A stretch of DNA of 41,360 bases from NCBI GenBank assembly GCA_930990975.1, contig CAKNRR010000012.1, positions 1 to 41,360 on the forward strand, given 5' to 3'. The first letter of the stretch is position 1. Each line of letters starts with the position of its first letter. The position numbers and the translations under genes were made by a program. The stretch is from an uncultured Clostridia bacterium. GTDB lineage: Bacteria > Bacillota > Clostridia > Christensenellales > UBA1242. Under the pieces are notes generated by a model. The model was not told the DNA's origin and did not search any database. It saw only the letters and a list, made by a program, of their open reading frames with translations. Below, one piece after another: positions 1-41,360 of this stretch.

Positions 1-118
1 ATTTACTAAGTTTTTATAAATGAAAAGTTCAATTTGGATAGTGTTGGTGCCGCCATTAATTCTTTTAACGTACCAAATGCATTTTGGTGGGCGCTTGTTA
101 AAAGGAGTGTGAATTTTT

Positions 119-742
119 ATGAAACCACTTAATAAAACGGATGATGTTGAGAAATATAAAAATTTTGGAATTCTTACACAGCCTTTTTTAGATAAAAACT
201 ATATTTATGACAAAGTTATAACTGACTTAGAGCATAATCAAAAAGATTTAAAAAGTGGATATTTTTTAGCTAGCCTATTCATGTGGATAAAGAAAGAAGT
301 AAAATATTCGCACGAAGAACAAATTCAGAATTTAAAATTTACGCGCACTGCGAAAGAAATTTGGGAAAGTAAAAAAGCAAGTGGTTGCACTGATTATGCA
401 ATTCTATATGCAACTTTTGCAAGAACGCTTGGAATTCCCACCACAATTTTGCACACAGCAGAATATGACTGGTTGCAAAGATTGAAGAATGGCGAGGAGA
501 GTTATGTTCATTATGGGCATACTTTTTGTGAATGTTATTTTAATGACAGTTGGGTTTTAGTTGATCCAACCTGTGAATATATAACAAGAACCTACACCCC
601 AGAAAAGTTAGAACTTCCATACAAAATTGCAGGGAAAAATGTTTATATACCTTATTTTCGAGGGTTAGATTTAGGAGAAAAACAAAATGTTGAGACCCAT
701 AATAAAAAAATGGATAAATTGTGCAGTATGTTAGAAATATAA
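119..742 (+). CDS. Transglutaminase-like (papain-fold) protein
   Basis: A 207-residue cytoplasmic protein with no signal peptide. The core looks like the bacterial transglutaminase-like fold: Cys90 in SGCTDYA, His134 in YGHTFCE and Asp149 in VLVDPT occur in the order and spacing of the Cys-His-Asp triad. In this family such domains act as cysteine proteases, transglutaminases or amidases; the substrate here is unknown. The start is supported by AAAAGGAGTG a few bases upstream. The next gene begins 27 bases downstream on the same strand, so the two probably form an operon ending at the 1631-1660 terminator. Seen: the triad motifs. Inferred: enzymatic activity. Confidence 0.75.
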   Translation: MKPLNKTDDVEKYKNFGILTQPFLDKNYIYDKVITDLEHNQKDLKSGYFLASLFMWIKKEVKYSHEEQIQNLKFTRTAKEIWESKKASGCTDYAILYATFARTLGIPTTILHTAEYDWLQRLKNGEESYVHYGHTFCECYFNDSWVLVDPTCEYITRTYTPEKLELPYKIAGKNVYIPYFRGLDLGEKQNVETHNKKMDKLCSMLEI

Positions 743-769
743 ATCAGTTAGGTTAATTAAGGAGAAGAT

Positions 770-1570
770 GTGTTAGAGATAGAATTTAAAACGGACAAAG
801 AAATATTAGCAAGAGCAATGATATCAAAAAATGCCATGCCGATGGATTTTGCAAAATATTTATTTCAAAAATATCGAACTTCATATTTACTTTTGCAAAA
901 CAATTTAATGGAAAAGGAAATAGATGACAATCTCCTTTTAGAATTAATGCAACAGAAGTTTTTTGAAGAATATATTAATGAAGCAAAAGAAAATTTGTTG
1001 AGAATGCAAGAAAACTGGCAAACCAATAAAGACAAAATTAATATGTTTCTTGATAAAATCTTTAAAAAGAACTTTATTTTAAAAACCACGGCTTTTATTG
1101 TGCCACCAAATTTAAATCGTGGCATAAACATTGGCAACAACCAATTTGTTTATGGTCACATTAATGGCTTAAATGACGAAAACTATGACTTAGTATATCT
1201 CGTTCACGAGGCCTTGCATTCGTATTTTAAAAATGATATTATCTCGCACTCAATTATAGAAAAAATAGCGGACATCGAGCTTGCTAAATTTTTAAATAAT
1301 AATGAGTTATCCTACGAATGTCACAACTTCACCAAAACTATGCATATTAAAATTTTACCGTTTTGGAATCTATATCTAAACAAACCTGATGACTTGATAA
1401 AGAAAGAAAACAAGCAACAAAATATTATCTATGATATTGACTCTTTTAAGTGCTATGAGAACGAAATAAAAGAAATGAATATCGATGCTTTCGTCCAATT
1501 TTTAATAAAGTTTAATTTATATAATAATTTAGATTTAACTTGTCAATATGTTTTAAAGTTGAATAATTAA
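770..1570 (+). CDS. Putative HExxH zinc metalloprotein
   Basis: A 266-residue protein of unknown family. Residues 146-150 read HEALH inside a hydrophobic context (YLVHEALHSYF), the classical zinc-binding and catalytic HExxH helix. Glu164 or Glu170, about 14-20 residues later, could be the third ligand, as in gluzincin peptidases. No signal peptide or membrane segment is visible, so it should act in the cytoplasm. The GTG start is chosen because GGAGA lies five bases upstream. It follows the transglutaminase-like gene closely, pairing two potential hydrolases in one transcript. Residues 1-120 and the last 80 residues match nothing I recognise. Confidence 0.65.
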   Translation: MLEIEFKTDKEILARAMISKNAMPMDFAKYLFQKYRTSYLLLQNNLMEKEIDDNLLLELMQQKFFEEYINEAKENLLRMQENWQTNKDKINMFLDKIFKKNFILKTTAFIVPPNLNRGINIGNNQFVYGHINGLNDENYDLVYLVHEALHSYFKNDIISHSIIEKIADIELAKFLNNNELSYECHNFTKTMHIKILPFWNLYLNKPDDLIKKENKQQNIIYDIDSFKCYENEIKEMNIDAFVQFLIKFNLYNNLDLTCQYVLKLNN

Positions 1571-1630
1571 TAAAATTTTAGCAATATTTTAATTTAGTGC
1601 GAAAAAAATTTTTTTGTGAAAGATATATAA

Positions 1631-1660
1631 AAAATCTTAGGCGAATCTGCCTAAGATTTT
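1631..1660. terminator. Bidirectional Rho-independent terminator
   Basis: AAAATCTTAGGC (1631-1642) pairs perfectly with GCCTAAGATTTT (1649-1660) around a 6-base loop, with A and T tracts on the two sides. It lies between convergent genes ending at 1570 (+) and 1674 (-), so it can stop both transcripts. Confidence 0.9.
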
Positions 1661-1673
1661 TGTTTTCTATTTT

Positions 1674-2597
1674 TTAAGCCTCAGCGTCAGTGTAGTTGAT
1701 GTTATTGATGACTGTTGCTGTTGCCACGCCTTTCCCTTGGATGTATGCGGTTAGTTCATATTCAGCGCCGTCAAATGATTCGCTAATTTCATTAACATCA
1801 CCACTTGCAATGTAGGAAACAAAGTAATATGTTAAAGGATAATCTCCTGCTTTGTCTCGGTCTGTGTTGTAAACAAGGCTATAACTATTTAGCTCACCAT
1901 TTTTGTAAAGTCGATTTACTGACAAATCGTTTTGAGCCATTCCGTCATAGTAGAAGCCGACCATTGATTTACTACCTGCCTCATTGTAGGTTAATGTGTA
2001 TTTGCCATCTTCAAAACTAACTGAGTTTGTTGTGTCAAAACAAAATGCCACATTTGAGAAATTAATTGTTTCAACAGCAGAAACGGCATTAAAAGCTACC
2101 GCTTGTCCATTAAGCTTAATCACGTCTTGCCCTGCTGATTCAACAAGAACTACTGGTGCAGCCATATAGAGCTTGCTATCTTCAAAATAATAAACTCTAT
2201 CTTCAATAAATTTGTTGTTTCCAACAGAAAGTGGAATGGTTTCATCCTTTTCATAAATCACAGTGCCAAAGCCAACGCTTGTTAAATCTTCAGCATTGCT
2301 TACTGTTCCAACTAAAATATAGTAATTGGTGAATTCTGGCACTTCTGCCATGGCCTCTTCCACAGTGTAGTGACCTTGGTTGTTTGTGTTTCCTTCGTCA
2401 ACTTTTGTTAATTTGTCTAAAACATTATCTTGCATAATTTCAAGAACATTTTCCGCGTCCGCTTTTAAAGTGCTTGAAACATCAATGCTGATTGGCGTCT
2501 CTCCAGGGTCACCACAGCATGCCACCAAGCCTAGACTGCCTAGCACCAAAAGAATAACTAGCGAAAACACAGTTGCAAATTTTTTAACTTTACTCAT
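1674..2597 (-). CDS. Secreted lipoprotein of unknown function
   Basis: A 307-residue exported protein. It has a positively charged N-terminus (MSKVKKF), a hydrophobic stretch at about residues 8-25 and a lipobox LVAC with the lipidated Cys at 27, so it should be anchored to the outer face of the membrane. The mature part is acidic and rich in Tyr, Asn and beta-strand-like segments with no recognised domain. An AAGGAGG site lies just upstream of the ATG. A TTGACA box (2651-2656, complement) and TATCAT (2626-2631, complement) with a long 19-base spacer may be its promoter. It is monocistronic, and the 1631-1660 hairpin terminates it. Confidence 0.8.
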   Translation of the reverse strand: MSKVKKFATVFSLVILLVLGSLGLVACCGDPGETPISIDVSSTLKADAENVLEIMQDNVLDKLTKVDEGNTNNQGHYTVEEAMAEVPEFTNYYILVGTVSNAEDLTSVGFGTVIYEKDETIPLSVGNNKFIEDRVYYFEDSKLYMAAPVVLVESAGQDVIKLNGQAVAFNAVSAVETINFSNVAFCFDTTNSVSFEDGKYTLTYNEAGSKSMVGFYYDGMAQNDLSVNRLYKNGELNSYSLVYNTDRDKAGDYPLTYYFVSYIASGDVNEISESFDGAEYELTAYIQGKGVATATVINNINYTDAEA

Positions 2598-2782
2598 AGA
2601 AACCTCCTTTTTGTTTCATATTTATATGATAACACATTTTCTCTGTCATTTGTCAAATGATTTTCAGCATTTTTTTGAAAATATTTTAATTTTTTTGATT
2701 TAGTGGTTAAATTTAGGGTTGAAGTAATAAAAAAATCTATACCTTAATGATACAAATTTGTTATTTTTAAGTCAACTGATTG

Positions 2783-2814
2783 AAAAAAAAGACAATCAAA
2801 AAATGATTGTCTTT
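2783..2814 (-). terminator. Terminator of the small RNA
   Basis: An 11-bp stem with a 5-base loop, followed on the minus strand by an eight-T tract (A tract at 2783-2790 on plus). The strong T tract is on the minus side, so it serves minus-strand transcription. Confidence 0.8.
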
Positions 2815-2875
2815 AGTGCTAACTCTGGGCGGTAGTCATCAGCTATCACGGGTTAGCGATAAATAGCTTTTTATC
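2783..2875 (-). ncRNA. Candidate small structured RNA (about 93 nt)
   Basis: The minus strand carries a complete transcription unit without an ORF. A TTGACA-N17-TATCAT promoter (2882-2910) predicts a start near 2875. The transcript can fold a 5' hairpin (GATAAA...TTTATC) and a larger stem closed by GCTAAC and GTTAGC. It ends in an 11-bp hairpin (AAAGACAATCA/TGATTGTCTTT) followed by eight Us. I do not recognise an Rfam class. It contains CTGATGA, as hammerhead ribozymes do, but no matching GAAA core. The promoter and terminator are seen; calling it an independent sRNA is inference. Confidence 0.6.
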
Positions 2876-2881
2876 GTTAAT

Positions 2882-2910
2882 ATGATACACCCAATTTCTG
2901 AAAATGTCAA
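2882..2910 (-). promoter_or_regulatory. Promoter of the small RNA
   Basis: On the minus strand: TTGACA (complement of 2905-2910), a 17-base spacer, TATCAT (complement of 2882-2887). No protein-coding gene on this strand begins downstream within range. Confidence 0.65.
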
Positions 2911-3017
2911 TAGCTTAAAGAAATTGAATATGTTTTGGAGAATCCCTTATACATACTTTCTAATACTTTTTCATTCAAAACAACTTACTTCATACTCTTT
3001 AAAATAATGTATTAATC

Positions 3018-3046
3018 TTGACAAATGGTTATTTTGAATGTTATAT
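3018..3046 (+). promoter_or_regulatory. Possible promoter for the UDG-like gene
   Basis: TTGACA (3018-3023), a 17-base spacer, TTATAT (3041-3046). This leaves a leader of about 150 bases before the gene at 3201. The leader holds a perfect 14-bp palindrome, TCTTAGCGCTAAGA (3111-3124), and two copies of AGTTTAGACTT (3067-3077 and 3124-3134). Confidence 0.4.
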
Positions 3047-3200
3047 TTAAATATATCATAAAACTTAGTTTAGACTTAACAATAGCACAGATAATAAAGA
3101 TGGCTTAACATCTTAGCGCTAAGAGTTTAGACTTTAAATAAATTTTATAATCACATATGGCAATTATTTTATTAGAAAAAGTCAATAACAAGGAGAGGGA

Positions 3201-3746
3201 ATGATTTCGGATTGTAGGTTATGTGGTGATTTGCCTAAGCTTAGTTGCGATACCATGAAAAAAGGTAAATCTAGAATTTTAGTCCTAGGAGAATCGCCAG
3301 CCAAAGATGGTTGGATTGTGAGTGGAAAAGCATTTTATAACAAAGACGGCAAACTGCAAGCAACGGGAAAAGTTTTGCAAAAACTTCTTAATTTGTGCGG
3401 TCTTGACATTGAGGATGTCAATTTCACTGAATGTTGCAAGTGTGTTATCACCGACAGAAGTAGGTTGCGCGCGTGTATGCTTAATTGTAAGCCTCTTCTT
3501 TTTTCACAAATAGACAAATTCGATTGTGACATCATTTTGCCAATGGGTAAATTTGCAAGTGAAATTGTTTTAAATCAAAAAATTGATAAATTCAAAGATT
3601 TTGTTGGGAAAGAATTTCTAATTGACTTTGGAAAGAGCACCAAAAAAGTTATACCCATTTACCACACTTCGCCGATAAATCCCTTATGTTTCAAAGGCAA
3701 TGAAATGATTTTTAAAAATCTTAAATTTCACTTAAATCAAAACTAA
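3201..3746 (+). CDS. Uracil-DNA glycosylase superfamily (family 4/5-like) protein
   Basis: A 181-residue protein with the marks of the UDG superfamily: GESPAKDG at 30-37 in the place of the active-site motif GEAPG, and HTSPINP at 155-161, the second conserved motif. Cysteines at 5, 8, 78, 79, 81, 92 and 96 could hold a 4Fe-4S cluster, as in family 4 enzymes. Such enzymes remove uracil from DNA at the start of base-excision repair. AGGAGAGG precedes the ATG. The active-site motif departs from the usual GEAPG, so substrate choice is uncertain. It is monocistronic, with a terminator 30 bases past the stop. Confidence 0.75.
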   Translation: MISDCRLCGDLPKLSCDTMKKGKSRILVLGESPAKDGWIVSGKAFYNKDGKLQATGKVLQKLLNLCGLDIEDVNFTECCKCVITDRSRLRACMLNCKPLLFSQIDKFDCDIILPMGKFASEIVLNQKIDKFKDFVGKEFLIDFGKSTKKVIPIYHTSPINPLCFKGNEMIFKNLKFHLNQN

Positions 3747-3776
3747 ATTTAAGCGTTTAAATAAATTGAATATATG

Positions 3777-3816
3777 AAAAACCTTCTAGAGCACGTTATT
3801 GCCATAGAAGGTTTTT
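3777..3816. terminator. Bidirectional Rho-independent terminator
   Basis: AAAAACCTTCTA (3777-3788) pairs with TAGAAGGTTTTT (3805-3816) across a 16-base loop. It follows the UDG-like gene on plus and the orphan tail (stop at 3837-3839) on minus. Confidence 0.85.
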
Positions 3817-3836
3817 TACAAAACTTGTGATGAAAC

Positions 3837-4013
3837 TTAATCTTCAAGTGCTGGATTTCTTTCTGCATCGATTGTCACTCTGTCGTTTGCCTCCATATAC
3901 ATCAAACTGCCGTTATAGTAGCCTGTGTATTCTCCTTCTTCGTCGCCAGATTCAATCGAATTATCAAAAACAAACTCGGAAATATAACCAACAGGAATAT
4001 CTGGTTGAGTGTC
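3837..4013 (-). pseudogene. Orphan C-terminal tail of another protein, joined to the recombinase
   Basis: Out of frame with the recombinase, the minus strand here reads an acidic peptide of about 58 codons. It begins near GDTQPDIPVGYISE, includes GYYNGSLMYMEAND and ends in ERNPALED before a TAA. It has no start of its own and ends next to a good terminator, as a real gene 3' end would. It is probably the surviving tail of a gene whose 5' part was lost when the recombinase fragment was joined on. The parent protein is not recognised. Confidence 0.5.
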
Positions 4014-4576
4014 GCCTTCTCGCCCACTGCATATTCATTAAACGCCTGCCGAACAAACTCTGCATGCTCTTCATCAATTATCCAACGTTTATTCTCAACT
4101 TTGTAGCCGTATGTAACCTGACCGCCTGTGTAATAGCCCTTAATCAAACTTTCACGCACCCCACGCTTAACCTTTTGGCTGAGCTCGGCAGAATAATATT
4201 CAGCCATACCTTCAAGCACACTTTCCATCAAAATTCCGCTGGCGTCATCCGAAATATTTTCTCTTGCCGACAGCACTCTAACCCCATTCTTTTTGAGCTT
4301 CATTTTGTAGTTCGCACTATCATATCTGTTCCTCGCAAATCGGTCCAGTTGATACACCAGCACATACTCAAACTCTTTTTTCTTGCTGTCCTCAATCATC
4401 TGCAAAAAGGCAGGCCTTCTATCAGTTGTCCCTGAAAGTGCCCTGTCGATATACTCATGAACAACCACATAATCATTTCTCTCCGCATACTCGTGACACA
4501 CTCGAAGTTGTCCCTCGATTGACTGCTCCGTTTGTCTATCACTAGAATATCTAGCATAAATTACAATTTTCTTCAT
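3902..4576 (-). pseudogene. Truncated serine recombinase (resolvase family)
   Basis: The protein starts MKKIVIYARYSS with a good AGGAG site, so I place the start at 4576. Residues 1-150 are a typical serine recombinase catalytic domain: nucleophile Ser in YARYSS, QSIEGQLR, then YQLDRFARNR. The start of the Recombinase domain follows (GGQVTYGYKVEN, then DEEHAEFVRQAFNEYA). After YAVGE the homology stops and the frame runs through about 35 unrelated residues. A full large serine recombinase has about 300 more residues, so the DNA-binding half is missing. The small gene at 4681-4893 lies just upstream on the same strand and may be a partner from the same lost mobile element. Confidence 0.85.
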
Positions 4577-4680
4577 CTTTTCTCCTATAATTAAATACTT
4601 TGTTTTTTGAGTATTTTTCATCACAAACACATACCACAAACTTTTTCATAAGTCCAGCACAAACCTGAAAGTTTTTTAGT

Positions 4681-4893
4681 TTATTTTTCTTTTGGCTTTT
4701 GATGTGAAAACACACTCCTCGGGGTCATTCTTTTTATACTCTTGCCTTGCCTTAATCCTACCAATAATTTCTCCACCAATCTCGAAACCGCCTCGGCATA
4801 GACCTCTTCGTCAATCTCAATTTGTGGTTCATTCAACACCTTCTTTGAAACTCTATCAATCACAATCACATTGTTTAAATTTTGTTCATTCAT
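4681..4893 (-). CDS. Small protein upstream of the truncated recombinase
   Basis: A 70-residue protein (MNEQNLNNVIVIDRVSKK...) that starts at 4893, where AGGAG lies seven bases upstream of the ATG. The N-terminal two thirds are acidic and probably helical (EVYAEAVSRLVEKLL). The C-terminus is basic (RQGKSIKRMTPRS). It is not recognised. It sits about 105 bases before the recombinase on the same strand, an arrangement common in small serine-recombinase elements, so it is probably another remnant of that element. Confidence 0.5.
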   Translation of the reverse strand: MNEQNLNNVIVIDRVSKKVLNEPQIEIDEEVYAEAVSRLVEKLLVGLRQGKSIKRMTPRSVFSHQKPKEK

Positions 4894-5967
4894 AATTATT
4901 CTCCTCATCATATTAGAGAGGCAATGAGTTAAATAATTTTTTGTTTAAAAGCTCCATTTGTTATTTGTTCAATTGGTATCCTAAAAGTATTACCTGCTAA
5001 GTCTTTTGTGTTAATGAAAAGCCAACTTGAGATTAAAAAAATTTCATAAGTTTATAATTTCTAACCGCTAATAGCCTTCTAGAAGCGAAAGTGGGTTTCC
5101 CACTTCTCGGCTAAACGTAGGTGGCGCAAAGTGCGTCAGTGCTAATAGAGAGTGCGTCAGAATATGTCCTTATTTTTTAGGCTTTTTGGCATATTTTCAG
5201 CGCTTTGAGCCACCTCTTTTCCTGCTTCAATAATTTTAGCAATAAATTTGTTCATAAACTTCAATTTCCAAACCAAATCAACATCCACTTGCTTACTTTG
5301 CACTACGCCCATTACTCGCCCCAATTTTCTTAAAACCCCGCTATCCTTTACACTTCCCTCGCCACTCATAAGGCTTGCCAAACACCGCCCATTTTCGCCG
5401 TCACCTCCTATTTTATTTGCTTTAACAAAGTTTTTAAATATCACTCCTGTCAACTCCGACATTAAACTTAAATCTTAGACCACTAACTTATATTTCGCCC
5501 CGCTCACTTTTTACCCTATTTCATAAACTCCTCTTTTATTAGCACTCACTATTTGCCCAACAACCCCTTAATCATAGCCTTCAAATCCTGCCCATTTATA
5601 AGCATTTTCTCAAAACAAAACTGCCCATTTCGTTATTTAAATAATGGCAAAAATAATAGATTTTTTTAACTCAAATAAAAAAATGCCCCTCTATATAAGG
5701 CGCTCTTGTTGCAAAAAAATCTCCCAATTTTAACCAAAATCAACCCCTTTTATACAACTCCGCCACCATTCTTCAACACACTTTTCAATCACCCAAAACC
5801 TATCAAACCCTTATTTTATAAGTCTTTTCACCATCCCCATAAAAAATATTTTAACTTTTTATTCCCGTCACCCCTCTTCCCCGCATTTTGTTGCACAAAA
5901 AAAAGCCACACCTCGCAGTGTGACTAATTCCTTTTTCTTTTATCTCAAAAAGAGAGGCAATGATTTC
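4894..5967. other. About 1 kb without a convincing gene; decayed DNA
   Basis: I find no recognisable protein here. An open frame on minus at 5157-5462 (101 codons) lacks a ribosome site, so I do not call it. The stretch 5160-5900 is strongly C-rich and G-poor on plus, as if it had once been minus-strand coding sequence, but its minus frames are broken by stops. Small structures present are a perfect hairpin AAGTGGG-TTT-CCCACTT (5089-5105) and a direct repeat AGTGCGTCAG (5130-5139 and 5151-5160). Confidence 0.5.
5089..5105. repeat. Short perfect inverted repeat
   Basis: AAGTGGG and CCCACTT with a 3-base loop, without a T tract. It sits upstream of the truncated recombinase cassette, so it could be a recombination site remnant or an operator. 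Role unknown. Confidence 0.4.
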
Positions 5968-6636
5968 TTATTTAATCTCTAAACGATCTCTTAAATCGCT
6001 TAATAATTCGCCATTATATTTAAAATATCTTGGACCAGCAACATGTCCATCTTTACCTAACTTTAAAAGCAATTTTGCCAATGCTGTTAAAGACATTACT
6101 TCACCATTGTATTCTACCTTTTTATCATCAACTACGATAGCAACTTTCGATTCATCTCGAGCAAATGTGATTTTTGAGCCAACTGGGATATTACATTTCT
6201 TAAATGTAAATGGAGATGCTTTTTCTTGGGCTTCAATCTTTACTGTTTTAGCAAGACTTTCTTCTGCCTTTTCTGTATCGGATTGCCCTATCTTCTTTAA
6301 CTTACCTTGAGTCCCATGAATTTCTGCCATAGCCTCAAATAAGCCATATGCATCTTCAGCTGACATAGCATAAAATTCCCTTACCCTTTTCTTACCATTT
6401 ATATTTTCTCTAGATCTTAAATCTGGGTTTAGTTTATCAATAATTGAATGGATTTTCATGTCTGTTAATCTAACATTAACTTCATATGTTGCGAATATTC
6501 TAAATCCGAATGGAGTACATTCACTTCTATTGAGTTGATTAACTCTCTGTTCAACATTACCAGCATAACCGATCTTAACCCATTCAGGAAAAGAAGGATT
6601 TGTTAAAATATAGATATACCCTTTTTCTTCTGACAT
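5968..6636 (-). CDS. GIY-YIG nuclease with C-terminal RAMA/DUF4357-like domain
   Basis: A 222-residue protein. Residues 6-35 (GYIYILTNP..., VKIGYAGNVEQRVNQLN) match the T5orf172/MUG113 branch of GIY-YIG nucleases, with the paired Tyr motifs and a conserved Arg. Glu near 97 (KRVREFYAM) fits the metal-binding region. The C-terminal 75 residues (IPVGSKITFARD... AKLLLKLGK... GPRYFKYNGELLSDLRDR) resemble RAMA/DUF4357, a domain linked to restriction enzymes and DNA methylases that may recognise modified DNA. It sits at the edge of the restriction island on the same strand, suggesting a modification-dependent nuclease. An AGGAG site and an extended -10 (TGATATAAT near 6655-6660) precede it. Confidence 0.75.
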   Translation of the reverse strand: MSEEKGYIYILTNPSFPEWVKIGYAGNVEQRVNQLNRSECTPFGFRIFATYEVNVRLTDMKIHSIIDKLNPDLRSRENINGKKRVREFYAMSAEDAYGLFEAMAEIHGTQGKLKKIGQSDTEKAEESLAKTVKIEAQEKASPFTFKKCNIPVGSKITFARDESKVAIVVDDKKVEYNGEVMSLTALAKLLLKLGKDGHVAGPRYFKYNGELLSDLRDRLEIK

Positions 6637-6746
6637 ACAACGCTCCTTGCGATTATTATATCATAAATAGAAAAATAAAAAAACATTTTAAAAACACTTG
6701 CAAAACATTTTTATAAGAGTTAAAACATTCAACACTTGGAGGACTT

Positions 6747-6986
6747 ATGAAAAATGAAACTATTGTAGAATTTATTAAGGAAAAATATTATGAACAAAAA
6801 ATGTCAGCTGAATATAAACTTCAACTGACAAAAATTGTGAAACTTGAAAAGAAATTCACCAAAGATTTTTCAAAAAACAAATGGCGCGAATACTTCAATC
6901 TTGACCTTGCAATAGGCGAACTACATTCTATCGAAATTGAACAAATTATTGAGTTTGTTGTTGAAACTGTGAAATCATTAAAGTAA
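6747..6986 (+). CDS. Small hypothetical protein next to hsdR
   Basis: A 79-residue, lysine- and glutamate-rich, probably all-helical protein (MKNETIVEFIKEKYY...). TTGGAGGA precedes the ATG at good spacing. It is convergent with hsdR, with one base between the stops. No homologue is recognised. Its position between the RAMA/GIY-YIG gene and hsdR makes a role in the defence island possible, but nothing in the sequence proves it. Confidence 0.6.
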   Translation: MKNETIVEFIKEKYYEQKMSAEYKLQLTKIVKLEKKFTKDFSKNKWREYFNLDLAIGELHSIEIEQIIEFVVETVKSLK

Positions 6987-6987
6987 A

Positions 6988-9900
6988 TTAATCTTCATTC
7001 ATCATATATTCAGCCTGTTTAATAACATCGGATGTCGCTTCTTCACGATATTCTGGTGGATAACCATATTTTCTTAAACATTCTTTAATCTTTATTCTCA
7101 TTTGAGCTCTTGTTGCCTGCTTTATACTCCAGTCGGTAGTTATTGCATAAGTTTCAACAATATCTTTTAACTCATGAGCAATAAGTTTTAATGTTTCATC
7201 ACTTAATAATTCTTGGGCAGATTTATCACGAATAAGTGCATCATAGAATGCTCTTTCACGACCACTAATCCCTAATTTATTTGCCTCTTTTTCATCGCTA
7301 ACAAGTTCACCAGCAAAATCAACCAATTGAACGATAGTTGTTTCAGCAACAAATCTTTCATCTCTATCATTATATTGTTCTAATATTCTTCTTAATTTTT
7401 TACTATACTCTTGAGATTTAAAATAATTATTTTTTCTACTTTCAGCAATAGCTCTTTCAAGTAATTTTTTGATAATTTGAACAAATACTAAAGGTGGATT
7501 TTTCTTCCTTAATTCCTCTATTTTTTCTTTACTTAAAAGTTCTATAACATTTATTGAGTCATCTTGTTGTTTAGTTAAAACTTTGACTTCATCACCTTTA
7601 ATAGCATCAGCAAGTAAATTTTTGACATATTCATTCATTTCTGCAATAGAGACAGCACCTGTTCTTGCTCTTAATTTTAACAAATAACTTCTAATAGCAA
7701 GATAGTAAAGAACATCGTTTTTTTCATCTTCGGTTAGAATACCACCACATACAACAAATGCTTGCTTAATTGATATAGACAAATCCTGCATAAAGGCATC
7801 TTCTCGTTTTTTATTTTCTAAAATAAATTGTGCACCTTGTTGTATTGACTTGAATCTAATTAAAGAGTCTTTAGCATTAAAGCCAGATTTGTCAACTTTA
7901 TAAAACCATTCATTTAGAATACTTAATTTTTCTTTCAATAAGTTGTAGATTTCTTTTTTAACATCTTGGCAGTTTTCTTGTCTATCTCTATCGGTGTACG
8001 CAGTTAATGCTTCATCTAGCGCCTTTCCAAGTCCGATATAATCTACAATTAATCCATATGGTTTTCCTGGATAAACTCTGTTTACTCTTGCTATTGCTTG
8101 CATCAAATTATGCTGTTTTAATCTCTTGATAAAATACATAACATCAAGATCTGGGACATCAAAACCTGTTAGCCACATATCAACAACAATAGCAATTTTA
8201 TATTTAGAACTATCTTTCTTGAATTCTTCGCCAAGTTCTTTCCTAAACTTGCTATCTTTAAATAATTCTCTTTGTTCTTCTGTATCTTTATTAGATTCTG
8301 TTGCAACTAAAATTATTTTTGATTTATAAGAAGGTTTTAATTCACAAATTCTATTGTATAACTTCGCAGCAGCAACTCTTGTCTGACAAACAATCATTGC
8401 TTTGCCATTTAAGAAATTTTTTCTTTCTTCATAATGAGCGAGTATATCTCTTGCAAGCAAATCAATTAAGTCATCATCTTCTAAAATTACTTTTAGTTTT
8501 GACATTTCTGCTTTAGATTTTTTAATTGCTTCTCTGCCCGCTTGGTTATTCTTTTCAAGATCGTTATAATAAGTGTCAATTTGTTTTAATACTTCATCAT
8601 CTGTCCAAACTTTTGCCAATCTTGACTCATAGAAAAGTTTTACAGTAGAACCATCAATAATGGATTGTGTCATATCGTAAGTATCTATGATATCGCCAAA
8701 AATATCTGTTGTTTGTTTGTCCTTTGTATTTACTGGAGTTCCTGTAAAGCCAATAAATATAGCATTAGGCAAAGCTTCACGAATATATTTTTCAACACCA
8801 TATTTGAAAACCGCTTCCATTTCTTGAGTTTCTTTGTCTTTTACATAATGCACGGTTTCATATAATCCATAGTGACTTCTATGAGCTTCATCAGTCATTA
8901 CAATAATATTGTTTCTTAAATTTGAAGGTAAATTATCTTTATCAAACTTTCCAATAGTAGAGAAGATAATTCCACCTTGCTGAATTTTACTTAATTTCTT
9001 AACCAAATCTGCACGACTTGTAGCAAGCATTGGTTCGCACTTCAAATAATTTCGTGCGCTGAAGAATGTTTTATATAATTGGTCGTCAAGGTCAATTCTA
9101 TCAGTTAATACAACAACTGTAGGAACATTTAATGCTCTATGTTGTAATAACCTATGTGTAAGCATAACCATTGAGAAAGATTTGCCACTTCCTTGAGTAT
9201 GCCAAACCAAACCTGCTTTACCACTTCCATTTGGTTTTACTGCACCTAAAACACCATTTAATGCTTTTTGTACACCAAAATATTGGTGGTATTGAGCCAT
9301 AATTTTAATTGGTTGGTCGTTCTTATCTTGAATAAAGAATAAATTGTTTTTGATAACATCTAACATTCTCGCTTTGTTAAACAAACCTGCAATGTTTATC
9401 TCTAATTTATCAACGCAAGTGTCATCATATCCTTTTTCGCCATTGATACTTTTCCATTCGTTAAAACGGTCAATCTTCGATGTTAAAGTTCCAACTTTTG
9501 TAGTAACACCATCACTAATAACTAAAAATGCGTTATAGTTAAATAGAGTAGGAATATCATATCTGTAGCCAGAGTTTCTGCTATTTCCACCTAATTGCTC
9601 ATAAGCTTTTTCAAGTGTTGCATCAGTGGCGTTTTCGTCAAATGATTTTAATTCCATTACAACTAATGGTAAACCATTTATGTAAACAATAACATCTGGT
9701 ATTCTTGTGTTTCTACCCTCATTGAATTTTACCTGGTGGCAAACTTGAAAAATATTATTTTCGGGGTTTTCAAAATCTAATAATTTTAATAATGGGTTTA
9801 CTTTATAATCTTTAGATTCAATAGTAATTCCATCAATCAAATACTTATGAAATTTGAAGTTTCTTTCAAATAAAGAAGGATTATCAATTCTCTTAATAGT

Positions 9901-10095
9901 ATTGATAGCTTGTGTAATTATTTTCTCGTCAGAAATTTTGTTGATACGAGAAATAGACTCATACAACAATTCTTCGTTGATAAACTTATCAAGGGTTCTA
10001 TCTTGAATCCAAGAGTAATCTTCTTCAATAAACTCATAATCTAAATTTTGTAATAAAGTAATAATACTTTCTTCAACTAAACTTTCGTATTTCAT
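6988..10095 (-). CDS. hsdR: Type I restriction enzyme, endonuclease/translocase subunit
   Basis: A 1035-residue HsdR of normal length. The N-terminal PD-(D/E)xK nuclease is visible near 125-150 (RIPDVIVYINGLPLVVMELK). The SF2 motor follows, with Walker A in WHTQGSGKS, a DEAH-type box in VMTDEAHRSHYG, the SAT-like motif FTGTP, and motif VI in QAIARVNRVYPGKPYG. The C-terminal helical region that binds the methylase core is present. HsdR translocates DNA using ATP and cuts unmodified DNA at a distance when joined to HsdM2S. AAAGGTGG precedes the ATG. It looks intact, but no complete hsdS is nearby. Confidence 0.95.
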   Translation of the reverse strand: MKYESLVEESIITLLQNLDYEFIEEDYSWIQDRTLDKFINEELLYESISRINKISDEKIITQAINTIKRIDNPSLFERNFKFHKYLIDGITIESKDYKVNPLLKLLDFENPENNIFQVCHQVKFNEGRNTRIPDVIVYINGLPLVVMELKSFDENATDATLEKAYEQLGGNSRNSGYRYDIPTLFNYNAFLVISDGVTTKVGTLTSKIDRFNEWKSINGEKGYDDTCVDKLEINIAGLFNKARMLDVIKNNLFFIQDKNDQPIKIMAQYHQYFGVQKALNGVLGAVKPNGSGKAGLVWHTQGSGKSFSMVMLTHRLLQHRALNVPTVVVLTDRIDLDDQLYKTFFSARNYLKCEPMLATSRADLVKKLSKIQQGGIIFSTIGKFDKDNLPSNLRNNIIVMTDEAHRSHYGLYETVHYVKDKETQEMEAVFKYGVEKYIREALPNAIFIGFTGTPVNTKDKQTTDIFGDIIDTYDMTQSIIDGSTVKLFYESRLAKVWTDDEVLKQIDTYYNDLEKNNQAGREAIKKSKAEMSKLKVILEDDDLIDLLARDILAHYEERKNFLNGKAMIVCQTRVAAAKLYNRICELKPSYKSKIILVATESNKDTEEQRELFKDSKFRKELGEEFKKDSSKYKIAIVVDMWLTGFDVPDLDVMYFIKRLKQHNLMQAIARVNRVYPGKPYGLIVDYIGLGKALDEALTAYTDRDRQENCQDVKKEIYNLLKEKLSILNEWFYKVDKSGFNAKDSLIRFKSIQQGAQFILENKKREDAFMQDLSISIKQAFVVCGGILTEDEKNDVLYYLAIRSYLLKLRARTGAVSIAEMNEYVKNLLADAIKGDEVKVLTKQQDDSINVIELLSKEKIEELRKKNPPLVFVQIIKKLLERAIAESRKNNYFKSQEYSKKLRRILEQYNDRDERFVAETTIVQLVDFAGELVSDEKEANKLGISGRERAFYDALIRDKSAQELLSDETLKLIAHELKDIVETYAITTDWSIKQATRAQMRIKIKECLRKYGYPPEYREEATSDVIKQAEYMMNED

Positions 10096-10129
10096 ATAGC
10101 CACCTTTGTTTTACACTTATACAAAATAC

Positions 10130-10135
10130 ATTATA
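10130..10135 (-). promoter_or_regulatory. Extended -10 promoter of hsdR
   Basis: On the minus strand TGTTATAAT (extended -10) lies about 35 bases upstream of the hsdR ATG with no good -35. The surrounding plus-strand sequence CATTATAACACA is identical at the hsdM promoter (12346-12357). Confidence 0.6.
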
Positions 10136-10159
10136 ACACATAATTTCATATTATGTGTT
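10135..10159. promoter_or_regulatory. Perfect inverted repeat over the hsdR promoter
   Basis: AACACATAAT (10135-10144) and ATTATGTGTT (10150-10159) form a perfect 10-bp inverted repeat with a 5-base centre. It lies immediately upstream of, and touches, the hsdR -10. With no T tract and this position, an operator for a dimeric regulator fits better than a terminator. Confidence 0.5.
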
Positions 10160-10208
10160 GTTTTCTATAAATTTTTTACAACAAATTACCAATTTTTAAC
10201 ATTTTCAT

Positions 10209-10220
10209 AATTGACACTAT
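10209..10220 (+). repeat. Direct repeat, left copy, at the hsdS fragment
   Basis: AATTGACACTAT is an exact 12-base copy of 10814-10825. Read in frame it encodes part of the central conserved helix (IDTIGTVDNLIEN) of HsdS. Confidence 0.75.
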
Positions 10221-10227
10221 CGGAACA

Positions 10228-10809
10228 GTGGATAATTTGATAGAAAATTACGAACTACAAATAGCAAGATTTAAACTCTTTTCTGACAGTGTTTATAAAC
10301 AATATTGTGAAAAAGAAAACGAATTATCTGTTCTAAATCTTGGTGATTGTTGTGAAATAAAAACAGGCAAACTAAACGCTAATGAAGGTTCTGAAAATGG
10401 CATATACCCATTTTTCACTTGTTCACAAACAGAAAGCAATATTGACAATTTTGCATTCGATACAAAAGCTATAATTATTACTGGTAATGGAGATATCTCT
10501 GTAAAATATTATGAAGGTAAATTTAATGCTTATCAAAGAACCTATGTGTTAACTCCGACTAAATATCTTTGTTTATTCTTAAAAGAGTGTGAAAACAACA
10601 TATCAGAATTGAAATCTGCTTCAAGAGGTTCTGTTATCAAATTTATAACAAAAGATATGCTATGTAAAATTAAAATAAAAATATTTGACAATGCAGAAAT
10701 TATTAACAATAAATTACAAGAGATTTATAACAATATAATGAAGTTAAACATTAAAATAAAGAGATTAAAAGATATAAAAAATCAACTTTTACATAAGTAT
10801 TTTGGGTGA
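10228..10809 (+). pseudogene. hsdS: 5'-truncated, inverted hsdS (second specificity half only)
   Basis: The open frame (usable from 10171) reads IDTIGTVDNLIENYELQI, the central coiled-coil spacer of a type I specificity subunit. One target recognition domain follows (LGDCCEIKTGKLNAN... YPFFTCSQTESNIDNFAFD... ISVKYYEGKFNAYQRTYVL), then the C-terminal helix ending LLHKYFG. A complete HsdS is about 400 residues with two recognition domains; the first half is missing and no good ribosome site precedes the GTG. It faces opposite to hsdM and hsdR, and 12-bp direct repeats bracket it. This is the usual look of a silent donor half-gene in phase-variable type I loci. Here the expressed partner is absent. 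Confidence 0.85.
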
Positions 10810-10813
10810 TATA

Positions 10814-10825
10814 AATTGACACTAT
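10814..10825 (+). repeat. Direct repeat, right copy, carrying the hsdM stop codon
   Basis: The second exact AATTGACACTAT, 605 bases from the first. On the minus strand it supplies the TAG stop of hsdM, so the hsdM gene end lies at the edge of a probable recombination junction. Confidence 0.75.
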
Positions 10826-12300
10826 TTAATCTCGTTCTTTAGTATTTCTCTTACTTTTTCTTCTAACTCTTTGCTTTCGTCCATAAGGGTAAAGAGTTCA
10901 GTAACAGTTTGTTTTAATTGCTCATTAAGTTCTTCTTCAGATAATTGGTTGGAATTATCAACACCAACATATCTTCCAGGATTTAATGAATAATCTTTTT
11001 CTTTTATTTCTTCTAAACTTGCTTTATTGCAGAAGCCAAGTTTATTTTCATATCCTTCATCATTTTTATATTTATGATAAGTTTCTGCAATTAAGTCAAT
11101 TTCACTATCTTCAAACTTTCTTAATTTACGAGAAATCATTGTTCCAAGTTTAGTAGCATTTATAAATAAAACATCTGTATCAACTTTTGCTTTATTCAAA
11201 ATCCAACATTGAACGCTAATTCCTGTGTTAGAGAACATTTTGTCTGGCAAATCAATAATTGCATCAACTTTACCAGCTTCAAGCATTGCTTTTCTAACTT
11301 TTCTATCATCTTCAGTATTGCTTGTTGTAGCACCATTTGGCATAAGAATAGCAGCTTTTCCTTTTGGAGCAAGTTTAGCATACATAATTTCTAACCAAGC
11401 ATAGTTTGCGTTTTTTGTATCAGGTTTTCCAAACACCCATCTTGGGTCACCTTCAAGAGATGGTTTCCAATAATCTTTAATGTTATATGGTGGGTTGGCA
11501 AGAATAAAATCGGCACGGAGCGATTTATGTAAATCGTCAGTGAATGAATCTCCATTTCTTTCGCCTAAATTACCAGCAAGCCCACGAATAGCCAAATTCA
11601 TTTTTGCCATTTTCCAAGTTCCAGGATTGCTTTCTTGCCCATAGATTGAAATATCATCAACTTTTCCTCTATGCTCTTTAACGAACTTAGAACATTGAAC
11701 AAACATACCACCAGAACCACAGCAAGGGTCAAAAACTCTGCCTTTATATGGTTGCAGAATTTCAACCATCATTTCAACGATAGATTGTGGAGTAAAGAAC
11801 TCACCACCTTTTTGAGGGATATATGTTGCAAATGCGCCAATATAATATTCGTAGATTTGACCAAAGAAATCGCCATCAGCATCTTCCATTTTTAACTGAG
11901 TAGTAAAGAAATCTACAAGTTCACCCAAAGCAACCTTATCTAATTCACTCTTAGAATATGTTTTAGGAAGTATACCCTTTAATTCGTCATTCTTCTTTTC
12001 AAGTTCGTCAAACGCTGCGTCAATCTTTTGACCTAAACTTTCATCTTTAGAATATGATGCAATGTAAGGCCAAAGTGCTTTCTCTGGAACGATAAATACA
12101 TGATCTGCGATGTAATAATCCTCATCGTGTTCACGACCATCTCCAAATGCTTTTAATTCATTAAATTTAGCCAAATATTTATCACTAACATATTTTAAGA
12201 AAACTAAACCTAATACAACATTTTTGTAATCTGCTGGGTCGCACTTATCTCTTAATTTAACAGCAGCACCCCATAGCACTTTTTCATCAATTTTAGCCAT
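10822..12300 (-). CDS. hsdM: Type I restriction-modification methyltransferase subunit
   Basis: A 492-residue N6-adenine methylase of the HsdM family. An N-terminal helical domain is followed by SAM-binding motif I FDPCCGSGGMF and catalytic motif IV ILANPPYNIKDYW (NPPY). The C-terminus is a coiled segment (DESKELEEKVREIL). With HsdS it methylates adenine in the recognition site and protects host DNA. It starts at an ATG preceded by AAGGAG. It appears full length, though its last codons run into the 12-bp repeat. Without a complete S subunit at this locus, methylation would need an HsdS encoded elsewhere or a rearranged form of this locus. Confidence 0.95.
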   Translation of the reverse strand: MAKIDEKVLWGAAVKLRDKCDPADYKNVVLGLVFLKYVSDKYLAKFNELKAFGDGREHDEDYYIADHVFIVPEKALWPYIASYSKDESLGQKIDAAFDELEKKNDELKGILPKTYSKSELDKVALGELVDFFTTQLKMEDADGDFFGQIYEYYIGAFATYIPQKGGEFFTPQSIVEMMVEILQPYKGRVFDPCCGSGGMFVQCSKFVKEHRGKVDDISIYGQESNPGTWKMAKMNLAIRGLAGNLGERNGDSFTDDLHKSLRADFILANPPYNIKDYWKPSLEGDPRWVFGKPDTKNANYAWLEIMYAKLAPKGKAAILMPNGATTSNTEDDRKVRKAMLEAGKVDAIIDLPDKMFSNTGISVQCWILNKAKVDTDVLFINATKLGTMISRKLRKFEDSEIDLIAETYHKYKNDEGYENKLGFCNKASLEEIKEKDYSLNPGRYVGVDNSNQLSEEELNEQLKQTVTELFTLMDESKELEEKVREILKNEIK

Positions 12301-12346
12301 TTTTACTCCTTATAGTTCTATATAATTTAAACTACGTGTCATTGTC

Positions 12347-12352
12347 ATTATA
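12347..12352 (-). promoter_or_regulatory. Extended -10 promoter of hsdM
   Basis: TGTTATAAT on the minus strand, about 45 bases before the hsdM ATG. CATTATAACACA (plus strand) is shared with the hsdR promoter. Confidence 0.6.
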
Positions 12353-12390
12353 ACACAAATTTTATTTTTTTGTATTAATTATCAAACAAA

Positions 12391-12418
12391 AAACAGCAAA
12401 AAATTAATTTTGCTGTTT
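12391..12418 (-). terminator. Terminator downstream of the helicase-nuclease gene
   Basis: AAACAGCAAAA pairs with TTTTGCTGTTT around a 6-base loop. It lies 25 bases past the stop codon at 12443 and separates that gene from hsdM. Confidence 0.75.
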
Positions 12419-12442
12419 ATAAATTTAAAATGTTATTAAATT

Positions 12443-15400
12443 TTAATAAAATAATTTTTGAATTTCAATAATTGCCTTTTTATTAAACTGTTTTGTTGCA
12501 ACATCATACAAATATGGAATAATTACTACATCTTCATGCTTATCTATAAAAATTTCAGGATTTCCACGTGGTTTTAGAATATTAACTATTAGTGCCACAT
12601 CACCACCACAATCTTTTAATTTGTTTCTTACATCTTCCACTTTTGTAACCCTATTGAAATCTTTGTATCCACTAAAATTTTTAAAGTCAACAAATACCTT
12701 GTCCTTGTAAAAATCAAACTTCTCATATCTTTCATTGTTTCTAATTTTTTGAAGTTCTATATTCAAAAATTCTTTAAAAATAAACTCTCCAACTACTTCC
12801 CCCAAAGCCCCTTTGTAAATGCTGTTAAACATTTCAGGAGATAAGATATACTTATTAGGAATAAAGTTTGTTGCATAATCTTTTTCTATAAAGAAATCTC
12901 TTACTCTTGGTATCTGTAAAAGACCTTTTAAATTTGTGGTACTTTCCCCTATTAAATCACCAACAACAGAATTGAAACCAAACTTTTTATTCCTCTCATC
13001 ATAACTGTAACTTGTGTTCTGATTTGGCAATTCTATATATGCACTATATGTTGCTGTCGGAGAGTCTATTGTAGGATGTCTAAGCAATTGATCTCTCAAA
13101 CTTTCCCATTTATAAATATTATCATTCTTAAAATTCAAAAGAACTTTTATATAAGACTTACTAGACTTATTAATAAGCAATGCTTTATTTTCTAAATTAT
13201 TTTGACTATTATCTATACTTTCCTCAATTTTATCAAGAAATTTAGAAAATTCTGGATTGAGTAAAAGATGCTTATAATATTTTTTTACACCCTTTAATTC
13301 TTCTAACAACGCTTTATCATAATAAATATGAATGTCTTTAGATTTATTCTTTGTTCTACATATTCGTCCTACAGCTTGTTGTACAAGTTTAGCAGTATGT
13401 AATTTTAAATTTTTAGAGTTGGTTGGTGTAGAAAACGAATTAAATTTAATACCATGATAAGTTTCAAATCCTTCTTTTATATCTCTATAGGCCTCTTCAT
13501 TTGTAATATCACCAGACTCTTCCAATACTTTCACCTGGTATAAATATCTGATAAATTGCTCTTCTTCTATTATCTCGTTATTCATGTTTACAAAAACATT
13601 TGTTGGTTTATCTACATAGATAGCATCAAAATCTTTGTATTCATCTTGATATTCAAGATTATTAATGGAGACATAGTCAATCCCTTTAATGAAATTTCTT
13701 GGAATTTTATATTGTATATTTTGACCTGCACCTAATGTTTGATATGCCGAAACAAGAAAAACCTTCTCCCCATTACTTAATTTTTTTTCAATCTCTTTTT
13801 TCTTGTTGTCATAAGTTTCTATATCTCCAAATAAGCTATCAATATTTGCCACTATATTAAATTGCTTACATAATTCATCAAAAACACTTTTTGCAAAAAC
13901 AAAATCAAATGCGAAATCGTTTTCTTTCAAAAGTTTACTTGTTAAAAATAAGAATGAATACATGTGAGAGTTTTTCACAAATTCTCTCATACACAAAAAC
14001 AATTTTATATATCTGATTTTTATGTATGTTTTTAGATTCTCAAATTTATTTTTAATTATTTTTTGGATATCATTGCTAAAACTATTTATATGCTTTTCCA
14101 AATTTAATTCATCTACACTTATTGCTTCTAGTAATATATTTACTTTATCATATTCACTAGTTTGTCTATTAAAATATTCTTTTAATTCATCTCTTTCTTC
14201 CTTACTTAAATGTTTAAATTTTTTACCTAATTTGATTTCCAAATAATTTATATCAAAATTTCCTGTTGATGTTCTTAAAGATGAAGATGCAGAAATCCCC
14301 ACCACTTTGGCTTTATTACACAATCCTAAAAGGATTTTTTCTGGAGTTTCATCAACTGTCACATAATCTATTTTAGATTGTGTGTCATGCGTATCGCTAT
14401 CAATAATACTATAATATCTAAATCCTTTTTCATTACAAGAAAAATCTAAATCATCAGACAATGTATTACTGCTAAGCTCTCTAGTTTTCTTTCTTCTAAC
14501 AATAGCTTTCGTAAGATAATTTAAATATCTTCCTTCTATTCCAAATTCTGCAAGGACTGTCCTAACACATGCATCATCTGAAATTAAATTCAAATCTTCT
14601 TTTAATTCAATTTTGAGTTGTTTATAATTATTAGCAATAAAACCGACACCAATTTGAAAATAATTAATGAAGTTTTTTATGTCAAATAGAAGATCCTTCA
14701 GCTCATCTCTATCCTCTTTTTTATTTTCGACTGGTTCAATTTGATTTATTCTATCTGTTTTATTTGTCTTTAATAACAGATAATTATTTTTTGAAGGTAA
14801 TATACTTATAAACCTATAATCCTGAAACAAGAAATAGGCATCATCTTTTGGATTTCCAACCAACTTGTGTAAAAATTGCAAATTATATTTATCTTTGATT
14901 TCATCCGCCCTATTTTTAAATTTTTCTATTATTTCGCTAGGATTATAATAGTTCTCAAATATTTTCTTTTTATCAACATTGTACTGAGAAGGAGTCATTA
15001 ATTTTTTTGTAAAATCACAAACAGTAAGTCCTGCATATATCATATGAAAAAGATCTAACATTCCAATTTTATTATTTAAAGAGCTTCTTATTATATTATT
15101 TAAAATATTTTCTTTTGCCGAATCAAACTCGTCAATAAAAATTATTGCATCTCTAACAATGTCATCACTTAAAATAGTATATGAAGGTTTGATTATCGTG
15201 GAGTTCATTGCTAAAAATTTGTCAACGGTCATAAAAATTATCTTAGCGCTATCTGTCATTACAGAAGGATATAATTTAATAATCCATGGATTTTCCTCTT
15301 GAACAAATTTTAATCTTTCTTCATAGTTCCTTTTTTCACCTTTTTCATTATATATAACATAAGATTCTAAATTAGATCTAAATTTAGGTTCCCACTCTTC

Positions 15401-15814
15401 TCTTAAATTTTCAACTGCCTCAGCCTTAAATTCTGAATTTAAATTTTTTGTTTCTATAATTTTAATAAGTGTTTTGATATGTTTTGTTGTCTTATCATTT
15501 TTTATTTTGTCAGGAATTTCTTTGTATGCTTCATTGAAATTTTCTATAAGCATATCCATATTGCTTTTTATATACAAAACATCTTTCTTAAATTCTTCAT
15601 TTTTTCCATCATCAAAAAATTTCTTTTTTAAATCATCATACCCTAAATTTTTTTTAAGTGGTGTAATAAAGAATATCTTTTTATTAAGGATCTTATATTT
15701 ATTATATATAAAATCTATAACATTATAAGTCTTGCCACTCCCAGTAGGCATATCTATTAAAACGATTCCATTTTCACAATCATCTAAACAGTATTTCTTA
15801 AGAATATTTTGCAT
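12443..15814 (-). CDS. SF2 helicase with C-terminal PD-(D/E)xK-like domain, unknown defence gene
   Basis: A 1123-residue protein starting at the ATG at 15814 (GAGGTG just upstream; a TTG at 15847 also opens the frame). Walker A is MPTGSGKT at 22-29. The DExD-type Walker B is IIFIDEFDS near 230. Motif VI is QAVGRICRTKN in the last third, so it is a DEAD/DEAH-type motor with a very long insertion between the RecA lobes. Residues 1030-1050 (KFDFYKDKVFVDFKNFSG) carry an Asp...Asp-x-Lys pattern like a PD-(D/E)xK nuclease, after GEVVGEF. It sits between a type I system and a Gabija-like pair with its own promoter and terminator, so an anti-phage role is likely but not shown. I cannot assign it to a named system. 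Confidence 0.75.
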   Translation of the reverse strand: MQNILKKYCLDDCENGIVLIDMPTGSGKTYNVIDFIYNKYKILNKKIFFITPLKKNLGYDDLKKKFFDDGKNEEFKKDVLYIKSNMDMLIENFNEAYKEIPDKIKNDKTTKHIKTLIKIIETKNLNSEFKAEAVENLREEWEPKFRSNLESYVIYNEKGEKRNYEERLKFVQEENPWIIKLYPSVMTDSAKIIFMTVDKFLAMNSTIIKPSYTILSDDIVRDAIIFIDEFDSAKENILNNIIRSSLNNKIGMLDLFHMIYAGLTVCDFTKKLMTPSQYNVDKKKIFENYYNPSEIIEKFKNRADEIKDKYNLQFLHKLVGNPKDDAYFLFQDYRFISILPSKNNYLLLKTNKTDRINQIEPVENKKEDRDELKDLLFDIKNFINYFQIGVGFIANNYKQLKIELKEDLNLISDDACVRTVLAEFGIEGRYLNYLTKAIVRRKKTRELSSNTLSDDLDFSCNEKGFRYYSIIDSDTHDTQSKIDYVTVDETPEKILLGLCNKAKVVGISASSSLRTSTGNFDINYLEIKLGKKFKHLSKEERDELKEYFNRQTSEYDKVNILLEAISVDELNLEKHINSFSNDIQKIIKNKFENLKTYIKIRYIKLFLCMREFVKNSHMYSFLFLTSKLLKENDFAFDFVFAKSVFDELCKQFNIVANIDSLFGDIETYDNKKKEIEKKLSNGEKVFLVSAYQTLGAGQNIQYKIPRNFIKGIDYVSINNLEYQDEYKDFDAIYVDKPTNVFVNMNNEIIEEEQFIRYLYQVKVLEESGDITNEEAYRDIKEGFETYHGIKFNSFSTPTNSKNLKLHTAKLVQQAVGRICRTKNKSKDIHIYYDKALLEELKGVKKYYKHLLLNPEFSKFLDKIEESIDNSQNNLENKALLINKSSKSYIKVLLNFKNDNIYKWESLRDQLLRHPTIDSPTATYSAYIELPNQNTSYSYDERNKKFGFNSVVGDLIGESTTNLKGLLQIPRVRDFFIEKDYATNFIPNKYILSPEMFNSIYKGALGEVVGEFIFKEFLNIELQKIRNNERYEKFDFYKDKVFVDFKNFSGYKDFNRVTKVEDVRNKLKDCGGDVALIVNILKPRGNPEIFIDKHEDVVIIPYLYDVATKQFNKKAIIEIQKLFY

Positions 15815-15862
15815 AAGCACCTCAATTGTATTATTTAAGCTAATCAAATCAATTCTTGTATA

Positions 15863-15868
15863 ATTATA
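15863..15868 (-). promoter_or_regulatory. Extended -10 promoter of the helicase-nuclease gene
   Basis: TGTTATAAT on the minus strand about 50 bases before the ATG at 15814, the same extended -10 as for hsdM, hsdR and the OLD gene. Confidence 0.55.
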
Positions 15869-16018
15869 ACATATTTCCGCTTAATTTTAGAAATTTTGTA
15901 AAGTTTTATATGGCATTTTAGCAACAAATAATTATTAAAATCAATTAATTCAATATCTATATTTTATTAACAAAAATTTACAGTCTGTATCGGCAATGGA
16001 GTCAATTTGTTTACAAGT

Positions 16019-16044
16019 AAAAATTGCCGATAACGGCAATTTTT
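16019..16044. terminator. Terminator after the Gabija-like operon
   Basis: AAAAATTGCCG (16019-16029) pairs perfectly with CGGCAATTTTT (16034-16044) around a 4-base loop. It is 41 bases downstream of the stop at 16085 on minus. Confidence 0.85.
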
Positions 16045-16084
16045 GAATATATTCATAAAATGTCATTTACAAATTATTTAAACA

Positions 16085-17779
16085 TCAAAATTTTTCAATA
16101 AATTCATTATATGAATAATAATTTTCTTTTCCAAAAACACCTTCTAAATAATTTTTAAATTTTAGACCAACAGGGAATGTGACTAATAAACATAATCTCT
16201 TTTTAGCTCTTGAACAAGCAACATAAAATAAATTTCTATTTCTTATATATTTATCAATATTGTCTTCGTTTATCTCATCCTCTGACAAAGGTAAAAATTT
16301 ATCAAATTGATAGTTTGCCCACCCCTTACTTAATACAAAAACAATATTATCATACTCTTCTCCCTTAACTCCATGATCAGTTGAATATATAGAGAATGGC
16401 ATAAAATATTCCTTGGCGGCGACAAATTCTTTATATTTTATATTCTTTAAGTCTAATAATTTCCCTTTATGATATTCTTTATCAATATCATCAAACATAT
16501 CATTATATAATCCAATAATTTCTGTTGGAGTCGGTATTAATTTACTATCAATTACCACTCGCAAAACATCGAAAATTGTTTTTTCTCTTGCATCTCTTAT
16601 ATTATTGAACAATTGTCTCCATTTCTTTTTTTCATTTCTTGTATTAATTGGCGGTCTAGATTTTAAAGTTTCATACATTAAAGAAAAGTCATTTGTTAAC
16701 AAACTCTGGTATATATTTTCAATCACATCAGCAACAAAATTAAATAATTGATCAGATGAATCTTTTAATCTATCATCTAAAATTTTCAACAAGTTATCAT
16801 ATCCTTGATATGAGGCTAAAACCTTGTGAGTTATCATAAGAGTTTTTAGAGTTTCACCCTCATACTTAAATTTATTTTCAATTACTGATAATCTTTTATT
16901 TAATTCAGTCTGTGGTAAATCATCTCTAAAGTATCTATCAGTTCGACGCATTCCGATATAATCATTACAATCTACAACACATATGTCTCCATTACAATCA
17001 TCTATAGCTGTAATTTGTGGCAATTCTGGTCTCAATCTATTTAATAATTCCACTATTTTTTGTGCAGATCTAAAGTTAACTTTTTTACTTATATCTTTTA
17101 AATTTGCATCTTTGACTTCGCCACAAGCATTATTGGTTTGGTAAATAGTTTGCCAAGAGTCTCCAAACAAACATATTTGCAATTTCGTTTGAATATCAAC
17201 AAAATGTTTTAATAATTTATCCAAAATCTCACTATATGAATCCTGATATTCATCAATTAATATGGCTGCATATTTATGCTCTAATAAAAGTCGAAATTTA
17301 GGAGAATCTAAAAATTTACAAAATAGCCTTATCACATCATCATGATATAAATATAAAACATTGTTTTCTATGTATCTTACACCTAAAGTATAATTAACTG
17401 ATTTTACTTGTAGAAATTCTTCTTCGTTAACTAAAGATAAATCTTTCACATAATCTTTTAAAGGAGATGGAAATTGCTTAATATTTTCCCATGCAAAAGA
17501 ATGTATAGTGGACGGAACAATTCCTTTTATTGTTCCAATACGCTGTTTTATAACTTCAACTGCTGCATTTGTATATGTAATACACGCTATTTGTCTCTTT
17601 TGTTTTTTGAACTCCTTCATTTTATTTGCTACAAACCAGTCTATCACTTTATGAAGTGAATATGTCTTCCCAGATCCGGCACCAGCTTCAACTTTAATAT
17701 TCTTTTTTGATACTATATAACTTATTATTTGTTTATCTGTTTCATCTGCCATTTGTTTCGCAATATCATAACTACTCAT
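16085..17779 (-). CDS. gajB: UvrD/PcrA-like SF1 helicase, GajB-like
   Basis: A 564-residue SF1A helicase. Walker A is VEAGAGSGKT near 32-41, motif Ia is ACITYTNAA, Walker B is AAILIDEYQDS, motif III is FGDSWQTIYQ, motif V is DHGVKGEEYDNIVFVL and motif VI is LFYVACSRAKKRL. It is shorter than housekeeping UvrD (about 720 residues), as GajB proteins are. Its ATG overlaps the 3' end of the OLD nuclease gene by 8 bases, so the two are translationally coupled. In Gabija, GajB assembles with the GajA nuclease in an anti-phage complex. The symbol is by architecture and neighbour, not by database match. Confidence 0.85.
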   Translation of the reverse strand: MSSYDIAKQMADETDKQIISYIVSKKNIKVEAGAGSGKTYSLHKVIDWFVANKMKEFKKQKRQIACITYTNAAVEVIKQRIGTIKGIVPSTIHSFAWENIKQFPSPLKDYVKDLSLVNEEEFLQVKSVNYTLGVRYIENNVLYLYHDDVIRLFCKFLDSPKFRLLLEHKYAAILIDEYQDSYSEILDKLLKHFVDIQTKLQICLFGDSWQTIYQTNNACGEVKDANLKDISKKVNFRSAQKIVELLNRLRPELPQITAIDDCNGDICVVDCNDYIGMRRTDRYFRDDLPQTELNKRLSVIENKFKYEGETLKTLMITHKVLASYQGYDNLLKILDDRLKDSSDQLFNFVADVIENIYQSLLTNDFSLMYETLKSRPPINTRNEKKKWRQLFNNIRDAREKTIFDVLRVVIDSKLIPTPTEIIGLYNDMFDDIDKEYHKGKLLDLKNIKYKEFVAAKEYFMPFSIYSTDHGVKGEEYDNIVFVLSKGWANYQFDKFLPLSEDEINEDNIDKYIRNRNLFYVACSRAKKRLCLLVTFPVGLKFKNYLEGVFGKENYYSYNEFIEKF

Positions 17780-19835
17780 TACTTTCTCCTAATACTGGAT
17801 TATCCAACCAAATTAATCCATTTTTAATATACAAAGGGATATTAAAATTTTCATTGTCTATTAACAAGTCTATTGCAAACTCAGTTTTTGAAATATTACA
17901 TACTTGATTTTCTAAGTCCTCATCAGTTATATCTCCTGATAAATGATACTTACCCCTATTTACATTCATTATCGCCTCTTCTAAACTTCTTCCGCATAAA
18001 CCCTCCTCTTCAATTTGATATTCTATATGGCATGAATTTGCGGTCTTATTAATAGATTTTAAATCTTCTAATTTAACATAACCCGGACTCACATGTTCAT
18101 TTTCTGTTTTATTTGCATTATTAACTGAACTTTCGGAATCCCTGTGAGTGATGTACAACCAATGTTTTAGTGTAGCATTAGTACTATATTGAGATTGTGA
18201 GTATGGAGCTTTTTTATAAGTAATTTTCCCTTCTTCGTTATTTGTTTTTTTAGCGCTATCTATATCAGTAATTATCAATGTAGGTATTTGTAAAAAGTTT
18301 ATAAAATTTAAAAATTTATATGCGTAAGCCCCGCCTATTTCAATTATACTATAATATTGAGATAAGAGATTATCACTTTCATTACTAAATAATTTATTCT
18401 TTGCCATATTTTCAATAATTTTTGGTAACAACAATCTCTCGCATGTTCCTTCTACTAAAATTAATTTATCGGCAAAGAAGATTTCACACATTTCTATTCT
18501 TAAAAACTTTTTTATAAATTTATAATCTTCAGAGTAATTTAAAATAAATAAATTTACGTCTTTATATATCACTGCATCTTTAATTCTTAATGCATATCTC
18601 ACACAACTTAAATCTACTACATTTACTATATAAGATGAATGAGTTGTTATAATAGCTTGAACATGCAATTGTGTAATTTGAGAAAGAAACGCACTTAAAT
18701 ATTCTATAAATTTTCTTTGTAGTTGTGGATGCATATGAGACTCAGGCTCTTCTATAAAAAGTAGTGGAATGCACCCTTCCCCTAGCTCTCTAATAATATT
18801 ACAAAAAGATGCCATTAGTAATTCTATCTTTATCAGATTTTTATAACCCAGCCCATTATTTGTACTCGGAAGAGTTTCTGCGTTTTCACTCGAATTATAT
18901 AAAAGCTTTGTTGATTGAACTAAACTTGATGAAATATCCACATTAGTTTCCGCTGTAAACTTAAGTTCTTCCGCATTGGGATATCCAAATTTTATAGAAC
19001 TTTTAACCAATTCATCCATCTTTTCTTTAATTTTTACATTTATATTATTATTTTCATCTGAAACCAATTCTCTAATATCGGCTATTTTTTTACTAAATTC
19101 ATTCTCGAGAGGAACAAAATTCGCTTTATTGATTTCTGATAAAACATTATTAAATGGATCTATTTCAGTTTCTATTCCGTTTTCATCTAGATTTCTTTCA
19201 GCATTAATAAAATAAATTGGAAATAAGTTATTTAACTCTTGTTGTGATTTAAGAACAAAATCTTCTTCATTTTTTGGATTTACTGCGTAAATTTTAAGAG
19301 CAAACAATTTAAAATAGTTTTGTTTTATAATAGATTTTAATTCATCTGTAAATTTATTTCTGCAACAATCTTTAATTTCATTGTCTTTAATAAATTCTTG
19401 TAACTTTACAAAAATTTCTGATAATACTTTTTCATCAGCTGGCATTTCGTAAGAAGCTTTAATTTCAACAACTGTATTGGTTTCATCAATATCTATTATA
19501 AAAGGAGATAAATTTCCTAAATATTGATTTTCATCAACATCTTCATAATTTATAAAAAACTTTATTGATGTAATTGGAATACTTTTTAATAATTCATCAT
19601 AATTAATCTTATTTAAAAGAAACTTTTCTATATTCTCATATAACACTCTTCTTAATTTTAGCGGATAAGTATCAAACTTCAAAACTCTACCTTGTATTAC
19701 TTTTCTTATTATATCCAAAAAAGAAGTTTTTCCTGAATTATTCCTTCCAACTATTATAGTATGATTTTTATCTATTTTAACCTTGACACTATCTAAAGTT
19801 TTATAATTATTGATAATAACTTCCTCTAAAAACAT
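17772..19835 (-). CDS. gajA: OLD-family ATPase with TOPRIM nuclease, GajA-like
   Basis: A protein of about 687 residues starting at the ATG at 19835 (MFLEEVI; AGGAGGG six bases upstream). The N-terminal ABC-type ATPase has Walker A GRNNSGKTS near 30-38. After a long helical insert come Walker B LLFIEEPESHMHPQ and the H-loop TTHSSYIV. The C-terminal TOPRIM domain has ILVEG with its conserved Glu and IITDIDSAK with the DxD pair. The order and the downstream UvrD-like gene match Gabija GajA, a nuclease that cuts phage DNA when nucleotide levels drop. It is about 100 residues longer than typical GajA, so it could also be described as a class 2 OLD protein. Confidence 0.85.
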   Translation of the reverse strand: MFLEEVIINNYKTLDSVKVKIDKNHTIIVGRNNSGKTSFLDIIRKVIQGRVLKFDTYPLKLRRVLYENIEKFLLNKINYDELLKSIPITSIKFFINYEDVDENQYLGNLSPFIIDIDETNTVVEIKASYEMPADEKVLSEIFVKLQEFIKDNEIKDCCRNKFTDELKSIIKQNYFKLFALKIYAVNPKNEEDFVLKSQQELNNLFPIYFINAERNLDENGIETEIDPFNNVLSEINKANFVPLENEFSKKIADIRELVSDENNNINVKIKEKMDELVKSSIKFGYPNAEELKFTAETNVDISSSLVQSTKLLYNSSENAETLPSTNNGLGYKNLIKIELLMASFCNIIRELGEGCIPLLFIEEPESHMHPQLQRKFIEYLSAFLSQITQLHVQAIITTHSSYIVNVVDLSCVRYALRIKDAVIYKDVNLFILNYSEDYKFIKKFLRIEMCEIFFADKLILVEGTCERLLLPKIIENMAKNKLFSNESDNLLSQYYSIIEIGGAYAYKFLNFINFLQIPTLIITDIDSAKKTNNEEGKITYKKAPYSQSQYSTNATLKHWLYITHRDSESSVNNANKTENEHVSPGYVKLEDLKSINKTANSCHIEYQIEEEGLCGRSLEEAIMNVNRGKYHLSGDITDEDLENQVCNISKTEFAIDLLIDNENFNIPLYIKNGLIWLDNPVLGESNE

Positions 19836-19857
19836 TATCCCTCCTATATTTAGTTCC

Positions 19858-19863
19858 ATTATA
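19858..19863 (-). promoter_or_regulatory. Extended -10 promoter of the Gabija-like operon
   Basis: TGTTATAAT on the minus strand about 23 bases before the ATG at 19835, leaving a short leader that contains the AGGAGGG ribosome site. Confidence 0.6.
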
Positions 19864-20430
19864 ACATAATCAGAATATTTTTCCATATTTTCGGCAAAAT
19901 TCGCGCAAATTTTACTTTATATAAAACCCATAGGCAAATAAATGCCTATATGTTATAATCCTGTGGGTTGGGATGTAGTCGATGAATTTGATGTAGTTTG
20001 AAAATTTTTGAATAGTTGGTGGGGTTGCTTTGTCTTTTGTTTTGGTCTTAGTAGTTTGCTTGTTTTTTGTTTTTGTTTTACTTTCTATGTTAATACTTAA
20101 CTCTTCCCTACCTTCAAACTTTAACTCTTCTTTTGCAGTTACAGTTTTGTTGTTTTCAGTTCCAACCTCCCCTTTTTCGGGGTTGATTGCTTTGTTTTTT
20201 GCAAAAGGTTCGAAGGCAGGTGTTCTACGCCCTTGAAACGAAGTCTGTGGGAACCTTTGCGGGTTCGAATAATGAACAATGAGTTTGAATTGGCATTTCG
20301 GGCTATCCAACAATTCTTTTAACATACGGATTCGCTATTCGCTAAAAATAAAATTAATCTATAAACAAAGGAATTTAGATTTATAAATAAAAATATGGAA
20401 TTTTCAACAATCCATAAAAATTCTAGGTTG
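19864..20430. other. Intergenic stretch between defence island and DUF4116 gene
   Basis: Contains an open frame on minus (19912-20325, 137 codons) without a ribosome site; it is low-complexity, lysine- and threonine-rich and resembles no known protein, so I do not call it. A hairpin ATAGGCA/TGCCTAT (19930-19949) lies at its end, inside a weaker outer pairing of AACCCA and TGGGTT. It probably holds remnant sequence at the border of the island. Confidence 0.4.
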
Positions 20431-20459
20431 TTGACTTCAATTAAGAGTTGTTGTATAAT
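20431..20459 (+). promoter_or_regulatory. Promoter of the DUF4116-like gene
   Basis: TTGACT (20431-20436), a 17-base spacer, TATAAT (20454-20459). Transcription would start near 20466. This excludes any start codon before 20466 and supports the ATG at 20479. Confidence 0.75.
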
Positions 20460-20478
20460 AATTGTGGAGCAATTAAAA

Positions 20479-21600
20479 ATGGAGAAAAAAACAAATAAAT
20501 TAACAAATTTTTTATACATAAAAAAACTTCAAAGAAATATCAATAAAGGCAAAAGCAAATCCGAAAAAATAAAAGATAAAGATTTAGCATTATATATCGT
20601 AAAAACAGATAGAGAAGGCTATCTCAAAATTCCTAAAAAATGGCAAGACGATAAAGATATATTATTAGCCACAATAGAATGCAACGCATACCAAGCTCAA
20701 TATTTTTCTAAAGATATTTTGGATGACAATGAATTCAGTGTCGATGCAATTAAAAAAAGCCCTTCTTATTATCAATTTTTAAGTGATCGACTTCATGAAG
20801 ACAAAGATTTGCTTCTTTTAGCCTATGACAATCCTAAAAATCGTGCTAGCTTCTGCATTAATTATGCTTCGGAAACACTAAAAAAAGATAGAGAACTTAC
20901 AAAAAAAATATTGTCTAAAGACGGAATCTCATTAGAACATGTTGATGAAGAATTCAAGAATGATAAAGAACTTGTTCTTATTGCAATAAATGAAAATGCA
21001 ATGTCTTTACAATATGCTTCTCCAAAGTTACAAAATGATAAAACTGTGGTTTTGGCAGCGGTTAAAAAAAACGGCAATGTATATGAGTTTTTGCCAAAAA
21101 CTATGAAGCAAAATAAAGAAGTTGCATGCACAGCTTTCAAAAAAGCCAATGACAAATATTGGGTTTATAAAAGCATGCCACTGCTCTTGCAAACCGACAA
21201 AGATATTCTGGATATTTATATAAAGGAAAAACCTGGCAACTTAGAACATATTACAGAAATTCCTAGTAACAAAAATTACGCACTAGATTTGATAAAGAAG
21301 GACCATAGATATTTTAAGTATGTTTCGACCGATGCTTATGATAAAGATTTCCTTTCAGACGTCATGATTGTTAATCCAAAAACAATGCCTTATGTAAAAG
21401 CCCTCACAAATGATTATTTTTGTGAATATATTGCTCAAGACGCATTTAAAATATATAATGAAAAATTAAATAAAAAAAATGAAAAAGAAAGAGCAAAAAC
21501 TAATGAAAACAGTCAAAATCTAAAGAAAGATAACAACACTGCAAACAATACCCAAGACAAAGATGGAAACATTGACAACAGTGAAAATGAAATGGAATAA
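20479..21600 (+). CDS. DUF4116-like helical repeat protein
   Basis: A 373-residue protein made of repeats of about 25 residues of the form DKDxLLxAIxxNxxxLQYxSxxL (for example DKELVLIAINENAMSLQYAS and DKTVVLAAVKKNGNVYEF). This is the pattern of DUF4116 repeats, known from protist, viral and some bacterial proteins and thought to form helical solenoids that bind other proteins. The C-terminal 60 residues are charged and low complexity (Lys, Asn, Glu). No signal peptide or TM is visible. The promoter at 20431-20459 lies within the upstream extension of the frame, so the start is 20479. It is monocistronic, ending at a strong terminator. Confidence 0.7.
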   Translation: MEKKTNKLTNFLYIKKLQRNINKGKSKSEKIKDKDLALYIVKTDREGYLKIPKKWQDDKDILLATIECNAYQAQYFSKDILDDNEFSVDAIKKSPSYYQFLSDRLHEDKDLLLLAYDNPKNRASFCINYASETLKKDRELTKKILSKDGISLEHVDEEFKNDKELVLIAINENAMSLQYASPKLQNDKTVVLAAVKKNGNVYEFLPKTMKQNKEVACTAFKKANDKYWVYKSMPLLLQTDKDILDIYIKEKPGNLEHITEIPSNKNYALDLIKKDHRYFKYVSTDAYDKDFLSDVMIVNPKTMPYVKALTNDYFCEYIAQDAFKIYNEKLNKKNEKERAKTNENSQNLKKDNNTANNTQDKDGNIDNSENEME

Positions 21601-21630
21601 AACATTAATTAAGCTACATATTGTAAATAT

Positions 21631-21669
21631 AAAATCCTATAAGCACTAAGCATATTATAGGATTTTTTA
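21631..21669 (+). terminator. Rho-independent terminator
   Basis: AAAATCCTATAA pairs with TTATAGGATTTT around a 12-base loop, then more Ts. It is 30 bases after the DUF4116-like gene. Confidence 0.85.
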
Positions 21670-21774
21670 TTTTACATAAAAATTTGCAAAACAAATTAAT
21701 CTAAGCATCCTGCGAAACACAATTCTTATAAAAACAAAAATTTTAAAAGTTTTGTATTTCAACCCAATCCCCTA

Positions 21775-21803
21775 TTGACTTTGAGGATTTTATTTAATAT
21801 AAT
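21775..21803 (+). promoter_or_regulatory. Promoter predicting a leaderless mRNA
   Basis: TTGACT (21775-21780), a 17-base spacer, TATAAT (21798-21803). The expected start, 6-7 bases past the -10, falls on the ATG at 21810, and no ribosome site is present. Confidence 0.75.
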
Positions 21804-21809
21804 TGATGT

Positions 21810-22712
21810 ATGAATAAAACAATATTGAAATTTATTGCCAATCAAGATATTAATATGGGCAAAATAGAAAAATTAAATGAAAAACGCGTCAATTCTTTGA
21901 ATGATATAAATTGGATTGTTGAAAGATATAACCTTCTTAAAAACAGTTATATTCCAAAAAAGGTTTGTATTGCCGATATAGAAGGATATAACTATGCCTT
22001 TATGAATTTAGATAATAAAAATATCATAAACAATATGCCATTCTTCTATGATGAAGAAAAAGACGGGTATGCCACAAGATCTTTATCTCTTCTAGATATA
22101 ACTTCGCAAGACATTATAGATAAACTTGAATATAGTTTCAAACGCGACCCAATTTGCTTGAATGAAGCTGATGAAGGCAAATATGTGATCGGGACTAATG
22201 GCCTGCATAGGTATCATGTAATTAAAGCGCATTATCTCAAAGAGCTTTCTCTTCTTAATAAGAATGACACTAAAAGCATTGAAAAATTGAAAGAAAAATA
22301 TACATTTGAAACTTTGGTGTCCGAAGTAGATTTTTATAAGACATATTCATCATTTTTATTGCAAACAATTGCACGCTTCCAAGACAGAAACATTGATGTG
22401 TCATCGGACTATGATATGTACACTGGACTTACAGGTAATGTTGTTTTTAAAAATTATGACGAAGGGACACAAACAGTGCTTGATGATAAAAAACTTAGTT
22501 TAGTCCTAAAAGATTCATTGGAAAACTTTTTATCAGACAAATCAATATCTAAAAAGAAATTTAAGGAATTTTTTGAAATAATCAAAGATTCACAGGAAAA
22601 ATATGCTAGCTTCAACAAGTTCTGTGAAGAAAACTTAAAAGAATTTATACCATATCTTAATATTAAAAATCACAACCACTTTGTTAGGGAGGATTGTTAT
22701 GCAAGTATATAA
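21810..22712 (+). CDS. ParB/sulfiredoxin-fold-like protein, first gene of a three-gene operon
   Basis: A 300-residue cytoplasmic protein. The only motif I can place is IGTNGLHRYHVIKAHYL near 129-146, which resembles the GxHR box of ParB/Srx-like domains, where it binds nucleotide. The rest, including a helical C-terminal half, is not recognised. The promoter sits so close that the transcript probably begins at the ATG. The last codons overlap the next gene, and that gene overlaps the third, so the three proteins are translated together and probably work in one process. It could be a DNA-binding or nucleotidase-like enzyme; the evidence is a single motif. Confidence 0.55.
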   Translation: MNKTILKFIANQDINMGKIEKLNEKRVNSLNDINWIVERYNLLKNSYIPKKVCIADIEGYNYAFMNLDNKNIINNMPFFYDEEKDGYATRSLSLLDITSQDIIDKLEYSFKRDPICLNEADEGKYVIGTNGLHRYHVIKAHYLKELSLLNKNDTKSIEKLKEKYTFETLVSEVDFYKTYSSFLLQTIARFQDRNIDVSSDYDMYTGLTGNVVFKNYDEGTQTVLDDKKLSLVLKDSLENFLSDKSISKKKFKEFFEIIKDSQEKYASFNKFCEENLKEFIPYLNIKNHNHFVREDCYASI

Positions 22713-23037
22713 ATGTGAAAAATCTGATAGAGAAAATGCAGAGAAATATATTTTTAAAGATGGCGAAAAAGAGCTAGGCTATGGATATTTCATGCAAACT
22801 GAAATCAACCCTATCGACATCTTTATCCATGAAGAATTTAGATCAAATGGTTATGGTAAAGAACTTTTCTTGCAAATGATAAAAGTTGCAAAAGACCACG
22901 GCGTTAAAGCTATGATGTTTCAAATAGGGATAGAAAACTATAGAATTATCAACATTATTGCTTCATTTGGAGCGCTTAACATAGGCACATCAGACGGCAT
23001 TCAAAAATGGGTTTTGCCAATAGATTTTAAGAGATGA
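22699..23037 (+). CDS. GNAT-family N-acetyltransferase
   Basis: A 112-residue protein (start at the ATG at 22699, preceded by AGGGAGG inside the upstream gene). It has the core of a GNAT fold: a strand and loop IDIFIHEEF followed by RSNGYGKELFLQMIKVAK, the acetyl-CoA pyrophosphate-binding (R/Q)xxGxG/A motif, then the later strand with NYRIINIIASFGA. It transfers an acetyl group from acetyl-CoA to an unknown amine, possibly a partner protein of the operon. It is short for a GNAT but keeps the central motifs. It overlaps both neighbours. Confidence 0.8.
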   Translation: MQVYKCEKSDRENAEKYIFKDGEKELGYGYFMQTEINPIDIFIHEEFRSNGYGKELFLQMIKVAKDHGVKAMMFQIGIENYRIINIIASFGALNIGTSDGIQKWVLPIDFKR

Positions 23038-24200
23038 AAAATTATAAAGCCATGTCAAAATTAAAAATTTCTAAAACTTATGCTGAAGAATTTGATGAAA
23101 AATGTGCAAAACACAATGCTCATGGTTTTTTGCGTTATATAACAGAACCAGATGATAAAAATATTTCACTTCTTGATCTTTTTAAAGAAATTGAAAAAAC
23201 TATAATTTGGCAACAAGTAGAGCCTGAAAGTGAAACCAATCTGAATGAGAAGCAATTTAAAGCAATCATAAGTGATTTTTATGAAACATATTTCCCTCAT
23301 AAGGCTGAGGAAGTAAAACAAATTTTAAATCGAAGCCATCCATATTTTATTGATAGAGCAGGAAATTGTCATATAAATTTTATTAAAGCGGAGAAAAATG
23401 ATTTTCGATCAAGCAATGTTGGACATGCTGGCAGAAGGACATATTTAGAATATAATGTTTATTTTCATAATAATGTTGATGATTTAAGCACAACAGCTCA
23501 TGAAATTGCACATGCCATCAGCAGTCATCACAAACATTTGATTGAACTTATTCGCAGCGACACAAATCAAAGCGAAATAGACAAATATATTCAGCGTAAA
23601 AATAATTTTGACAATGATTGTATTGGAGAAATTGAAAGTTTAATAGTGGAGAGATTGTTTATCCATTATTTACATGATATGGGACTTATCACGGAAAAAG
23701 ATTTATGCAATTTTGAGAAGAAACAGCAAGCAACTCTTCTCAGCGAAATAAATTTGATTCAAGAAGAGAGAGAAATATTGAAAGAACTTCCCTGCCCTGT
23801 GACCGAAAAAAGCCTCGCAAACCTAGTAAAAAATTTAGAAAAAACGAAAAATAAGCGTCTTATTGAGCGTATAGAAAATATGCATGACAACGATAGGCAT
23901 AGCTCATATATGTTTAGATATATTGTCGGGCGAATCGTTTCTGAAGAATGGATGAAAAAATATTTGGCAAGTGGCAAGCAAAAACAAACAAAAATGCTTG
24001 AGCAATTTGAACATTATTTAGACAACACTTACAAATTGAACTTAAATAATGCTTGTGATGAATTACTAAATTTAGATTTTACTTCAATCGTTGAAAATTA
24101 TGTAATTGATAAACTCAATCAACGCAAAGCGAAGCAACAGAAAAAAAGTGACAAACTTGATAATAATGAGAATGCCGAGGAAGAGCGCCATATTATATAA
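23034..24200 (+). CDS. Putative HExxH zinc metallopeptidase
   Basis: A 388-residue protein with HEIAH at 156-160 in LSTTAHEIAHAISSHH, the zinc and catalytic helix. A helix IGEIESLIVERLF near 197-209 follows, whose Glu residues could be the third ligand, as in the M3/M32 gluzincins. No signal peptide is seen, so it is cytoplasmic. The ATG overlaps the GNAT stop (ATGA). The C-terminal 30 residues are Lys/Gln/Asn rich. The family is not identified. Coupling to a GNAT and a ParB-like gene is unusual and suggests a protein-modification or toxin-like function, but that is conjecture. Confidence 0.65.
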   Translation: MKNYKAMSKLKISKTYAEEFDEKCAKHNAHGFLRYITEPDDKNISLLDLFKEIEKTIIWQQVEPESETNLNEKQFKAIISDFYETYFPHKAEEVKQILNRSHPYFIDRAGNCHINFIKAEKNDFRSSNVGHAGRRTYLEYNVYFHNNVDDLSTTAHEIAHAISSHHKHLIELIRSDTNQSEIDKYIQRKNNFDNDCIGEIESLIVERLFIHYLHDMGLITEKDLCNFEKKQQATLLSEINLIQEEREILKELPCPVTEKSLANLVKNLEKTKNKRLIERIENMHDNDRHSSYMFRYIVGRIVSEEWMKKYLASGKQKQTKMLEQFEHYLDNTYKLNLNNACDELLNLDFTSIVENYVIDKLNQRKAKQQKKSDKLDNNENAEEERHII

Positions 24201-24217
24201 TAAGCGCTCTTTTTTTA
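24181..24217 (+). terminator. Terminator overlapping the end of the metallopeptidase gene
   Basis: AAGAGCGC (24181-24188) pairs with GCGCTCTT (24204-24211), followed by Ts. The gene's stop codon lies in the loop. Confidence 0.85.
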
Positions 24218-24251
24218 TCTTGCTACAAAAATGAAACAAATTATAATTTAT

Positions 24252-24286
24252 AAAAAAGACAGCACGCTTAATGCTGTCTTTTTTTA
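24252..24286. terminator. Bidirectional terminator
   Basis: AAAAGACAGCA pairs with TGCTGTCTTTT, with A and T runs on both sides, between the end of the three-gene operon and the convergent YjbR-like gene. Confidence 0.8.
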
Positions 24287-24375
24287 TCAACAAAACACTT
24301 ATTCTACAAATAACTTTTAAAGGTCATTCCCCTCATTATGATTAGTTTTTAAATTTTATAAAATCCATAGCAAAA

Positions 24376-24768
24376 TCAGCTTGTTTTCTTAGTCTTTTTG
24401 TTCTTTTCTATAATTTCGTAACTATTATCCAGTAAGAAGAAAATGTCCTCTTTTTCTACGCTGCCATCTAGTAATGCCATTATCCAATGTTCCTTATTCA
24501 TATGGTAGGCAGGCAAAAAGCCTTCCTCTTGCAAAAGACCCCCTTGTAAAATTGAGTCACACTTGGCAGTGACAACATCTATTTCCCCTTCCCCAACAAG
24601 ACCAATTTTTTCTTTAGGGAGGGACATAATCGCAGCATACCACTTTTTGTTTGGATGACGCAAAACAGCATAAGTTGGATATGCCTTCCATAAATATTCT
24701 GGCGAGGTGTCAAATTTTGATTTAACATAATTCAATACATCTTCTTTCAAAGCCCCATTATCTTTCAT
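24376..24768 (-). CDS. YjbR/MmcQ-like (DUF419) protein
   Basis: A 130-residue protein, start at the ATG at 24768 with AAGGAT upstream. The features match the MmcQ/YjbR family: an N-terminal helix (DVLNYVKSKFDTSPEYLW), then PTYAVLRHPNKKWYAAIMSL, later VTAKCDSIL, and a C-terminal HWIMALLDGSVEKEDIFFLLDNSYE. These small proteins have a double-wing DNA-binding-like fold, but their role is not established. It is monocistronic; a bidirectional hairpin lies about 90 bases past the stop. Confidence 0.8.
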   Translation of the reverse strand: MKDNGALKEDVLNYVKSKFDTSPEYLWKAYPTYAVLRHPNKKWYAAIMSLPKEKIGLVGEGEIDVVTAKCDSILQGGLLQEEGFLPAYHMNKEHWIMALLDGSVEKEDIFFLLDNSYEIIEKNKKTKKTS

Positions 24769-24950
24769 AATCAATATCCTTTTAATATTTATCAAAAATT
24801 TGATATTTTTTATTAATAATTTTATTATATCATAAAATAAATTATATTTTTATTTTTTCTTATTATTTTTTTTGTATTTTTCATTTTATATAATTTTTAT
24901 TAATATTGTTTTTTATTTTGCTTATTTTTTAATATTTATTTTAATATTAA

Positions 24951-24979
24951 TTGACTTTTTTAAATTATTTGAGTATTTT
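24951..24979 (+). promoter_or_regulatory. Promoter of the lipoprotein gene at 25039
   Basis: TTGACT (24951-24956), a 17-base spacer, TATTTT (24974-24979), in a very AT-rich upstream region (24800-24980). Confidence 0.5.
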
Positions 24980-25038
24980 ATTTTATGTTGTCTGTCGCTT
25001 TGGCAGGCGTTTGCAAATGATAAAACAAGGAGAGTCTT

Positions 25039-26055
25039 ATGACACTAAAGAAGAAGCTAAGCATAGCAATGCTTATAGTATTGACAATTTTAATAGGTGT
25101 GTTTTTGATGGCTTGTGATGATAAATCAAGTCAAGATAATACTCAAGATGAAGAAAATAATGAAAAACCTGTTGACCCAGGAGATAATGGAGATGAAAAC
25201 AACAAACCACAAAAAGTAGCTATTGAAATTTCATCTTTTGACGATTTGCTTAGTATGGCTGACAAGTTTGATAGCATTAAAGACAATGAATATTTCTTGT
25301 TGACAACTGATATTGATTGTGATGGGCAAAGCTGGGAATCAGTAGGCAGTCTTAACAATCCTTATAGCTGTGAATTTGATGGTAATGGCTATACAATAAG
25401 TAACTTGGTTTTAGCAACAGAAGATTCAAAGGCAAGCTTTTGGGGAGTTGCTAAAGATTCATATATTCACGATGTAACTTTTTCAAACATAACTACATCT
25501 GCAGAAGATTATAGTGAAGAAGGTTTAAATGTTGGGCTTATAGCACAAGGATATAACGAACTTCAACTTGAGAACATAACATTGACAAGTTCACTTATAA
25601 CAATCAATGCAAACAATCTAAAGAATTTTGGTGGAATAATAGCAGAAGACCATTCCACAGGCTTAAGAAAGAATTTGACAGTAAAAGATAGCTCATTCAA
25701 TATTTCAACAATGGCAGGTTCTAATAATATAGGTTTAATTACAGGATATAGCACAAATCTAGTAATAGAAGATTGTAAAATAGAAAATATAACTGGTTCA
25801 GTATTATATATGGGAAGTGAAGGTTTATCATTCGGCTTAATCTCTGGAAGACTTGAAGCAAATGAAACAGACTTATCCCAAGCAAGTATAACAAACTGCG
25901 TATATAACATAATAAATATTGAAATATTAAGTATGACAGAAGAAAATATAAATGTGGGCACAAACATTGGTTATGTTGATGAAAATGCTGTAGTAGAAAC
26001 AGAAAACATATCTTCAACTGAAACCCAAATTTTATTCAATGGAAGTGCAATTTAA
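25039..26055 (+). CDS. Surface lipoprotein with beta-helix-like repeats
   Basis: A 338-residue lipoprotein: charged N-terminus MTLKKKL, hydrophobic core, lipobox LMAC with Cys26, then an Asp/Glu/Asn-rich linker to about residue 58. The mature domain starts with SFDDLLSMADKFDS and YFLLTTDIDCDG, then SYSCEFDGNGYTISNL-like text followed by repeats rich in Ile, Asn and Thr. This is the pattern of bacterial surface proteins whose GLUG or pectate-lyase-like repeats form a right-handed beta-helix. AAGGAGAG precedes the ATG. It is probably displayed on the membrane outer face; the ligand is unknown. Confidence 0.8.
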   Translation: MTLKKKLSIAMLIVLTILIGVFLMACDDKSSQDNTQDEENNEKPVDPGDNGDENNKPQKVAIEISSFDDLLSMADKFDSIKDNEYFLLTTDIDCDGQSWESVGSLNNPYSCEFDGNGYTISNLVLATEDSKASFWGVAKDSYIHDVTFSNITTSAEDYSEEGLNVGLIAQGYNELQLENITLTSSLITINANNLKNFGGIIAEDHSTGLRKNLTVKDSSFNISTMAGSNNIGLITGYSTNLVIEDCKIENITGSVLYMGSEGLSFGLISGRLEANETDLSQASITNCVYNIINIEILSMTEENINVGTNIGYVDENAVVETENISSTETQILFNGSAI

Positions 26056-26076
26056 AAAACAAAAAATTTCAAACAA

Positions 26077-26106
26077 AAAACTGGCTTTTATATGCCAGTT
26101 TTTTTT
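26077..26106. terminator. Bidirectional terminator
   Basis: AAAACTGGC pairs with GCCAGTTTT around an 8-base loop, followed by Ts. It lies between convergent genes ending at 26055 (+) and 26118 (-). Confidence 0.85.
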
Positions 26107-26117
26107 ACTTAAAAATG

Positions 26118-26867
26118 TCACTCATGTTTGTTGTCAATTTGCTTCTCACCATCATCTTGAGAAATATTCTCTTGCCCTTGCAAGTCGTCTATCTTTATAT
26201 TTCCTTCAACCGACTCTTTATCCTCAATTTTCTCCCCTTCATCTAAAGTTTTGCTTTTCTTATTTTCTTTCTTCTTTTTAACTTTATCCTTTTTGTTTTT
26301 ACTAAAATGGAAGAAGCTCATAATCTTTCCTATAATCAATATAATTTGATCGCTATGGTTAAGCGAATATTTTTTCATCAACGCTTTTCCAAATATCAAA
26401 AGAGCTGCAATAGTTGCAGAAACTAGAGATGCCACAACAATTCCCATAAATTCTGACATATTTTCTCTTATCAATGCCGTCGTCACAGTCGCACCAGCAG
26501 CACCACTCAAAATTCCACAAATATCACCTAAAATATCAGCGAATATACTTGAAACTCTATCAGCATTTTTTTGTAAAATAATTGCCTCTTTCGCTCCTCT
26601 CACTTTTTTAGCTGCCATAGCCCTAAAGTTTTTCTCATCACAAGATGCAACAGCCATACCTATCATATCCGTAATAATGGCTATTATCAAGAAAACCACA
26701 ATAACCACAATTGAAATAATTATGCTTGCTTCATTCAATGCAACTTCGCTTAAGATACCAAAAGCCATAGATAAACAAAATGACAATACAAGGACTATCA
26801 AAGGCCATCTGAAATATTTAACAAATTTAGATTGTGACTTTTTTTCATTTTTCGGGTTTGACGCCAT
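26118..26867 (-). CDS. Membrane protein, CorB/DUF21-like
   Basis: A 249-residue protein with about four hydrophobic segments (near 21-43, 50-70, 115-135 and 140-160). The segment IIAIITDMIGMAVASCDEKNF resembles the DUF21 membrane domain of CorB/CNNM magnesium-cobalt transport proteins. The cytosolic CBS and CorC domains of those proteins are absent. The C-terminal 70 residues are highly charged and low complexity. AAGGAG lies about 15 bases before the ATG, a wide spacing. Function in ion transport is only a family-based guess. Confidence 0.6.
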   Translation of the reverse strand: MASNPKNEKKSQSKFVKYFRWPLIVLVLSFCLSMAFGILSEVALNEASIIISIVVIVVFLIIAIITDMIGMAVASCDEKNFRAMAAKKVRGAKEAIILQKNADRVSSIFADILGDICGILSGAAGATVTTALIRENMSEFMGIVVASLVSATIAALLIFGKALMKKYSLNHSDQIILIIGKIMSFFHFSKNKKDKVKKKKENKKSKTLDEGEKIEDKESVEGNIKIDDLQGQENISQDDGEKQIDNKHE

Positions 26868-26975
26868 TTTTTTTAACTTATTCTCCTTTTTTTTGTTTTA
26901 TTTAGATTTTTTAATTTTTATCTATATTTTTATTTTATCTATCTATAATATAAATAAACAAAATATTTAAAATTC

Positions 26976-27002
26976 AAAAAATAGAGCCTTAACGGCTCTA
27001 TG
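26976..27002 (-). terminator. Terminator of the large RNA
   Basis: On the minus strand ATAGAGCC pairs with GGCTCTAT (26981-26988 with 26994-27001) around a 5-base loop, followed by a run of six Ts. Confidence 0.85.
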
Positions 27003-27556
27003 AAGACAGCAGAATTAGTAAACCTTGTGTCATAGGTTCGGTCGGATTTCCCATTCTCGTACTTAATGTCGCCATATAAGCAGTTTCCTTTTAAACAAGA
27101 CATAACACCGAATCGCCACTCAGAACACACTATAATCCTATTTCTGCCAGCTTTTAGCAACAGTCTAGAAGTTTTCCTTGACAACAATACTTACTATTCG
27201 CTTGTTTTGCAAACATAGTTTCATAGAAAGATGTAAATCAATCTTGGCCAAAATCAATTTACATGTATAATCTAATCCCCAGTATGTTCACTCAAAGCAG
27301 GCTACTCTGCACACGACTTTTACCGCATTGCAGGTTCTCCCCCAGAGAGTGGAAATTAAATTTGCACCCTGTTGGGTCTCCGCGAAAATTGGGTCGCCAG
27401 CTATATGCCATTATAACCTGCCCAATAATCTTAACTTCCAGCACAAACCCCAATTTGGGCAATCAAAGCTTGCACCAGAAACTTCATCGATGTGCCCTTC
27501 GACGCTATTGCTTCGTCCTCTTAGTAAGCAAAGTTGACTAGAATACTGCATCTTTA
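26976..27556 (-). ncRNA. Large structured non-coding RNA of about 580 nt, ROOL-like
   Basis: A full transcription unit with no plausible ORF: promoter TTGCAT-N17-TATAAT (27563-27591) and terminator at 26976-27002. Its base composition is richer in G+C than its surroundings, and many local stems are visible: TTGCTT/AAGCAA near the 5' end, TGCCCAA/TTGGGCA, ACCC-AACA-GGGT, and ATGTAAAT/ATTTACAT (27231-27264). The two transcript ends can partly pair (AAGATGCAGTATT with AATTCTGCTGTCTT). It is too long for 6S and SRP RNA, and RNase P and tmRNA signatures are absent. Length, complexity and the nearby tRNA fit the ROOL class (about 580 nt, often near tRNAs or in phages). The RNA gene is well supported; the class is inferred. 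Confidence 0.75.
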
Positions 27557-27562
27557 ATATAT

Positions 27563-27591
27563 ATTATAGCATAACTTTTTGAAAAATGCAA
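27563..27591 (-). promoter_or_regulatory. Promoter of the large RNA
   Basis: On minus: TTGCAT (complement of 27586-27591), 17 bases, consensus TATAAT (complement of 27563-27568). Predicted start near 27556. Confidence 0.75.
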
Positions 27592-27729
27592 GCGGATTAA
27601 ATTTCATTTGGCAAAAGCAATCACATTTTCTAATTATACAATATTTTGGCTATTTTATATAAAAAATTAACAAACAAAACTTGCCCAGCATAAAAAGATA
27701 TAAAAGTTAAAAAAAAATTTAAAATTTTA

Positions 27730-27758
27730 TTGACAAAACAAAAATAATTTGATATTAT
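27730..27758 (+). promoter_or_regulatory. Promoter of tRNA-Asn
   Basis: TTGACA (27730-27735), a 17-base spacer, TATTAT (27753-27758). This leaves a leader of about 145 bases before the tRNA. Confidence 0.7.
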
Positions 27759-27802
27759 TACAATGCAATCATTCAAAACGAATAGATTGTCTCATATCTC
27801 CC

Positions 27803-27823
27803 TCTCATTTATTTTAAATGAGA
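27803..27823 (+). repeat. Hairpin in the tRNA-Asn leader
   Basis: TCTCATTT (27803-27810) pairs with AAATGAGA (27816-27823) around a 5-base loop. It is the first of two structures between the promoter and the tRNA. Confidence 0.5.
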
Positions 27824-27832
27824 AACCCAAAA

Positions 27833-27887
27833 AAAGGCTTTTACATATAAACTAAAAAAGTTTATATGTAAAATCAAACTAGCCTTT
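27833..27887 (+). repeat. Long hairpin in the tRNA-Asn leader
   Basis: Perfect 15-bp stem TTTTACATATAAACT/AGTTTATATGTAAAA (27839-27853 with 27859-27873), enclosed by a second stem AAAGGC/GCCTTT (27833-27838 with 27882-27887). It may guide processing, act as an attenuator, or be a protein site for the neighbouring integrase. Confidence 0.6.
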
Positions 27888-27908
27888 AAACAACAATTTA
27901 TTGTTTAT

Positions 27909-27983
27909 TCCCCAGTAGCTCAGTGGTGGAGCGCTCGGCTGTTAACCGATAGGCCGTAGGTTCGAATCCTACCTGGGGAGCCA
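27909..27983 (+). tRNA. tRNA-Asn (anticodon GTT), integration target
   Basis: A complete 75-base tRNA with acceptor TCCCCAG/CTGGGGA, D-arm AGCTCAGTGGTGGAG, anticodon GTT at 27941-27943, T-loop GTTCGAATC and an encoded CCA end. The serine integrase gene on the other strand runs 64 bases into it, so the attachment site lies in or beside the 3' half and the tRNA survived integration intact. Confidence 0.97.
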
Positions 27984-29500
27984 GAGTTACTCATAGTATC
28001 GAGATGTTTAGAAATTTGTTCTTTTTCTTCATTAGATAATGGAGTTGAAGAACTATCCTTGCGAAAGCCTATCAAAACATCCATACTATGATTTTTATTT
28101 ACCCTAATTCCTTTTACATAGAGTTTTATTGCCACATCTATTGTTGCATCATCTAAATTTTGTATTTTATTAATTAAATCTTGTTTAATTCTACTTGCAC
28201 TTATTGTTGACAAGTAGTTTTTATTTTTTATACTCTTAATTTCTTCAATAAGAGTATTTTTCTTTTCTTGCAGTTCATCCATTTCTTGATTCATTTCTGG
28301 ATAAGCAAGACCATTTTTCATAAGGTCAATTAAATTTTTGATTTGTGCTTGGACTTTATATAATTCTTTTTCCTCTTTATCTACGCTTTTAAATTCTTGT
28401 TTGTATGAGTTTTCTATACTCTCTGAAATATCATCCAAATTTAAACTCAACAGCCAATTCTTCATTGCATCCCGAACTAAAGCGTTTGCTAAATTAGCAT
28501 TAACATTTTCTAAATCACAATTTTTATTATTTCTTTTATTGGAACAAACATAACTTATTGTAGTATGCCCTCTTGAGTCTGTAGTGCTGTAACCTTGTAA
28601 CATAGCATTACATTCACCACAATAAAGCAACCCACTTAATAAGTAGTCATGTTTTGCTTTATTTGAATTCTTGTATTTTCTCCCTTTTAATCTTGCTTGT
28701 GCTAGTTCAAATGTTTCTTTGTCAACGATTGCAGGGATAGCATCTTCAATGACAACGACTTTATCATTCTTTTTGCCTACCCACTTATGCATCTCTCTGT
28801 TTATATTTTCCATCCAGACATATCTTCCAATATATCTTGGGTTCTGAAGTAAGCCATTTAAAGTTGATTTTGAAATAGGATTGCCTCTTTTACCTAAAAC
28901 TCCATATTGTTTTATATCTTCCAATATTTCATTATAGGTATAACCTTGTATGTATAGTTGAAAAATTTTTCTAACAACCTCAGCCTCTTTTTCGTTAATT
29001 ACATATTGCTGTTCAACTATATCATAACCAAGTGGAGCAAATCCACCTAAAAATGCACCATGCTTTGCTTTGTTGTATTTTGCATCTATTGATTTTTGAC
29101 GGCTCTGCAAAACAGCATGTTGACCTATACCAACATGAATAAGCTCTGTCAAAAAATCATCTGGATTAAGAATATCACCAATCTTTTCTGTTGCAGAAAG
29201 CACTTGAATATCAAGCGCTTTCATTTCTTTTCGGAATTGAAACCAGTCCACAACATCACGACTCCCTCGAGTCATGTCATATAGCACCACACAATCAATC
29301 AATTTTGCTTTAGCAACATTTAATAGATTTTGATACTGTTGTCTATTCGTGTTTGTCCCCGTAGTCTCTTCGTCGCTAAAAATAAACTCTACTTGAATAT
29401 CATGCTTTTTGCAGTATTCTACACAAATACTTACTTGTGTTTCAGTAGAGTTTTCTGTTTGATTGCTTGTTGAATACCTGGTATAAATTGCCCCTTTCAT
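27920..29500 (-). CDS. Large serine integrase of the element
   Basis: A 526-residue large serine recombinase. The catalytic domain (1-150) has Ser in YTRYSTSNQ and YDMTRGSRD. The Recombinase domain follows (FAPLGYDIVEQQYVINEKEAEVVRKIF and NGLLQNPRYIGRYVW). Then come a zinc ribbon (LYCGECNAML, with SYVCSNKRNNKNCD) and a coiled coil (about 385-440). The enzyme catalyses integration and excision. The last 20 codons (after DTMSNSG) are the antisense of tRNA-Asn, so the native C-terminus must differ in the excised form. The start has AAGGAG. Its neighbour upstream, a membrane protein gene, ends one base before its start. Confidence 0.95.
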   Translation of the reverse strand: MKGAIYTRYSTSNQTENSTETQVSICVEYCKKHDIQVEFIFSDEETTGTNTNRQQYQNLLNVAKAKLIDCVVLYDMTRGSRDVVDWFQFRKEMKALDIQVLSATEKIGDILNPDDFLTELIHVGIGQHAVLQSRQKSIDAKYNKAKHGAFLGGFAPLGYDIVEQQYVINEKEAEVVRKIFQLYIQGYTYNEILEDIKQYGVLGKRGNPISKSTLNGLLQNPRYIGRYVWMENINREMHKWVGKKNDKVVVIEDAIPAIVDKETFELAQARLKGRKYKNSNKAKHDYLLSGLLYCGECNAMLQGYSTTDSRGHTTISYVCSNKRNNKNCDLENVNANLANALVRDAMKNWLLSLNLDDISESIENSYKQEFKSVDKEEKELYKVQAQIKNLIDLMKNGLAYPEMNQEMDELQEKKNTLIEEIKSIKNKNYLSTISASRIKQDLINKIQNLDDATIDVAIKLYVKGIRVNKNHSMDVLIGFRKDSSSTPLSNEEKEQISKHLDTMSNSGSPGRIRTYGLSVNSRALHH

Positions 29501-29501
29501 T

Positions 29502-29804
29502 TCACTCCTTTTTTACTTTTTTATTACAAAATACTAAAGTTATTCCAACTATTCCCAATATAACCATAACAATAAAAATTATTAATAATTTTGTTAGGTC
29601 TATTGCATTCACTAAAAACATGAGAAAACCTAATATGTATAAAATAATGTTAAATATAAATGCCAAACAACCAATTAATCTTTTAACTTTAACAAAAGTT
29701 AAATCAATGTCTTTTTTCAATTTGTCCATACTTTTTGCTGTTGCAAAACATGCTATTTGACCTATTATTAAAAGTAATCCTAATATTAATATTAACCAAT
29801 CCAT
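29502..29804 (-). CDS. Small membrane protein between repressor and integrase
   Basis: A 100-residue protein with three hydrophobic helices (about 3-22, 42-65 and 70-92) and a basic C-terminus (CNKKVKKE). GGAGAG precedes the ATG. It sits in the repressor-integrase operon, the lysogenic transcript of the element. Membrane proteins expressed from a prophage's lysogenic region often block superinfection, so that is a reasonable guess, but there is no family match. Confidence 0.7.
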   Translation of the reverse strand: MDWLILILGLLLIIGQIACFATAKSMDKLKKDIDLTFVKVKRLIGCLAFIFNIILYILGFLMFLVNAIDLTKLLIIFIVMVILGIVGITLVFCNKKVKKE

Positions 29805-29817
29805 AATTTCTCTCCTT

Positions 29818-30441
29818 TCATAAATTACTTTGAAACGCGATTGCTTTCCCTAATATGTGAATATTATTTAATTCTTCTCCTTCGTATATAAATGGTTGAT
29901 AATTTTTATTAGCAGGCATTAGCATTATTCTATTTTTATTGGGCTCATAAAAAACTTTTTTTAAAGTAACTTCATCATTTACGAGAACGACAGCAATTTC
30001 TCCATTTTCAACAATTTCTTGCTTTTTAATAAAAACCAAATCACCATCATAGATTCTTGCATCAATCATTGAATCACCTTTTGCCCATAATGCAAAGTCT
30101 GGTTTAATATTACCTATTGTATCAACATAACATTCCAAATGCTCTTCAGCATATATTGGTTTACCACAAGCAACAGTTCCAAGAACAGTAATTTTGATTT
30201 TTGATAATGGAACAATATCTATTTTATTAGCTCTATTTACATCCCACCCCATAAGATATTCTGGTGTAGTATGCAAAGCCTCCGCAAGTGGTTTTAAAAT
30301 TGATGTAGGCATATTTTCTATATCTCCATTTTCATAACGATAAATAGTCGCTCTATTCTTTCCAATTTTATTTGCCAAATCATCTATACTAATGTTGTAT
30401 TTTTGCCTTAGCATGCGTATTCTTTGAGATATTTCCGACAT
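29818..30441 (-). CDS. CI/LexA-type repressor with S24 peptidase domain
   Basis: A 207-residue repressor (MSEISQRI; AGGGGG six bases upstream). The N-terminal HTH_XRE domain is at 1-65 (LANKIGKNRATIYRYENG). The C-terminal S24/LexA domain has the self-cleavage region LGTVACGKPI, with a Cys-Gly bond as in UmuD, the nucleophile Ser in KGDSMIDARI, and the general-base Lys in NDEVTLKKVF. Damage-induced RecA would trigger self-cleavage and lift repression. It lies divergent to a Cro-like gene across a region with matching palindromes, and it co-transcribes with the membrane protein and integrase. Confidence 0.95.
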   Translation of the reverse strand: MSEISQRIRMLRQKYNISIDDLANKIGKNRATIYRYENGDIENMPTSILKPLAEALHTTPEYLMGWDVNRANKIDIVPLSKIKITVLGTVACGKPIYAEEHLECYVDTIGNIKPDFALWAKGDSMIDARIYDGDLVFIKKQEIVENGEIAVVLVNDEVTLKKVFYEPNKNRIMLMPANKNYQPFIYEGEELNNIHILGKAIAFQSNL

Positions 30442-30460
30442 ATAACCCCCTTTTTTCTTA

Positions 30461-30489
30461 ATTTTAACACTTTTATTGCAATTTTGCAA
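30461..30489 (-). promoter_or_regulatory. Lysogenic (repressor) promoter
   Basis: On minus: TTGCAA (complement of 30484-30489), 17 bases, TAAAAT (complement of 30461-30466). The -35 lies inside operator palindrome 30476-30489, so the repressor can control its own synthesis. Confidence 0.65.
30476..30489. promoter_or_regulatory. Operator palindrome O1
   Basis: TTGCA-ATTT-TGCAA, a 14-bp site of the family TYGCA-N4-TGCRA, overlapping the -35 of the repressor promoter. Confidence 0.7.
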
Positions 30490-30517
30490 CAATTAAAAAT
30501 AAAAATTAAAAAAATAT

Positions 30518-30531
30518 TTGCAAATATGCAA
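30518..30531. promoter_or_regulatory. Operator palindrome O2
   Basis: TTGCA-AATA-TGCAA, between the two divergent promoters, 8 bases upstream of the -35 of the Cro promoter. Confidence 0.7.
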
Positions 30532-30538
30532 AATTTTA

Positions 30539-30567
30539 TTGACATTATAGTTTAATTGTGATAAATT
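30539..30567 (+). promoter_or_regulatory. Early (Cro-side) promoter
   Basis: TTGACA (30539-30544), a 17-base spacer, TAAATT (30562-30567). Transcription would start in operator O3. Confidence 0.65.
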
Positions 30568-30574
30568 AAGATTG

Positions 30575-30588
30575 TCGCAGATATGCGA
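30575..30588. promoter_or_regulatory. Operator palindrome O3
   Basis: TCGCA-GATA-TGCGA at the predicted start of the Cro-side transcript, in position to block initiation. Confidence 0.7.
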
Positions 30589-30605
30589 TTAAGAGGAGGT
30601 GAAAC

Positions 30606-30818
30606 ATGATTGATAAAGAAAAATTAAAATCAGCAATTTCTAAAAATGGTTTAACAATAACTGTTTTATCGCAAAAATTAAAAATAAATCCTTCTACTTT
30701 TTTTAGAAAAATCAACAAAGATGCCTTTTTAATCAAAGAGGCTTATCAAATTTGTAAAATATTAAATCTTTCAAATCAAGATGCAATTGATATTTTTTTT
30801 AGCAAAAATGTCGCATAA
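30606..30818 (+). CDS. Cro-like HTH protein
   Basis: A 70-residue protein consisting almost entirely of a helix-turn-helix domain (LTITVLSQKLKINPSTFFRKINK). AGGAGGTG precedes the ATG. Its position opposite the CI-type repressor and the shared palindromes indicate a Cro-like repressor of the lysogenic promoter and activator of the early switch. The gene ends 6 bases before the fourth palindrome copy. Its length is typical of phage Cro/excisionase-type regulators. Confidence 0.8.
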   Translation: MIDKEKLKSAISKNGLTITVLSQKLKINPSTFFRKINKDAFLIKEAYQICKILNLSNQDAIDIFFSKNVA

Positions 30819-30824
30819 TTGCGA
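30811..30824. promoter_or_regulatory. Operator palindrome O4
   Basis: TCGCA-TAAT-TGCGA, overlapping the end of the cro-like gene and placed just before the next gene (ATG 30845). It could control a second early promoter or act as a distal site for looping. Confidence 0.65.
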
Positions 30825-30844
30825 TTTTAAAATAAGGAGAACTT

Positions 30845-31078
30845 ATGCCTAAGAATGATATATTAACAATAAAATCAGTAACTGCACCTACACAAATCCC
30901 AGAAAATGAGTGGAAAAGGTTTATAAGTGTGATTTACAAGAAGTCATTTGATGATGCTTTACAAGAAATCAAGTGGTCAATTATTGAAAAAATAAAAAAA
31001 GAAGAAAGTGAAACGACGCCAATCAACCCACTTTCTTCAAAAGAAGATTTAAAAAAGACAACTAGGCAACAAGCCTAA
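30845..31078 (+). CDS. Small early protein of unknown function
   Basis: A 77-residue protein with AAGGAG before the ATG. The centre (IPENEWKRFISVIYKKSFDDALQEIKWSIIEKI) is probably helical and the C-terminus is charged. It follows the Cro-like gene and operator O4. No family is recognised; excisionase or anti-repressor would be the usual products at this place, but the sequence does not show either. Confidence 0.6.
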   Translation: MPKNDILTIKSVTAPTQIPENEWKRFISVIYKKSFDDALQEIKWSIIEKIKKEESETTPINPLSSKEDLKKTTRQQA

Positions 31079-31146
31079 GCCTTTTTTAAACCTACACAAA
31101 TTGTAACACAAAATTAACCAAAAATCAATTAAAAGGAGAATAAAAC

Positions 31147-31290
31147 ATGCAAAAAGATATAGCACACCCTTCAATTATTACTTTTATCGGTTGGTGTGAA
31201 TTAATGGAAATTAAACCTTATAAAATTGAAAGTATTTTAGAGTACAGAAGAATCTCTAAAAATCTAGGAGGTCCATCATGTTTAAAATAA
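31147..31290 (+). CDS. Very small early protein (47 aa)
   Basis: An ORF with a strong AAGGAG six bases before the ATG (MQKDIAHPSIITFIGWCELM...RRISKNLGG). Its 3' end overlaps the next start by 13 bases, showing translational coupling. No homologue is recognised. Confidence 0.55.
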   Translation: MQKDIAHPSIITFIGWCELMEIKPYKIESILEYRRISKNLGGPSCLK

Positions 31291-31517
31291 CTGCAAAATT
31301 TCAGAACGGAATTAAAAAATCGTATCTAACCAACTCTCTTTCAAAAAAGAGTTTTTGGGAAATTATCAACGAAGCTGAAGATGATTCTATTGATATTTCA
31401 ATTGTCAAAATTACTGCAGAGGGCAAGCGACTGCTTCTATACGATAGCAAAGTAATCAAAAAAATGATGGAGGTGCTAAATGAAGAATTATGTAGTAATT
31501 CAATCAGCCCTATTTAA
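31278..31517 (+). CDS. Small early protein of unknown function
   Basis: A 79-residue protein (MFKITAKFQNGIKK...) starting in the end of the preceding small gene, with AGGAGG upstream. It has a predicted beta-alpha-beta start and a helical end. Its own 3' end overlaps another small gene by 38 bases. It belongs to a compressed run of phage-type early genes. Function unknown. Confidence 0.6.
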   Translation: MFKITAKFQNGIKKSYLTNSLSKKSFWEIINEAEDDSIDISIVKITAEGKRLLLYDSKVIKKMMEVLNEELCSNSISPI

Positions 31518-31614
31518 AGACCTTGAAATGGAATATACCGCACTTCAAGAAAAAATCAAGCACCTTCAAGCAAAACGGCGTAGAGCTGGAAACTCTATAG
31601 GATTGAAAATTTAA
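31480..31614 (+). CDS. Very small basic helical protein (44 aa)
   Basis: Starts at ATG 31480, preceded by GGAGGTG inside the previous gene (MKNYVVIQSALFKDLEMEY...). Central heptad-like helix (LEMEYTALQEKIKHLQAKRRR) and a basic end. Ends 15 bases before the next start. Unknown function. Confidence 0.55.
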   Translation: MKNYVVIQSALFKDLEMEYTALQEKIKHLQAKRRRAGNSIGLKI

Positions 31615-31628
31615 AAGGAGAAATAACA

Positions 31629-32819
31629 ATGTCTGAAGAAATGAAAAAATTCCTAAAAATCTATTCTCCAGTTTTCGTTATATGTTTATTACTCTTATGC
31701 TGGCTTATGTATTATTATCTATTTTTAGATTCAAAAATATCAATAACGACAGCATATTTAGATGATGCTACTTATTCTGATGACGAAGTCTTTTTTATGG
31801 AAATAAACTATTATTCAAACGAAAATGGAAATGGACAAGAAGTATTTGAAATAAAATTCAATTATTATACAGATACAAGAATCCCTGAACAGGATGAAGA
31901 CGGAACCTTTGATTCTAAATATATGTATTCAACAGGTGCTCAATTTTTAGGTGGTATACAAACTAAAAAGAAAGCAAAATCAACATTTACAACCTATACT
32001 CAATATTATTCACTTCAAAATGGTTACTATTACGATACTGAAATGGGAGGAACTTCTTTTTCATCATTAAAAAATCAATCAATCATTGACCAATCTTCTT
32101 GGTTATATGATATTAATGGTAAATTATGCAAAATTTGGACAAGAGGAAATGTTCAAACTGGCAAGACATTATGGGTAAAAGATTATATTAAGATTGATAC
32201 ATCATATTTTATTTTAGCGTTATACAATACCATTAAATCTTTAGATGAGGGTGAAAATATATTTGCTTTAAACTTGTCTGAATACTTTTTTGTTACACTT
32301 CAAGATAGTGATGGAACTTTTGGAACAAAGCCAACAGATGATGAAAATTATTTGTATGCAAACATAAAAGTCAATGTAAACAATAACGGAATGATTAATG
32401 CTAACCAATCATTATTTGGAATTGTTGAAGAAGATGCTGATTGGTCGTTATATGGCTCAAACTCTGACGAGTATTGGCAAGTAAGGACTGAATACAATCT
32501 TACTTTAAATGATTTTATTGTCGTTTCTGAAAATCAAAAATTCTATTTGGATATAAAACAATCTTGCTTGAATTATTTAAAACCATTCAACTACCTAAAT
32601 ATCATTATAACAATAAACCTAGATGAAGTTAAAGTTGCATCTACACAAGTTGATATTCAAGGATTTACACAAGAATTATATTCTTCTCTTAATGTTTATA
32701 AAATTGTCTTGCACTCAACTACAGAACGGGAGTTTGAAATACTGGATAAAAATATCCAAATTGAGAAGGATGATTTAATTTCTATTAATTATCCAGAACA
32801 GGAGGTGCAATATGCTTGA
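31629..32819 (+). CDS. Single-pass membrane protein with large extracellular domain (envelope block 1)
   Basis: A 396-residue protein. Residues 1-11 are basic cytoplasmic (MSEEMKKFLK), 14-32 are one hydrophobic anchor (VFVICLLLLCWLMYYYLFL), and the remaining 360 residues are a beta-rich, Asn/Tyr/Asp-rich extracellular domain. No known family is recognised. AAGGAG precedes the ATG, and its end overlaps the next gene by 8 bases. It opens a block of four coupled genes, all with N-terminal membrane segments. In this phage-like element they may build virion or cell-surface structures; no function is proven. Confidence 0.7.
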   Translation: MSEEMKKFLKIYSPVFVICLLLLCWLMYYYLFLDSKISITTAYLDDATYSDDEVFFMEINYYSNENGNGQEVFEIKFNYYTDTRIPEQDEDGTFDSKYMYSTGAQFLGGIQTKKKAKSTFTTYTQYYSLQNGYYYDTEMGGTSFSSLKNQSIIDQSSWLYDINGKLCKIWTRGNVQTGKTLWVKDYIKIDTSYFILALYNTIKSLDEGENIFALNLSEYFFVTLQDSDGTFGTKPTDDENYLYANIKVNVNNNGMINANQSLFGIVEEDADWSLYGSNSDEYWQVRTEYNLTLNDFIVVSENQKFYLDIKQSCLNYLKPFNYLNIIITINLDEVKVASTQVDIQGFTQELYSSLNVYKIVLHSTTEREFEILDKNIQIEKDDLISINYPEQEVQYA

Positions 32820-33441
32820 TTGGTTGTCTGGCGATAAAATATGGGACACATTAATAATCATTGCGGTTATTGCCGCTATAGCACTAGCTGTATATGCGAT
32901 GATTAGATACGAAAATGCTCGACCTTATGTCGTTGCAATATTTTGCCTGGTTTGGTTCGGTGGAGGTGTGTTTAGCGCCTACACAATGATTGATTATTAT
33001 TCTAGGGTTAGAAATCAAACTTATGGCGAACTGCAGGATTATGACCCTTATGAAGATTTTAACTTTTTTGAATACGATTTAACAACAATAAACTTTTATC
33101 CAAAAGAAGATGGGACTTATTATTTTGAGCAAGAATACTCAACATCAATAGAATTTGAAGGCAACAATCAATACACACTGCTTTTAAATAACTCTCCTTG
33201 CAATAAAACAACATCATCTTATGGTCGATTAATGGGACAAACAACACTATATTTTTACGATGTTGATAATTCAGAAGAAGCAAATATCAATTTAGATATA
33301 ACCCTCACATTTTATTCTTCCTCGTTGAATATTTCAATTGACACCGACGCAAACGACTCAAACATCGGCTTTTTAAGGGAATACACTTACTGCAATGGTT
33401 TTAATTTGAGAATTATTGAAACTGTTTATAAAGGAGGATAA
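32812..33441 (+). CDS. Membrane protein with two N-terminal TM helices (envelope block 2)
   Basis: A 209-residue protein. Two hydrophobic helices (about 10-30, TLIIIAVIAAIALAVYAM, and 37-58, YVVAIFCLVWFGGGVFSAYTM) are joined by a short basic loop. They are followed by a beta-rich domain of about 150 residues. It overlaps the gene before it and ends two bases before the next start. The topology (two TMs, external C-terminal domain) is unusual for a soluble phage structural protein and fits a membrane-assembled particle or a surface complex. Not recognised as a family. Confidence 0.65.
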   Translation: MLDWLSGDKIWDTLIIIAVIAAIALAVYAMIRYENARPYVVAIFCLVWFGGGVFSAYTMIDYYSRVRNQTYGELQDYDPYEDFNFFEYDLTTINFYPKEDGTYYFEQEYSTSIEFEGNNQYTLLLNNSPCNKTTSSYGRLMGQTTLYFYDVDNSEEANINLDITLTFYSSSLNISIDTDANDSNIGFLREYTYCNGFNLRIIETVYKGG

Positions 33442-33443
33442 TA

Positions 33444-34586
33444 ATGAAAAAAGCACTTGTTATTTTTATTGTTTTACTATTAGCATCAACAGGATTAACA
33501 ATATATTTTGGTTTAACCAGCAAAGATGCCTATAACAGAGGCTACAATGAAGGAACTGGTGATATAACCGCTTACGAGCAAATGATTGAAGAATACAAAA
33601 ATGATATTTTAAAAATGAGCAGCGAGTTAGAAAATGCCAAAACTGAACTCACAGAAACTATAACAAAATTAAATAATGCTTTGGAACAAAACTCTCAAGA
33701 CAAACAAACAATCGCAGACCTAACTACACAAATTGAAGACTTGACTAGCCAGATATCAACATTGCAAAATGAAATTAAAGAATTAGAGCTCAAGCTTGAA
33801 GCTTATGCAAAATATGAAGGGGTTGCAGTCAGTGCGAATTTCTATGTTGACGGAAAGCCTTATTCAGTCGACATTATCAATATTGAAACTGATGTTGTCG
33901 AATTCCCTACAAACATTACTGTAGAAGGCACTAGGTTTGCTGGGTGGAGCCTAGATGGACAAACTGTTATACAAAACACAGAAAATTACACAATTACTGA
34001 AGATACAGATTTTTACGCAGTTTTAATGTGTGATGTTGATTTTAGTATAAACGGAACTAATACATCAAAATCAGTAATTAAAGGCACAATGTTAAATTCT
34101 ATTCTTCCAGATGTTCCTGACTATGATAATTATATTTTTGAAGGTTTTTATCAAGGCAAGAATAAAATTGAAGAAGATATAGCAATAACTCAACACATGT
34201 CTTTAACTGCTAAATTTAGAGAATTCCTTGACATAAAATTATCTGCAGAGCAAGCAAGTGGCGCTGTCAATGCTGGTAGTATCTTAATTACATGTGATTA
34301 TGATGACATAGATTTTGATAATGGTTTATTCGGGTTAGTTTTTGACTTAGCAATCAATGGAGAGTTTATTAAAGACTATGACGATTATATTTTTAATGTT
34401 AACGGTAATGAGGTTTATATTTCTTCTCTTCTTGCCACATCATCTAAAGCCGTTCTTTCAATTTATTCAAAAAATTATGGAACACTTACCGAAGATGATA
34501 TTGAAGATACAATTAATATAATTTTAAACGACATAAGTATACGCGTTTATAACAACAATTTAACGGAGGTGATTAATGAAAAATAG
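33444..34586 (+). CDS. Membrane-anchored coiled-coil protein with InlB-like repeats (envelope block 3)
   Basis: A 380-residue protein. An N-terminal signal anchor (LVIFIVLLLASTGLTIYF, about 5-23) is followed by a long coiled coil from about 42 to 123 (repeating Leu/Ile heptads, LTTQIEDLTSQISTLQNEIK). Two InlB B-repeat-like units follow (about 135-255), recognisable from GTRFAGWSLDGQ, DTDFYAVL and FEGFYQGKNKI. A C-terminal beta domain (IKLSAEQASGAVNAGSI) looks cohesin-like or Ig-like. These domains are common in cell-surface proteins of gut Firmicutes. AGGAGG precedes the ATG, and the end overlaps the next gene by 11 bases. Confidence 0.75.
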   Translation: MKKALVIFIVLLLASTGLTIYFGLTSKDAYNRGYNEGTGDITAYEQMIEEYKNDILKMSSELENAKTELTETITKLNNALEQNSQDKQTIADLTTQIEDLTSQISTLQNEIKELELKLEAYAKYEGVAVSANFYVDGKPYSVDIINIETDVVEFPTNITVEGTRFAGWSLDGQTVIQNTENYTITEDTDFYAVLMCDVDFSINGTNTSKSVIKGTMLNSILPDVPDYDNYIFEGFYQGKNKIEEDIAITQHMSLTAKFREFLDIKLSAEQASGAVNAGSILITCDYDDIDFDNGLFGLVFDLAINGEFIKDYDDYIFNVNGNEVYISSLLATSSKAVLSIYSKNYGTLTEDDIEDTINIILNDISIRVYNNNLTEVINEK

Positions 34587-36357
34587 TGTAAAAGGAATAT
34601 TAAAAACATGCGTAGCATTAGGACTATGCGCTGTGTTAGCCGTTGGAGGCTATCACTTATACAAACATTGGGACAAAGTAACTGATTGGTTTAATGGCAT
34701 CTTCCATAAAGAAGACCCAGCACCTGACAAACCTACACAGCCAGAGGGCGAACAAATAAAAGACTTTACTTTCTCTGGCAACCAAATAACAGGATATATA
34801 GGCTCAGAAGTAGTCCTGGACAACCTACCAACATCTTACTCAATGCAAGTTGGAGAAGTTGAGGAAGTCCTTGAAATCACTGTTGAAGATATGTCTGACG
34901 AAGATGCCATGAGAGAGCTTTCTGAAAAAGTTGAAAATGGTTCTTTCTATTGCACTCCTAATGATAATGAACGCTTTTTCTCATCAACTTATGAGAGTTG
35001 GGAGGAATATATGGCTGAGCACTATCCAGGAGATGAAGAAACAAAAGCTTTCCCTATGAAGTTTGAATTCTGTTCTGTAACTTACCTTACAGGTGATGAT
35101 ATTAAAGTTACAAAAATTGCTGATGGTGCTTTCTCTGGCAATACAATTCTCTCAAAAATAGTTATTCCAAATCAGATAAATGAGATTGGTCAACAAGCCT
35201 TTGAAAATTGCGAAAATTTGACTGAAATCAATATACCTGAAGGAATTACTGAGATTAAGTATCAAACCTTCTATGGGTGCAAAAATCTTGAAAATATCGC
35301 GCTTCCAGATACTATTACCTCAATTGGTTATTCTGCATTTGACCAGACAGCAATAAAATTATTAACCATACCAGCAAATGTATCAAATCTTGATATGCTT
35401 GTTTCAGACAAGTCAGCGCTTGAAGAATTACACATAAAATCAACTTTAATTAATCCGCAACAAATAACCTCTCTTGCCTCGTTCGCATCAAATTTAAAAA
35501 TCTATGTGCCCGATGATTATTATTTAGCAAATTATGAAAGCTATTTTGAGCTATATTTAGATAATATATTTCCAATCAATGGGACTTATCCAGATGAACC
35601 AGAACCTGAGCCAGAACCCGAGCCATCGGGCGAAATAGTCAAAATGGACAATTTAGATAATAGAGGAACTACAACAATTTATCTTAACTCAGATGTTGAA
35701 ACTTTTACTATGCCTCTAGTTATTGGAACTAAATATATTTACAGCGATGTAAGAACATACAATTCAGTTGATGATTTAATAGCTGACAAGGATGATTTAA
35801 TAAGCTCATATCAAGGATGTAGCTATTGCTACACTGAACCAAATGGAAGTGATTTTGTGTTATTTTCTTTCGGCGACTCATCTTCAATAGAATATACTGT
35901 TGAACAATGGATATCTCTTAATAATCAGTTTCCATTTAAGGTAGCAAAATTTGATATTGAATATTACGATATGACAAATGTTTCTTATGAAGACATACAA
36001 AAATTTGTTGAAGATAATACAATAACAGATGTATCAAAAACTACTTATTCTGACTATTTTTCAGGCATGTCATTAGTTGATTTTACATACGCTACTAACT
36101 TAAAAGAAATAATTTTGCCTGACAATCCAACAGGAACAAGTCTTATACATTCAAATCAATTTGCAACAGCAAAAAATGTTAATGTAATTTTAGAATCAAC
36201 ACGGTTTTTAACTATTTATGATAATCAACCTGTACATGCTGATGAAAGTGTTAATTTTTATGTTCCTGATGAACTTTATGAACAATATGTCGCTAATGAG
36301 TATTGGCAAGAACTTGCCAACCAAATTCATCCGATGAGTGAGTTAGCAGAGGGTTAA
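34576..36357 (+). CDS. Membrane-anchored BspA-like LRR protein with duplicated domains (envelope block 4)
   Basis: A 593-residue protein. A hydrophobic anchor at about 8-26 (TCVALGLCAVLAVGGYHLY) is followed by a first unit with BspA-type leucine-rich repeats (LRR_5; IVIPNQINEIGQQAFENC, INIPEGITEIKYQTFYGC). A PEPEPEPEPS linker near 345-355 joins it to a second unit that repeats the same layout (compare GSFYCTPND and SYCYTEPNG, both followed by FPMKFEF or FPFKVAKFD). BspA-like LRRs act in adhesion, so this is the best candidate for a receptor-binding protein of the element. The GGAGGTG site lies inside the upstream gene. Confidence 0.75.
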   Translation: MKNSVKGILKTCVALGLCAVLAVGGYHLYKHWDKVTDWFNGIFHKEDPAPDKPTQPEGEQIKDFTFSGNQITGYIGSEVVLDNLPTSYSMQVGEVEEVLEITVEDMSDEDAMRELSEKVENGSFYCTPNDNERFFSSTYESWEEYMAEHYPGDEETKAFPMKFEFCSVTYLTGDDIKVTKIADGAFSGNTILSKIVIPNQINEIGQQAFENCENLTEINIPEGITEIKYQTFYGCKNLENIALPDTITSIGYSAFDQTAIKLLTIPANVSNLDMLVSDKSALEELHIKSTLINPQQITSLASFASNLKIYVPDDYYLANYESYFELYLDNIFPINGTYPDEPEPEPEPEPSGEIVKMDNLDNRGTTTIYLNSDVETFTMPLVIGTKYIYSDVRTYNSVDDLIADKDDLISSYQGCSYCYTEPNGSDFVLFSFGDSSSIEYTVEQWISLNNQFPFKVAKFDIEYYDMTNVSYEDIQKFVEDNTITDVSKTTYSDYFSGMSLVDFTYATNLKEIILPDNPTGTSLIHSNQFATAKNVNVILESTRFLTIYDNQPVHADESVNFYVPDELYEQYVANEYWQELANQIHPMSELAEG

Positions 36358-36399
36358 TACCCTCTTGCTAATACCTACACAATTTAAAAGGTGGTGAAA

Positions 36400-36885
36400 A
36401 TGGTATACCAAAGTTTTAACATAAATTTTGCAAAAGTATATGGGCTTGCTGAGGCAATCATTTTTGATAATATTGTTTTTTGGACCTCAAAAAATCGAGC
36501 AAACAAACGCCACTTTATCAACGGAAGGTATTGGACTTACAATACTGGACAAGCATTATCTACATTATTTCCATACTTAACAGATTATCAAATAACTAAA
36601 GCTCTTAAACATTTAGAAAGTGAAAACTTAATACTAATTGATAATTTTAACAAACAAAAAACAGATAGAACGCGTTGGTTTGCATTATCTGATTTCGCAA
36701 TTTCCATTTTGCGAAAGCAAGAAATGGAATTTTTGAAATCAAAAAATGGTTTTTGCGAAAGCAAAGAATGTATAGATAAATTTAATATATTAAATATATC
36801 TAATACAAATAATTACCCAGATTATACCCAAGAAAGAAATATAAAAGAAAGAAATAAAAAATCTTTCTATTCAGATGAGAGGTAG
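36400..36885 (+). CDS. Phage replication-initiator-like winged-helix protein
   Basis: A 161-residue protein starting at the ATG at 36400 (AGGTGGTGA before it; a GTG at 36391 is also in frame). FNINFAKVYGLAEAIIFDNIVFWTSKNRAN followed by RYWTYNTGQALSTLFPYLTDYQITKALKHLESENLI is a winged-helix pattern. I associate it with Firmicutes phage replication modules, usually located just before a DnaC-like loader, as here. It probably binds the replication origin and recruits the loader. The C-terminal part is polar and low complexity. Confidence 0.75.
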   Translation: MVYQSFNINFAKVYGLAEAIIFDNIVFWTSKNRANKRHFINGRYWTYNTGQALSTLFPYLTDYQITKALKHLESENLILIDNFNKQKTDRTRWFALSDFAISILRKQEMEFLKSKNGFCESKECIDKFNILNISNTNNYPDYTQERNIKERNKKSFYSDER

Positions 36886-36888
36886 TTT

Positions 36889-37719
36889 ATGAATTTAATT
36901 GATTACGGAATTAAGCTTCGTGCTGATGAGTATGCAAAAGACAGTATGATTTACTGCAAGAAGTGCCATACTCAGCGAATCTTTGTGAGTGAAGATAAAA
37001 AGTTTGTAGTTCGTTGTCTTTGCGAGTGTCAAAGCGAAGAAAAAGAAAAGCAACTTGAACTTGAAAAACAAAAGCAAAGGCTCGAAAAAGTTAAACAGTT
37101 AAAAGAAATGTCTTTGCTTGGTCGAAAGTATAAAAATTCAACCTTTGAAAACCTTGACTTAAATCGACCTGAAAGTTTTTTAAAAGCTGTTAAAAGATGC
37201 CAGGCATATTGCAAAGCCTGGGACGAAATAAAAAATAAAGGTTATGGGTTATACCTTTACGGCGATGTCGGCACGGGCAAGACTGAACTTATGGCTTGCA
37301 TTTGCAACTACTTAACAGAAAAATTTGTGCCAGTGATTATAACAAATTTTTTAGAGATTTCTAAAAAACTTCGAGCATCATACACAAATGAACTTGAAAC
37401 TGAAAATGAAATCATTGAGAAACTTTCTAGAGTGGACTTGTTGATACTTGATGATGTTGGTGCAGAAAAACTTAAAAAGAAAGATAATACTGACTCATTT
37501 ATGCAAGAAAAGATATATGACATTATCAACCGAAGATATATTAATCAAATGCCTACCCTGTTTACTAGCAATTATTGCATCCAAGATTTGCTGGATGAGC
37601 GAGGTTTTGAAGAAAGAACAGTTGACAGAATCGCAGAGATGTCAAATGCGGTTATTAAAGTTGATGGAGATAGTTATCGAGAAATCGTATGCAAGAGAAA
37701 AACAAAGGAGGCTTTATGA
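36889..37719 (+). CDS. DnaC/IstB-like helicase loader ATPase
   Basis: A 276-residue AAA+ protein. The N-terminal zinc-finger-like Cys cluster is YCKKCHTQRIF and CLCECQ, followed by a basic coiled coil (EEKEKQLELEKQKQRLE). Walker A is LYGDVGTGKTELMA near 122-135, Walker B is LLILDDVGAEK near 183-193, and sensor-1 and Arg-finger regions follow (LFTSNYCIQDLLDERGFEERTVDRI). Such proteins load the host replicative helicase at the phage origin. The stop overlaps the next ATG by 4 bases (ATGA). Confidence 0.9.
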   Translation: MNLIDYGIKLRADEYAKDSMIYCKKCHTQRIFVSEDKKFVVRCLCECQSEEKEKQLELEKQKQRLEKVKQLKEMSLLGRKYKNSTFENLDLNRPESFLKAVKRCQAYCKAWDEIKNKGYGLYLYGDVGTGKTELMACICNYLTEKFVPVIITNFLEISKKLRASYTNELETENEIIEKLSRVDLLILDDVGAEKLKKKDNTDSFMQEKIYDIINRRYINQMPTLFTSNYCIQDLLDERGFEERTVDRIAEMSNAVIKVDGDSYREIVCKRKTKEAL

Positions 37720-37949
37720 AGGCAGTAGAAAAGTTATATATTCCAGCAAGGACAATCAGACTAAGGAAAAAACCTACACAAACAAGAGAAAGATTTTGTA
37801 CCGATGGAAAAGAACATCTTCGCATTTATAAAAGCCTTGATACATTAAATCAATTCATGCCAGAAGAATTTGACTCAATTTATGTTTATGAGTTAACAAA
37901 AATAATCACTTCGAAAAAGGAGGATTTGCATGAAAATAGCATTTTGTAA
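37716..37949 (+). CDS. Small basic protein of unknown function
   Basis: A 77-residue protein starting at 37716 (AAAGGAGG upstream, ATGA overlap with the loader gene). The N-terminal half is very basic (IPARTIRLRKKPTQTRERF) and the rest mixed. It overlaps the next gene by 20 bases. Probably a replication-module accessory protein; no family recognised. Confidence 0.6.
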   Translation: MKAVEKLYIPARTIRLRKKPTQTRERFCTDGKEHLRIYKSLDTLNQFMPEEFDSIYVYELTKIITSKKEDLHENSIL

Positions 37950-38196
37950 AATTTATGATAACCAAATATATTACTTAGCTTCTGTTAAAAAAATAAGGAA
38001 AATTATAAAAAATAACCCATATTGCTTAAAAGATATTTTAGTAGTTCAAGATTTTTTAGGTAAAATTGATTTTTTTGTCAAAGATGTTGTTCTTGCAGAA
38101 ACTTTCAAAAATGTTCATAAAGCAAGGATGTATGAACTACGGCATTGCGTCAGTCCCACATTAAAACTCATAGATTTGGACAAACTGGAGGCTTAG
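37930..38196 (+). CDS. Small protein upstream of the Zot-like ATPase
   Basis: An 88-residue protein (MKIAFCKIYDNQIYYLASVKKIRK...) with AAAGGAGG before the ATG, in a run of coupled genes. It lacks a TM segment and any recognised motif. Three bases separate it from the ATPase, so a joint role is likely. Confidence 0.6.
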   Translation: MKIAFCKIYDNQIYYLASVKKIRKIIKNNPYCLKDILVVQDFLGKIDFFVKDVVLAETFKNVHKARMYELRHCVSPTLKLIDLDKLEA

Positions 38197-38199
38197 CCT

Positions 38200-39438
38200 A
38201 TGGAAAAATCCAAAATTGAAGCTAAGATAATAAAGACATATAAACTTCCCTTGATTGATAGAATAGCACTCCACTACAACACTTTTAAGTATCTCCTTTT
38301 AGCGTTTGTAGTGTTTGTGCCGGTTATAACTTTACTTGCGATAAATAACTTTCATTGGCAATGGTTTTTGTATCTCATTCCACTTGAAATATTGTTTATT
38401 TACATAATTGTTCGAGCATTGTTATTTCTACGAGATTTAAGAAAATATAAGTCCTGGGGTCGTTCAATGATGAACAATCCAGACCATGCTACTATTTATT
38501 CAGGTCCACCAGGAACAGGCAAATCACTCTCAGCAGGACATGCTGTAAATTGGATGCAGAAAGGCTCTTGGGATAAACTTCAATTTGAATATTTTTGTCT
38601 TATGGGGAAAATGCAGACTAAAAATTATCAAATGTCTGAGGACGATAAAGAAATCTACGAAGCATATCAATATTTTATCAATCACGAAGGTGTGCCTTGT
38701 CTTGCTACAAATGTTGGTTTTTATTCTAAAATTTATAAACGGTTTTCATATAAACTTGGTCCGTCTTATCTTAAGCAAGAGCGTAGAGCACCATATAGAC
38801 TTGCTGGCTGGTATGATGAAATCGGCACAGTTTTTAACCCTGAACTTTCAAATGACGCAGCCGATAAAATGAAATCTCTTGAAATGGCTGATATGTCGAG
38901 ATTTTGTAGACAATTTGCTGAATTTAGATTTATTGGAACGGAACAAGAAGGAAGCAATGTTTATAAAAATGTGCGTAGAGTTGTTGCAAGGAATCGTGAA
39001 TATCTTTCAATAGAAACGATTTTTAAACCTAAGTTTTTATATTGGATTTTTGAAAAAATGAAAAAGCACTTTCTTTATCCATTTTTTGGAAAAGGTATGA
39101 ATATACATAAGGCTAAAGTTTGGGGGCAATTCATGCAAAGATTTAAGAAGTTTATCGATAGCGTAGGCTTCTATAAACTTCGTTATAAGGATTTTACATC
39201 ATTTGAGGGAGCTGGTGTTGCTTGTTTGACTGATGAAAAAGGTGGAGCAATTCTTTATTTGCCATGTTGTGGAGAGTTTAAGTATGATACGCGTGCTTTT
39301 CGTTGGGCATATAAGGCAAGGAAGTTGCCTATAATGATGCAAGTCTTTAATAGCATGGATTTGTCAGAGAAAGAGGCTGAGGCATTCTTACGCTCGTCAT
39401 ATCCAAAGATAAAAGAAGAAGAGAAAAAGAAAAAGTAA
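38200..39438 (+). CDS. Membrane-anchored Zot/HerA-like P-loop ATPase
   Basis: A 412-residue protein. Two N-terminal hydrophobic helices (about 27-48, YLLLAFVVFVPVITLLAINNF, and 52-76) are followed by a P-loop ATPase. Walker A is IYSGPPGTGKSLSAGH near 102-117, and a Walker-B-like strand is LAGWYDEIG near 203-212. The conserved block FCRQFAEFRFIGTEQEG follows. This resembles Zot-family ATPases (the pI morphogenesis motor of filamentous phages) and the wider FtsK/HerA group. In classical pI the TM helix follows the ATPase, whereas here the TMs precede it. GGAGGCTTAGCC precedes the ATG. It probably moves DNA or assembles particles at the membrane. Confidence 0.55.
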   Translation: MEKSKIEAKIIKTYKLPLIDRIALHYNTFKYLLLAFVVFVPVITLLAINNFHWQWFLYLIPLEILFIYIIVRALLFLRDLRKYKSWGRSMMNNPDHATIYSGPPGTGKSLSAGHAVNWMQKGSWDKLQFEYFCLMGKMQTKNYQMSEDDKEIYEAYQYFINHEGVPCLATNVGFYSKIYKRFSYKLGPSYLKQERRAPYRLAGWYDEIGTVFNPELSNDAADKMKSLEMADMSRFCRQFAEFRFIGTEQEGSNVYKNVRRVVARNREYLSIETIFKPKFLYWIFEKMKKHFLYPFFGKGMNIHKAKVWGQFMQRFKKFIDSVGFYKLRYKDFTSFEGAGVACLTDEKGGAILYLPCCGEFKYDTRAFRWAYKARKLPIMMQVFNSMDLSEKEAEAFLRSSYPKIKEEEKKKK

Positions 39439-39445
39439 ATGTGTT

Positions 39446-39505
39446 CGCAAAATTCGGATTAAACAAATATGCTCGCGTAGCGAGTGTATTTGTCCGAATT
39501 TTGCG
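39446..39505 (+). repeat. Long imperfect hairpin after the Zot-like gene
   Basis: CGCAAAATTCGGA (39446-39458) pairs with TCCGAATTTTGCG (39493-39505). Inside, ACAAATA/TATTTGT and CTCGC/GCGAG continue the stem, broken only by a 4-base bulge and two G-T pairs, to a 3-base loop. No T tract follows, so it is not a simple terminator. Filamentous phage packaging signals and rolling-circle origins are similar hairpins. Confidence 0.7.
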
Positions 39506-39670
39506 AGTGCGTTGGCTTTTAAAAATTATACCATGTTAAATTTAAGTAAAACGAAATAAGGTTTGATTTTAGAAAAAAATATTTTAATAAAAAACCGCAT
39601 GAAAAAAGGTTTAAAATCAAACAAAATTTAGTTTTATAAAATTCAATACGGATTAGAAAAATATTAAATA

Positions 39671-39694
39671 AAAAACTTTGCTTGCAAAGTTTTT
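39671..39694 (+). terminator. Terminator-like hairpin
   Basis: AAAAACTTTGC pairs with GCAAAGTTTTT around a 2-base loop, ending in Ts. The very tight loop makes a terminator less certain, but it lies between the Zot-like gene and the next gene set. Confidence 0.5.
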
Positions 39695-39745
39695 GCGTTG
39701 CGCAATTAAAAATAAGGAGAAAATATGACAAATTAAGGGGGAAGA

Positions 39746-39967
39746 ATGAAAACAAGGAACTTAAATATTAAATACACCTGTGTTGGCGAAAATTTTAAAG
39801 AATGTGTAAATGTTGGTTATTGTGGTGATACGAAAACTCTAAAAGAATGGATAGACGAATTTTACGACGAGCAAAAGAGAGAAGAGATGTATACCTGTTG
39901 CAATGATTACATAATTGAAATGATTTATTTTGCTTTTGGGAAAGCATTAAAAAAGGAGCAGTTATGA
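39746..39967 (+). CDS. Small phage-type protein of unknown function
   Basis: A 73-residue protein (MKTRNLNIKYTCVGENFKECVNVGY...) with AGGGGGAAG upstream. The pattern of Cys pairs (C12, C20, C26, C51, C52) and an acidic helix do not identify a family. It overlaps the following gene by 4 bases (ATGA) and is the first of five coupled genes at the right edge. Confidence 0.6.
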   Translation: MKTRNLNIKYTCVGENFKECVNVGYCGDTKTLKEWIDEFYDEQKREEMYTCCNDYIIEMIYFAFGKALKKEQL

Positions 39968-40275
39968 AAGTAATTAGACGAGATAAAATGCCGAATGGAA
40001 TAGATATTCAACAAGAAGATTGGAGTATGAATTATAGTTTTTATGCACCAAAATCAACAATAGCGGTTTATCCAATATCAATGAAAGTGTGTAAAGAAAA
40101 AAATATTGTGAATGGCGAAAAATTTAGATTGAGTTTAGACTTTGACAATGAAGAAAAAGCAAATGAATGCTATACGAGTTTGAGTAATGGAACATCAAAA
40201 ATAAGTGATTATAAAAAGTTCGGCGCTGGATATGGAAACGCAATATTGTTTGATTTAATAGGAGAGCAGATATGA
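39964..40275 (+). CDS. Hypothetical phage-type protein
   Basis: A 103-residue protein (MKVIRRDKMPNGIDIQQEDW...) with AAAAGGAG upstream and an ATGA overlap with the preceding gene. It appears alpha/beta, without TM or signal. It also overlaps the next gene by 4 bases. Not recognised as a family member. Confidence 0.65.
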   Translation: MKVIRRDKMPNGIDIQQEDWSMNYSFYAPKSTIAVYPISMKVCKEKNIVNGEKFRLSLDFDNEEKANECYTSLSNGTSKISDYKKFGAGYGNAILFDLIGEQI

Positions 40276-40774
40276 AAGAAACAAAAGTGTATGTAGATGA
40301 GTTGCCTGAGAGTTGTAGAGATTGCCCTTGCATGAACAGTAATTGTTTTTGCAGGTTATATTATATGCAAAATCAAAATGGGGATGTTTTGGATTGTGAA
40401 GATTGTAGAGAAAAATTCATGAAAACTGCCCACTTATCGACATCAAAACCCACGACCGAAAACTTGTAAGACAGGTGTGCGAGAAGATTATACATAGTGC
40501 TTATAATGTGCTATATGAAGAAGGTGAATTTGACATATCAGACCTAGAATGTGTTGTTCAAGATATAAAAGACGAGTTCCGATTTAGCTGGACAAATAAG
40601 CAAGCCAGCAAATGGCAGAAACTGAAAGAGTATCTTAAAAATCAAATTGTAGATTTAAGACACATTGACATTAAAACAGAAATACAAAATTTAAGAGTAA
40701 ATGATGGTGTAAATTGTTTTAAGCAAATTCTAAACAAAATGCAAAAGTTGGAGGTGGAAGATGAAAGTATATAA
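40272..40774 (+). pseudogene. Frameshifted Cys-rich phage protein (two frames, one gene)
   Basis: The first frame (40272-40469) starts YVDELPESCRDCPCM with a Cys cluster (CxxCxC...CFCR) and continues to REKFMKT. At the AAAA run 40422-40425 the sense moves to the other frame: CPLIDIKTHDRKLVRQVCEKI. In the Firmicutes phage family I know, that stretch follows this Cys-rich start in a single protein. Adding one A would join both into about 167 residues. The second frame ends at 40774 (with GTG 40475 as a possible but weak internal start). It is a deletion, sequencing error or, less likely, programmed frameshift. Confidence 0.7.
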
Positions 40775-41276
40775 AATGACAATAATGGACATCGCCAGCG
40801 AAATATTTGACAAAGGAGAAGATTTTGCAGAACAAATTTTTGACGATATTAACGAATTAGAAAGAAACAAACTGCTAGAAATTAATAAACTCCAACAGCA
40901 TCTTGATGAAAAAGACAAAGAACTCTTAGAGTTTAAGAGAGATAGGCTATATTTTGAATTACTCTTAACAAGGCTACAATGGTTACATAAAAAAGCAGAT
41001 GACTACCGATTAGAAGAAGAGAGATTTGGTGTTGCTAATATGTCGTTAAGTAGTGTATGGGATGTACTTGAATTACAAAAAAATGACCTATGTGAATATG
41101 AAGAAATGTGTGCACTCCAAGAAGGGATAGAATGTATAGCCAAATCAAAATTGTTAGCAGATATTGAACACGATTTACAAGTAAAGGCGACAAGAAACGA
41201 GAACGAAATATTTAAAGACATTGAGCAAATCGACCAGCAAATCAAAGAGTTAAAAGGAGGAACAAACAATGATTAA
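40761..41276 (+). CDS. Coiled-coil protein, phage-type
   Basis: A 171-residue, acidic, almost wholly helical protein with AGGTGGAAG before the ATG (MKVYKMTIMDIASEIF). Heptad-like stretches at about 30-60 (INELERNKLLEINKLQQHLDEK) and 150-168 (IFKDIEQIDQQIKELK) suggest a coiled coil. It overlaps the preceding gene by 14 bases and the next by 8. No enzyme motif. Function unknown. Confidence 0.65.
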   Translation: MKVYKMTIMDIASEIFDKGEDFAEQIFDDINELERNKLLEINKLQQHLDEKDKELLEFKRDRLYFELLLTRLQWLHKKADDYRLEEERFGVANMSLSSVWDVLELQKNDLCEYEEMCALQEGIECIAKSKLLADIEHDLQVKATRNENEIFKDIEQIDQQIKELKGGTNND

Positions 41277-41360
41277 ATTAAAAAGAGAAATACAATCTGA
41301 AACGATTTCAAAACCTGAAAAATACATGCCATTTTCGCAAGCATCATTAAATAGTGATAA
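41269..41360 (+). CDS. Partial gene at the right edge
   Basis: AAAGGAGG precedes ATG 41269 (MIKLKREIQSETISKPEKYMP...). The 30 visible codons overlap the preceding stop and run off the window. This start, with KPEKYMPFSQ, is too short to place in a family. Confidence 0.6.
   Translation, partial: MIKLKREIQSETISKPEKYMPFSQASLNSD

Follow-up and report, generated by a model that had tools for sequence, protein, structure and literature searches.

Genes for membrane-anchored outer proteins linked to a Zot-like ATPase in integrative elements of gut Clostridia suggest a structural and extrusion module

Introduction

Rolling-circle (HUH) replication initiators are typical of inoviruses. The Plasmaviridae and Pleolipoviridae are known for small genomes and membrane-anchored virion proteins. 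Among the criteria for inoviruses given in PMC6813254 are a pI/Zot-type ATPase, whose closest Pfam domain is Zot, and short structural proteins of 30–90 aa with one transmembrane (TM) segment. The account of gut inoviruses of Enterocloster and Hungatella in PMC10061712 includes prophages of Gram-positive Clostridia that carry a pI gene. They were found with a pI-based detector, are 6.5–8.5 kb long (one is 16 kb) and are flanked by direct repeats; filaments were seen by TEM.

Here we analyse four adjacent genes, named A to D, in a 41,360-nt stretch of DNA from an uncultured Clostridia bacterium (the whole stretch is called the window). A preliminary description had placed them in a phage-like element and proposed that, together with a Zot-like ATPase, they could encode a membrane-extruded particle or a surface complex, as a candidate for an undescribed system. 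The window's element shows neither a Pfam-Zot match nor a rolling-circle replication initiator (Rep), and therefore strict membership of the inoviruses is not claimed for it. In the following, ATP1 denotes the window-type, remote Zot-like ATPase and ATP2 the recognisable Zot ATPase of sister elements.

Results

Operon A–D and its surroundings

The operon spans positions 31629–36357 (Table 1), with intergenic gaps of −8 nt (A/B), +2 nt (B/C) and −11 nt (C/D); each gene is preceded by a purine-rich ribosome-binding site. Hydrophobic segments are located at residues 15–33 in A, 5–23 and 40–58 in B, 4–22 in C and 5–23 in D. The ORFs, short gaps and hydrophobic segments agree with the earlier view of four coupled genes encoding N-terminal TM segments and outer domains; all these segments are indeed N-terminal, with the correction that B has two membrane helices. 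Comparison of the C12 and C4 copies gives dS and dN values of 0.185 and 0.014 for A, 0.042 and 0.011 for B, 0.099 and 0.020 for C, and 0.633 and 0.282 for D, which is a mosaic. These values argue that A–D are genuine genes and not chance ORFs, and at the level of substitutions A, B and C evolve under purifying selection. The D gene is a mosaic between the copies in C4 (locus L007) and C8 (locus L073), and its C-terminal tip is, as judged from these copies, exchanged between them.

Table 1. Features of the element, in window positions; the contig ends at 41360.
Feature	Position	Strand	Description or basis
tRNA-Asn, likely attachment site	27909-27983	+	ARAGORN; Rfam tRNA 27909-27980
Serine recombinase (integrase), 526 aa	27920-29500	-	ORF; named by reading the sequence
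HTH repressor, LexA-like by eye	29818-30492	-	ORF; HTH cluster c1
Cro-like small HTH (by eye)	30606-30818	+	ORF with ribosome-binding site
Conserved 47-aa small protein c14	31147-31290	+	Cluster shared with C4, C8, L045
Basic 44-aa small protein c15, no TM	31480-31614	+	Family in 10 loci
A	31629-32819	+	396 aa; N-terminal TM and beta-rich ectodomain; module hallmark
B	32812-33441	+	209 aa; two N-terminal TM helices and beta domain; module hallmark
C	33444-34586	+	380 aa; TM, coiled coil, InlB-type repeats, C-terminal domain
D	34576-36357	+	593 aa; TM, stalk, BspA-type LRR region, exchangeable C-terminal tip
DnaD-like replication initiator	36391-36885	+	phrog_11233 E 4.4e-31; phrog_6493 E 2.2e-16
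DnaC-like helicase loader	36889-37719	+	phrog_50 E 7.1e-61
ATP1, remote Zot-like P-loop ATPase	38200-39438	+	Profile-profile match to ATP2
Accessory small genes, to contig end	39746-41276	+	Five ORFs

The recombinase ORF terminates within the tRNA-Asn gene, and in the related element L041 a tRNA-Asn (209–283) likewise overlaps the recombinase; the recombinase of the window clusters with those of L041, L042, L049 and L053. The Cro-like gene, which has a homologue in L042, opens the rightward gene run, and the c15 gene sits immediately upstream of A. ATP1 carries two N-terminal TM helices (at 31 and 59). Three of the five accessory ORFs (t1, t3 and t4) have relatives in other loci, and the element is truncated by the contig end at 41360.

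Pfam and PHROGs scans of ten proteins encoded at 31278–39438 gave no accepted capsid, terminase or tail gene, in line with what had been noted earlier for the window, and no recognised relaxase. Near A in the window, where the contig end truncates the element, the search for a small one-helix coat protein with a ribosome-binding site gave no candidate, nor did the same filter give one near A in the close relatives L007, L041 and L042. The filter left out a hydrophobic ORF of 40 aa that immediately precedes A in L042; L041 has a hydrophobic ORF of 45 aa further downstream.

Domains of the four proteins

No convincing Pfam or PHROG match exists for the two hallmark proteins: A gave none, and B gave weak ones (best E 0.042). 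Their predicted models have mean pLDDT values of 80.5 (A) and 78.8 (B), and structure comparison of A found no clear match. The earlier reading of C as a coiled coil with InlB-like repeats holds: C has a coiled coil, and PF09479 (Listeria-Bacteroides/InlB-type repeats) matches it in two stretches (E 1.2e-10). At E < 0.001, C, alone among the ten scanned proteins of the window, also matched PHROG families of head, lysis or tail type (for example phrog_10, major head protein, 5.1e-5); these matches fall on the coiled coil and were read as composition matches. In D, PF13306 (BspA-type LRR) matches residues 163–273 (E 3.6e-27). The LRR region is detected in the first half of D only, which leaves the duplicated LRRs of the preliminary description unsupported. 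A marginal tape-measure match of D (phrog_28, E 0.055) lies over its membrane segment. Among relatives C and D are variable, fused or absent, and in some elements C is apparently fused to B, as judged by length and reading.

Linkage of A and B to the ATPase

Sixty A loci, with 61 A places, were compared, 40 of them fetched for A alone. In every one of the 61 places B is the next gene after A, in the same orientation, and in 55 of them a same-strand ATPase gene follows within 9 kb. A Zot-like ATPase gene, whole or in part, is present in 38 of the 40 loci fetched for A alone; among the first 37 are a fragment at a contig end (L140) and a gene broken in two (L127), and the 38th is that of L131 (G098:C2:82401-83210). 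The two loci without it, L119 and L122, both run into a contig end. A is present in 97 of the 297 host-family genomes searched, and ATP1 or ATP2 occurs in 89 of these 97 versus 47 of the 200 A-negative genomes. The concern that the proteins might be unlinked to the ATPase in related elements is thus answered by these loci and genomes for A and B; for all four proteins the expected co-occurrence does not hold, as C and D vary. The conserved unit, by gene neighbourhood, is A, B and the ATPase, not the four proteins, and A–D belong, on the same sequence evidence, to a gene module travelling with a phage-type DNA-extrusion ATPase.

This linkage bears on the possibility that A–D are mere cargo, that is, surface adhesins or superinfection or defence proteins on an element packaged by a helper phage. 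The layout of integrase, repressor and replication genes resembles that of phage satellites by analogy, and the repeats in C and D are of adhesin type. However, the constant adjacency of A and B and the ATPase downstream contrast with the free variation expected of cargo, and the scanned proteins include no recognised packaging gene apart from weak P-loop and coiled-coil matches. We regard this explanation as very improbable.

Identity of the ATPases

Profile-profile comparison of ATP1 with ATP2 gave 96.2% (E 2.7e-9) over 233 columns, whereas P-loop controls with DnaC gave 59% over 61 columns and 65% over 21, in the P-loop region only. ATP2 members match the Zot family phrog_197 in L116 (E 2.3e-6), L141 (E 1.2e-6) and C8 (E 9.8e-4), while the member in L124 has no PHROG match. 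The Pfam Zot match of ATP2 from L116 is sub-threshold (13.7 bits, cutoff 20.3), and ATP1 has none. Against known pI profiles ATP2 reached 79.5% over 58 columns; ATP1, compared directly with the profiles of three known pI proteins, gave a weak 11%. In HMM searches with ATP1, the DnaC control (14.0 bits) scored above the pI proteins of B5 (3.7), M13 (0.9) and Pf1 (−1.7) and above the bajarodino Zot (2.9). Two ATP2 members also have weak matches to PHROGs that bear the names head morphogenesis or terminase small subunit. In 47 genomes a Zot-like ATPase occurs without A.

Sister elements

The sister element C8 of the same genome is 15,735 bp long, delimited by exact 56-nt tRNA-Leu repeats, and hence complete. 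Capsid, terminase and tail proteins were not recognised in it (10 proteins by Pfam, 10 by PHROGs), so that the normal capsid, terminase and tail module feared to lie beyond the window is not seen among the scanned proteins of a complete sister. Across five bounded elements (75 proteins), none of the families is structural among the 25 listed of 124 matched. Of the genes that mark the Caudoviricetes (for terminase, portal, HK97-type capsid and tail), none was accepted among the scanned proteins of either the window or C8.

Tip exchange in D and the apparent want of a capsid in the scanned proteins of C8, along with the adhesin-like C and D and the membrane ATPase, could also be reconciled with a capsidless transfer of DNA from cell to cell, in which A–D would form the donor's contact apparatus and the ATPase would pump the element's DNA directly into a neighbouring cell, no free particle being made. 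This is a rather improbable reading: the ten scanned proteins of the window have no recognised relaxase, the Reps of sister elements are of replication type, and to our knowledge no system transfers DNA between cells in this way with a Zot ATPase.

Repeats resembling tRNA, picked by eye, are seen in 23 of the 60 loci, where they enclose 10.6–16.3 kb. The Reps of relatives match PF23343 (G2P type, E 5.6e-11) and PF02407 (E 5.5e-11). Reps of G2P or CRESS type occur in 17 of the 60 loci and DnaD-like proteins in 27, with both in 0 and neither in 16, and none of the 17 has ATP1. Small proteins with one helix are encoded upstream of A; of these, c9 occurs in 23 loci and s1 in 21, at least one of the two is present in 32 of the 60 loci and 28 lack both. 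In relatives the module is accompanied by Reps of rolling-circle type, a Zot ATPase that is recognisable as such and one-helix small proteins, in the order of filamentous phages. The window's element differs in its DnaD/DnaC-type replication, remote ATP1 and lack of a recognised small coat protein.

These features of sister elements argue against an enveloped or vesicle-like virion, in which A and B would supply the membrane spikes and the scaffold of a particle that buds with membrane and forms no protein filament. Such a virion, which recalls plasmaviruses and pleolipoviruses by general description only, would suit the membrane-anchored A and B with outer domains found in every A locus, the absence near A in the window of a small coat candidate with a ribosome-binding site, and the span of the bounded relatives. 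We consider it unlikely, as the Zot-type ATPases, rolling-circle Reps and one-helix small proteins of the sisters are like those of filamentous phages.

Discussion

Since the module travels with a DNA-extrusion ATPase, A–D probably make up a particle or channel by which the element leaves the cell in the absence of an ordinary phage capsid. We favour, with a probability of roughly 60%, the explanation that A–D serve an integrative inovirus-like element as its structural and extrusion module, host contact being made by C and D. In such a scheme, the recombinase would excise the element from the tRNA-Asn site, the DnaD/DnaC-like proteins would help to replicate its DNA, and the membrane-bound Zot-like ATPase would drive the DNA out through the membrane. 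A and B may then assemble on or around the emerging DNA, while C and D, the longer outer proteins, might extend past the wall and touch the target cell. Tip exchange in D fits a receptor-contact part, as would be expected. That DNA is extruded, that a particle forms, that C and D act as described and that the window's copy is excised are what we infer from the genes.

A less probable variant combines a Zot-lineage ATPase with DnaD/DnaC-type helicase loading and does without a small major coat protein, A and B forming the particle or contact channel and C and D its contact arms. If true, it would be a new architecture of DNA export in Gram-positive bacteria, widespread in a single family of gut Clostridia with small genomes, and such elements would escape Zot-based detectors.

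The proposal of an undescribed system needs tempering. In kind the system is partly known, because its sisters carry a Zot PHROG, G2P-like and CRESS-like Reps and one-helix small proteins; the hallmarks A and B lack a convincing match in Pfam or PHROGs. IMG/VR scans seeded from short motifs gave no match either, and virus detection therefore probably overlooks a module that about one in three of the searched genomes of a single gut Clostridia family carries. Our analysis suggests that export of filamentous-phage type can go together with replication genes of theta type and with structural proteins of a very different sort. The passage of such particles across the Gram-positive wall becomes open to testing.

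Comparison with known phages

A tblastn search of phage records with one A protein gave no match, no phage record matched the window's ATPase, and ATP2 matched a single record, which is without A and B. This is bajarodino virus 12 (PQ006185, filed as Inoviridae), whose Zot is homologous to ATP2 (29% identity, E 8e-17; E 2.2e-59 against the ATP2 profile) and whose annotation has an integrase and a repressor. It has no meaningful match to A or B and encodes instead a 541-aa protein with N- and C-terminal TM segments. The Enterocloster and Hungatella inoviruses are likened here by their published description.

In the inovirus M13 (Inoviridae), the annotated order VII-IX-VIII-III-VI-I, with small proteins, a larger protein and then the assembly protein, is comparable. 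The product of M13 gene I scores weakly against the ATP2 profile (11.9 bits) and not meaningfully against ATP1 (0.9 bits), and M13 replicates with gene II, in contrast to the DnaD/DnaC of the window's element. Propionibacterium phage B5 (Paulinoviridae, Tubulavirales) differs in its genome of 5.8 kb and in an annotation that names no integrase, and its ORF8, whose counterpart in phage Philemon is annotated as a morphogenesis protein, matches the ATP2 profile weakly (13.4 bits). B5 is annotated with small ORFs 3–5, a large ORF6, a short ORF7, ORF8 and ORF9, and the order in L116 of one-helix small proteins, A, B, C, ATP2 and Rep parallels ORF3–ORF9 of this phage.

Organization of the element and its gene run

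The host genome is 1.41 Mb in 18 contigs, one of which, C12 (41,360 bases), constitutes the entire window. A mobile element starts at a tRNA-Asn gene and continues rightwards past the contig end. Its four coupled genes, A to D, are spaced by -8 (A/B), +2 (B/C) and -11 nt (C/D). Downstream of them lie DnaD-like (phrog_11233, E 4.4e-31) and DnaC-like (phrog_50, E 7.1e-61) replication genes identified with PHROGs, two small ORFs and then ATP1, a remote Zot-like P-loop ATPase whose N-terminus has two membrane helices. We favour, with a probability of roughly 0.6, the reading that A to D serve an inovirus-like integrative element as its structural and extrusion module.

The final codons of the recombinase are an antisense reading of the tRNA-Asn gene (27920-27983), and its C-terminus may therefore be shaped by integration. 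An OLE RNA (RF01071, 390.5 bits) is located at 26987-27570 on the minus strand, with some 340 bases between it and the likely attachment site at tRNA-Asn.

Coordinates of the window element and of large proteins in ATP1 elements without A and B
Feature	Sequence	Position	Strand or direction	Remark
tRNA-Asn	window	27909-27983		element start
Recombinase gene	window	27920-29500	minus	ends inside tRNA-Asn; repressor follows
A	window	31629-32819	rightward run	RBS upstream, N-terminal hydrophobic segment
B	window	32812-33441	rightward run	RBS upstream, N-terminal hydrophobic segment
C	window	33444-34586	rightward run	RBS upstream, N-terminal hydrophobic segment
D	window	34576-36357	rightward run	RBS upstream, N-terminal hydrophobic segment
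Large protein	L055	11221-12834
Large protein	L056	6380-8275
Large protein	L061	14050-16038
Large protein	L066	4135-6975
Large protein	L067	5800-7773

Linkage of A and B with the ATPases

Among 297 host-family genomes, A is present in 97 (three of them marginal) and ATP1 in 32. A and B, the hallmark pair of the module, occur together in all 60 A loci. At each of the 61 places with A, B follows directly 3', and in 55 of the 61 an ATPase lies downstream within 9 kb. Because 20 of the 60 loci had been obtained by searching for the ATPase or from the host genome itself, linkage is judged more fairly on the 40 loci retrieved with A as the sole criterion, hand-picked from the A-positive list. ORF search found ATP1, or the ATP2 type of the sister elements, in 37 of these 40, including a fragment at a contig end (L140) and a gene split in two (L127), while a genome search added ATP2 in L131. 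No ATPase was found in the remaining two, L119 and L122, both of which run to a contig end. None of the 60 A loci was found to hold both ATP1 and ATP2. An ATPase of either type is present in 89/97 A-positive versus 47/200 A-negative genomes (Fisher p 5.6e-31, kinship of genomes ignored). Several ATPase copies of the host family carry in-frame stops, and thus some elements have decayed.

All named relatives of the ATPase are encoded by metagenome-assembled genomes, seven of eight being titled Clostridia or Firmicutes. The eighth (L076, DVJT01000194.1) is a 4.4-kb contig under Candidatus Avigastranaerophilus that may be misbinned; its ATPase is 88 % identical and cut at the contig end.

Four ATP1 elements without A (L055, L056, L061 and L067) carry instead a protein of 537-662 aa with a C-terminal membrane segment, which on reading looks like a phage adsorption protein. 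With L066 added, five ATP1 elements lacking A and B encode, upstream of the ATPase, a large protein with one or more membrane segments at its C-terminus.

Relationships of the ATPases

ATP2 matched the Zot-like phrog_197 in L116 (E 2.3e-6), L141 (E 1.2e-6) and contig C8 (E 9.8e-4); another member, in L124, had zero matches in PHROGs. The ATP2 profile also matched, with E 2.2e-59, the Zot of bajarodino virus 12, whose record is placed in Inoviridae. Ten ATP2 proteins compared with the pooled pI ATPases of filamentous phages (M13 gene I, B5 ORF8 and Pf1 ORF424) gave 79.5 % over 58 columns, which surround Walker B and a distal motif. The profile-profile match of ATP1 with ATP2 reached 96.2 % over 233 columns; two comparisons with DnaC as control scored 59 and 65 %, covering 61 and 21 columns at the P-loop. 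Since the direct match of ATP1 to known pI proteins is weak (11 %) and a DnaC control outscored them in the ATP1 HMM search, a Zot ancestry of ATP1 would depend on ATP2 as a bridge.

Related copies in the same genome

Three more A-bearing elements are present in the same genome, on contigs C4, C8 and C6. The C4 element, likewise cut by a contig end, is near-identical to C12 in A-C and differs in its integrase. Differences in A-C are mostly synonymous (dS 0.185 and dN 0.014 for A), so these genes are under constraint. D is a mosaic: residues 1-320 are C4-like (nucleotide identity 0.84-0.97, except one 40-residue block at 0.69), residues 361-560 have 0.81-0.93 identity to C8 versus 0.39-0.56 to C4, and the final 33 residues are equally distant from both (0.73 to C4, 0.71 to C8). 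Swapping of a putative contact tip would look like this.

The C8 element is complete, with 15,735 bp separating exact 56-nt tRNA-Leu repeats. Capsid, terminase and tail families were not recognised among ten of its proteins by Pfam and ten, mostly the same, by PHROGs. The motif TTGACGAAGATT is repeated near both ends of this element (L073 3211-3260 and 18705-18754), possibly as integrase arm sites, and similar pairs lie near element ends in L132, L133 and L139. Boundaries are tRNA-derived in other relatives too, tRNA-like repeats picked by eye being 10.6 to 16.3 kb apart in 23/60 A loci.

Coat protein candidates and proposed mechanism

The chief gap in the extrusion-module reading is that no small coat protein was recognised in the window element. 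Among relatives, small one-helix proteins lie upstream of A, family c9 in 23 loci and s1 in 21, with at least one of them in 32/60 A loci. The search, which took only ORFs of 25-110 aa with an RBS, found neither family in the window, and it missed a 40-aa hydrophobic ORF immediately before A in the close relative L042. The gap leaves room for a particle enveloped by membrane, which we consider unlikely, and for a contact-dependent DNA pump, which appears quite improbable. If A to D are indeed a structural and extrusion module, the element would be excised from the chromosome, its DNA would undergo theta-type replication and be exported by the membrane ATPase, A and B would take part in assembly, and C and D may make contact.

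Comparison with known filamentous phages

Initiators of the A loci are G2P/CRESS-type Reps in 17/60 and DnaD-like in 27/60, both kinds in 0/60, with neither found in 16/60. The Rep of ATP2 elements such as L116 is of G2P type (PF23343, E 5.6e-11) and that of L141 of CRESS type (PF02407, E 5.5e-11). The L141 element is in tandem duplication with a period of 8562 (L141 5923-19901 and L161 1-about 4650), the first copy stopping within the repressor gene. In L041, an element gene weakly similar to the DNA polymerase sliding clamp (11491-12108; PF00712, E 0.0028) has a PcfJ-like gene downstream (13274-14773; PF14284, E 4.3e-37).

Filamentous phages have already been described from gut Clostridia: earlier reports present secreted inoviruses of Enterocloster (PMC10061712), a gut clade whose Zot-bearing genomes measure 5.6-9.4 kb (PMC8530359) and a pI-detection survey that also accepted pI proteins with N-terminal membrane domains (PMC6813254). 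In the open-access journal literature consulted, we found no account of elements of this make-up. The window element gave neither a Pfam Zot match nor a rolling-circle Rep and is for this reason not filed as an inovirus; it probably functions like one without being classed as such. ATP2 elements such as L116 run from small one-helix proteins through A, B, a very long C, ATP2 and two small ORFs to Rep, a layout comparable with the annotated gene order in M13 and B5.
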